Source: a virus. Taken from it: a stretch of 33,591 nt of DNA. Below, one piece after another: positions 1 to 33,591 of this stretch; the stretch's first letter is position 1, and every line of letters starts with the position of its first letter. Location of the stretch: positions 1 through 33,591 of IMG/VR virus record IMGVR_UViG_3300037963_001322; one strand, given 5' to 3'. The notes beneath the pieces were generated by a model. It saw only the letters and a program-made list of their open reading frames with translations. It was not told the DNA's origin and searched no databases. The translations under genes were made by a program, and so were the position numbers.

Positions 1-1
1 G

Positions 2-193
2 TTAAGTAAATCAGAACGCGCAGCTACTGCTAGAAAGAAAAAACGAGAAGGTAAGAAAGGTAAAACTGTTGTTAAAAACACTAAAAGAGCAACGGTGAAA
101 AACATGTCTCGTGGCGGCGGTGTACGGCAGGAGATTGCAAAAGGGTGTGGCGCAGTGTTAAACGAGCGTCGTAAAGTAACAACATATACGTGA
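2..193 (+). CDS. Small basic phage protein, 5'-truncated
   Basis: The frame is open from base 2 to the TGA at 191-193, so the start lies left of the window; 63 residues are visible. The protein is very rich in Lys and Arg (a KKKREGKKGK-like stretch near the start) and ends with a Gly/Cys segment, GGGVRQEIAKGCGAVLNERR, then KVTTYT. From memory, similar short basic tails with an 'RGGG...GCG.V...RRK.T' pattern occur in marine phage structural operons, but I know no function. The charge would suit DNA or head-interior binding; this is inference only. It is followed after 7 bases by another small basic gene. Confidence 0.6.
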   Translation, partial: LSKSERAATARKKKREGKKGKTVVKNTKRATVKNMSRGGGVRQEIAKGCGAVLNERRKVTTYT

Positions 194-200
194 GGTATTT

Positions 201-332
201 ATGCCGGGTTCAAGAGTAAACATAGGAAACGCAGGAGCTAAAAAGAAGAAATCTAAAAACAGCTCTGTGATGAAAAAGTCTAAAGGCGGTTCTGTGATGC
301 GAATGTCTAAGAAGAAAGATATTGGCATGTAG
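201..332 (+). CDS. Tiny Lys/Ser-rich basic protein (43 aa)
   Basis: ATG at 201 follows the previous stop by 7 bases, with GAGG at 192-195 as a ribosome binding site. The frame ends in TAG at 330-332, which overlaps the GTG start of the next gene (TAGTG). The 43-residue product is almost entirely Lys, Ser, Gly and Met, with two repeats of a K-S-K-x-x-S-V-M type segment. Tight coupling on both sides argues that it is real. No family recognised; a small basic virion or DNA-binding peptide is a guess. Confidence 0.55.
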   Translation: MPGSRVNIGNAGAKKKKSKNSSVMKKSKGGSVMRMSKKKDIGM

Positions 333-1006
333 TGGCGTATTTAATCAGCAACATTCCGCATTTTAAATGCTGGGTGCGAAGGGAATTTACGCATAACCAT
401 GAAAAGTATCATGGAGAATTTTTACATTGTTTGGCAATAGCGGTAAACACCGTACCTGACCGCTCTTTAAGCTTTCAGGTGGTTTTTACGGGTTGCGAAG
501 CAGATTGTGACGATAATGATGAGGGTAACATTCACGGAGGAGCTATGTGGGCAAGAATGCCAATACAAGGCTTAGTTTGTGACATGCCTATGGAAGATTA
601 TCCGGAACCTATGGCTGATCATTTATCCCAGCCTTGGGACTGTGAGTCTCATCATCATTCTGTTGTGGTTATGGATAGGGTAAGTTCTTCTCCGTGGCTT
701 GCTAAAATTGACGGAAAGTTTTTTACTTCTAAGTACTTGTTTACTGTAGATTATACAGAATCAGATATTGCGGATGATTCTGCTCAACATAAACAATCAC
801 ATGTATTATGTATAACAGAAGAAGGTAAATGGAAGGGAAACATAGTGGCGTTACCCAATAATCGTGTAAGAGCAACCAGCCCAGCTTTGTGGGTTACGGG
901 AGAAGGTGTGCCTGATTTTAAACCGTCTCAGTGGAAACATTCCGCTGAAGGCCATGAAAGTTACTTAGATCCGTCTATAACTTTCAATAACTTGTACGAA
1001 GAATAA
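332..1006 (+). CDS. Conserved marine-phage protein of unknown function (224 aa)
   Basis: GTG start at 332 shares its first base with the previous stop, and the TAA stop shares a base with the ATG of the next gene. The product begins MAYLISNIPHFKCWVRREF and is soluble-looking, with many Trp, His and acidic residues (CEADCDDNDEG near residue 55; a HHH run near 107-109). No signal peptide or membrane segment. I have a memory of this N-terminus in uncultured marine podovirus genomes, always without a function. Its place between small basic proteins and the head-tail connector genes suggests a head or connector role, but nothing in the sequence proves it. Confidence 0.6.
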   Translation: MAYLISNIPHFKCWVRREFTHNHEKYHGEFLHCLAIAVNTVPDRSLSFQVVFTGCEADCDDNDEGNIHGGAMWARMPIQGLVCDMPMEDYPEPMADHLSQPWDCESHHHSVVVMDRVSSSPWLAKIDGKFFTSKYLFTVDYTESDIADDSAQHKQSHVLCITEEGKWKGNIVALPNNRVRATSPALWVTGEGVPDFKPSQWKHSAEGHESYLDPSITFNNLYEE

Positions 1007-1890
1007 TGGCTCTTTCTGGTTCAGTAAATTTTGAGCTTGATGTTGCTGAGTACATAGAAGAAGCGTTTGAGCGTTGTGGCTTGGAACTTCGCACGGGCTA
1101 CGATTTAAAAACAGCCCGTCGATCTTTAAACATTCTTTTGGCTGATTGGGCTAACAGAGGTCTTAATCAGTGGACTATAGAGCAGACCTCTATCACATTA
1201 GCGGATGGCATAGCTAATTATCCCGGGGGGACTCTTACCATGTCCGTAGGAGCCTCTGGAAGTTTTTCGGTAGCAGAAACTATTACTGGTGGGACAAGCG
1301 GAGCTACGGCAAGTATTACAAGCAAGCCTTCTAGCAGTTCTTTTGCTATTACTTTGCCTTCAGGCACGTTTAGTAACGGAGAAACTATTACTGGTGGGAC
1401 AAGCGGAGCCAGCACTACTTTATCTGCTGCTGTAGACCTTACGAATGTGCAAGCCACTATTGATATATTGTCTGCAGTTGTTACAAGAGATGGCACTGAT
1501 TTTCAAATTACTAGAATAAGCCGTGGTGATTACTTAGCTATTCCAAATAAAACGCAAAGTAGCCGTGCTAATCAATTCTTTTTAGATCGTCAAATTACCC
1601 CAGAATTAAAGTTGTGGCCTGTTCCTGATAGTAGCTCAGATGTAGTTAAGTTTGACCGATTGGTTCGGATGGATGATGCAGACGGTTACACAGACACAAT
1701 GGAAGTACCTTTTAGGTTTTATCCTTGTTTGACGGCTGGTTTAGCGTATTACCTTGCTATGAAACGTAATCCAGCAATGATTCAAATTTTAAAATCAATA
1801 TACGAAGAAGAGATGCAAAGAGCTATTGAAGAAGATCGAGATCGTGCATCCACTCAAATTTCTCCAACTTATGATTATTACAGGGTCTAA
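1006..1890 (+). CDS. Head-tail connector protein, P22 gp4-like (tail accessory factor)
   Basis: 294 residues. The N-terminal helix region (GLELRTGYDLKTARRSLNIL followed by LADWANRGLNQW) and the C-terminal helical region ending in a Tyr-rich tail resemble the P22 gp4 type of head-to-tail joining protein that extends the portal and helps keep DNA in the head. Family assignment is from memory of this pattern. Residues roughly 75-145 are an inserted Gly/Ser/Thr-rich segment carrying two copies of ETITGGTSGA, encoded by an exact 29-bp DNA repeat; the conserved parts resume at about 160 (DFQITRISRGDYLAIPNKT). TAATG coupling upstream. Alternative: another connector or neck protein. Confidence 0.55.
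   Translation: MALSGSVNFELDVAEYIEEAFERCGLELRTGYDLKTARRSLNILLADWANRGLNQWTIEQTSITLADGIANYPGGTLTMSVGASGSFSVAETITGGTSGATASITSKPSSSSFAITLPSGTFSNGETITGGTSGASTTLSAAVDLTNVQATIDILSAVVTRDGTDFQITRISRGDYLAIPNKTQSSRANQFFLDRQITPELKLWPVPDSSSDVVKFDRLVRMDDADGYTDTMEVPFRFYPCLTAGLAYYLAMKRNPAMIQILKSIYEEEMQRAIEEDRDRASTQISPTYDYYRV
1276..1409 (+). repeat. Exact 29-bp direct repeat inside connector gene
   Basis: Bases 1276-1304 and 1381-1409 are identical over 29 positions and lie 105 bp apart in the same frame. They encode ETITGGTSGA in both copies, suggesting recent duplication of a small beta-rich unit (about 35 residues) on the surface of the connector. Confidence 0.9.
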
Positions 1891-1892
1891 AG

Positions 1893-2198
1893 ATGGCAAG
1901 ATTTGCTTCAGCAAAAAACGCATACGGAATTTCTGATCGATCTGGTTTTCGCTATAAGCGAGAACGCATGAAAAAAGAATGGACCGGAGCTTTAGTTGGT
2001 TGGGACGAGTGGGAGCCTAAACAACCGCAACTGTATCCCTACCCTAAAGTGGATGACCCTCAAGCTATTTTAAACCCCCGACCAGACCGTAATGAACCTT
2101 TGGTTGTTTCTGTTGGAGTACCTACTCCTGAAATTAACCCCTTTGTTCCTTTAATAAACGTTGGTCAAGTAGGGGTGGTAACAGTGGTGACTACATGA
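1893..2198 (+). CDS. Small conserved virion-operon protein (101 aa)
   Basis: Begins MARFASAKNAYGISDRSGFR, with a basic aromatic N-terminus (R-Y-K-R-E-R-M-K-K-E-W) and a Pro-rich C-terminal half (about 15 prolines) ending in a hydrophobic Val/Thr stretch. I recall similar proteins immediately between gp4-like and adaptor-like genes in marine phages, without known function. The stop overlaps the next start (ATGA at 2195). Probably a minor head-completion or neck component by position; not provable here. Confidence 0.6.
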   Translation: MARFASAKNAYGISDRSGFRYKRERMKKEWTGALVGWDEWEPKQPQLYPYPKVDDPQAILNPRPDRNEPLVVSVGVPTPEINPFVPLINVGQVGVVTVVTT

Positions 2199-2833
2199 GT
2201 TTTACTTACGCGACACTTAAAACAGCTATACAAGACTATTGTGAAACGACAGAAACTACGTTTGACAACAATTTAGCTCTTTTTATAAAAGAAGCGGAGG
2301 AACGGATATTAAAAAACGTCAATATGCCGTTATTTCGTAAAAATGTCACAGGAACCGCGACGACGGATAGCCCGTATCTTTCTAGTCCTAGTGATTTTCT
2401 TGCACCTTATAGCTTGGCTGTCATATCTAGCAGCAGTTACGAATACCTTTTATTAAAGCATGTTTCTTTTATTCGGTCGTATACCCCTGCTTCTGCAACA
2501 AGCGGCGTTCCTAAGTATTATGCTTTGTTTGACGACTCTACTTTTTTGTTAGCTCCTACCCCGGCTAGTGGCTATACGTTTGAGCTTCACTATAAATACC
2601 GTCCTGCTTCGTTGACTGCAGGAGCTGACAGCGGAACTACTTGGCTATCTACAAACGCCCCAGACGCGCTTTTGTACGGGTGTTTGGTAGAAGCTTCAAA
2701 CTTTTTAAAAATACCAGAAGAATCCGCTGCGTATGAGCAACGATTTAAAGAAGCTTTGGTTAATTTAAATCGTGTGGGAGACGGTTATGGTGTTGAAGAT
2801 GAATATAGACACGATGTACCGAGGATGGCTTAA
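2195..2833 (+). CDS. Head-tail adaptor-like protein
   Basis: 212 residues. The pattern of an N-terminal helix (YATLKTAIQDYCETTETTF), then 'LFIKEAEERILKNVNMPLFRK', beta strands with paired Ser/Pro turns, and a C-terminal helix (LLYGCLVEASNFLKIPEESA, AYEQRFKEAL) is that of the adaptor proteins bound under the portal in podoviruses such as phiSU10-like phages. No catalytic residues are expected. ATGA overlap with the gene before. The assignment rests on sequence pattern and on being next to a gp4-like connector. Confidence 0.6.
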   Translation: MSFTYATLKTAIQDYCETTETTFDNNLALFIKEAEERILKNVNMPLFRKNVTGTATTDSPYLSSPSDFLAPYSLAVISSSSYEYLLLKHVSFIRSYTPASATSGVPKYYALFDDSTFLLAPTPASGYTFELHYKYRPASLTAGADSGTTWLSTNAPDALLYGCLVEASNFLKIPEESAAYEQRFKEALVNLNRVGDGYGVEDEYRHDVPRMA

Positions 2834-2835
2834 CC

Positions 2836-3126
2836 ATGTTTAAAATGGCTGTTGAATCAAATATAGGAGATGTTGTTGTGAAAACAACACAACGCAGAGG
2901 GTTGTCTCCTGAAGAATTGGCTGAACGGGCGGTAGAGCAGATAGTAAGTGTGTCAGACTCTGTAGACCCTATTGTTAAGCAACAGGCAGAAGCTTTTAGA
3001 AGTCGCATTTATCATGTAGTTTTAGGTATTATTAAACAAGCAGTTAAAAGCGATAGGACAACGCTTATTAACGAATTTATTCAGCAGGGTCATTCAGATG
3101 TTGCTGATATTTTAAGGAGACTATAA
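2836..3126 (+). CDS. Small helical conserved phage protein (96 aa)
   Basis: Mostly helical, with a central segment SPEELAERAVEQIVSVSDSV and a C-terminal 'AVKSDRTTLINEFIQQGHSD...LRRL'. From memory this pattern recurs in marine phage structural operons beside connector genes; no function is known to me. It starts two bases after the previous stop and its TAA overlaps the next ATG. No membrane segment or signal. Could be a virion assembly or head protein. Confidence 0.6.
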   Translation: MFKMAVESNIGDVVVKTTQRRGLSPEELAERAVEQIVSVSDSVDPIVKQQAEAFRSRIYHVVLGIIKQAVKSDRTTLINEFIQQGHSDVADILRRL

Positions 3127-3596
3127 TGGCTATCACCACAGCTATGGCAACCTCGTTTAAATCAGAACTTTTACAGGGGATTCATAATTTCCATAATGGT
3201 TCTGGTGGAGGAACGACTACCACTACAGGCACAGGCAATACGTTCAAGATTGCTTTGTTTACCAGTAGTGCCACGATGTCAGCTTCTACCACGGCTTATG
3301 CAACAACTAACGAAGTATCTGGTACGGGGTATACAGCTGGCGGCAATACGCTGACTAATGTAGATCCCACCACATCAGGTACTACAGCGTTGACTGATTT
3401 TGCCGATACTACTTGGTCTAGCAGCTCAATTACTGCGAGAGGAGCATTAATTTACAACTCCTCAACTACCGCAGGGACAGCTAATAGAGCAGTAGCAATA
3501 CTGGATTTTGGAGCAGATAAGACATCGACAAGCGGTGACTTTACTATTCAGTTTCCAGCAGCAGACGCTAGTAACGCAATTATTAGGATTGCATAG
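3126..3596 (+). CDS. Beta-rich Ser/Thr/Gly structural protein (156 aa)
   Basis: The N-terminus (MATSFKSELLQGIHNF) is followed by a Gly/Thr spacer, then alternating short strands rich in Thr, Ser and Gly, and a conserved-looking end (AILDFGADKTSTSGDFTIQF, PAADASNAIIRIA). This all-beta composition, and my memory of similar proteins in marine phages, suggest a virion surface protein (decoration, tail or fibre-base). No enzymatic motif. The start overlaps the previous stop (TAATG). Confidence 0.55.
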   Translation: MAITTAMATSFKSELLQGIHNFHNGSGGGTTTTTGTGNTFKIALFTSSATMSASTTAYATTNEVSGTGYTAGGNTLTNVDPTTSGTTALTDFADTTWSSSSITARGALIYNSSTTAGTANRAVAILDFGADKTSTSGDFTIQFPAADASNAIIRIA

Positions 3597-3606
3597 GATA
3601 TAACGT

Positions 3607-4308
3607 GTGGCTGATGTCAAAGTTGCCTTTGATGGATGGAATTCTTCCTCTCATGGATGGGGTGAAGGAACGTGGGGTAATGGCGAAGCGGTCCCTGACG
3701 CAACAGGCACACTCGGTACAGTTTCGGTTTCGGGTGATGCGAACGTCTCTGTCACGGGTGTGGCGGGAACAGGCACCCTTGGATCGGTATCTGTATCCGC
3801 TGATGCGGGTGTTAGTGTATCTGGCGTATCAGGCACTGGTACTCTTGGTTCGGTTACTGTCACGGGCACAGCAAACGTTAGCCCCACGGGTGTCGCAGGA
3901 ACCGGAACGCTTGGTTCAGTTTCAGTCTCGGCTGATGCAAGCACTTCGGTTACGGGTGTCGCAGGCACGGGAGCGTTGGGATCAGTTACGGTTACGGGCA
4001 CAGCAACCGTCAGTGTCACAGGAGTTGCCGGAACAACAGGTCTTGGAAGCGTCACCACAATCACAAGTAACACGATTGAAGTTTCCACACCAGAAATGGT
4101 TGGACAACTTGGCGCGGTTACGTTTGACGGTGACGCAAATGTGGTCCCAACAGGCGTGGAAGCCGCCTGTACAACGAGTGGCGTTAATGTTTGGGGATTG
4201 GTTGACGACAGCCAGACGCCGAATTGGTCAACTGTTGACGACAGCCAGACGCCGAATTGGTCAACTATTGACGATAGTCAAACACCAGATTGGAAAGAGG
4301 TAGCATAA
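3607..4308 (+). CDS. Repetitive beta-structural protein with TLGSV repeats
   Basis: 233 residues starting at GTG 3607. After a head with GWGEGTWGNG (residues 17-26), about seven imperfect repeats of 19-20 residues follow a TGTLGSVSVSADA.VSVTGV pattern, alternating VSADA and VTGTA types. A different tail has three 11-residue VDDSQTPNWST repeats. Regular strand-turn repeats suggest an elongated beta fibre, spike or decoration protein on the virion. The gene lies just before the main tail fibre and its stop abuts the fibre ATG. The same repeat appears at the end of the 10789-11118 product. A +1-frame ORF (3605-4303) of similar length is judged a shadow. Function is inferred only. Confidence 0.6.
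   Translation: MADVKVAFDGWNSSSHGWGEGTWGNGEAVPDATGTLGTVSVSGDANVSVTGVAGTGTLGSVSVSADAGVSVSGVSGTGTLGSVTVTGTANVSPTGVAGTGTLGSVSVSADASTSVTGVAGTGALGSVTVTGTATVSVTGVAGTTGLGSVTTITSNTIEVSTPEMVGQLGAVTFDGDANVVPTGVEAACTTSGVNVWGLVDDSQTPNWSTVDDSQTPNWSTIDDSQTPDWKEVA
4201..4299 (+). repeat. Three tandem 33-bp repeats
   Basis: Period 33 bp. Copies at 4201-4233 and 4234-4266 are identical; the third, 4267-4299, has diverged. Each encodes 11 residues of VDDSQTPNWST type at the C-terminus of the TLGSV-repeat protein. A coding, in-frame repeat. Confidence 0.9.
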
Positions 4309-7206
4309 ATGGCTAGTACATATGTAAACGATCTTCGCTTAAATGAAATGGCGACAGGCGATGGTTCAGGAACTTGGGGTACGACCACAAATTTGAACCT
4401 AGAAATGATCGCAGAAAAATTTGGGACCGGATCGGAAGCTTTATCTGATGCCTCTACCGCTACTATTACCATGGCAGATGGTGCTTCAGACGCTTTCCGC
4501 TCCATGGCACTAACACTTACAGGTTCTTTATCACAAGCTTGTACCGTGACGTTTGCCCCAAATACTATTAGTAACGTATGGGTAGTTCAAAACTCTGCTG
4601 GTAATACCGTAACGATTTCACAAGGCACAGGCGCAAATGTGGTCATACCAAACGGCGGTATCAGGATGATCGCCACTGACGGTGCTGGTTCAGGCGCAGC
4701 GGTTACAGATGTACTCGACGTACTAGGCGGTACGGGCAACGTGGGTCTGGGTTCAGGTGCGTTTGGCACAGGACTTACCACAGGCACAGATAACGTGGCG
4801 ATAGGTGAAAACGCTGGTGATGCGCTAACAACAGGCTCTGACAACACTTTAATTGGTGATAACGCTGGCGGTGCATTGACAACTGGAGGAAGCAACGTAG
4901 CTGTCGGGTCTAGTGCGCTTCTTACTGAAGATGGAAATGGCAACAATGTTGCAATAGGGTTTGAAGCACTCAAAACACTGAATGCTGGTGAGGACTCTTA
5001 CAACACAGCGGTGGGCTTTGAGGCTGGGCAATTAGTAACCACAGGTGTTCAAAATACGCTTATCGGAGCTTTATCAGGTGATTCTTTAACTACTGGTGGT
5101 TTAAATGTGGCAGTTGGAATGCACGCTTTAGGTGGAGAAACAGTAGGCTCTAGGTCAACTGCTTTAGGTTACTCGGCTTTACTAGCACAAAACTTTACCA
5201 CGGCTACTGAGGTTTATAATGTGGCGGTGGGTTATGAGGCAGGTAAAACTATTACCACTGGGAAATCCAATACGTTTATCGGGGCTGAAAGTGGCGCATT
5301 AACCACCACAGGTGAAAACAATGTTTTCGTAGGGCATGAAGCAGGCGAAGCAAATACTACCGGATCAGGCAACGTGGCCGTTGGAAGAGATGCTTTAACG
5401 GCCAACACTACAGCATCAGATAATAATGCTTTTGGAGCTGACAGTTTAAAAGCTAACACCACTGGTGGAGACAACAACGCTTTTGGCAAGCAAGCTCTAA
5501 CAGCCAACACGACAGGCGGTTCTAATACAGCTATGGGTCATGCTGCTCTTGACGCTAACACTACAGCATCACAAAACACTGCTTTTGGTGCTATTGCATT
5601 AACTGACAATACTACTGGTTCTGCTAACACTGCCGTTGGTTATGCTGCTTTAGAAAACAACACCACCGCAGCAAATAATACAGCCGTGGGATGGAAAGCT
5701 CTTGACGCTACTACAACAGGTGCTGGAAACACGGCTGTTGGACTTCAGGCTTTATTTTCTTACACCGGCAGCAATAACACTGCTGTTGGATTAGAGGCTT
5801 TAAAAGATAACACAACTGGTGATGCTAACGTAGCCGTAGGTTATAACGCTGGAATGTCTTTAACCACTGGTGCAAATTCAATTGCGATTGGCTATCGAGC
5901 TTTAGACGCCACGACCACGGCTAATGACAATATTGCTATCGGACTTGATACTTTAGGCGCGGCAAACACTTCAGCTAATAACGTAGCAATTGGTAACGGT
6001 GCTATGCAGTCTAATACTAGCGGTAGTGGAGTTGCTATTGGTAAAGATACTTTAAGTCAACAAACAACAGGCACAAGCAACGTGGCTGTAGGTTATAAAG
6101 CAGGAGAACAGATTACCACTGGCTATCAAAACACCGCAATAGGAGCAGGTGCGTTAGATGCGTGTACTACAGGTGCTTTTAATATTGCAGTTGGGGGTGG
6201 AACTTTAAGTGCTACTACAACTGCAAACTTTAACACTGCGGTGGGATATGCTGCTGGAAATGCGTTAACGGGAAGCCAACAGAATACTCTGGTGGGTTAT
6301 TACACTGCATTAGTTTGTACTACTGGAGCCAATAACAGCACCTTGGGGGCATACACTTTAGATGCAGCAAACTCTGATTACAATATTGCAATCGGGTCTT
6401 ATGCTACGTCAAACGCTACAACAGGCCACTCTAATACGGTGGTTGGGTATGCTGCTGGTGATGCGATTACAACGGCTGCTTACAACTGTTATATCGGAAG
6501 AGATGCAGGCACCTCTTCAACGACAGGAGATGCTAATACGTTTGTAGGTGGTTATTTAACTGGTGGGGGCATTACCACAGGAAGTAATAATACGTTTATT
6601 GGATATGCTGCTGGGTATAACAATGTAACTTCGTCAACAGGGAGTAGTAATGTACTAATTGGAGGTAATGCTCATTGCACCAACGCAACCACAGAAAATT
6701 CTGTAGTGATTGGGGCAGACTGTTTAGGCGTTGGTGGAAATGGTTATGTGACCATAGGAGTTGATGGTTCTGGAGGCAGTGACACTACTGACAGGATTTA
6801 TAATCAATTTACAGCTAACGCAACTTGGACGCATAGCTCTGACGAAAGATTCAAGAAAGAAATAGAAACCAACGAAGATTGTGGTTTAGATTTCATAAAC
6901 GATTTAAGAACAGTTACCTATAAATGGAGAGCTGGGTCTGAGCTTGATCCTTCGATGCCATCATACAACCCTGACAGAACGGAGCCTCGTTACAAAGGTC
7001 GTTTGTATGGAATGATTGCTCAAGAAGTTAAAGCTGCTTTAGATAAGCACAACATAAAAGACTTTACAGGTTGGCATGAAGGCGAGGAAGGGAATCAAGG
7101 AATATCTGAAGCAATGTTTGTTTTTCCATTGATAAATGCGGTTCAAGAATTATCTGCCAAGGTGGATGATTTGACCGAAAAACTTGATAAATGTAATTGC
7201 GAATAG
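4309..7206 (+). CDS. Tail fibre with 17-residue repeats and S74 self-cleaving chaperone domain
   Basis: 965 residues. Residues 1-140 form a probable attachment head, including GSGTWGTTTNLNLEMI. From about 145 to 800 there are more than thirty repeats of about 17 residues, N-(T/V)-A-(V/I)-G-x-x-A-L-x-x-x-T-T-G, like the left-handed beta-roll repeats of trimeric adhesin heads. The C-terminus is a peptidase S74/endosialidase-type intramolecular chaperone: S-S-D-E-R-F-K-K-E-I at 843-852, then YKW, YGMIAQEV and a final coiled coil (LSAKVDDLTEKLD). In this family the Ser in the S-D-x-x-x-K motif and the Lys five residues on form the cleavage dyad, here S844 and K849, so a ~122-residue chaperone should be released after trimer folding. 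Role: host receptor binding. Very sure of architecture; receptor unknown. Confidence 0.9.
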   Translation: MASTYVNDLRLNEMATGDGSGTWGTTTNLNLEMIAEKFGTGSEALSDASTATITMADGASDAFRSMALTLTGSLSQACTVTFAPNTISNVWVVQNSAGNTVTISQGTGANVVIPNGGIRMIATDGAGSGAAVTDVLDVLGGTGNVGLGSGAFGTGLTTGTDNVAIGENAGDALTTGSDNTLIGDNAGGALTTGGSNVAVGSSALLTEDGNGNNVAIGFEALKTLNAGEDSYNTAVGFEAGQLVTTGVQNTLIGALSGDSLTTGGLNVAVGMHALGGETVGSRSTALGYSALLAQNFTTATEVYNVAVGYEAGKTITTGKSNTFIGAESGALTTTGENNVFVGHEAGEANTTGSGNVAVGRDALTANTTASDNNAFGADSLKANTTGGDNNAFGKQALTANTTGGSNTAMGHAALDANTTASQNTAFGAIALTDNTTGSANTAVGYAALENNTTAANNTAVGWKALDATTTGAGNTAVGLQALFSYTGSNNTAVGLEALKDNTTGDANVAVGYNAGMSLTTGANSIAIGYRALDATTTANDNIAIGLDTLGAANTSANNVAIGNGAMQSNTSGSGVAIGKDTLSQQTTGTSNVAVGYKAGEQITTGYQNTAIGAGALDACTTGAFNIAVGGGTLSATTTANFNTAVGYAAGNALTGSQQNTLVGYYTALVCTTGANNSTLGAYTLDAANSDYNIAIGSYATSNATTGHSNTVVGYAAGDAITTAAYNCYIGRDAGTSSTTGDANTFVGGYLTGGGITTGSNNTFIGYAAGYNNVTSSTGSSNVLIGGNAHCTNATTENSVVIGADCLGVGGNGYVTIGVDGSGGSDTTDRIYNQFTANATWTHSSDERFKKEIETNEDCGLDFINDLRTVTYKWRAGSELDPSMPSYNPDRTEPRYKGRLYGMIAQEVKAALDKHNIKDFTGWHEGEEGNQGISEAMFVFPLINAVQELSAKVDDLTEKLDKCNCE

Positions 7207-7218
7207 GAGACAACAGCA

Positions 7219-7560
7219 ATGGCAGTTAAGAAAACTTTAATAGGAGCCGTTCCATCTTCCAAAGATGGAAAGGTAGTTCGCTGGGATGTTCGGATGAAGT
7301 ATGAACAAGGCACTGAAGGCCAAGCGGATTACTATGCTAATGATAAATTTGCGACGATTGATGCTACTAAAGAGCATCCAAATGGTTCAACCATAACTAA
7401 CTTCACTCCTAAAGCTGAAGGCGAGTGGTCTAAAGCGGATATTGAAGCTATTTGTCCAACAGCAGAATGGGATGCAATTTTTGCTAGCCAATACGACTCA
7501 GTAATCACGAACCCAACTGTTAATCCTGAATCTAATAACGATTTTGTAATACCTAGCTAA
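7219..7560 (+). CDS. Small protein after tail fibre (113 aa), possible fibre partner
   Basis: Preceded by TAGGAGA, which includes the fibre's stop codon. The product has a Lys-rich beta start (MAVKKTLIGAVPSSKDGKVV), Tyr/Asp-rich middle, one Trp-rich helix (GEWSKADIEAICPTAEWDAI) and a Pro/Asn tail. No family recognised. Its place right after the fibre is typical of fibre assembly or tip proteins, but the sequence does not decide this. Its TAA overlaps the next ATG. Confidence 0.6.
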   Translation: MAVKKTLIGAVPSSKDGKVVRWDVRMKYEQGTEGQADYYANDKFATIDATKEHPNGSTITNFTPKAEGEWSKADIEAICPTAEWDAIFASQYDSVITNPTVNPESNNDFVIPS

Positions 7561-8264
7561 TGGAGCCGCAACACTACAGTTTTCATACGTTGCCAGCGGT
7601 TTTTATGTTGGAAGCGCAGCTATCTGAAGACATGGTAGGTACGCTTAACGATTACCTAGATAAGCTGATGTTTGATGAAAAGCGTAAGAGTCATGCGGGT
7701 ACGCTGGTAGGGCAGATAGCTCACGGTCAACAGCTTACGATGGATCACGAATGTGAAGAGTTAAAGGACTTTAATTGGACGATTCAGGGTTTGGCAATGG
7801 ATTATGTCAAGCAGTTCTGCGCTCAGTCTGGTAATCCACTAAAAGGTAAAAGAGAGGTATTAACTGATGAGCTTTGGTCTGTGCATTCTTATGCTGGGGA
7901 TTATAATCCCATACACGATCATGGTACTAAAACTATTATGGGAGTCTCCTGCACAACATGGACAAAAGTACCACAACAGATCTTAGACTTACCTACGGCG
8001 GGAAGCTCTGAGTACAGCTTATATAACTCCTCTGGCAATGCAGATGGTTGCCTAGCATTTAGTTATGGCCGAAACAGTTTATTGGATGTAGAGCGGTTAG
8101 CTCCTCCGCAAAGTTTTGTAATCAAGCCAGAAGTCGGAAAGTTTTTAATGTTTCCTAGCTGGTTGACACATATGGTTTACCCTTTTGAGGGTGAAGGAGA
8201 ACGGCGCACAGTCGCTGCAAATTTAAATGTTTGGAAGGTAGAAGATGACGGAACAAGGCACTGA
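7560..8264 (+). CDS. 2-oxoglutarate/Fe(II)-dependent oxygenase-like protein
   Basis: 234 residues. Candidate Fe(II)-binding residues: H119-D120-H121 in YNPIHDHGTKTIMGV, and a distal H204 in MFPSWLTHMVYPF. R215/R216 follow as a possible 2-oxoglutarate anchor (ERRTVAANLN). Order and spacing fit the phage double-stranded beta-helix oxygenases (2OG-FeII_Oxy_5 type) common in marine phages. Such enzymes hydroxylate a protein or small molecule with oxygen and 2-oxoglutarate; the substrate here is unknown. It is co-translated with fibre genes (TAATG) and overlaps the next gene by 20 bp. Context allows modification of a virion protein or of a host target. The fold call is fairly safe, the role is not. 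Confidence 0.8.
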   Translation: MEPQHYSFHTLPAVFMLEAQLSEDMVGTLNDYLDKLMFDEKRKSHAGTLVGQIAHGQQLTMDHECEELKDFNWTIQGLAMDYVKQFCAQSGNPLKGKREVLTDELWSVHSYAGDYNPIHDHGTKTIMGVSCTTWTKVPQQILDLPTAGSSEYSLYNSSGNADGCLAFSYGRNSLLDVERLAPPQSFVIKPEVGKFLMFPSWLTHMVYPFEGEGERRTVAANLNVWKVEDDGTRH

Positions 8265-8478
8265 AGAAGTTGTAGATGCAGAGGTTGTAGAAGAAGCAGA
8301 GGTTGCTCAACTACCTGTTAATCCTGAAATGTTAACTGCTCGTATGGATGAGCTTCGAGAAGAGATTGGGCAGATTACTAACGTAATTAATGCGAACCAA
8401 AAGCAACTAGATACTTATGTAGCGGCGTTTAACTGGTATTCACAGCAGCTAGAAGCAGCTAATGCGGAGCAACAGTAA
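8245..8478 (+). CDS. Acidic coiled-coil protein (77 aa)
   Basis: ATG 8245 lies inside the end of the oxygenase gene (20-bp overlap). The N-terminal third is very acidic, with EEVVDAEVVEEAEVA; the rest is a heptad-like helix (LTARMDELREEIGQITNVIN, then QKQLDTYVAAFNWYSQQLEA). No signal peptide or membrane segment is visible, so it is not an obvious spanin. Directly upstream of two small membrane proteins, so a lysis accessory or virion scaffold is possible. Unrecognised family. Confidence 0.6.
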   Translation: MTEQGTEEVVDAEVVEEAEVAQLPVNPEMLTARMDELREEIGQITNVINANQKQLDTYVAAFNWYSQQLEAANAEQQ

Positions 8479-8681
8479 TGGATTTTGTTCTTAATATAAT
8501 ATCTGTAGTAACGGGTATTGTGTGTGCAGCATCGATCATATGCAGCCTTACTCCTACGCCTAAAGATGATGCGTTGATTGGACGTCTATATAAGATCGTT
8601 GAGATCGCAGCGTTAAACATTGGTAAGGCAAAAGAAGGGGCTACAACTAATCCTATTAAGTTTGTCAAAAGGTCTGATTAA
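8478..8681 (+). CDS. Small membrane protein, holin-like candidate (67 aa)
   Basis: One clear hydrophobic segment at residues 3-22 (VLNIISVVTGIVCAASIIC) followed by a short linker TPTPKDD and an amphipathic part (LIGRLYKIVEIAALNIGKAK). The 'TPTPKDD..IG.LYK.V...ALN.GKAK' pattern is one I remember in many marine phages, often near lysis genes. One N-terminal transmembrane helix with a basic C-terminus fits a holin or holin partner. TAATG coupling on both sides. No endolysin is visible in the window to support the call. Confidence 0.5.
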   Translation: MDFVLNIISVVTGIVCAASIICSLTPTPKDDALIGRLYKIVEIAALNIGKAKEGATTNPIKFVKRSD

Positions 8682-8896
8682 TGGCTTCAAAAAAATCTCA
8701 AGTTAAAACCAAAGAACCAGCGTCACAACAAACTTTAAATGAGCTAAAAACTCATCAAAGAGAATGTGCCTTGCGATACGAACGCATTGAAGAACGTTTA
8801 GAAGAAGGCTCAGAAAAATTTAAAAAACTAGAAATGATGATTTGGGGAGTGTATCCATTCATGGTTGCAACCATAGTTGCAGCAAAGTTTTTATGA
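8681..8896 (+). CDS. Coiled coil plus C-terminal membrane anchor, XhlA/holin-like
   Basis: 71 residues: Lys-rich start, helix/coiled coil (ECALRYERIEERLEEGSEKF), then a C-terminal transmembrane stretch, MIWGVYPFMVATIVAAKF, at about 53-70. The architecture of a short coiled coil followed by one terminal membrane helix matches haemolysin XhlA-type lysis proteins. It follows another small membrane protein, so a two-gene holin-like pair is a fair reading. The alternative is an inner-membrane virion anchor. Function unproven. Confidence 0.5.
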   Translation: MASKKSQVKTKEPASQQTLNELKTHQRECALRYERIEERLEEGSEKFKKLEMMIWGVYPFMVATIVAAKFL

Positions 8897-8905
8897 TTGT
8901 GAGTT

Positions 8906-10789
8906 ATGGCACTACAAAAACTATTATTCAATCCGGGAATTAACAAAGAAGGAACTGCTTACACAGCTGAAGGCGGTTGGTTTGACGGTAATTTAGTTCG
9001 ATTCCGAAAAGGTTTTCCAGAAAAAATAGGTGGCTGGGCTAAAAACACCCTTAACACTTATCTAGGAACCGGGCGCAAACTTCATGCGTGGGTTAATCTG
9101 CAGGGCACAAAATACTTAGGCATAGGCACCCGCCTAAAACTTTATATCCAACAAGGCGACGAATTTAATGATGTAACCCCGCTTCGTTTAACCACTAGCG
9201 CGGGAGATGTTACTTTTTCAGCCAGTAATGGTTCTTCTACTATTACAGCAACAGACACGAACCACGGGGCAGTAGCAGGGGATTTTGTAACCTTTAGCGG
9301 ATCTGCAAGTTTAGGTGGTAATGTGACCGCTGCGGTGCTTGACCAAGAGTATGAAATAGCTACTGTAACCAGTGCTAACGCCTACACGTTTACTGCAAAA
9401 GACACCTCTGGGGCTACCGTAACCGCTAACGCTAGTGATAGCGGCAATGGGGGCAGCAGCGTAGTTGGAGCTTATCAAATTAACATTGGACTAGATACGT
9501 TTGTGTCTGGTTCTGGTTGGGGTTCTGGCACTTGGGGCAGCGGCACGTTTGGATCAGTTAGCGCATTAAGTGCGTCTAGCCAGCTACGCCTGTGGTCAAT
9601 TGATAATTTTGGCGAAGACATGGTTTCTTGTGTAAGAGCTGGCGGTATTTTTTATTGGGATAACTCCGACACTACAGCGGTCAGAGCTAAAGCGTTAGAA
9701 GATTTGTCTGGGGCTAACGTACCTCCTACATTAGGGCTTCAAGTGCTTGTTTCAGCGGTAGATCGCCATGTTCTTGTTTTAGGGGCGGACCCCCTTGAAC
9801 TGCCCAGTAGAACCAACGTGATCGATCCATTACTAATTGCTTGGTGCGATCAAGAAAACATATTGGAATGGGAGCCAAAAAGCACAAACACAGCGGGATC
9901 TTTACGATTATCTTCTGGTTCTCAGATCATAGGTGGTCTACGAGCAAGACAAGAAACTTTAATTTGGACAGACACGGCTTTGTACAGCCTTCAGTTTATT
10001 GGTCCTCCTTATACTTTTGGCGTTACGCTAATTAACGAAGGAGTAGGATTGATTGCGCCGGGAGCTGCTATTAACTCCCCGGCGGGTGTTTTCTGGATGG
10101 ATCGAAAAGGTTTCTATGTGTACAACGGCGCGGTTAAAAACGTCCCTTGCTTGGTACACAGTTATGTATTTGACGATATTAATGAGTCCCAAAACTTCCA
10201 GTTTTTTGCGTTTTTAAACAGGCAGTTTAATGAAGTAGGCTGGTTTTATAATTCTAGCAGCTCTGACTTACCAGACCGGTACGTTACTTTTAATTACTCT
10301 GACGGTGTATGGGCTATCGGCCAGCTTGCACGAACCGCGTGGCTTGATGAAGGCATTGAAAACAACCCCCGTGCAGCCGGGTCAGTTAGTGGAACGCATT
10401 ACATATATAACCAAGAAACAGGAAATGATGCTGACGGTTCCCCAATGACCAACGTGTTTGTTGAATCTGGCGATTTTGACATTGGCGAAGGGGAGGACCT
10501 CCAGTTTATTCGCCGCATGATCCCGGATGTTAAGTTCACAGGCACTGCTGCTAGTGGTCAACAAATCAACACCGTTCTTAAAACCCGTAATTACCCCGGG
10601 GATTCCTTGACGACGCAAAGTACCAGCGCGTTTACGGCGTCTACTTCCAAGATTGATTTACGCGCCCGCGCTCGTCAGGCTGTTCTTCGTTTTGAGTCTG
10701 ATGACGATGCTTCTACAGCAACACAACTGGGTGTTGGGTTCAGGGTTGGCGGCACTCGACTGGACATCCGTCCAAATGGTCGTCGTTAG
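8906..10789 (+). CDS. Large tail-hub / packaged-DNA stabilisation-like protein (P22 gp10-like)
   Basis: 627 residues. Starts MALQKLLFNPGINKEGTAYT with GGWFDGNLVRFRKGFPEKIG, and ends GVGFRVGGTRLDIRPNGRR; both end patterns recur in large podovirus tail proteins that I associate with the P22 gp10 (DNA stabilisation/tail hub) family. Residues about 100-200 are an inserted Ser/Thr-rich Ig-like segment, and near 200 there is GWGSGTWGSGTFGS, related to the motif in the 3607 product and the fibre. Likely forms the tail nozzle/hub with the gp4-like connector. The last base of the stop is the first base of the next GTG. Assignment by pattern and context, not by search. Confidence 0.55.
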   Translation: MALQKLLFNPGINKEGTAYTAEGGWFDGNLVRFRKGFPEKIGGWAKNTLNTYLGTGRKLHAWVNLQGTKYLGIGTRLKLYIQQGDEFNDVTPLRLTTSAGDVTFSASNGSSTITATDTNHGAVAGDFVTFSGSASLGGNVTAAVLDQEYEIATVTSANAYTFTAKDTSGATVTANASDSGNGGSSVVGAYQINIGLDTFVSGSGWGSGTWGSGTFGSVSALSASSQLRLWSIDNFGEDMVSCVRAGGIFYWDNSDTTAVRAKALEDLSGANVPPTLGLQVLVSAVDRHVLVLGADPLELPSRTNVIDPLLIAWCDQENILEWEPKSTNTAGSLRLSSGSQIIGGLRARQETLIWTDTALYSLQFIGPPYTFGVTLINEGVGLIAPGAAINSPAGVFWMDRKGFYVYNGAVKNVPCLVHSYVFDDINESQNFQFFAFLNRQFNEVGWFYNSSSSDLPDRYVTFNYSDGVWAIGQLARTAWLDEGIENNPRAAGSVSGTHYIYNQETGNDADGSPMTNVFVESGDFDIGEGEDLQFIRRMIPDVKFTGTAASGQQINTVLKTRNYPGDSLTTQSTSAFTASTSKIDLRARARQAVLRFESDDDASTATQLGVGFRVGGTRLDIRPNGRR

Positions 10790-11118
10790 TGGCTAGGCTT
10801 CTGCAAGGCGTTTTACCGTTAGAACTGGGAGATCAAGTGCTTCCAGACACGTATAACCGTGCCATACGTTCCTTGGAACTTAGCCTAAACAGGTTTGATC
10901 CTAATGAAACCCCGTCTTTTTTAGCTGCAGACCGCGACGAAAACTTGTTTGAAACTGGGGACGTTATATGGAATTTGACGGAAAACGTCCTTCAAGTCTG
11001 GTTAGGTAACAGATGGGAGAATATTTCTACTCCCGAGACCGCAGGACTAAGCGCAACAGGTACTTTGGGCACTGTTCAAGTGATTGCAAGTGGCAACATT
11101 ACCGTGGAGATAACGTAG
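10789..11118 (+). CDS. Small tail-associated protein with TLG repeat end (109 aa)
   Basis: GTG start overlapping the previous stop (TAGTG). The first 85 residues are a compact domain (LPLELGDQVLPDTYNRAIRS; then VIWNLTENVLQVWLGNRWEN), followed by SATGTLGTVQVIASGNITVE, which is one unit of the TLGSV beta-repeat of the 3607-4308 protein. This suggests that the two products share a docking or trimerising beta element. Unknown family; tail accessory role by context. Confidence 0.55.
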   Translation: MARLLQGVLPLELGDQVLPDTYNRAIRSLELSLNRFDPNETPSFLAADRDENLFETGDVIWNLTENVLQVWLGNRWENISTPETAGLSATGTLGTVQVIASGNITVEIT

Positions 11119-11163
11119 TATGAGTGCTATGATGTTTAACTTTATAAGTCAAGAAGTATAGTT

Positions 11164-13002
11164 ATGGCCGAAGCTGCTCTTGATTATGATCAATTACTAG
11201 ACCAACCCCCTTTGGAGATACCTCCGGGCGGGATTGCTAACTTTTTGACTGCTACTAGTGGCTCTTGGGCTGATGACGAGGACATTCCTCGTAGCGGCAT
11301 TGCCGAGGTTAAAAAAGTAGCGGACAAGCTGGCTGAGTATGGTCGCCACGAAGATGAGTACATGGTCCACGCAGCAGAGGGCGAGACTGTGGTTCCCATG
11401 GCTGTCTTTGAGAAAAACCCCAAGCTAAAAGAAAATCTTTTTGAACAGATGCGTATGATGGGTATTGACCCGGAACGCTATGTTGTCGGTAACGAACTAA
11501 ACTCTATTAATCCCGTCACAGGTCAGCCTGAGTTCTTTTTGAAGAAAATGTTTCGAGGGATTAAAAAAGTATTTAAAAAGGTAGTTCATGTTGTTTTACC
11601 AGTAGTTTTAAATGCAATTAGTGGAGGAACGCTTGGTCTAATCGGTTCGGCAGCACTAGGTAGTGGTATTATTACTTTGAGTCAAGGCGGTAGCTTTGGT
11701 GACGCCCTTAAATCCGCTGCATTAGGCGGAGCGGCAGCAGGGTTGTTTAAAGGTATTCAAGGCGGAATTAGTGGTGCCCGTTCAGGAGAGGGCTTTGGTG
11801 CTGGATTTAGAGAAGGTCTTGTTGAAGGATTGCCCAGTGGAGCAAGAGGACGTATAGCAGACCGAGCTGCAGACCGCGCTTTGGCCGCAGAACAAGCAGA
11901 AGCCACTAGGCTGGGTAAACTTACCCCTGAAATTGACACAAGCGTAACGCCTGATCTGCAAGTGCCGGGAGCTGACGTACCGTTTAAACCGACAGAACAA
12001 AATGTTTTTGGGCCACCACGCGATGTAAGTGTAGGGGGTGAATTCGTAGGCGAACCTTATGTAGGTCCTGATGGCACCGTCCAGTACACTGTCCAAGCAC
12101 CCAGAGTCGAAACGTTTTTTGAGCCATTACCAAAAGGAATGACGCAAGTAACTCAAGCGGACCTCGATTCAATTAAAGCTCGCCCCAGAGGGCAGCCTTC
12201 TGTTTTAGCAGACCAAGCTCCAACCGTACAACCTTCTGCTTCGCAAGATCCGACTGGTCTTAAAACTTTTACGGTGCCTCCACAACAAGATCCGACTGGT
12301 CTTAAAACTTTTACGGTGCCTTCACCACAAGATCCAACTGGTCTTAAAACTTTTACTACGGGAGAACCTTCCGCTGCTGCCACAGGCGGCGTAACTGACA
12401 TAGATACTAGAGGGTTTGGGGAAAGTATTCGTGATGCGTTTACCCCCGGAGACGACAAAGGGATCTTATCTAGTTTGAGACAAGCGTTCCTTCCTCAAAC
12501 GCCGAGTCTTACTCAAGTAGCCGAGTCTATTTACGGTAAGCCTTTAGAGGCTTTGACTTCAGATCAGTTAAGTATAGTACGAGCTAAAGCATCAGAACTT
12601 GCTCCCGGCATGTTAAGGCGTTATGCCCCTCTTATGGGAGCTGGAATGCTTATTGGAAAAATTAACGAACCAGATGAAATTGAGGTAGACCTGTCCGGCG
12701 GGCCATTTGGTCAAACTGGGTTTGATTTAATGAGAGATAACCCGGGCCAGTACACCGTTGATTTTAACTTGCCTACTTACGGCAGGGCCATGGGCGGTAG
12801 TATAGACTCCATGGACTTTCCTCCAAAGATAGGGGCTATTTATGGTCCCGGGACAGAGACCTCGGACGACGTGCCAGCTATGCTTTCCGATGGTGAGTTT
12901 GTAATGACAGCTGAAGCTGTACGAGGTGCAGGAAATGGAAGCCGAGAGGCTGGTATGAACACCATGTATAACCTGATGCGAAATTTTGAGAGGGTCGCGT
13001 AA
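11164..13002 (+). CDS. Minor virion protein, probable DNA-ejection component 1 (612 aa)
   Basis: Residues 40-110 hold a compact domain (GRHEDEYMVHAAEGETVVP; then MMGIDPERYVV, INPVTGQPEFF). A strongly basic helix (RGIKKVFKKVVHVVLP, ~130-147) and a Gly/Ala-rich hydrophobic region (~150-205) follow, which could insert in membrane. Around 360-400 are three 14-residue QDPTGLKTFTVPPQ repeats. The C-terminus carries the module DDVPAMLSDGEFVMTAEAVR..GAGNG, which I recall at the end of many marine phage minor virion proteins. Membrane-active middle and position before other ejection-like genes suggest a protein that leaves the virion with DNA. No enzyme motif. The stop overlaps the next ATG. Confidence 0.5.
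   Translation: MAEAALDYDQLLDQPPLEIPPGGIANFLTATSGSWADDEDIPRSGIAEVKKVADKLAEYGRHEDEYMVHAAEGETVVPMAVFEKNPKLKENLFEQMRMMGIDPERYVVGNELNSINPVTGQPEFFLKKMFRGIKKVFKKVVHVVLPVVLNAISGGTLGLIGSAALGSGIITLSQGGSFGDALKSAALGGAAAGLFKGIQGGISGARSGEGFGAGFREGLVEGLPSGARGRIADRAADRALAAEQAEATRLGKLTPEIDTSVTPDLQVPGADVPFKPTEQNVFGPPRDVSVGGEFVGEPYVGPDGTVQYTVQAPRVETFFEPLPKGMTQVTQADLDSIKARPRGQPSVLADQAPTVQPSASQDPTGLKTFTVPPQQDPTGLKTFTVPSPQDPTGLKTFTTGEPSAAATGGVTDIDTRGFGESIRDAFTPGDDKGILSSLRQAFLPQTPSLTQVAESIYGKPLEALTSDQLSIVRAKASELAPGMLRRYAPLMGAGMLIGKINEPDEIEVDLSGGPFGQTGFDLMRDNPGQYTVDFNLPTYGRAMGGSIDSMDFPPKIGAIYGPGTETSDDVPAMLSDGEFVMTAEAVRGAGNGSREAGMNTMYNLMRNFERVA
12244..12357 (+). repeat. Three tandem 42-bp repeats
   Basis: Starts at 12244, 12286 and 12328, period 42 bp, encoding 14-residue QDPTGLKTFTVPPQ-type units; the third is shortened and has one synonymous change (ccg to cca). 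In-frame, within the first ejection-like gene. Confidence 0.9.
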
Positions 13003-14348
13003 TGACGGAAACTACAACCACTAGTCAGATAGTCCGCGAAGCTCCTGAAATAGAAGCGTATAAGACCGGGGTATACCAATCTGGTCTTGATTACGTTAAA
13101 AAACTACAAGAAGCCGGGATATTACCCCCTACCCGGGGCATTGCAGGGCTTTCTAGTGAAACAATGGCAGCTGGAGATATGCTTCGTGCTGGTATTGGAG
13201 GATATGAACCTTATTTGCAGGGTGCGCTAGGCTCTTTGCAAGCGGCTAAATCAGCCATAGGTAGTGGCGCGATGCCAGCCATGACCGAAGCACTAGCTCA
13301 ACAAGGCGCGTCTATTGCTGGTTTACAACGTGCAGGCGCATTAGCTGACAGAACCAGAGGGCTTCCTTATCAAACTCGTAGCGAAGCTTTACGCGGTTTA
13401 AACCGAGCAGCGGCTGGAATCCCCGGGATTATGGGAGCTACGCAACAGAATATTTACGGTGCCGCGCAAAGTTTGGGTGGAACCGGAGGTCAGTTTGACC
13501 CAAATACTATCCAAAACTTTATGAACCCCTACACCCAGCAGGTTATTGACGCCGAGCAAGCGGAACTAGCTCGTTTGGGAGAGCAACAAAAAATGGGTGC
13601 CCGGGCACAGGGGGTGCGTTCAGGAGCTTTCGGTGGGTCCAGAAGTGGCATACAAGAAGCTGAAATTGGTCGTAACGTATTGCAGCAGCAAGCACGGACC
13701 GGGGCACAACTAAGAACTCAAGGTTACCAACAAGCTGCACAACAAGCTCAGCAGGCTTTTGAACAAAGTCAACAAAGACAGCAACGAGGCGCACAACTAA
13801 GAGGTCAATTAGCTCAACTAGGTGGTCAGATGGGTCTTGCCGGTCAACAGTCTTTGGCTGACATGGCTATGCGAGGCGGTCAACTAGGTCTTCAGTACGG
13901 GCAGCTGGGGCAACGCGACGTGGATCAAATGGCTAGACTGGCACAAGCCAGAGGTCAGGCTGCACAAGGCATAGGCAGCTTAGCGTCCGCCACGGGTCAA
14001 TTAGGACTTGGGCTGGGACGACTGGGACAAGCCGAAGCAGGTCTTGGCGGCCAAGCACAGGCCATGAGAGCAGCAGATATTCAAGCCTTGTTAGGTTACG
14101 GAGGCATGACTCAACAGCAAGCTCAAAACGTACTTAACAATCAGTTTGCGGCAGAACAAGCGGCTTACCAGAATCCGTTCCAACAGATAGGGTTCTTGGC
14201 TGATTTAACCAAGGCGTTGCCTAGCTCTCAAGGCATGATGCAATCTTCGCAACAACCTAGTCCCGGTTTTGCTCAACAGGTTGCCGGACTAGGAATGGGA
14301 ATTATGGGCTTAGGCCGAGCAGGCATGTTTGGAGGATCGCCAGTATGA
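13002..14348 (+). CDS. Gln/Ala-rich internal virion protein, probable ejection component 2 (448 aa)
   Basis: The whole chain is helical and Gln/Ala/Gly rich. The middle (QNFMNPYTQQVIDAEQAELA then ARAQGVRSGAFGGSRSG) is a pattern I remember from internal virion proteins of many podo- and siphophages. From about 220 to 330 there are loose repeats of Q-L-G-x-x-G-x-x-x-x, and the end is Met/Gly rich. No catalytic residues. Long amphipathic helices are expected of proteins that form the transenvelope channel during ejection (P22 gp7/gp16/gp20 or T7 gp14-16 roles). ATGA coupling to the next gene. Confidence 0.55.
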   Translation: MTETTTTSQIVREAPEIEAYKTGVYQSGLDYVKKLQEAGILPPTRGIAGLSSETMAAGDMLRAGIGGYEPYLQGALGSLQAAKSAIGSGAMPAMTEALAQQGASIAGLQRAGALADRTRGLPYQTRSEALRGLNRAAAGIPGIMGATQQNIYGAAQSLGGTGGQFDPNTIQNFMNPYTQQVIDAEQAELARLGEQQKMGARAQGVRSGAFGGSRSGIQEAEIGRNVLQQQARTGAQLRTQGYQQAAQQAQQAFEQSQQRQQRGAQLRGQLAQLGGQMGLAGQQSLADMAMRGGQLGLQYGQLGQRDVDQMARLAQARGQAAQGIGSLASATGQLGLGLGRLGQAEAGLGGQAQAMRAADIQALLGYGGMTQQQAQNVLNNQFAAEQAAYQNPFQQIGFLADLTKALPSSQGMMQSSQQPSPGFAQQVAGLGMGIMGLGRAGMFGGSPV

Positions 14349-17182
14349 CGGTATTGAATAGATCTATGTTTGCTGCTGGAGGAAACGTAAGTAAGTTTCC
14401 TGATTTAAGTGGTGACGGTCAGGTCACACAAAAAGACATTTTGATGGGCCGTGGAGTAATTGAAAGACAAGCCGGAGGCCCAGTTCCTGAAATGGCTCCA
14501 ACACCAGCCCCGATTCCCCCTGAAATGGAAGGCCAAATAAATGCGGTGGAAGAACAAGCTGCCATGGGCGGCGAACAAGCAGGCTTAGAATACTTAGCAG
14601 GGACCATGGAAGGCATAGATGCCGCGCAAAGTTTTGAGGAAGTTATTAATGCTATGAGGGGCAATCAAGCTCCTATGCAGGAAAGACGCATGGAACTGGC
14701 TGGTTTTGTGGGCGATGAAGACGCTTTCCGTACCCCAGATTCTGTGGTTGCCATGGTACAACCAACTATTATGTTAACCGAAGAAGGAGCCATGGATAGT
14801 GGCATAGGCCAACTAATGCAGGCTCTTTCTGATGACGTTGCCATGATGGGTCCTGAAGGCCAACCTACGCCTGTAGGTCAGGGCGTGGGCGAGTTATTAA
14901 TGCAAGGTCAGCCTGAACCAATGCCTCCAATGCCACAGGAAATGATGGCAGCGGGAGGCCCCGTTATAAAAAAGTTCGCAGCCGGCGGAGCAGTCCAGAA
15001 ATTCGCAAACGGTATGGGCGTTAACAAAATGGCTGGAACAGGGCTGGAACGTTTGTATGAAATGAGTCCCGGGATGTTTAAAGCAATAGAGGGTGAGTTA
15101 GATCCTCAAACCTTAGACGCTTTGTACCCAGAACGTTTAGCTTTGTATAAAGAAATTTACGGCGATGATGACGATGAAAGACAAAGAGGTTTTGATTTGG
15201 CGCAAGCCGGTTTTGCCTTGGCTTCTGGAATTGACCCATCCACTGGACAAAATATTGCAGGACGTCCTTTTTTGTCTCAAGTGGGTTCTGCATTAACTCC
15301 TCTTGCTCAACGACAATCGGAACGTCTTTCTGACCAAAGAAAAGGTGAACGTGCGCTTAGGTTAGCTGCCATGCAATCAGCAGAAGCAGAAGAACGACGG
15401 CAAAAAGAAGAGTTATCCCAAGAAAGACAAGCTATTTTTGGAGCTGTGACGCAGTCAGGTGCCCAAGAACGCGATATTGACGCGGCTTTGGAAAGAATGA
15501 AAAGAACTCAATTGTTTGTTACTTCTGAACGAGAAGGTTCTCAAGCGTTTAATTTAGCTATGCAAGATGATCGTCAAGCGTTTGAAAGCGAGGCGATGGA
15601 CAAACGAAATCAATATACCCGAGACCTTGCTCGACTCAATGCAGATTTACAAAGTGCTTTATCTACCCAAGATTTTAATGAAGCCAAAAAAATTAATGAC
15701 CAATTAAACTTTATTCGACGTGGTCAAATGAATTTAGCGCATGATATTCGTCTTGCTGAGATAGGCCAGCTTCACGACAACGCCATGACAATGCAGGCGG
15801 ATCAATTTGGTAGGCGAGGCGGCTTGATTGAGTTGCAAGGTCGAGTGAACTTAGGTCTTCAAGAAAACGCACAAGACTTTAAAAAGCTTATGCAAGACGA
15901 TCAACAAAGATTTTTATCTTTAGAAAAAGGGTTAGATCGAGAGTTAAGCGCAGATCAATTTGACGCTTCTTTAGAACTTAAAGAAGACTATCTAGATTTA
16001 GCTGCAGAAGAGTTTGCGTACAAGCAAGCGTTAGGACCAGAAACTTTGACTAGTGATAGCTGGTGGGCCAGCTTCTTCCGTCCAGCGGGCGTCCCGGAAG
16101 ATCAAGCTCAAGTTTTACAAAACCTCAATCAACGTAGAAGAGAACTTGAGAACCAAATGCTTAATATGAACATTAATCTTGAACCCTTTAAAGTACGGGC
16201 AGCTACGCACCTGCAACAACAAGAAATGATGTTGCGTTCTGAGATGGCTAAGAGCAAGCAATTTATGGATATGATGGGCTTGTATCAAAGCATGGGTGAC
16301 CGTCCAATAGAAAGCTCTGGCGATCTGTTAAGTATTCTTGTTGACCCACGTAACATACAAGCTTACGGGGAAGGAAAATATGTTAAAGGGATGGACATGG
16401 CTATAGGTCAGTTTTTAAATCCTCGAACAGATCCCGTTACTAAAGAGTCCGTACTTCCGTTAATTCCTTCAGACTTAGCTGCAGCGGTTCGTCAACGACA
16501 AGAGGCTGGGGTAGCCGTTCCATTAGGGTTTATGGAATTATTAGACCGTCAATTTCAGGTTGGTGGTGAAGTAGAAGCCCCAGAGTATTTAGAACCTCTT
16601 TCAGGGACCATGCTTCCGGGACCAACCAAACGTGTTCCCTTGGAAGAATACTTCCAATACGATCCTATAATTACGGGGGACACTTCGGACATCACCCAAG
16701 CAACCGGTACGCGGTCTGGTGTTTTAAGACGAGTAGCTAAGCTAGGTGAAGGTATTCAAAACCTTGTAACGGGTTCCGATTTTGAATACACGCCTCAAGT
16801 TAACCAAGCCGTTTCCCAAGTAAATGCTTTAGCCACACTAGCTACAGTTGCTATGTTAGGGTCCATACCCGGAAAAGATAACGTGCAATTACAGACCATG
16901 GTTAAAGAGTTGCAGGTTCCCGGCGGAGAATTGTTCTTAGAAGATCGTCCTGCTTTAGAGTATTTTAAAACAGCCCGACGAGTTGTTGACTTTGGCATAC
17001 GGCAACAAGAGTTAAGCATTAAAACAGCTAACCTTAGCCGTAAAGAAGAAACCAAAGCTAATATAGACCTAGCTCATATGAAGGGTATTCGGTCAGAGTA
17101 TGACAACATTATTCGAGCGTATGAAAACAAGCTGGCTCCGAGCCAAGAATTTAAAGAAGATTTGGATCAATTTTTTAACTAA
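14345..17182 (+). CDS. Large internal virion protein with EF-hand/dockerin-like loop (945 aa)
   Basis: Near the start, residues 20-31 read DLSGDGQVTQKD: Asp20, Ser22, Asp24, Gln26, Thr28 and Asp31 occupy positions 1, 3, 5, 7, 9 and 12 of a calcium-binding loop of dockerin type, followed by ILMGRGVIE. Then comes a Met/Pro-rich acidic stretch (to ~200), Gly/Ala motifs (AAGGPVIKKFAAGG), and long charged helices likely to be coiled coil (~320-560). The C-terminal half is mixed helical. No enzymatic motif seen. By size, composition and order it is an ejection or inner-core protein. ATGA overlap upstream, TAATG overlap downstream. Confidence 0.5.
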   Translation: MTVLNRSMFAAGGNVSKFPDLSGDGQVTQKDILMGRGVIERQAGGPVPEMAPTPAPIPPEMEGQINAVEEQAAMGGEQAGLEYLAGTMEGIDAAQSFEEVINAMRGNQAPMQERRMELAGFVGDEDAFRTPDSVVAMVQPTIMLTEEGAMDSGIGQLMQALSDDVAMMGPEGQPTPVGQGVGELLMQGQPEPMPPMPQEMMAAGGPVIKKFAAGGAVQKFANGMGVNKMAGTGLERLYEMSPGMFKAIEGELDPQTLDALYPERLALYKEIYGDDDDERQRGFDLAQAGFALASGIDPSTGQNIAGRPFLSQVGSALTPLAQRQSERLSDQRKGERALRLAAMQSAEAEERRQKEELSQERQAIFGAVTQSGAQERDIDAALERMKRTQLFVTSEREGSQAFNLAMQDDRQAFESEAMDKRNQYTRDLARLNADLQSALSTQDFNEAKKINDQLNFIRRGQMNLAHDIRLAEIGQLHDNAMTMQADQFGRRGGLIELQGRVNLGLQENAQDFKKLMQDDQQRFLSLEKGLDRELSADQFDASLELKEDYLDLAAEEFAYKQALGPETLTSDSWWASFFRPAGVPEDQAQVLQNLNQRRRELENQMLNMNINLEPFKVRAATHLQQQEMMLRSEMAKSKQFMDMMGLYQSMGDRPIESSGDLLSILVDPRNIQAYGEGKYVKGMDMAIGQFLNPRTDPVTKESVLPLIPSDLAAAVRQRQEAGVAVPLGFMELLDRQFQVGGEVEAPEYLEPLSGTMLPGPTKRVPLEEYFQYDPIITGDTSDITQATGTRSGVLRRVAKLGEGIQNLVTGSDFEYTPQVNQAVSQVNALATLATVAMLGSIPGKDNVQLQTMVKELQVPGGELFLEDRPALEYFKTARRVVDFGIRQQELSIKTANLSRKEETKANIDLAHMKGIRSEYDNIIRAYENKLAPSQEFKEDLDQFFN

Positions 17183-20100
17183 TGCCTATTGGATTTCCAT
17201 TTAGTAAAGCTTCGCAAATAGCTTCTTTAACAGAAGAAGAGCGACAAGAGCTAGAACGCGCCCGGGGAGCAGCCAAAGACCCTATTGATTTTAATTTAGG
17301 GGAAGCTTACGAATATTTGCGAGACAAAGGTTTAGAAGAACCGCAAGCTCTTAAAAGTATTGCAGAAAAACTTTCTGAAAAAGCAGACTTTAATTACGAA
17401 GGCGCACGTAAAGCTCAGTTCACAGATGAAATGATCATAGCTCGATTAATAGGTCGTGAAACAGACGATTTACGGCCTGATTTGTTGCAAAGTTTTGGCG
17501 AAGGTTTTGGTCGAGCGGTGGCCCGAGAAGCTCCGGGAGCTGCAGCTTTTGCGGGAGCGGCTACCGTAACTCCCGGTGGTCCCATGGCTAAACTAGCCGC
17601 AGGAACCGCCGCAGGAACAGCAGTTGGTTTATTTGGCGACGGAGATTTGGTTGAAGACTTTTTGTTTTCGGAGCGTCAGTTACTGCCCTCTGAACGATCT
17701 GCAGCCCGAGTAGGCGACACTTTGGGATCGGCTTTGGCTTGGATATTGCCGGGAAAACAAATAGTAAAAAGTATTCCAGATGAAGTGAATCTTGGCTCAC
17801 GGCGCATGTTACAAGCGCATCAGGAACGCCGAAATAAAATCTTGAACAAAGAAAGAGGCTTTGAAGGTCTTTCTCGAAAAGAAAGAAAAACGTTAGAAAA
17901 AGAACCTTTTAAGTTAAAAGCAGCACGAACTTCAGAAAAATTGCTGGAAGGTTTAGGTCGCGGAGCGCGGGAAACAGGCATTGGTACTTATGCAACAGCA
18001 GATCTTCTAGCCACTGTTATTCCGGCTATGACAGAGGGTGTTTTAGAGTACATGTACCCCGGGAGGGAAGAGATTATTATTTCTGGAGGCGTAGCTTCCT
18101 CTCTTATTCCCACTCCAACAAAAATAGTAGCCGGAGGCGTTAGCACGGCTACCGGAGCTGGTAAAGCTGCGCTTGAGTCTGTAAGAGAAGAAGGCGGTTT
18201 TTTTAAAGCTGCTACAGAAGGCTTTGGTTTAAGACAAGCTATTCAAACCAGAAGACAAGAAAAAGCTGCTGCTTACTTAGCGCAAGCTTTTGAAGATGCC
18301 GGAGGAGACCCCAGAAAGTTTGCTGAAGAGTTAGAGGCGGCTATACAAGCAGACCCGGAAGGGGCTGAAATGTTAACAGCAGGTCAGTTAAGCAACAATC
18401 CAATTGTGTTGTTAGCTGAAAGAACGTTGGCAGAGCAAAATAAATACCTAGATTCCGCACAACAACAAGCTGCTTTACAAGGAGCGCAACGACTTACTAG
18501 GCTAATTTTAACTTTAGAACAAACAGGAAACCCGGAGTTGTTGCAGTACGCTGGACAACTTAAAGAAAACGCTTTGGATGCTCAATTTACTGCTTTGATT
18601 GAAGGTAAACTGGCTCAAGCTGTTGGTGCAGCCGACAAACTTCCTAATGTTAGAACAGGTAAACCCAGCACGGAAATAGCAATGGATCAATCCGCTTTAG
18701 TTAAAGATGCTATTACAGAAGCGCATGACGCGGCTAAGGCAATTTCTAGGCAAAAGTACGATGCGGTAAATAAACTAACCATGGTAGACGCAAAGCCTTT
18801 ACTTAATGCTTATTTACTAGCTAAAGAAAAATACTTATTAAAAGGAGAAAAACTTCCCGCTGTTTTAATGGCTGCTTTAGAAGACATGGGACTTAGTGAC
18901 ATTAAACAACTGGATCGAATTGATTCCGAAATACGGCGTCTAGAACAAGATCCGAGCATACGACTCGGTCAAATAAGCGGGTTGAATAATGTTCTTGACG
19001 GTTTGCGGGACCAAAAAGCGAAGCTAATAGAAGAAGGGTTAGGTCAAATCGAATTAGGGGAAGTAATTAAATTTAAAAATAGAGCGGGAGCTTTTTACCG
19101 ACAAGCGAAAGCTGGAGTAGAACCTTTTGATCCCGCCTTATTTAGTGAAATGACGAGGGGTGCAGACATTGTTCTTCTTAATCGAATAGTAGGGGAAATT
19201 CCCGAAGAAGTAGCTTTGCAACGATATGTCGATGAGTACGGTGATATTGACATTGACATTGAGGAACTGATTGCAGGACTGGAATTAACGCCCGATCAAA
19301 AGATATTGAAAGACGCTTATCAATATACACGCGCCATGAACAAAGCGTTTAGGCAAACCATTGCGGGTGATATGACTCGCATGGATCGAGATTTAGCTCA
19401 AGTAATTCCTTTTGAGGAAGCTTTAGATAGAGTTTTTACAGGAAATTCAAGCAAGGTAGCTAGGCAAGCCCGGGAGTTGCAAGAAGCTATGCGTTTTGTA
19501 TACGGAGATATGGATAACCGGGTTCATTCTCTTAATGGCCACATGGATGCGTTTTTACGAAATAAAATGCTTGAGTTTACTACCATGGAAACTCGGGTTT
19601 TGGCTGACGGAACAACAGCTGAAGTTCCTGTTATTTCAGACAGTGGTTTAAAATCTTTTAAAAGAAAATATGACGGGGTGTTAAAACTTCCCGGAATGGA
19701 ATCTTTAAAGAACGACTTAAACGAATTAGATACTGCTAACGTTGCGTTACAAACTGCTTTAGCTGAAGGCACGGAACATTACAAAAATAGTATGGCGCAA
19801 GTTGGTTTAGCTAACTTTTTACACAGACGACGTGGTTTACCTAAAGATGGTGAACGGCCTAGGTTAGAAAATGCCAGCGTGGTTATAGGCGATATTCTTA
19901 GTCAAGAAGATCCCGTGGCAGCTTTAACTAGATTAGCTAACGAAATTAAAGAATATGCGCCCGCAGAGCTTCTTCCTGAAATACAAAGAGGTCTGTTTGC
20001 TTCTGTGGTGGAGTACGCAGAACAACGTTCACGAAACAAAATCGGCATTGATTTTAATAAGATGTATGACGTTTTGTTTGAGACCGGCTCCGTTTCTTCT

Positions 20101-20853
20101 ATGACAAAGTTTGGTAGAAGATCCCCTTCAATTATGAGCGTTTTAGAAAAGCAAGGTGCTTTACCAAAAGAACAAATAGAAGAACTACAAGATTTTCTTC
20201 AACGCGGTAAAAATTTACAAATTTCTCTTGACGCAGGAATAGATGATTTCATCAACCTGAAAGAAACCAGTGCCATGAAAGATTTCTTTGTTCGGTATGC
20301 TGGAGCAAGGGGCATGTCTCAACTTAGCGCGGCTTCTGGAGTCGTTCCTTCCATACAAGAAACAGGGGCCGCAGCGCAGTTAAGTAGAAATGTTTTTGTT
20401 AACTTTCCACAAGCAGCTCTTCAAGATATTTTAGTGGACGTGTCTTCTCCCGGCAGAGCCTCTGCTTTAGCTGAATATTTAAGACGTGGAGCAGATCGAG
20501 CAACAACACGCCAAGGACTTGAGCGAGTTTATGACTATGTAGCCAATACCTTACTAGGCGCAAAAGGTTTGTTGTTTGCCGCACCCAGCCGACTAGCTGA
20601 CGATAATTTGGGGGCGCAAACAGATCGACGCTTTGAAGAACAACGACGAGTGGCTCCTCCTATACCCGTACCCGAGGCTCCTGCACCAATGGCTGAGTTA
20701 AGTATCCCACAAGGAATGCAAGCTACACCTCCGCCCCCGCCTCCCGGACCTCAAATGGCTAGTCAACGGCAGCAGTATGCTCAAATGTTTCCGTTTGATA
20801 CGGCTTCTGATGTTATTCGACAACAGGGCGGTATTGGGAGCTTGATGCCTTAA
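17182..20853 (+). CDS. Very large internal virion protein, probable ejection component (1223 aa)
   Basis: Starts at ATG 17182 overlapping the preceding stop. Residues ~115-155 are Ala/Gly-rich and hydrophobic (AAAFAGAATVTPGGPMAKLA; AGTAAGTAVGLFG), as is ~260-325; these may be membrane-inserting. Most of the rest is charged helix. The C-terminus is Pro-rich, with a PPPPPP run, and ends DVIRQQGGIGSLMP. Single proteins over 1000 residues at the end of a tail module are typical of channel-forming ejection proteins (T7 gp16 size class), but I see no lytic transglycosylase signature. The TAA overlaps the stop of the opposing helicase gene by three bases. Confidence 0.5.
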   Translation: MPIGFPFSKASQIASLTEEERQELERARGAAKDPIDFNLGEAYEYLRDKGLEEPQALKSIAEKLSEKADFNYEGARKAQFTDEMIIARLIGRETDDLRPDLLQSFGEGFGRAVAREAPGAAAFAGAATVTPGGPMAKLAAGTAAGTAVGLFGDGDLVEDFLFSERQLLPSERSAARVGDTLGSALAWILPGKQIVKSIPDEVNLGSRRMLQAHQERRNKILNKERGFEGLSRKERKTLEKEPFKLKAARTSEKLLEGLGRGARETGIGTYATADLLATVIPAMTEGVLEYMYPGREEIIISGGVASSLIPTPTKIVAGGVSTATGAGKAALESVREEGGFFKAATEGFGLRQAIQTRRQEKAAAYLAQAFEDAGGDPRKFAEELEAAIQADPEGAEMLTAGQLSNNPIVLLAERTLAEQNKYLDSAQQQAALQGAQRLTRLILTLEQTGNPELLQYAGQLKENALDAQFTALIEGKLAQAVGAADKLPNVRTGKPSTEIAMDQSALVKDAITEAHDAAKAISRQKYDAVNKLTMVDAKPLLNAYLLAKEKYLLKGEKLPAVLMAALEDMGLSDIKQLDRIDSEIRRLEQDPSIRLGQISGLNNVLDGLRDQKAKLIEEGLGQIELGEVIKFKNRAGAFYRQAKAGVEPFDPALFSEMTRGADIVLLNRIVGEIPEEVALQRYVDEYGDIDIDIEELIAGLELTPDQKILKDAYQYTRAMNKAFRQTIAGDMTRMDRDLAQVIPFEEALDRVFTGNSSKVARQARELQEAMRFVYGDMDNRVHSLNGHMDAFLRNKMLEFTTMETRVLADGTTAEVPVISDSGLKSFKRKYDGVLKLPGMESLKNDLNELDTANVALQTALAEGTEHYKNSMAQVGLANFLHRRRGLPKDGERPRLENASVVIGDILSQEDPVAALTRLANEIKEYAPAELLPEIQRGLFASVVEYAEQRSRNKIGIDFNKMYDVLFETGSVSSMTKFGRRSPSIMSVLEKQGALPKEQIEELQDFLQRGKNLQISLDAGIDDFINLKETSAMKDFFVRYAGARGMSQLSAASGVVPSIQETGAAAQLSRNVFVNFPQAALQDILVDVSSPGRASALAEYLRRGADRATTRQGLERVYDYVANTLLGAKGLLFAAPSRLADDNLGAQTDRRFEEQRRVAPPIPVPEAPAPMAELSIPQGMQATPPPPPPGPQMASQRQQYAQMFPFDTASDVIRQQGGIGSLMP

Positions 20854-22298
20854 ATCAACCAGTTCTTGGTGTCTTCCCCTAAGACCTGACCAGCAATACT
20901 AATTTTATTCTTCAAAGCTTTTAGTATCTTTTCATCTACCGTACCGGGACTGACTAGATCCACGTACAGCACATGATCGTTTTGCCCAATGCGGTGTGCC
21001 CGGTCCTCGGATTGCAACCTGATCTCTAGGTCATAGCTGTTGTTGTAATAAATTACGTTAGTCGCCGCTGTCAGTGTTAGGCCATAGCCTCCTGTACGCG
21101 GGTTAGCAACAAAAAACCGCAGCTCACTGTCCGGCTCCTGAAATAAGCTAACTATCTCGTCTCGGTCATCCTGTGACGTTTCGCCATAAAAAGTAACCAC
21201 GGAACGAGGGCCATACGCCTCAGCCAGAGACTGCTCTATTGCTTTGATGTCATACACAAAGGAAGCCCAGATAATAACCTTCCCGTTCATTTCATCTATT
21301 GTGTTATGCAGCTCGTGCAGTCGGTTGTGTGACAGAGCCTGTATTTCGCCATCGTCCGTTCGTAGATGCCCACAACAAATCTCTTGTAGTCGCATTATCT
21401 GGGTTAAGACGTTTGCCGTTGTGGACAGTTCTCCTTTGTTCAACAACGCCACAGCGTACTCTGACATCTGTTGGTACGCTTCTTTCTGTTGCCCAGAAAG
21501 GGGAACCGCTCGACTACTGTAAATTTTATCCGGTAAATCCAGACAATCTTCTTTCAAAACCCGATGTGAAAACTTTTCTAGTTTTTCGTGAAGCTCCCCT
21601 AATCGCCTGTAACCGACGATGTGTTGAAAGCTACGGTTACCCATTGTTCTTGTTTGAATGACCGCGTAACGACCTTGAAAAGCGTAATAAGAGGTATAAC
21701 CCAACAGGTTGTCGCCTAAAAACTCACATTGAGAGTACAAGTCCATTGGATTTCTGGTGATCGGGCTTCCTGTAAGAATACGTCGATACCGAGCATGTTT
21801 TGCCGCTTTAATTATGTTTTTAGTTCGAGCGGCCTTCCTGTTCTTTATTGTAGTGCTTTCATCTACGACGCACATGCTGTTTGGATTGATCTTTAAAAAC
21901 TTTTCTGCTACCTGAGAACCTTTGGGCGTAGACAAGGCTTCTATGTTCATTATCAAAATACGAAGTACATCTTCGTTTCCTCCATACGCCACGCTCCGCA
22001 GCTCTTCCTTAAACTTCTTAGTCAGGTTGGGTTGCCACAAAACCACTTCGCGTTCTATATCGTCAGGTAGATGTGCCGGGATCTCCTTGGACAACCAGTT
22101 GCCGTACACGCCTTTCGGCGCAACAACTAACACGGCATTCAACAAATTTTCCTTGAACAAGGCTCCGATTGAGTCTATCGTTACTTTCGTTTTTCCGGTG
22201 CCCATTTCGAGAAACAGAGCGTAATTTTCTTTTTTCCAAGAGGCATCAAAAACCTCCTGCTGGTGTTTGTACGGCTTTGTTTTAAATTTATATTCCAT
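20850..22298 (-). CDS. SNF2/DEAD-box superfamily 2 helicase
   Basis: 482 residues on the minus strand. Motifs in order: Q-like YKHQQ (10-14); Walker A EMGTGKT (31-37); motif Ia VVAPKGVYGNW; motif II VVDEST, where the usual DEAH/DEAD is DEST; motif III LTGSPI; helicase C-lobe with FVANPRTGGYGLTLTAATNV; motif VI LQSEDRAHRIGQ, typical of SNF2 ATPases. The family translocates on double-stranded DNA using ATP; the phage role may be replication restart, recombination or displacing bound proteins. A lone gene transcribed away from the replication block, convergent with the virion operon. GAGG about 6 bases before the ATG is the likely binding site. Confidence 0.93.
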   Translation of the reverse strand: MEYKFKTKPYKHQQEVFDASWKKENYALFLEMGTGKTKVTIDSIGALFKENLLNAVLVVAPKGVYGNWLSKEIPAHLPDDIEREVVLWQPNLTKKFKEELRSVAYGGNEDVLRILIMNIEALSTPKGSQVAEKFLKINPNSMCVVDESTTIKNRKAARTKNIIKAAKHARYRRILTGSPITRNPMDLYSQCEFLGDNLLGYTSYYAFQGRYAVIQTRTMGNRSFQHIVGYRRLGELHEKLEKFSHRVLKEDCLDLPDKIYSSRAVPLSGQQKEAYQQMSEYAVALLNKGELSTTANVLTQIMRLQEICCGHLRTDDGEIQALSHNRLHELHNTIDEMNGKVIIWASFVYDIKAIEQSLAEAYGPRSVVTFYGETSQDDRDEIVSLFQEPDSELRFFVANPRTGGYGLTLTAATNVIYYNNSYDLEIRLQSEDRAHRIGQNDHVLYVDLVSPGTVDEKILKALKNKISIAGQVLGEDTKNWLI

Positions 22299-22312
22299 TT
22301 ACATATCCTCGC

Positions 22313-22342
22313 TTGACATCTGCGATTATATAAGATTATTAT
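22313..22342 (+). promoter_or_regulatory. Sigma70-type promoter of the replication operon
   Basis: TTGACA (perfect -35) at 22313-22318 and TATTAT (5 of 6 for -10) at 22337-22342, spacer 18. Predicted start is near 22349, leaving a leader of about 55 bases before the GTG at 22403. AAGGAGA at 22390-22396 is a strong ribosome binding site. AT-rich sequence here also reads TATAAT twice on the minus strand (22330-22325 and 22343-22338), so the helicase gene may start from the same region. Confidence 0.7.
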
Positions 22343-22352
22343 ATCCAAAGCT

Positions 22353-22371
22353 AGTGACCCAAACAGTCACT
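22353..22371. promoter_or_regulatory. Inverted repeat downstream of the replication promoter, candidate operator
   Basis: AGTGAC at 22353-22358 and GTCACT at 22366-22371, 7-base spacer. It begins a few bases after the predicted start point of transcription. Could be a repressor site (the RHH protein at 29045 is one candidate) or a leader hairpin. Binding partner not shown. Confidence 0.45.
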
Positions 22372-22402
22372 TAAACACGAACCACGAACAAGGAGAAACT
22401 TA

Positions 22403-22966
22403 GTGAGTGATTTACTATCAGAAATGGAGAGTGATTCCTTCACCCCTTCTGACTTACCTGACAATGCAGAGCTACAAGATGTCAGCTCGATTGCCGAAAG
22501 AGTCCAACAAAAACAACAAGCTATAAAGACGTTGGAAACAAACCTCAAAAGCGAAAAAGAAGCTTTACTAAAACTAACCGATGAAGATCTACCATCTGCG
22601 ATGGCGGAAATGAATCTGTCTAGCTTTCGTTTGGCGAACGGTGCAGAGGTTTCTGTCAAAAATACCTACGGCGCACACATAAAGAAAGATAACCAGCAAG
22701 AAGCTTTTGACTGGTTACGAGCGCATGGGCATGGCGACATAATCAAGAACACCGTGTCAGTCGATTTTGGGAAAGGTGAGGACAACGAGGCGAACGCCTT
22801 TCTTGCAGAAGCAAAGCAGCAAGGGTACGAGCCTGCACAGAAGACTTCCGTTCATGCACAGACGCTGTTGGCGTGGGTGAAAGAGCGGTTGGAAAAGGGA
22901 GAGGAGATCGACGCTGATCTTTTCGGAGTATGGACAGGCCAACGGGCCACAATTAAGGGGAACTAA
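22403..22966 (+). CDS. First protein of replication operon, unknown function (187 aa)
   Basis: GTG start, chosen because AAGGAGA ends six bases upstream. Residues 28-65 are a charged coiled coil (IAERVQQKQQAIKTLETNLK). The rest reads ...LPSAMAEMNLSSFRLANGAE, YGAHIKKDNQQEAFDWLRAHG, KNTVSVDFGKGED, and ends DLFGVWTGQRATIKGN. I recall proteins with 'EAFDWLR.NGHGDIIKNTVSV' beside SSB-like genes in many phages, unannotated. Position directly before the SSB-like gene (stop abuts, next ATG at 22967) suggests a DNA replication or recombination partner. No nuclease or ATPase motif is visible. Confidence 0.65.
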   Translation: MSDLLSEMESDSFTPSDLPDNAELQDVSSIAERVQQKQQAIKTLETNLKSEKEALLKLTDEDLPSAMAEMNLSSFRLANGAEVSVKNTYGAHIKKDNQQEAFDWLRAHGHGDIIKNTVSVDFGKGEDNEANAFLAEAKQQGYEPAQKTSVHAQTLLAWVKERLEKGEEIDADLFGVWTGQRATIKGN

Positions 22967-23752
22967 ATGAGCGATGATAAAAAAGAAATTGCAGAGAAAG
23001 CAAAGACAGCGGTAGCTGAAATGGACGTGTCCATGTTTGAGGCGGACGCTGGTGCTGGAATGCAAATGGACCAAGAAGATTTGGCACTACCATTTCTTAA
23101 AGTTTTGTCTGCGATGGACCCGGGGCTACAGTCTGGTGAAATCGATGCCAAGGCCGGGGACATTTACAACACAGTAACGGGAGCTGTTTATCCCGGCAAA
23201 GAAGGCGTACAGGTAATTCCTTGTGCGTATCAACGCCGGTTTATTGAGTGGTCACCACGCGGCCAAGGGTCAGGTGCGCCGATCAATATGTACAGCCCGT
23301 CTGATGACCGCCCGGAGACCGAGCGAAACCCAGACGATAACAAAGACTATGTGAAGGGCGGAGACGGTTCCTACATTGAGGAAACGCATCAGCACTACGT
23401 GGTCATTATCGAGCCTGACGGCACGTACAACACGGCTCTGATACCCATGAAGTCCACCCAGCTCAAGAAGAGCAGGCGTTGGAACTCCATGGTTGCGTCA
23501 CAGATGATGCACAACAAGGACGGCGTGGCGTTTCAACCACCTCGATTCTCTTTTGTTTATAACTTGAAGACGCTTCAAGAGAAGAATGACAAGGGTTCGT
23601 GGCACGGCTGGGACATCACCCGCGAAAGCGAGGTTGGTGACGCCGGTATCTACCGTGCAGCAAAGGCTTTCTCTGAGTCCATCTCCGCCGGGGATGTAGT
23701 AGTTAAACACGTCCAAGACGGGGCGGATGACGAGGATGACGCTCCTTTCTAA
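22967..23752 (+). CDS. Single-stranded DNA-binding-like protein with acidic PF tail
   Basis: 261 residues. The acidic disordered end, DGADDEDDAPF, matches the protein-docking tail of bacterial SSB (which ends in Asp-rich then IPF) and resembles the acidic tail of T7 gp2.5. The core (LALPFLKVLSAMDPGLQSGE; then YPGKEGVQVIPCAYQRRFIE, and RRWNSMVASQM) fits a phage family I remember next to primase and polymerase genes. Expected role: coat single-stranded DNA and recruit replication proteins through the tail. No OB-fold can be proven from sequence alone. Good context: between the small coiled-coil protein and primase. Confidence 0.65.
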   Translation: MSDDKKEIAEKAKTAVAEMDVSMFEADAGAGMQMDQEDLALPFLKVLSAMDPGLQSGEIDAKAGDIYNTVTGAVYPGKEGVQVIPCAYQRRFIEWSPRGQGSGAPINMYSPSDDRPETERNPDDNKDYVKGGDGSYIEETHQHYVVIIEPDGTYNTALIPMKSTQLKKSRRWNSMVASQMMHNKDGVAFQPPRFSFVYNLKTLQEKNDKGSWHGWDITRESEVGDAGIYRAAKAFSESISAGDVVVKHVQDGADDEDDAPF

Positions 23753-23804
23753 GGAGCCAAACGGCTCCGGTGAAGTCGTTACGGGAGGGTCGGTAGCTCT
23801 CCCG
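23753..23804 (+). other. Two hairpins between SSB-like and primase genes
   Basis: GGAGCC at 23753-23758 pairs with GGCTCC at 23763-23768 (4-base loop), starting at the base after the SSB-like stop. CGGGAG at 23782-23787 pairs with CTCCCG at 23799-23804. Neither has a T-run, so simple termination is unlikely; transcript processing, stability or attenuation are options. The primase start at 23831 has GAGG four bases upstream. Confidence 0.55.
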
Positions 23805-23830
23805 ATCACCGCGTTTGTCAGCGAGGCGTT

Positions 23831-25366
23831 ATGGATTATATACGATTTTCAGGGATTTTCGACGGGTTAGAGCAGGCATACGGCACTTACCAAGTTGAAA
23901 GAAAACAGAACAACGGGAAGTCTACCGGCAAAGCGACGGTAGTTAAGAAACCCCGGACTGCGGAATTGTGGCAAGGTCATCTTTCTGGTGAGGGCCAGAG
24001 CATTGGCATCATACCGATCAACGAAGACAACTCTTGCAAATGGGGTTGCATAGACATAGACCAATACAACTTTGATCACAAAGCATTAATTAATAAAATT
24101 CGGCAGCTTAAACTGCCCTTAGTGGTTTGCCGCTCCAAGTCTGGAGGCGCACACGTCTTTTTGTTTACCGACGATTGGGTGCCTGCCAAGGACATGCAAG
24201 AGGTTTTGACCCACTTGTGCGCTGCGCTAGGTTATGGCGGCAGCGAGATATTTCCGAAACAGATTACATTGAACCTAGATCGTGGCGATGTGGGTAACTT
24301 TTTAAACACCCCGTACTACGATGCAGAAGGCGGTTTGCGGTACGCATTCAATGACGATGCGACTGCAGCTACGTTAGATGAGTTTTTTGAGTTGGTAGAT
24401 ACGCACGTGCAAACGCATGAGCAGATGCTGGCTTTGACAGTTGATGAAGACGAGACATTGCCCGTGCCTGACGGGCCACCTTGTCTACAGATTCTTTGTC
24501 GCGAAAAGATAGGGGAGGGCGCACGGAACAACGGTTTGTTCAATCTGGGGGTTTATTTACGCAAAGCGTACCCGGATTCATGGGAAGGGGAGATCCTTAA
24601 CTATAACATGCAGTACGTTGATCCGCCGCTGCCACTAAACGAAGTAAACATCGTAGCAAAGCAGCTCCAGAAGAAAGATTACGCTTACAAATGCAAAGAT
24701 GCGCCTATCAATGCGTACTGTAACCCGGAGTTGTGTCGAACACGTAAGTTTGGAATTGATGCTGCAGTGAGCGGCATTCAGATCGCTAACCTTCGTAAGT
24801 ACAACTCGGTTCCACCAGTTTGGTTTCTGGATGTGAACGGTCAGCCGCTGGAGCTGGCAACCGATGATTTGATGAATCAGGCGGCTTTTCAGAAGGCTTG
24901 TGTGGAGCAGTTAAATTTCCTGCCTAGAACGGCCCAGAAGGCTGTCTGGGAGCAAAGAATTAACGGGCTGCTCAGTGACATGACAGACACAGAAGGCTCC
25001 ATTGTGGAGGTCTCAGAGGACGTTAGCATTACGGGTCAGTTTGTAGACCATTTGGAAGAATTTACTACGGGTATGCAACGCGGGGAAGACAAGGAAGACA
25101 TTCTTCTTAGACGGCCTTGGACAGATGAAGAAGAAGAGATTACTTACTTTCGATTAAAAGATTTAGAAGGGTATTTGGTTAAGGCGAATTTTAAAGTTTA
25201 TAAATCACACCAGTTGGCTCAGAGGCTGCGAGATTTAAACGGAGAAGCCAAGCAGTTAAGGGTTAAGGGTAAGACCATTCGGGTCTGGTCCATTCCAGCT
25301 TTTGCTATGGGCGAAACCTCGGTTAAGACGCCTCAGTTTACTAACGACGAGGAAGTTCCGTTTTGA
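23831..25366 (+). CDS. Archaeo-eukaryotic-type (AEP) primase, TOTE/phage-plasmid type
   Basis: 511 residues. AEP motif I: WGCIDIDQYN with D75 and D77 (metal binding). Motif II: RSKSGGAHVFLF with S104 and H108 (nucleotide binding). EIFPKQ follows, as in TOTE-type primases. A C-terminal primase part has PCLQILCREKIGEGARNNGL and a Cys motif (C-K-D-A-P-I-N-A-Y-C-N-P-E-L-C-R). The last 130 residues are a separate, partly winged-helix-like region (FRLKDLEGYLVKANFKVY), ending in NDEEVPF, an SSB-like acidic PF tail. Makes primers for the family A polymerase downstream. No helicase is fused to it; two separate helicases lie nearby. Family call strong, tail function inferred. Confidence 0.88.
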   Translation: MDYIRFSGIFDGLEQAYGTYQVERKQNNGKSTGKATVVKKPRTAELWQGHLSGEGQSIGIIPINEDNSCKWGCIDIDQYNFDHKALINKIRQLKLPLVVCRSKSGGAHVFLFTDDWVPAKDMQEVLTHLCAALGYGGSEIFPKQITLNLDRGDVGNFLNTPYYDAEGGLRYAFNDDATAATLDEFFELVDTHVQTHEQMLALTVDEDETLPVPDGPPCLQILCREKIGEGARNNGLFNLGVYLRKAYPDSWEGEILNYNMQYVDPPLPLNEVNIVAKQLQKKDYAYKCKDAPINAYCNPELCRTRKFGIDAAVSGIQIANLRKYNSVPPVWFLDVNGQPLELATDDLMNQAAFQKACVEQLNFLPRTAQKAVWEQRINGLLSDMTDTEGSIVEVSEDVSITGQFVDHLEEFTTGMQRGEDKEDILLRRPWTDEEEEITYFRLKDLEGYLVKANFKVYKSHQLAQRLRDLNGEAKQLRVKGKTIRVWSIPAFAMGETSVKTPQFTNDEEVPF

Positions 25367-26886
25367 TGCGGATATTTGGTCCCCCGGGGACGGGCAAAAC
25401 CACAACGTTGTTGGACATTGTGGATAAGTCTCTGTCAGCCGGGGTGCCGTCTCAACAAATGGCTTTCTTTGCATTTACACGCAAGGCTGCTAACGAAGCC
25501 AAGGAAAGGGCTTGTCAGCGGTTCGGGCTTGATCCTCGTTCTGATCTACCGTATTTCAGGACAATGCACAGTCTGGCTTTTCACCTAACTGGTTTGAAAT
25601 CAGAGCAGCTCATGCAGTCAGAGCATTACAGGGAGATTGAGTCCCGCATTGGTTTTGAGCTGGTGTCTTCTGCAGCTCGTCAAGACGAGGTTGATGAAAA
25701 CTTGTCCAGTGCATTAAGAAAAGAATCAGAAGTGTTGCGGTTGATTACACTAGCGCGGTTAAAGATGATGCCGCTTCAGCAGCTTTATAATCAATCCAGT
25801 ATTGAACAATCGTGGCGTGAAGTGGATTACGTGGCTAGGGCAGTTGCAGAGTATAAAAATATTCATGGGTTGTACGACTACACTGACATGTTGGAGTTGT
25901 TTTCTGAGATGGGACCTAACGTATGTCCTCGGTTTAAGATATCCATGCTGGATGAAGCTCAAGACTTATCTCCGTTGCAATGGAAAATAGCTCACGTGAT
26001 CGATGACAAATCAGAAAGAATGTACTGCGCGGGCGATGATGACCAAGCAATTTATGAGTGGGCCGGGGCAGACGTCGAGCATTTTATTAATTTACCGGGC
26101 GGCTCTGAGGTGTTGGAGCAGAGCTATCGTATCCCGGGGAACATCCACTCGTTGGCTGAACGCATTTCCAAGCGAATAAACCGGCGGTTTCCGAAAACCT
26201 ATTTGCCTCGAAAAGACATGGGTCGGTTAGAGACTGTGCAGACGATTGAAAATTTAACGTTTGAGGAAGGCTCGTGGCTGGTTTTGGCGCAGGCTCGTTA
26301 CTTTATGAACCCGGTGAGGAACTTTTTAAAACAACAAGGTTATTTTTTTGAGGCGGACGGTCACCCTAGTCTAACTTTAAAAATCCGTACCGCTTTGGAT
26401 GCGTGGCAAAAGCTACAGAAGAACGAACCGATCAATCTGACGTCAGTTAAAACACTTTATGCCTACATGACAGGGAACGGTGTGCGTGTAGCCCGGGGCC
26501 ATAAGCGTATACTTGCGGATGACGATGAGATGTTTACCTTTGCGCGTTTAAAAAATGAATTTGGTTTGCTGGCGACATTAGACATGGACTGGGAGACAGC
26601 ACTGGATAAGCTGCCCGATGTAGACCGGGCGTATATCAACGCCTTGATACGGCGGGGGGAAGATTTAAATGCAGCTCCTCGCATTCGATTGTCCACGATT
26701 CACGGGGCAAAAGGGGGCGAGGCCGATAACGTCGTGTTGTTTACAGACCTGACTGTGGCGGCGGAACAAACGCTTGAGACCAACCCGGATGCGTTGCATC
26801 GTGTTTTTTACGTGGCTGTGACACGCACCAGAGAAAATTTATTTACGGTATCCCCCGAGAACTTTTACAGGAGTTACCCATTATGA
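25366..26886 (+). CDS. UvrD/Rep-like superfamily 1 DNA helicase
   Basis: ATG at 25366 chosen because it overlaps the primase stop (TGATG); a TTG three bases upstream would add one Met. 506 residues. Motifs: Walker A GPPGTGKT (5-12); Ia FAFTRKAANEA; II SMLDEAQDLSP; III GDDDQAIYEWAGA; IV LEQSYRIP; V STIHGAKGGEADNVVL; VI VFYVAVTRTREN. All are intact. Shorter than host UvrD (~720), so domain insertions are reduced, like Dda-type phage helicases. Likely 3'-5' or 5'-3' unwinding at the phage fork. Translation is coupled to primase and its stop overlaps the next ATG. Confidence 0.95.
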   Translation: MRIFGPPGTGKTTTLLDIVDKSLSAGVPSQQMAFFAFTRKAANEAKERACQRFGLDPRSDLPYFRTMHSLAFHLTGLKSEQLMQSEHYREIESRIGFELVSSAARQDEVDENLSSALRKESEVLRLITLARLKMMPLQQLYNQSSIEQSWREVDYVARAVAEYKNIHGLYDYTDMLELFSEMGPNVCPRFKISMLDEAQDLSPLQWKIAHVIDDKSERMYCAGDDDQAIYEWAGADVEHFINLPGGSEVLEQSYRIPGNIHSLAERISKRINRRFPKTYLPRKDMGRLETVQTIENLTFEEGSWLVLAQARYFMNPVRNFLKQQGYFFEADGHPSLTLKIRTALDAWQKLQKNEPINLTSVKTLYAYMTGNGVRVARGHKRILADDDEMFTFARLKNEFGLLATLDMDWETALDKLPDVDRAYINALIRRGEDLNAAPRIRLSTIHGAKGGEADNVVLFTDLTVAAEQTLETNPDALHRVFYVAVTRTRENLFTVSPENFYRSYPL

Positions 26887-27098
26887 AATCGTTAGAAGAA
26901 CAAATTGCAGGCGAACACTATAAGAATCAGAAAATTCAACCCATTGAATACATTCTGGCAAACGAGCTGCCTTTCATTGAAGGCAACATCGTTAAATACA
27001 TCACGCGCTGGCGTGAGAAAGGGGGAATCGAGGACTTAAAGAAAGTCCGGCACTACGTCGAAATCTTAATGGAGTATGAGAATGAACACGATAAGTAG
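26883..27098 (+). CDS. DUF3310 protein, T7 gp1.7 nucleotide-kinase-like
   Basis: 71 residues matching the DUF3310 pattern: HYKNQKIQPIEYILANELPF, then EGNIVKYITRWREKGGIEDL, KKVRHYVEIL. In T7 the gp1.7 protein with this domain has nucleotide kinase activity for dGMP and dTMP; others are uncharacterised. This is close to the minimal domain length. ATGA overlap with the helicase gene, and its end overlaps the polymerase start by 17 bp, so it is part of the replication operon, supplying dNTPs or acting beside the polymerase. Confidence 0.9.
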   Translation: MKSLEEQIAGEHYKNQKIQPIEYILANELPFIEGNIVKYITRWREKGGIEDLKKVRHYVEILMEYENEHDK

Positions 27099-28995
27099 AT
27101 TACAGTTCCCTTTGTTTACCCCTCCTTCGGAGTGGGTTCCACCTGACCCTCTTCCTGACCTGACTGACGCTAAAGAAATTGCGATAGACCTTGAGACACG
27201 AGACCCGGATCTTAAAACCCAAGGCCCGGGCTGGCCCACCGGGAACGGTGAGGTTGTCGGCATAGCTGTCGCAGTCGAGGGCTGGTTTGGATACTTACCA
27301 ATTGCTCATCTGGGCGGCGGAAATCTGGATAAGCGCATTGTCACAAACTGGTTGAGAAAGCAGCTCGTAACCGATTGCCCGAAGATTATGCACAACGCTC
27401 AATACGACGCGGGTTGGCTACGTCAGATGGGCATCACGATGAACGGGCCAATCGTAGACACCATGATCATGGGTTCACTGTTGGACGAGAACCGATTTAG
27501 TTTTTCTCTGAATGCACTGGCTTTCGATTATCTGGGCGAAGCAAAGTCTGAACGGACCCTTACGGAGGCTGCGATAGATTTCGGGGTTGATCCGAAGGCT
27601 GAACTTTGGAAGTTGCCCGCCCAGTTTGTTGGATCGTATGCAGAACAGGACGCTAAGCTGGCACTGGATCTATACAAATTTTTTAAAGTTCGGCTGGCAG
27701 CGGAGGATCTTTCCACCGTCTTTGATCTGGAGACTCGGTTGACCCCATGCCTGATCGACATGACATGGCGCGGTATCCGCGTGGACATGGACCGCGCTGA
27801 GCGGACCAAACAGGAATTACTCAAACGGGAAAAGGACACCCTGAAAAGGGTGAAAAGTCTTGCTGGGTTTAATGTTGAGATCTGGGCAGCGGCATCACTG
27901 GCTAAAGCATTTGACACGCTGGGACTGCAGTACCCCAAGACAGACAAAGGTGCGCCGTCCTTTACTAAGTCCTTTCTTTCCGAGCATCCGCATGAGTTCC
28001 CCCAGCTAGTCGTCAAGGCGCGGGAGCTGAACAAGGTCCAAGGAACTTTTATTACTTCGATTATGAAGCACGTAGGACCGGATGCTCGTATCCATGGGCA
28101 CGTCAATCAGATCCGTTCTGATGACGGGGGCACCGTTAGCGGTAGGATCAGTATGAACAACCCCAACCTCCAACAGATCCCGGCTAGAGATCCAGAGCTG
28201 GGTCCAATGATCCGCTCGTTGTTTCTCCCGGAGGAGGGTGAGCAGTGGGCGGCAATAGATTTCTCGCAGCAAGAACCACGGATCTTGGTTCACTATGCCA
28301 GCGTTTTTGGCGAGTGGAAGCGCACGTCGCTTCGGGGCGTCGATGAATTTCTGGATGGCTATCGCAATGATCCTGACATGGACTTTCATACGATGGTTTC
28401 AGAGATGGCTAACATTCCAAGGAAGCAGGCCAAGGTAATAAATTTAGGCATGATGTACGGCATGGGCGTCAACAAGCTTGCTGCACAGCTCGACATCGAG
28501 CCAGAGGAAGCGAAGGAGCTGACCAAGCAATACCACTCCCGAGTTCCCTTTGTAAAAGAGCTGATGAACGGCGTAAGTTTAAAAGTTGAAAGCTCTTCCG
28601 GGGATGGTGCTGTGCGCTCCCTGAAAGGCCGTAAATGCCGTTTTGAGCTTTGGGAGCCAAGAGGGTTTGAGTTACGCAAAGCGTTGCCCAGACAGGAAGC
28701 AGAGGCCCAGTACGGGTCCACCGCCTCTCTGAAACGCGCCTACACGTACAAAGCGTTGAATCGTCTGATCCAAGCTTCTGCAGCTGACATGACCAAACAG
28801 GCCATGGTCGATATGTACGAGAGTGGAGAGACGCCTTTAGTGCAGGTACACGATGAATTAGGTTGTAGCGTACAAGACCGGAACCACGCGGTAAAAATTA
28901 AAGAGCTTATGGAAAACGCCATTACTTTAAGGGTTCCCAATAAATGTGACATCGATCTTGGGCCATCGTGGGGCGAGGCAGAGGAAGTAAAATAG
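27082..28995 (+). CDS. polA: Family A DNA polymerase with 3'-5' exonuclease domain
   Basis: Start 27082 chosen over ATG 27076 because GGAG at 27071-27074 is 7 bases before 27082 but only 1 base before 27076. 637 residues, no 5'-3' exonuclease domain. Exonuclease motifs: IAIDLETRD (D36, E38), IMHNAQYDAGWL, SYAEQDAKLALDL. Polymerase motif A AAIDFSQQEPRI with D393; motif B RKQAKVINLGMMYG; motif C VQVHDELG with D591. The motif-B residue matching E. coli Phe762/T7 Tyr526 is Leu455. All catalytic acids are present. Replicates the phage genome with the upstream primase, SSB and helicase. Terminal gene of this operon. Confidence 0.96.
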   Translation: MNTISRLQFPLFTPPSEWVPPDPLPDLTDAKEIAIDLETRDPDLKTQGPGWPTGNGEVVGIAVAVEGWFGYLPIAHLGGGNLDKRIVTNWLRKQLVTDCPKIMHNAQYDAGWLRQMGITMNGPIVDTMIMGSLLDENRFSFSLNALAFDYLGEAKSERTLTEAAIDFGVDPKAELWKLPAQFVGSYAEQDAKLALDLYKFFKVRLAAEDLSTVFDLETRLTPCLIDMTWRGIRVDMDRAERTKQELLKREKDTLKRVKSLAGFNVEIWAAASLAKAFDTLGLQYPKTDKGAPSFTKSFLSEHPHEFPQLVVKARELNKVQGTFITSIMKHVGPDARIHGHVNQIRSDDGGTVSGRISMNNPNLQQIPARDPELGPMIRSLFLPEEGEQWAAIDFSQQEPRILVHYASVFGEWKRTSLRGVDEFLDGYRNDPDMDFHTMVSEMANIPRKQAKVINLGMMYGMGVNKLAAQLDIEPEEAKELTKQYHSRVPFVKELMNGVSLKVESSSGDGAVRSLKGRKCRFELWEPRGFELRKALPRQEAEAQYGSTASLKRAYTYKALNRLIQASAADMTKQAMVDMYESGETPLVQVHDELGCSVQDRNHAVKIKELMENAITLRVPNKCDIDLGPSWGEAEEVK

Positions 28996-29007
28996 TTGTT
29001 GTTTTTC

Positions 29008-29037
29008 TTGCTAAAAAGTATGAGATCCACTTATAAT
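29008..29037 (+). promoter_or_regulatory. Sigma70-type promoter abutting the RHH gene
   Basis: TTGCTA (4 of 6) at 29008-29013 and TATAAT (perfect) at 29032-29037, spacer 18. The predicted start is at 29043-29045, essentially the ATG at 29045, so the transcript would be leaderless or nearly so. No Shine-Dalgarno sequence is seen before this ATG. Confidence 0.7.
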
Positions 29038-29044
29038 AGCGCAT

Positions 29045-29215
29045 ATGGATACAACAAGATGGAAAAGCATTTTGGTGCCGATTGAAGTGTATCGGCAAGT
29101 ACGCGAGATTGCTCACTTGGAAGGGAGGACTATCTCCGGGCAGCTTCGGCTGATTTTTGAGCAATGGAAAGAAGATAGAAAGCAAGAGGCTAGGAAGCTT
29201 GACGGAGTTGCCTAA
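29045..29215 (+). CDS. Ribbon-helix-helix (Arc/CopG-like) transcription regulator (56 aa)
   Basis: ATG 29045 to TAA 29213-29215. The sequence reads RWKSILVPIEVYRQVREIAH, then LEGRTISGQLRLIFEQWKED: a short N-terminal strand (K-S-I-L-V), helix A, a G-R-T turn, then helix B starting with Ser, as in ribbon-helix-helix proteins, which bind DNA as dimers with paired strands in the major groove. Basic Arg/Lys tail. The gene has its own promoter and a strong terminator, so it is a separate unit. Possible targets: its own promoter or the 22353 inverted repeat. A GTG at 29075 is a possible start but would remove the DNA-binding strand. Confidence 0.75.
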   Translation: MDTTRWKSILVPIEVYRQVREIAHLEGRTISGQLRLIFEQWKEDRKQEARKLDGVA

Positions 29216-29229
29216 CCTTGAAAGAATGT

Positions 29230-29260
29230 GGGGGTTCAACTCTCTAAAACTGAACTCCCC
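29230..29260 (+). other. Imperfect hairpin after RHH gene
   Basis: GGGGTTCA at 29231-29238 pairs with TGAAC, then CCCC at 29257-29260, with one bulged T. No T-run follows, so not a complete terminator; it may protect the RNA end or help the terminator at 29299. Confidence 0.4.
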
Positions 29261-29298
29261 CCTAATCGGCAGAAACCTCGCTAGTTTAACGCCGAAAG

Positions 29299-29339
29299 AG
29301 CCTCGGTTAGCCACCTACTAACCGAGGCTTTGTCTTTTT
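29299..29339 (+). terminator. Strong Rho-independent terminator after RHH gene
   Basis: Perfect 12-bp stem: AGCCTCGGTTAG at 29299-29310 with CTAACCGAGGCT at 29318-29329, 7-base loop, then TTGTCTTTTT. Separates the polymerase/RHH transcripts from the structured RNA leader that follows. Confidence 0.92.
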
Positions 29340-29477
29340 AGGCCAAGGGGAGTAATAACCCCTTCATGCGTAGCTTAGCCCTCTGCGGGTCGAAAACGGG
29401 CTTTACCTCTTTAGACCAAAGGATAGCTCATCCTTCGGAGCAAGACCGGTCCACTTGTGGTCGAAAACGGACCTTTA
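29337..29477 (+). promoter_or_regulatory. Two tandem structured RNA modules in a leader, riboswitch-like
   Basis: Module 1 is 29337-29405, module 2 is 29410-29477. Each has TTTAG(G/A)CC, a 5-6 bp hairpin (29345-29350 with 29359-29364; 29419-29424 with 29430-29435), a 12-base spacer, then a 5-bp stem with a 16-base loop ending GGTCGAAAAC (29377-29381 with 29398-29402; 29448-29452 with 29469-29473). Stem bases differ between copies in compensating pairs while the loop is conserved. Loop GGTC can also pair with the upstream G(G/A)CC, giving a pseudoknot in each. The linker ACCTC (29405-29409) is complementary to GAGGT (29481-29485) at the ribosome binding site of the next gene. Ligand unknown; no known class recognised. 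Confidence 0.65.
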
Positions 29478-29489
29478 ATTGAGGTAACC

Positions 29490-29678
29490 ATGAAAAAAAC
29501 GAAACAAGAAGAAAGCAAAGAGCTAGAAGATCAAGTCGCTGAGTTTTTAAAAAAAGGCGGGAAGATCGAAGAAGTAGACATAACCGTCTCTAATTCTAAA
29601 AAACTGGAATTATCTAAACGTTTCTTTGCTAAAACCAATCACTTTGTTTATCGACAGGGCAAGAAAAAGGGACCGTAG
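29490..29678 (+). CDS. Small Lys-rich protein with SutA-like motif (62 aa)
   Basis: ATG 29490 is preferred: GAGG at 29481-29484 is 5 bases upstream. An upstream in-frame GTG at 29457 falls inside the RNA hairpin loop and is rejected. The product reads DQVAEFLKKGGKIEEVDITV, then a basic Arg/Lys end (FVYRQGKKKGP). The 'x-FLxxGGKIxEVxxxV' segment resembles the RNA polymerase-binding part of Pseudomonas SutA and its relatives, from memory. If right, it would be a phage protein touching host RNA polymerase; otherwise an unknown small basic protein. Its stop codon sits in the terminator hairpin. Confidence 0.6.
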   Translation: MKKTKQEESKELEDQVAEFLKKGGKIEEVDITVSNSKKLELSKRFFAKTNHFVYRQGKKKGP

Positions 29679-29688
29679 TCCCTTTCTT
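29666..29688 (+). terminator. Intrinsic terminator containing the stop codon of the 62-aa gene
   Basis: AAAGGGAC at 29666-29673 pairs with GTCCCTTT at 29678-29685 with a 4-base loop, followed by CTT. The TAG at 29676-29678 lies at the loop and the start of the 3' arm. The T-run is short, so termination may be partial. Confidence 0.6.
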
Positions 29689-29689
29689 A

Positions 29690-29890
29690 AAAAGTTGCTT
29701 ATATCACACTCCGCAGTGGCGACCTGCAGAGTGCCGATCCCTCGTGATATTATGTCCCCTTCTGCTCCACTGACTAAAGGATCGGATGGAGGGTTTTCTT
29801 GGGACTAACTCTAGCCCATGGCACTATCTCCCGTCTGGTTGATGCTGCGATATAGCCACTCGCGACGTGGCCTCACCCGCAGCCTTTTTA
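29690..29890 (+). ncRNA. Candidate structured small RNA with pseudoknot
   Basis: Stem P1: ATATCAC at 29701-29707 with GTGATAT at 29744-29750, enclosing a 9-bp hairpin with one mismatch (29708-29716 with 29724-29732). CCGATCC at 29734-29740 is complementary to GGATCGG at 29779-29785; because it starts within P1 and ends outside it, the two stems interleave as a pseudoknot. GTCCC 29754-29758 can pair with GGGAC 29801-29805. The region ends in a terminator at 29844-29889. No convincing ORF is present; an 18-codon ATG frame at 29752 lacks a ribosome binding site. No promoter was found inside, so it may come from readthrough. Class not recognised. Confidence 0.45.
29844..29889 (+). terminator. Intrinsic terminator, nested stem
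   Basis: GCTGCG at 29844-29849 pairs with CGCAGC at 29878-29883, enclosing GCCAC 29855-29859 with GTGGC 29867-29871. TTTTT follows at 29885-29889. Faces the minus-strand operon end and limits transcription into it. Confidence 0.7.
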
Positions 29891-30022
29891 TTCTTCTTCC
29901 ATTAATTTAACGTAAACCCCGGTCCAGTACGTTCTGGCCCACGCATTTAAATTAGGTTTTTCTAAAATATTCCTTACCGCCAATAGCTGAGAAATCATTC
30001 TCCATTCTGTTTGATTAAACAT
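29888..30022 (-). CDS. Small protein, last gene of the minus cluster (44 aa)
   Basis: ATG at 30022-30020 overlaps the stop of the 374-residue gene (TAATG), with TAA at 29890-29888. The product, starting MFNQTEWRMISQLLAVRNIL and ending KLMEEE, is helical with several Trp. Unknown family. The exact stop-start overlap makes it likely to be translated. Its stop touches the terminator T-run of the opposing unit. Confidence 0.6.
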   Translation of the reverse strand: MFNQTEWRMISQLLAVRNILEKPNLNAWARTYWTGVYVKLMEEE

Positions 30023-31146
30023 TACGTCTCATCCTTTTCAACAACATAATCTTTAGTAATCACTCCCAAGCTGGGATCGCCGCGTTTATGCTCTTTAATA
30101 TACACGCTTTTAAGAATGTATCCGTGTTCATCCTTATAATGACGCCAGTGTCCTGCTACGTCGTGTTGTCGTACTCCAGCAAACTCCGTGCGCTTTGGCT
30201 CTTTTGGCATTATTACACGGCCCTTGGTTTTGGGCAGCGTTAGCTTTACGCGCACGTGCGAGTCGTGAGGGGTTATTTCTTTCTTTAACCGTTTGCCTTG
30301 TACTCCAAGAACCTTCGGCTCCTCCACGAACCAGTCGTAATTCATCAAGGACATCATGGCTATCAACCTCGCATATTTGTTTTGATTGATCCGGCCCGTA
30401 ACTATTTCGTACCCCCCGTTTACATTTTCTGGAATGTCACAAACGTAGTCATTAAAACCCCCGGACCATCTTTCGAGAAGACCTGATATGTCGTTGCTGG
30501 TCGTGGCTTCATGGTCTCCCAAAAACATTAACGGGAAAAACCGTGACTTAAAGGTTTGGACTTGCCCTCTTGCGTTATCCTCAATATATTGCCCGCTCAA
30601 ACTCCAAAGGCAGGTTTTAACATTTATTGGATACAAGGCTACTGCGGTTTTTGCAGGGAAAAGCGTGGTTGTTTCGTCACGGGTTCCGTACACCTCTTCG
30701 TGATAATGTTCTATGACATACACATCTCCACGCTCACACCGTTTTTTTCCGATTAGTTCATTCTGTTCGTTTATGATTGCAATTTCGGGGGATTCTCGAA
30801 CATGAAAACCAGTTAACCCGAACCCCGGGTACAAATGCCCCAAATCAAATTCAATCCACTGATTGAAGTGGCGAGGGCGGGCATTCAGCATAGCTTTATA
30901 AAGCTGATGCTGATTACCTTTTTCAACTTGTGGCTCCAAATACTCCAAGATTTCATTGCTGATTTCGTAGGTCACACTGCTTTGAATCCGGTTAGTTCTT
31001 TCGCGCACCATCTTCTTTACGTGCGCTTTCCACGCTTTAGGGTGGTGAAACTCTTCTAAGCCGCCCAAACGGATGTACGGCTTTTGAATTGCGTGAATAA
31101 CTTCTTGTTTAAGCTGACCCAGTTCCAGTTTTTCTCCTTCGTGCAT
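30022..31146 (-). CDS. Conserved phage protein of unknown function (374 aa)
   Basis: AGGAGA ends 8 bases before ATG 31146. Soluble, helical start (ELGQLKQEVIHAIQKPYIRL), a middle alpha/beta part (RPRHFNQWIEFDLGHLYP; FLGDHEATTSND), and a basic, well-patterned C-terminus: RQHDVAGHWRHYKDEHGY then KEHKRGDPSLGVITKDYVVE. I remember this C-terminal pattern (H-x-V-x-GHWR...K-x-H-x-RGD-SLG) in many phage proteins with no known function. The conserved His, Arg and Asp could be a nucleic-acid or catalytic site, but that is speculation. It lies downstream of the terminator at 31181, so it may have its own promoter. Confidence 0.6.
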   Translation of the reverse strand: MHEGEKLELGQLKQEVIHAIQKPYIRLGGLEEFHHPKAWKAHVKKMVRERTNRIQSSVTYEISNEILEYLEPQVEKGNQHQLYKAMLNARPRHFNQWIEFDLGHLYPGFGLTGFHVRESPEIAIINEQNELIGKKRCERGDVYVIEHYHEEVYGTRDETTTLFPAKTAVALYPINVKTCLWSLSGQYIEDNARGQVQTFKSRFFPLMFLGDHEATTSNDISGLLERWSGGFNDYVCDIPENVNGGYEIVTGRINQNKYARLIAMMSLMNYDWFVEEPKVLGVQGKRLKKEITPHDSHVRVKLTLPKTKGRVIMPKEPKRTEFAGVRQHDVAGHWRHYKDEHGYILKSVYIKEHKRGDPSLGVITKDYVVEKDET

Positions 31147-31180
31147 AAGATTAGTCTCCTATATTCGCATACATGTGCTG

Positions 31181-31216
31181 CAAAAAAACCGCGCCAGTCG
31201 TGAGACAAAGCGCGGT
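31181..31216 (-). terminator. Minus-strand intrinsic terminator of the small-gene cluster
   Basis: On the minus strand, ACCGCGC (31216-31210) pairs with GCGCGGT (31194-31188), followed by a run of seven T (31187-31181). A GC-rich 7-bp stem directly before the T-run is a textbook terminator for transcripts coming from 33591 leftwards. The 30022-31146 gene starts beyond it. Confidence 0.9.
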
Positions 31217-31298
31217 AGGAAGGGTTCCCATTACAGGTTGGGAACTGAGATGAACAGCTAGGGGACTGTTATCAGCTGCCCCAAAACATAACAAACTT
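31217..31298 (-). other. Non-coding spacer with hairpin
   Basis: GTTCCCA 31224-31230 pairs with TGGGAAC 31239-31245. Nearby CAGCT/AGCTG and GGGG/CCCC complementary pairs (31255-31282) interleave. No ORF and no promoter that I can defend. Confidence 0.4.
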
Positions 31299-31625
31299 TT
31301 AATGGATTGTCGATTCATCTTCTAAAAAAGGATTAATTAATAAATGTTTGAATTCTTCCAAATCTTCTAGTTCCACATTCTCATTGAACGGGGCCGACGA
31401 CAGCATAGCCACGTACAACGATTCATCCAGCGACGTCATCAACATCTTCGGATCTTCAGTGTGGGCAAAGAGTGTGTAAGCCGAGAAAAAAATTAAAAAC
31501 CGCAATGTCTCCTCGTCCGTACAGCCCTCGTCCACGGCCCACTTCCTGATATCCGTGATCTTGTCATAAAGCTTCTTGTGCCGGGGATCTTCCGGGTCCA
31601 TCCAAAATTTAGAAAAATCACTCAT
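31299..31625 (-). CDS. Acidic helical protein (108 aa), unknown
   Basis: Starts MSDFSKFWMDPEDPRHKKLY; mostly helices with acidic C-terminus (NENVELEDLEEFKHL). A hydrophobic patch RFLIFFSAYTLFA at about 42-54 is likely buried helix. Starts 2 bases after the upstream stop. Last gene before the terminator. Small acidic proteins are common in early phage regions that target host enzymes, but no family is recognised. Confidence 0.6.
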   Translation of the reverse strand: MSDFSKFWMDPEDPRHKKLYDKITDIRKWAVDEGCTDEETLRFLIFFSAYTLFAHTEDPKMLMTSLDESLYVAMLSSAPFNENVELEDLEEFKHLLINPFLEDESTIH

Positions 31626-31627
31626 GT

Positions 31628-32143
31628 TTACTCTTCCGTCCAGTGCATTTCGTTAATCGACGCTTCGATGTGAACGATTGGCTCGTCGGATCTTCTGTAA
31701 GCCTCTCTTAGACCACAAACCAAAGGGTTCAGGATCGCTGCCCGCTCTTCAAACGACATTGATTCGTAGACGTCGTAATCGAAAGAGATCGGAATCCGGG
31801 TTAACAAAAATTTCTCCTCGCTGTTGTGTCTCTCGACATAAACATCCACTCCCAAGTCCCTGCGCTTGTGAACATATTGAAGCGAAGGATCACACACTTG
31901 AAAGACCGGGCCTTTCGTTTCTTGTGCGTCAAGCTGCTGCTCCCGCTCAAAAAGCTTGTTTCTGAGATCCTCCGTTTCTTTGTACAAACGTCGATGCGAT
32001 TGAATACGAACCTCTTCCATGGTAGCTGCGTCGGCATCTGCTTCTTTTATTTTTGACTTCAGCTTCTTAACTTTGTTTTCGAGCCGCCTAACTTTCTTGG
32101 ACAACTCTTCGTTCCGCTTTTCCATTTCGCTCTTTAAAACCAT
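31628..32143 (-). CDS. Coiled-coil protein (171 aa), unknown
   Basis: Residues ~5-75 are a long Lys/Glu-rich coiled coil (EELSKKVRRLENKVKKLKSK, then helix to REQQLDAQ). The C-terminal 90 residues are a small alpha/beta domain (PVFQVCDPSLQYVHKRRDLG; then ERAAILNPLVCGLREAYRRS). Unknown family. Start at ATG 32143, one base after the preceding gene's stop. Part of the same run of minus-strand genes. Confidence 0.6.
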   Translation of the reverse strand: MVLKSEMEKRNEELSKKVRRLENKVKKLKSKIKEADADAATMEEVRIQSHRRLYKETEDLRNKLFEREQQLDAQETKGPVFQVCDPSLQYVHKRRDLGVDVYVERHNSEEKFLLTRIPISFDYDVYESMSFEERAAILNPLVCGLREAYRRSDEPIVHIEASINEMHWTEE

Positions 32144-32144
32144 G

Positions 32145-32315
32145 CTATTCCCCTAGTTGATGTTTCGGCTGACGCTTGGCGACTACCGAGACAATTTCCG
32201 CGCCTGCCGGCACGTGTTTTTGAATATCGGATAAAACCAAGTCCCGGATATCCACCGCTTTAGTGTCCCCGTCAATCTTGTAGATGACGTGAACGTTAAA
32301 CACACCTCTTTCCAT
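32145..32315 (-). CDS. Small alpha/beta protein (56 aa), unknown
   Basis: ATG 32315 overlaps the previous stop (TAATG); TAG at 32147-32145. Reads MERGVFNVHVIYKIDGDTKA, then a helix (VDIRDLVLSDIQKHVPA) and a final strand (EIVSVVAKR). Strand-helix-strand order resembles a small ferredoxin-like half domain. No function. Confidence 0.6.
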   Translation of the reverse strand: MERGVFNVHVIYKIDGDTKAVDIRDLVLSDIQKHVPAGAEIVSVVAKRQPKHQLGE

Positions 32316-32521
32316 TACTGCTGCTCCATCAAAAGTAGCTGACTTTTAAAAACTTCTTCTTCCTGTTCGATCCCGGTGATGTCAGTCAGCTGAATGTCAA
32401 ACTCCTTGAATTCCTTAAACTCGTGTGGCGGCTGGGTCAGGATCGACACCGTGGTGTCCATGGCCTTCTCCTCGTCGTCCGCCTCGAATTCAATGTAAAT
32501 CTGCAGCTTGTAATGGGGCAT
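32315..32521 (-). CDS. Small acidic protein (68 aa), unknown
   Basis: Starts MPHYKLQIYIEFEADDEEKA, a strand with a following helix (KAMDTTVSILTQ), then acidic strand and tail (FDIQLTDITGIEQEEEVF). Similar strand-helix-strand layout to the next small protein, so the pair may be related. Overlaps the upstream stop (TAATG) and the downstream start. Confidence 0.6.
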   Translation of the reverse strand: MPHYKLQIYIEFEADDEEKAMDTTVSILTQPPHEFKEFKEFDIQLTDITGIEQEEEVFKSQLLLMEQQ

Positions 32522-32919
32522 TACTTTTTGTTCTCCTCGTTAAGTTTGTGTTCTCGCTTGACGAGTTTTTCTAAATCCCGGATTGTTTGCTGACGTTCCA
32601 CAAAGTCAATGACCGATTCCTTCCCTGCCTTTAACCGGTGAAAATCCAGTTCCGAAACGTAAATCGGAGAGGGATCAAACACTTCTACCGCCAGTATCTT
32701 TGTGCGGAGGTCTTTCAGTTCCTGAATTGAATCCTCGTAACAATCCTCAATATAGTCCGAGTCAACTTCCCCGGTCACCAGATCAATCACATCCCGTAAC
32801 GCCATCATAACCATGCACCACTCGTCTTCGGTAAGATGGGCCTCGTTTTCGTTGTCGCCGCCAGCCATGACAGTCATGTAGGTGTCATACTGCTCGTCGG
32901 TTTTTTTATGCCATTTCAT
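32521..32919 (-). CDS. Acidic/helical protein (132 aa), unknown
   Basis: Starts MKWHKKTDEQYDTYMTVMAG; middle is acidic with helices (EDEWCMVMMALRDVIDLVTG), end is a Lys/Glu helix (RDLEKLVKREHKLNEENKK). ATG lies in the ATGA overlap with the upstream gene's stop. No family recognised. Confidence 0.6.
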   Translation of the reverse strand: MKWHKKTDEQYDTYMTVMAGGDNENEAHLTEDEWCMVMMALRDVIDLVTGEVDSDYIEDCYEDSIQELKDLRTKILAVEVFDPSPIYVSELDFHRLKAGKESVIDFVERQQTIRDLEKLVKREHKLNEENKK

Positions 32920-33104
32920 ATTCCGTCTACTCCAACGTTAATCTGAATACACGCGCCGTTCATCGTAGCGTCCAGCACACGGTCCCCGCCTTCCTCCTGA
33001 ACAAACACCCAGAGCCGATGCCCTTGCTGCGTAATCAACGCCGCCAGCTCCTCGTTCGATAACGAGTTGCCAATGTCCAAAATTGCCTTGTGATCAATGC
33101 TCAT
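32916..33104 (-). CDS. Small protein (62 aa), unknown
   Basis: Starts MSIDHKAILDIGNSLSNEEL, helix then beta strands (HRLWVFVQEEGGDRVLD; CIQINVGVDGI). Its start overlaps the end of the 42-residue gene by 11 bp and its TGA overlaps the next ATG. Unknown family; coupled translation supports it. Confidence 0.6.
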   Translation of the reverse strand: MSIDHKAILDIGNSLSNEELAALITQQGHRLWVFVQEEGGDRVLDATMNGACIQINVGVDGI

Positions 33105-33222
33105 TGTTTCTCCCTAGATTTTCTTTTATGTCGGACAAGAGATTACGAATCTCCTGCAAAGTTTTAAAAATTTCTTCCAAGTCGTCGGCGTCCAGCACCA
33201 GCTCGATACGAACTTCCTTCAT
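33094..33222 (-). CDS. Very small protein (42 aa), unknown
   Basis: ATG 33222 to TGA 33094. Reads MKEVRIELVLDADDLEEIFK, TLQEIRNLLSDIKENLG: one strand then helix, acidic. It overlaps the zinc-ribbon gene's end by 4 bases and the next gene's start by 11. Continuous overlap on both sides makes it plausible. Confidence 0.5.
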   Translation of the reverse strand: MKEVRIELVLDADDLEEIFKTLQEIRNLLSDIKENLGRNNEH

Positions 33223-33467
33223 TCTTTTTTCTCCGGGACCTTTCCAAAGATCATATCAGCTATCTTAGTGCCCATGTCAGCGTCGGCCATAGCTTGTTGA
33301 AACCTCGCTGCCCACGCTTCGGAACCCTCAAGGCACGTTTCACAAACAAACAACGACGTGTCCCCTACCTCGAAACAAACGTCAACGCTCCCTTGTTCGT
33401 TTTCGTACACGTACATAACGTCTCTACAACGATCACACGTCATCGTGCTAAATAAAGTCTCGCTCAT
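33219..33467 (-). CDS. Small two-CxxC zinc-ribbon-like protein (82 aa)
   Basis: Start at 33467 (MSETLF) is preferred over the upstream in-frame ATG at 33503 because AAGGA is directly upstream and ATGA overlaps the upstream stop. The product has TCDRCRDVMYVYENEQGSVD and later CETC, giving C-x2-C ... C-x2-C spaced about 30 residues, as in zinc ribbons. A helix (AWAARFQQAMADADMG) follows. Zinc binding is inferred; such small proteins often bind nucleic acids or host proteins. Confidence 0.65.
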   Translation of the reverse strand: MSETLFSTMTCDRCRDVMYVYENEQGSVDVCFEVGDTSLFVCETCLEGSEAWAARFQQAMADADMGTKIADMIFGKVPEKKE

Positions 33468-33591
33468 TCTTCCTTGCTCCTTGTGACACGCTCCACGTGC
33501 CATCGTTTTTCAAATTCAACGGTGATTTGGTCCCGGTTAATCGGGTTGGCTTTTATCAGGGCTTCTTCGTTGTCCCTAGCGAACAAATCTA
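33464..33591 (-). CDS. Minus-strand gene, 5' end outside window (41+ aa)
   Basis: The open frame reads from the right edge to TGA at 33466-33464, which overlaps the zinc-ribbon gene's ATG. Visible residues include DLFARDNEEALIKANPINRD, then QITVEFEKRWHVERVTRSKE. Unknown family; same cluster. Confidence 0.6.
   Translation of the reverse strand, partial: DLFARDNEEALIKANPINRDQITVEFEKRWHVERVTRSKEE

Follow-up and report, generated by a model that had tools for sequence, protein, structure and literature searches.

A non-coding interval between convergent genes

The window, the whole 33,591-nt stretch analysed here (IMG/VR record IMGVR_UViG_3300037963_001322), derives from a marine podovirus-like phage. 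Its DNA polymerase shares 55% identity with the enzyme of phage DSL-LC04 and 52% with the one from Pelagibacter phage HTVC023P. Between a block of plus-strand genes ending in a SutA-like ORF and a block of minus-strand genes ending in a 44-aa ORF lie about 200 bases for which a preliminary description proposed selection for an RNA, namely a plus-strand small RNA with a long-range pseudoknot and its own terminator. Is an RNA made from this interval, from which strand, and what might it do? The statement that no protein is encoded was borne out, as the longest stop-free stretch in any frame is 40 codons. No open frame on either strand is conserved across the element in the copies translated, and a hidden protein was rejected for this reason.

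An IMG/VR pattern scan found the element in six contigs belonging to two lineages of uncultured marine phages. G001 (= L081) and G006 (= L086) are of the same kind as the window. In the other four, G002–G005 (= L082, L083, L084 and L085), the block corresponding to 29702-29891 is 92% identical and the flanks around the element are unrelated. The window and G002 have tail genes in common (~80% identity), whereas the surroundings of the element differ. Within the second lineage (G002, G004 and G005), the RNA core differs by 2.2–3.9%, compared with a dS of 0.13–0.28 for a terS-like gene. The element is under constraint and does not code for protein.

The phage-borne SutA-like ORF, which is convergent with the structured RNA, also occurs in G001 and G006 and, at other genome positions, in G002 and G005. 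Its leader (29345-29480, plus strand) carries two small H-type pseudoknot motifs in tandem, GUAG-CUU-AGCCC-U-CUGC-GGGUCGAAAAC-GGGCU and CAAG-ACC-GGUCC-A-CUUG-UGGUCGAAAAC-GGACC, and a third copy lies upstream of a helicase-like gene (G002:37027-37082; L095:17027-17082). Both helices vary in step between copies. The motifs match no Rfam family; a riboswitch or other leader RNA is possible. The 44-aa ORF has a 38% identical homologue in L011. A gene-swap site adjoins the RNA at 30038-31151, where the window has a 374-aa minus-strand gene and G001, G006 and L002 have a different, longer one between flanks that are still 94–98% identical. Elsewhere on the plus strand, 14345-20853 encodes two proteins of very large size, 945 aa and 1223 aa, with no match in PHROGs or Pfam, and the structural genes contain internal direct repeats at 1275-1409 and 3753-4034 (a 30-bp exact repeat and a repeat of ~150 bp with 71% identity).

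The RNA lies on the minus strand

The plus-strand helices described earlier can all be found in the window: ATATCAC (29701-29707) with GTGATAT (29744-29750), a hairpin at 29707-29715/29725-29733, and CCGATCC (29734-29740) with GGATCGG (29779-29785), which interleaves with the first stem. Dinucleotide shuffles of 29690-29890 contained a mean of 0.75 perfect helices of at least 7 bp, with two or more such helices in 17% of shuffles and an interleaved pair in 4%. Because shuffling yields similar helices, those listed are singly near chance and weak evidence when taken alone.

Comparison of the strands is more informative. The fold z-score is −2.8 for the minus strand and an unremarkable −1.6 for the plus strand, the consensus folding energies are −65.9 and −49.1, respectively, and 96.7% of structure cells pair on the minus strand. 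Two pairs in the upper 5′ stem are compensated on this strand (A-U/G-C and C-G/A-U). Five more variable pairs are kept there by G-U pairing and broken on the plus strand, whereas one variable pair behaves in the opposite way. Two fixed pairs are G-U on the minus strand and mismatched on the plus strand, and in every context the RNA is co-directional with the upstream ORF. The asymmetry of pairing, the consensus energies and this co-direction place the RNA on the minus strand. Compensating changes confined to one strand, together with the lack of coding, identify a structured non-coding RNA, with support that is moderate because the sequences are few.

These observations make it very improbable that the interval encodes a self-terminating small RNA on the plus strand. 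Its appeal is that the plus strand of the window ends in a G+C-rich hairpin (GCTGCG..CGCAGC) followed by T5 ending at 29889. The hairpin is there, but the T-run is not conserved in relatives, and the supposed terminator is simply what the minus-strand RNA's 5′ hairpin looks like when read in reverse. A plus-strand transcript would have a far weaker consensus fold, would lose five of the variable pairs in exchange for one, and in each of the four relatives would run antisense to the neighbouring genes. The 9-bp hairpin exists as described, with one C-A mismatch if read on the plus strand. Conservation of pairing in relatives, the check set beforehand, held for both terminal hairpins and failed for the outer 29701/29744 stem, in which two pairs are broken in all four distant copies (G002–G005). 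The preliminary description is thus partly supported. A phage structured RNA is present and selection for RNA stands, whereas the strand and the terminator were wrong and the outer stem is not conserved.

Architecture of the element

The features of the minus-strand RNA and its surroundings are collected in Table 1. The 5′ end would lie near 29889, and the 3′ end either close to 29702 or at the terminator that comes next.

Table 1. Coordinates of the RNA, its predicted parts and adjoining features in the window
Feature	Position	Strand	Basis or remark
Conserved structured RNA, ~185 nt	29702..29889 (core 29705-29885; 5′ end near 29889)	-	92% identity to four contigs; minus structure kept
5′ hairpin	29844..29883	-	P1 29883-29877/29850-29844; upper stem P1a 29872-29867/29859-29854
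Proposed helix GUCCC 29805-29801/GGGAC 29758-29754	29754..29805	-	encloses pseudoknot domain; minus consensus fold; invariant in all copies
Proposed helix CUCCA 29791-29787/UGGAG 29769-29765	29765..29791	-	minus consensus fold; invariant
Proposed 7-bp pseudoknot helix CCGAUCC 29785-29779/GGAUCGG 29740-29734	29734..29785	-	in all copies, invariant
Probably single-stranded stretch ACAUAAUAUCACGAG	29741..29755	-	unchanged in six sequences
3′ hairpin CACUCUGCA/UGCGGAGUG, loop GGUCGCCAC	29707..29733	-	9 bp in all copies
Intrinsic terminator-like hairpin GGGACTACGGTCCC then T5	29664..29682 (hairpin 29682-29669, T5 29668-29664)	-	sequence; also in empty allele L002
44-aa ORF	29888..30022	-	stop codon abuts RNA 5′ end; ORF intact in L002, which is without the RNA
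SutA-like 62-aa ORF	29490-29678	+	SutA RNA-polymerase-binding domain PF20661, E 1e-12
Segment missing from L002	29683..29887	.	205 bp vs 1 bp, alignment of L002, window and L086

Both terminal hairpins exist on the minus strand. The 5′ hairpin, whose loop (GUCGCGA, 29866-29860) is invariant, is supported by two compensatory pairs and by four that G-U pairing preserves on that strand; one cell is unpaired in G002. In the 3′ hairpin, one pair alternates between A-U and G-U and one is a fixed U-G; both are broken on the plus strand. Its loop again contains GUCGC, as in the 5′ hairpin loop.

For the central domain between them we propose the two 5-bp helices and the pseudoknot helix, an arrangement consistent with every copy. 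The pseudoknot helix is the second pairing of the preliminary description, read on the opposite strand. Given that it is invariant, covariation neither supports nor refutes it, and a 7-bp pseudoknot in the minus-strand RNA is plausible. The hairpin at 29682-29669 with its T5 is a candidate for the 3′ end of the transcript; a consensus scan with its own thresholds did not find it.

Genomic contexts and distribution

The element always lies in sense orientation, a few bases past the point where the upstream gene stops. Its upstream neighbours in the second lineage are three unrelated genes, whose stop codons it follows, and it lies ~1 kb upstream of the terS-like gene, which encodes 177 aa and has a relative in HTVC027P annotated as terminase small subunit. 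As far as the element, G003 and G005 share 99.8% identity; there G005 has a 317-bp gene (L099:19459-19774), without counterpart in G003, inserted exactly between the stop codon of gene A and the RNA 5′ end. The presence of this gene in only one of the two indicates that the element is tied to no particular upstream gene. Since the 5′ flanks in four contexts are unrelated and share no candidate promoter, an upstream promoter of its own is unlikely and transcription by read-through is probable. Within the element, a single weak consensus promoter match was found, not above chance. A separate intergenic module of ~84 bp (L094:17125-17206 and L094:18485-18568) is repeated before several genes of G002–G005; it consists of a hairpin, CGAGTGGCC..GGCCACTC, followed by AAGAAACACTTAA and a ribosome-binding site.

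The element is present in some phages and absent from close relatives. L002 is 97–98% identical to the window beside the site, which in L002 reads GGGACCGTAGTCCC-C-TTATTCTTC; the single C is replaced by 205 bases in the window. The RNA of the window thus lies past the stop codon of the 44-aa ORF and ahead of that ORF's terminator. Both alleles have the ORF intact, together with its stop and the terminator hairpin. The window-lineage contigs are roughly equidistant, so the difference at this site may reflect either gain or loss. The second-lineage loci L108/L192, L189 and L190 lack the RNA, and there the hairpin module comes straight after a stop codon. Among loci fetched by the terS-like gene, some of them too short to cover the site, the RNA occurs only in the four known contigs. 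With two lineages and six contigs, the independent events are few. Because it follows unrelated genes and close relatives lack it cleanly, the element behaves like an RNA-only gene gained or lost as a unit, and we infer horizontal transfer rather than repeated loss.

Clean presence and absence, hairpins at either end and the lack of coding are also what one would see of a passive mobile element, that is, a small non-autonomous insertion, comparable to an IS200/IS605-type PATE or MITE, which would spread as DNA and have no RNA function. We consider this improbable. Such an element should occur in several copies or have a transposase-bearing relative, and should insert without regard to orientation, but each contig has a single copy, in one and the same orientation to the upstream gene, and no related transposase element came up in the general searches. 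In addition, the interior is strongly constrained, no target-site duplication was seen in the alignment of the L002/window junction, and the G-U substitutions preserve pairing in RNA but not in DNA.

Database searches and comparison with known RNAs

Neither the window nor L082–L085 matched Rfam 15 at gathering thresholds, and a relaxed threshold gave chance-level matches only. The Rfam CRISPR repeat models did not match the element. A search for diverged homologues in ~190 loci with nhmmer --max and covariance model R1 found none beyond the known copies, and scanning IMG/VR with DNA patterns yielded no contigs besides the six. No real match emerged among INPHARED phages or PLSDB plasmids, and a loop-pattern DNA scan of bacterial genomes, which would miss diverged copies, gave three chance matches. 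An HDV-like ribozyme was set aside after comparing topologies by hand, as the P3 and P4 hairpins are lacking. By every search made, the element is a new RNA family, of an already known kind, the phage structured non-coding RNA.

Its layout would be that of bacterial small RNAs derived from 3′ UTRs, in which the RNA lies past a stop codon and ends at the terminator. Those RNAs usually share sequence with one host gene, whereas the element is exchanged between unrelated upstream genes. Some of the ornate RNAs of the GOLLD, ROOL and OLE type occur in phages. The element resembles these RNAs of unknown function in its elaborate fold, but they are several hundred nucleotides long and present in Rfam (PMC12286853), compared with ~185 nt and no Rfam match here. 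RNA-based anti-CRISPRs (Racrs) are likewise phage-encoded, RNA-only accessory genes, although they are short and mimic single CRISPR repeats (PMC10651486), in contrast to the longer, complex fold of the element.

The put RNA of phage HK022 is a folded phage RNA that acts ahead of a terminator and needs no protein; it works in cis on RNA polymerase from early leaders (PMC9378689). The element is larger and follows stop codons, and no gene of the same direction lies downstream of it in the window. Its place ahead of a terminator would nevertheless be compatible with a put-type antiterminator. A role as 5′ leader or riboswitch for a gene downstream was excluded in the window because no co-directional gene precedes the terminator.

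A cis-acting or trans-acting RNA

The main rival explanation is a cis-acting 3′-UTR element, in which a rigid pseudoknot would shield the upstream mRNA from 3′ exonucleases, in the manner of exonuclease-resistant RNA, or would control termination and read-through at the next hairpin, as the HK022 put RNA does. The position of the element directly past a stop codon, in sense and just ahead of a hairpin or terminator, is what this explanation expects. On the other hand, the upstream genes are unrelated and exchangeable, a mere barrier has no need of long invariant unpaired stretches, and in the window read-through would yield only RNA antisense to the convergent genes. We regard a cis-acting role as possible but rather doubtful; a passive mobile element is less likely again.

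A trans-acting role is instead suggested by a compact fold, in which a proposed pseudoknot domain lies between the 5′ and 3′ hairpins, combined with the long invariant unpaired stretches. Our best explanation, to which we give about an even chance, is that the element represents a new phage RNA family encoded on the minus strand as an RNA-only accessory cassette, made by read-through and probably acting in trans. The cassette would be gained or lost whole, at a site bounded by a gene's stop codon and the downstream hairpin or terminator. Transcription would enter from the upstream gene, the pre-existing hairpin would set the 3′ end, and the RNA would probably be released from the 3′ end of the mRNA by processing. 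It might then bind a protein or an RNA of the host and serve, for instance, as a decoy or in anti-defence. More tentatively, the element may represent a new class of trans-acting pseudoknotted phage RNAs that block a host process or defence and move between marine phage lineages as protein-free cassettes, using promoters and terminators that belong to other genes.

Phage accessory genes are nearly always catalogued as proteins. The unusual part of the present finding is an RNA-only cassette that is under strong constraint and shared between lineages; gene callers would miss such elements. The patchy distribution of the RNA resembles that of anti-defence genes, and its effect can be tested because two near-identical phages differ in whether they carry it.

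Follow-up and report, generated by a model that had tools for sequence, protein, structure and literature searches.

The right-hand end of the viral DNA analysed here (the window, W, 33,591 nt) carries a dense cluster of tiny genes on its minus strand, as a sequence-only reading had claimed: from 33591 down to 31299 there are eight complete genes of 42–171 residues and one more that is truncated by the window edge. The eight complete genes are real and held by purifying selection. One of them, gG, encodes a protein with a constant tail and variable heads, and the operon end is marked by a conserved, structured element that includes a terminator. Jointly, these features suggest a coupled accessory operon of early host-acting proteins that contains a docking cassette (gG) and is followed by a small RNA that would mask Shine–Dalgarno sequences. 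We hold this joint reading tentatively, at slightly less than an even chance.

From the right edge, the operon runs gH, gG, gF, gE, gD, gC, gB, gA, and g0, all on the minus strand. The first gene, gH (33464–33589), is cut by the contig edge. It is complete in the related IMG/VR contig L002 (88 residues, positions 6516–6782; 95% identity over 41 residues), where the upstream region contains TTGACA. The second gene, gG (33219–33467), codes for 82 residues, comprising a zinc-ribbon-like head (approximately residues 1–57) and the constant tail (QAMADADMGTKIADMIFG...). A start at 33503, which would give a frame of 94 residues, was rejected in favor of the ATGA-coupled start at 33467 that is kept in L002. 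The product of gF (33094–33222, 42 residues) is 100% identical in L002 and 98% identical in L004, with 3 and 5 nucleotide differences, respectively. A similarity between gF and F24 suspected by eye was dropped, as it amounts to a short weak alignment (E 0.015, one comparison). The 62-residue product of gE (32916–33104) is 92% identical in L002 and L006 and has relatives in L014, L027, and L030; it was not detected in L004 in the comparison of related contigs. gD (32521–32919, 132 residues) is conserved over its first ~82 residues; in L005, L007, and L008, it has a different C-terminus and sits at the far end of the operon. The remaining genes are gC (32315–32521, 68 residues), gB (32145–32315, 56 residues), gA (31628–32143, 171 residues, with a predicted long coiled coil and C-terminal alpha/beta domain), and g0 (31299–31625, 108 residues). 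The latter is the last gene before the RNA element, occurs only in clade 1 (the clade of W), and is 96–100% identical in four contigs.

Successive genes overlap by 4, 4, 11, 4, 1, and 1 nt and are then separated by gaps of 1 and 2 nt. The earlier claim that nearly all are joined by stop-start overlaps thus holds for six of the eight junctions and fails for the last two. The junction spacings in L002 are identical, and purine-rich stretches resembling Shine–Dalgarno sequences were read by eye in the operon.

Pairwise dN/dS values against the closest contigs range from 0 to 0.26 across the eight genes gG–g0, whereby gG was counted over the tail only. For gC, which is 95.6–100% identical in four contigs, the values are 0–0.14. 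Nucleotide differences in the longer genes fall mainly at third codon positions. The smallest frames, gF and gB (<60 residues), had been flagged as easily missed; they too are real genes under purifying selection. Across 123 nt, the truncated gH has 5 differences in one comparison (2/1/2 by codon position) and 6 in the other (3/0/3), with dN/dS of 0.24–0.38; these differences are too few to judge. Between close phages, the operon varies in its genes and their order by insertion, replacement, and relocation, which agrees with the expectation for host-interaction genes. Within this variation gB and gA form the core pair and adjoin each other in both clades.

The phage is tailed and, by PolA, a distant relative of Phage DSL-LC04 and Pelagibacter phage HTVC023P (55% and 52% identity). 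In both named phages, primase, helicase, and polA follow in the same order, then many short genes and the small terminase, and rows of small hypothetical genes occupy the same place as the operon. In contrast to these relatives, the small-gene block of the window lies next to polA on the opposite strand. The operon itself adjoins the replication module. The dN/dS pattern, the junction spacings of L002, the replication neighborhood, and the matching order in the named phages carry the part of the joint reading that concerns the genes.

A role of the small genes in host takeover is plausible. They are small, co-directional, and coupled, lie near replication genes, and vary in content, as would be expected of an early accessory operon. 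Acidity had been cited as typical of such proteins. It is present, with pI values below 5.5 for seven of the nine operon proteins, but it is not distinctive, as it is also seen in 16 of 22 further window proteins that were analyzed. Zinc-ribbon-like features, attributed earlier to many of the genes, are confined to gG. Scans of the nine genes against Pfam, PHROG, NCBIfam, and PADLOC gave no convincing match; PADLOC covers defense and not counter-defense, so absence there says little. gA returned only weak coiled-coil matches, and gD matched DUF6664 at E 4e-4, under the cutoff of that family. For the AlphaFold2 model of gA (pLDDT 73.6), no similar fold was found in the PDB at E ≤ 0.001. Searches of the PDB by sequence and by fold with gA and gG were without result; the predicted models of the two are of low or moderate confidence. 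A gA profile gave no result in a set of bacterial and archaeal genomes with one representative per species, and tblastn searches of 50,697 phage records with gA and gX (the gene downstream of the RNA element) found no homologue.

gG is a variable-head/constant-tail protein. In 13 sequences, a constant C-terminal tail of 25–49 residues follows heads of seven unrelated types, and all 78 tail pairs align. Alignments that cover most of a head are obtained only between members of one type; the sole matches between types span 7–10 residues and come from the head of L007. Between W and L004, PolA dN is 0.004 and the tails are identical, while the heads are unrelated. Between L008 and L015, the heads are identical (dS 0.075), with dS values of 0.41 for the tails and 0.50 for the preceding gene, F13. 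Orphan heads without a tail occur upstream in L008 and L015, where the zinc-ribbon-like head of the W type is retained as such an orphan in L015; L005 carries heads in tandem. By eye, no tail was seen at the distant F13 loci, which make up 23 of the 35 F13 loci analyzed (of 37 found); in L067, the next gene is unreadable. The heads gave no convincing match in Pfam or PHROG, and tblastn searches of phage records with the L008 tail and F13 found no homologue. We propose that the heads are interchangeable effectors, which the tail would bring to a common partner. A literature search on mosaic genes with conserved C-terminal and variable N-terminal parts found none concerning phage early proteins.

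The terminator that had been called at the operon end is real (hairpin 31216–31188, T-run 31188–31182); a pattern scan leaves it unlisted because the scan is restricted to loops no longer than 8. It forms the end of a structured element of ~100 nt (31182–31280, minus strand) that contains hairpin 1 (31270–31253, loop CCCCUA), hairpin 2 (31245–31224), and the terminator (31216–31182). Neither this element nor the swapped gG heads had been noticed in the sequence-only reading. Each of the 14 contigs extending into the region has one copy, in seven sequence versions overall, as counted with a motif drawn up after the alignments were seen. The W and L027 versions have a common motif of 19–20 nt, found in IMG/VR in seven contigs, all of this lineage and already known. 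Five of the seven versions contain stops in all three frames, and W and L027 keep one frame open; the open frame over the RNA (31318–31151, 55 residues) was rejected as a gene because of these stops. The element is structured, non-coding, and closed at its 3' end by a terminator of its own, as a small RNA would be. No Rfam family matches it at either threshold, blastn searches against phages and plasmids returned nothing or short matches at E 0.1–0.3, and a tRNA scan was empty. A promoter-like site inside the end of g0 (TCGACA-17-TATGTT, 31285–31313, minus strand, with TG before the –10) is a candidate promoter of the RNA. Such sites are weak indicators alone, as the scan found 6 where 4.8 are expected. 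A shared CTCGCTAGTTTWA motif was rejected as a promoter mark, since it is not above chance in the window.

Over the element, 178 nt are invariant in five contigs, the longest such run in a 6.5-kb alignment. Among fourfold sites, 32 of 122 vary in gC–g0, with a lower proportion in g0 alone (5 of 33). A value of 1e-16 for this invariance was rejected as a strict probability, because its calculation assumes independence between sites and because fourfold sites vary less in g0 alone. Other invariant runs in the same alignment measure 164 and 147 nt, so recent recombination could contribute.

Fold z-scores of the element are –4.7 for W, –7.2 for L009, –6.1 for L027, –3.5 for L021, –3.2 for L008, and –2.6 for L007. 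Hairpin 1 is 100% paired in four distinct rows of the alignment, and two of its six pairs are changed on both sides. Its covariation score is reached by 4 of 500 shuffles and its count of pairs changed on both sides by 157 of 500. In W and L027, this hairpin lies 0.4 kcal/mol above the minimum-energy pairing, with pair probabilities of ~0.3–0.4, and RNAalifold on clade 1 chose a different first hairpin. In both clades, a (C/A)CCCUA loop sits on a stem with compensatory changes, and the element versions share stretches outside the terminator. The clade-2 elements, which lie on the opposite strand, are likely diverged counterparts. Covariance models on their own argue only weakly for this cross-clade homology. 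Model R1 recovers L009/L030 at E 0.07 and L027 at E 0.35; without filters, it places L008 at E 1.6 and L005 at E 5.1, both ranked under unrelated stretches, and does not find the L007 and L021 elements. Model R2 recovers W at E 0.1 and L027 at E 0.027, and scores an unrelated L004 stretch better (E 0.0036). In 30 records, R2 matches only the contigs of L008 and L021, both part of the model, and misses L027, 23 distant-F13 contigs, L012, L042, and the two named phages.

Ordinary mosaicism is the strongest competitor of the joint reading, and we consider it possible, with perhaps a third of the weight. By this account, the operon is a set of shifting accessory genes, the gG tail a recombination remnant, and the RNA a stable 3' end plus terminator. 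Gain, loss, and replacement are indeed seen throughout the operon, and genes other than gG also change partway, namely gD at its C-terminus and gA between L009, L014, L021, and L030. PMC3029335 describes module junctions as a standard product of recombination in phages, which may be illegitimate or act through homology at short conserved boundary sequences. A mere remnant is harder to reconcile with a tail that stands in frame behind each of the seven types of head and itself shows purifying selection in almost every pair (L005/L007 excepted). Likewise, the pairing of hairpin 1 is kept via compensatory changes in the four rows, and the versions share sequence outside the terminator.

In clade 1, the RNA loop offers an 8-nt complement to the Shine–Dalgarno sequence of gA: CUAGGGGA (32149–32156, minus strand) in this region is the complement of UCCCCUAG in the RNA. 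Among 34 start regions (gH excluded), gA pairs best with UCCCCUAG, at –14.5 kcal/mol, an energy that 2 of 2000 random windows also reach. Of 100 window shuffles, 16 contain the motif CTAGGGGA two or more times, and complements of at least 8 nt to the whole RNA are no rarity, being present in 2 of 34 start regions and in 68 of 3000 random windows. Complements of 6 nt occur at 5 of 11 starts examined; those of gE and gG were rejected as target support because equally long ones exist at other starts. In clade 2, the gA Shine–Dalgarno sequences are AGGAG or GGAG and the 8-nt match is absent, so the match may be coincidental or lineage-specific. Given these controls, the match of the loop to the gA site is no more than suggestive.

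According to the joint reading, the operon would be one translationally coupled accessory unit of a tailed phage. By analogy with L002, it would be transcribed leftward toward the replication genes, starting at a divergent promoter region immediately past the contig edge. Its small proteins would act on host factors early in infection. The element would be a small RNA, either released from the operon 3' end or made from its own promoter, with a C-rich loop that masks Shine–Dalgarno sequences. The best candidate target in clade 1 is that of gA, and its masking would give negative feedback within the operon. Two findings lower the odds of this reading and of the bolder version that follows: the competing hairpin 1 pairings in W and L027 and the control with complements to the whole RNA. 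A bolder version is unlikely in our estimate, at around half the weight of an even chance: the element would represent an undescribed phage RNA family that carries the (C/A)CCCUA loop on covarying stems, switches strands and neighbors, and masks Shine–Dalgarno sequences of the operon and perhaps of the host, while the gG tail docks heads drawn from a tail-less reserve upstream.

Alternatively, the RNA might be a cis-acting leader or attenuator of gX (30022–31146, minus strand, 374 residues), in which a ligand, protein, or ribosome sets terminator read-through. The T-run ends 35 nt ahead of the gX start codon, and gX lies on the same strand as gY (29888–30022, minus strand, 44 residues), which is the last gene on that strand before the convergent replication genes and is kept in both clades. 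This geometry speaks for an attenuator, but gX is swapped between phages (in L002-type phages, a 23%-identical homologue takes its position) while the RNA is invariant. In clade 2, moreover, gX directly follows gA (L008), and the likely counterpart of the RNA is found on the opposite strand, where polA and ribbon-helix-helix genes precede it and no gX follows. This clade-2 argument depends on cross-clade homology; overall, we regard an attenuator as improbable. Least probable of all is that the 178-nt invariance marks a recent gene-conversion or recombination tract with the gX-swap breakpoint at its end: the tract does end where the gX replacement starts and the two other long invariant runs fit this idea, but structured counterparts that have motifs in common are present in seven versions of the sequence and the neighboring g0 has 16 variable sites upstream of the tract.

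Small overlapping phage genes usually stay hypothetical, and the present comparison sorts the core (gB–gA) from what is exchanged. The constant tail and exchangeable head of gG provide a handle: once the partner of the tail is found, the whole series of heads could be assayed together. The RNA may control a viral operon from within by feedback, a role that can be tested, and the conservation of its loop permits a two-sided mutation test.

Several known systems share parts of this architecture. In phage T4, the capsid targeting segment is N-terminal. According to PMC3012670, T4 internal proteins (IPI and relatives) join a short constant targeting segment to very diverse small proteins that counter restriction enzymes, and gG too joins a short constant segment to diverse small parts. 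Going by that description, the T4 segment packages proteins into the head, whereas the constant part of gG is C-terminal and encoded in a non-structural operon. Segmentally variable genes likewise combine a conserved segment with one that lacks detectable similarity; the definition quoted from PMC387263 requires a variable region of at least 70 residues, whereas six of the seven gG head types measure 19–68 residues. For the RNA, PMC7398697 presents OppZ of Vibrio cholerae as an autoregulatory RNA from an operon 3' end that is complementary to a translation start inside the same operon. The phage element similarly lies at the 3' end of an operon and has a candidate complement at the gA start, so that masking of gA would resemble OppZ control. 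In contrast to OppZ, which pairs by its 5' end, the element is phage-encoded and would pair by an apical loop, and its target match is missing from clade 2 and no more than suggestive in clade 1. The rhizobial small RNAs SmelA075 and SmelA099, as portrayed in PMC3927594, have conserved C-rich anti-Shine–Dalgarno loops on stems that drift in sequence. The phage element has one C-rich loop of other sequence in place of their repeated CCUCCUCCC loops, a relationship compared via Rfam only, and it shows the same pattern of a C-rich loop that is conserved while the stems drift.

The window, 33,591 bases long, spans one entire IMG/VR virus record and has no flanking sequence. Between its right edge and position 31299, the minus strand contains nine genes, eight of them complete and one cut, in the reading order gH, gG, gF, gE, gD, gC, gB, gA and g0 (gA codes for 171 residues). 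Six of the eight junctions overlap (by 4, 4, 11, 4, 1 and 1 nt); the remaining two are spaced by 1 and 2 nt. The sequence-only reading had given correct gene coordinates and had rightly pointed to two very short genes, gF (42 residues) and gB (56 residues). A start of gG at 33503 was rejected; the coupled start lies at 33467 and gives 82 residues. The operon of the related contig L002 opens with a complete 88-residue gH, the intergenic region before it contains TTGACA, and the genes beyond read away. The small-gene cluster is genuine and belongs to a familiar type, and the putative role in host takeover proposed for it is a reasonable reading.

PHROG scans assigned window genes to a replication module (primase, helicases, polA), to the virion and to auxiliary functions, the last including a 2OG-Fe(II) oxygenase and a ferredoxin-like protein. 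Several IMG sample numbers presumably denote marine viromes. PolA is 55.5% identical to that of Phage DSL-LC04 and 52.4% identical to that of Pelagibacter phage HTVC023P, and both phages carry small hypothetical genes in a row after the same replication genes as the window. Phages of the HTVC023P type are described in PMC9599517. No phage record matched bases 1–25000 at megablast sensitivity, and bases 27000–33591 gave weak short-piece matches to six phage records. Two very long ORFs (945 and 1223 residues) at 14345–20853 have no PHROG matches; their place beside a helicase matches that of the "DNA transfer protein" region in DSL-LC04.

Related contigs were retrieved with gA, the C-terminal tail of gG, gX (30022–31146, minus strand, the gene next downstream of the operon terminator) and F13 (the gene before gG in more distant relatives) as queries. 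Gene maps divide these relatives into two clades. The window shares its gene order with clade 1, the closest contigs (L002, L003, L004 and L006). Every operon gene was found in clade 1 where the contig extends to it, with the sole exception of gE, for which L004 gave no hit; gF there leads straight into gD. Compared with clade 1, gG to g0 show dN/dS values of 0–0.26, counted for gG over the tail only. All six differences in gC between the window and L002 and both differences in gB between the window and L006 fall on third positions. The values for gH are 0.24–0.38, with five to six differences and no third-position bias, and its 41 codons are too few to judge. Because of their presence in clade 1 and this dN/dS pattern, the 42- and 56-residue genes appear to be translated and useful, a view that for gF relies on few differences.

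In clade 2 (L005, L007, L008, L009, L010, L014, L015, L021 and L027–L030), gB adjoins gA and gG is present (L015 and L010 are cut within gA). The upstream genes differ from those of clade 1 and include F13 (136–142 residues), gD stands at the far end of the operon in L005, L007, L008 and L030, and no g0 was found among the clade-2 contigs. F13 occurs at 37 IMG/VR loci with 58–100% identity and has no convincing family matches. The gB gene of L027 is duplicated within one operon (5457–5627 and 5824–5985), with a homologue of the small gene F20 between the copies. The middle and C-terminal parts of gA are exchanged among the close contigs L009, L030, L014 and L021; gA of L009 and L030 is 80% identical, whereas PolA is almost 100% identical. 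The window's gX shares 84% identity with the L008 gene but only 23% with the gene in the same place (8998–10428) in the otherwise much closer L002, and therefore gX has been replaced. In L012/L013, a block of rightward genes opens with a 41% identical gX homologue, and short leftward ORFs lie next to it; one of them was taken by eye for a Cro-like repressor, which would make the position early, though this is a hint at most.

The gene gG combines a variable head with a constant tail. The comparison covers 13 gG sequences, each from a different contig, with L028 and L029 set aside because they nearly duplicate L027. All 78 pairs of tails align, and the heads fall into seven types. Between head types, the only matches with E < 0.05 span 7–10 residues and involve the L007 head. 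Tails measure 46–49 residues in clade 2 and 25–29 in clade 1; seven aligned sequences have A, A, G, KIADM and G in common, with Q instead of K in L027. The window and L004 have nearly the same PolA (dN 0.004, dS 0.124), are 92–97% identical in gH, gF, gD and gA, and have identical gG tails with unrelated heads. Likewise, L005 and L007 share nearly the same tail DNA (dS 0.04) and have unrelated heads. In L008 and L015, an identical head (dS 0.075) lies between diverged tails (dS 0.41) and diverged preceding F13 genes (dS 0.50), and therefore heads travel independently. Tail-less heads occur directly upstream of full gG in these two contigs: that of L008 corresponds to the head that L014 and L021 carry fused to the tail, and that of L015 is a zinc ribbon matching the window's (BLASTP E 1e-13; 51% over 49 residues). 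The gG of L005 carries two heads in tandem, the second inserted into the tail start. Purifying selection acts within types on tail and heads, with the exception of the L005/L007 tail pair (dN 0.066, dS 0.037), in which the N-terminal edge coincides with the recombination joint. In most clade-2 contigs F13 ends in GAGGC.GTGT(A/G)ATG, which forms the joint on the left of the swapped heads. By eye, no gG-type tail was seen in genes after F13 in relatives outside both clades. AlphaFold2 modelled the window's gG poorly (pLDDT 62), with two helices in the tail region, and the model has no PDB match.

The second part worth following, beside gG head swapping, is a structured, putative RNA element at the operon end. 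A stretch of 178 nt (31355–31178) is identical in five contigs and is the longest invariant run of the alignment; 32 of 122 fourfold sites in gC–g0 vary, and past the run gX is replaced. Since two further invariant runs, of 164 and 147 nt, lie close to polA, recombination may contribute to this invariance. The fold of 31280–31182 (z −4.7) comprises two hairpins followed by a terminator, and no Rfam family matches. R1, a covariance model built from this element, gave weak clade-2 matches (E 0.07 in L009 and L030, 0.35 in L027–L029) on the other strand, downstream of polA and ribbon-helix-helix genes. Without filters, L008 (E 1.6) and L005 (E 5.1) ranked under unrelated stretches, and the L007 and L021 elements were missed. 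In the reverse test, the clade-2 model R2 found the window at E 0.1 and L027 at 0.027. Because a stretch of L004 scored better (0.0036), covariance models alone do not settle homology.

One copy of the element is present in each of the 14 contigs reaching the region, in seven sequence versions, by a motif defined only after reading the places concerned. The versions share hairpin 1 with loop (C/A)CCCUA, a UC(A/G)(U/C)CUCA stretch (largely unpaired in the window, L009 and L027, partly paired in L008), hairpin 2 and the terminator; six of seven have a (C/A)UUCCU linker. Motif searches do better than the covariance models: a 19–20-nt pattern covering the window and L027 versions matches seven IMG/VR contigs only, all from this group, and CCCTAGCT-gap-TCRYCTCA has a single occurrence in the window, against none in 100 shuffles.

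The hairpin 1 stem reads AACAGU/GCUGUU in the window, GAAGAAGU/GCUUCUUU in L008, UAGAAGAGU/GCUCUUCUG in L009 and GAACCA/UGGUUC in L027, so that its sequence drifts in ways that still allow pairing. It is the minimum-energy pairing in the folded clade-2 versions except L027. In the window and L027, rival pairings win by 0.4 kcal/mol (stem probabilities about 0.3–0.4), and RNAalifold on clade 1 chooses GGGG/CCCC instead. Over four distinct gap-free rows, which are little and exclude L027 with its 9-nt loop, pairing is 100% and two of six pairs changed on both sides; 4 of 500 shuffles reached the covariation score and 157 of 500 the number of both-side changes. We consider it quite probable that the RNA is a real conserved element.

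Two other hairpin-rich stretches were noticed. One lies on the early side of the operon (L004 5926–6037, L002 5947–6058); in L004 it outscores the window's RNA with R2 and could be unrelated or another structured element. The other, at 29400–29490 (+) in the window, resembles by eye L007–L009 past the RNA terminator, with the pattern GACCAAAGG..CCTTCGGAGC..GGTC.AAAACGG; it directly precedes a 62-residue gene whose strand differs between the two clades.

The loop of the RNA may pair with Shine-Dalgarno sequences, with gA as the candidate clade-1 target. The loop CCCC is mostly unpaired in the versions examined (0.74 or more in the window), though the final G of UCCCCUAG is usually base-paired. 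The gA Shine-Dalgarno of clade 1 contains CUAGGGGA, the exact complement of UCCCCUAG; elsewhere in the window the CUAGGGGA octamer occurs only as the RNA's own complement. Among 34 start regions, gA pairs best (−14.5 kcal/mol), ahead of a phage gene at 22967 (−11.1) and gE (−10.3), and 2 of 2000 random windows match its energy. The complement is absent from clade-2 gA starts. When the entire RNA is considered, 2 of 34 starts contain a complement of 8 nt or longer, as do 68 of 3000 random windows. Before this last control, we rated the element slightly more probable still, Shine-Dalgarno pairing somewhat below even, and gA as target lower again. We now regard such pairing as a tentative possibility, and gA as its target as rather doubtful.

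A topic search of open-access literature, limited in scope and no proof of absence, returned no RNA or gene recognisable as these, nor did the consulted part of a phage small-RNA review (PMC12197685). The closest working precedent for gG is the T4 internal proteins, which counter restriction enzymes, are very diverse and, as PMC3012670 describes, share only a capsid targeting sequence. In gG, by contrast, the constant segment sits at the C-terminus and the operon is non-structural, and for these reasons the tail might, with low certainty, serve docking or oligomerisation rather than packaging. OppZ is an operon 3′-end RNA that base-pairs at the translation start of a gene of its own operon (PMC7398697); our element likewise sits at an operon 3′ end, with a suggestive complement, in clade 1, at the gA start of that operon. 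Rhizobial RNAs present loops with an anti-Shine-Dalgarno sequence on drifting stems (PMC3927594), and the element shares with them a C-rich loop and a stem of drifting sequence.
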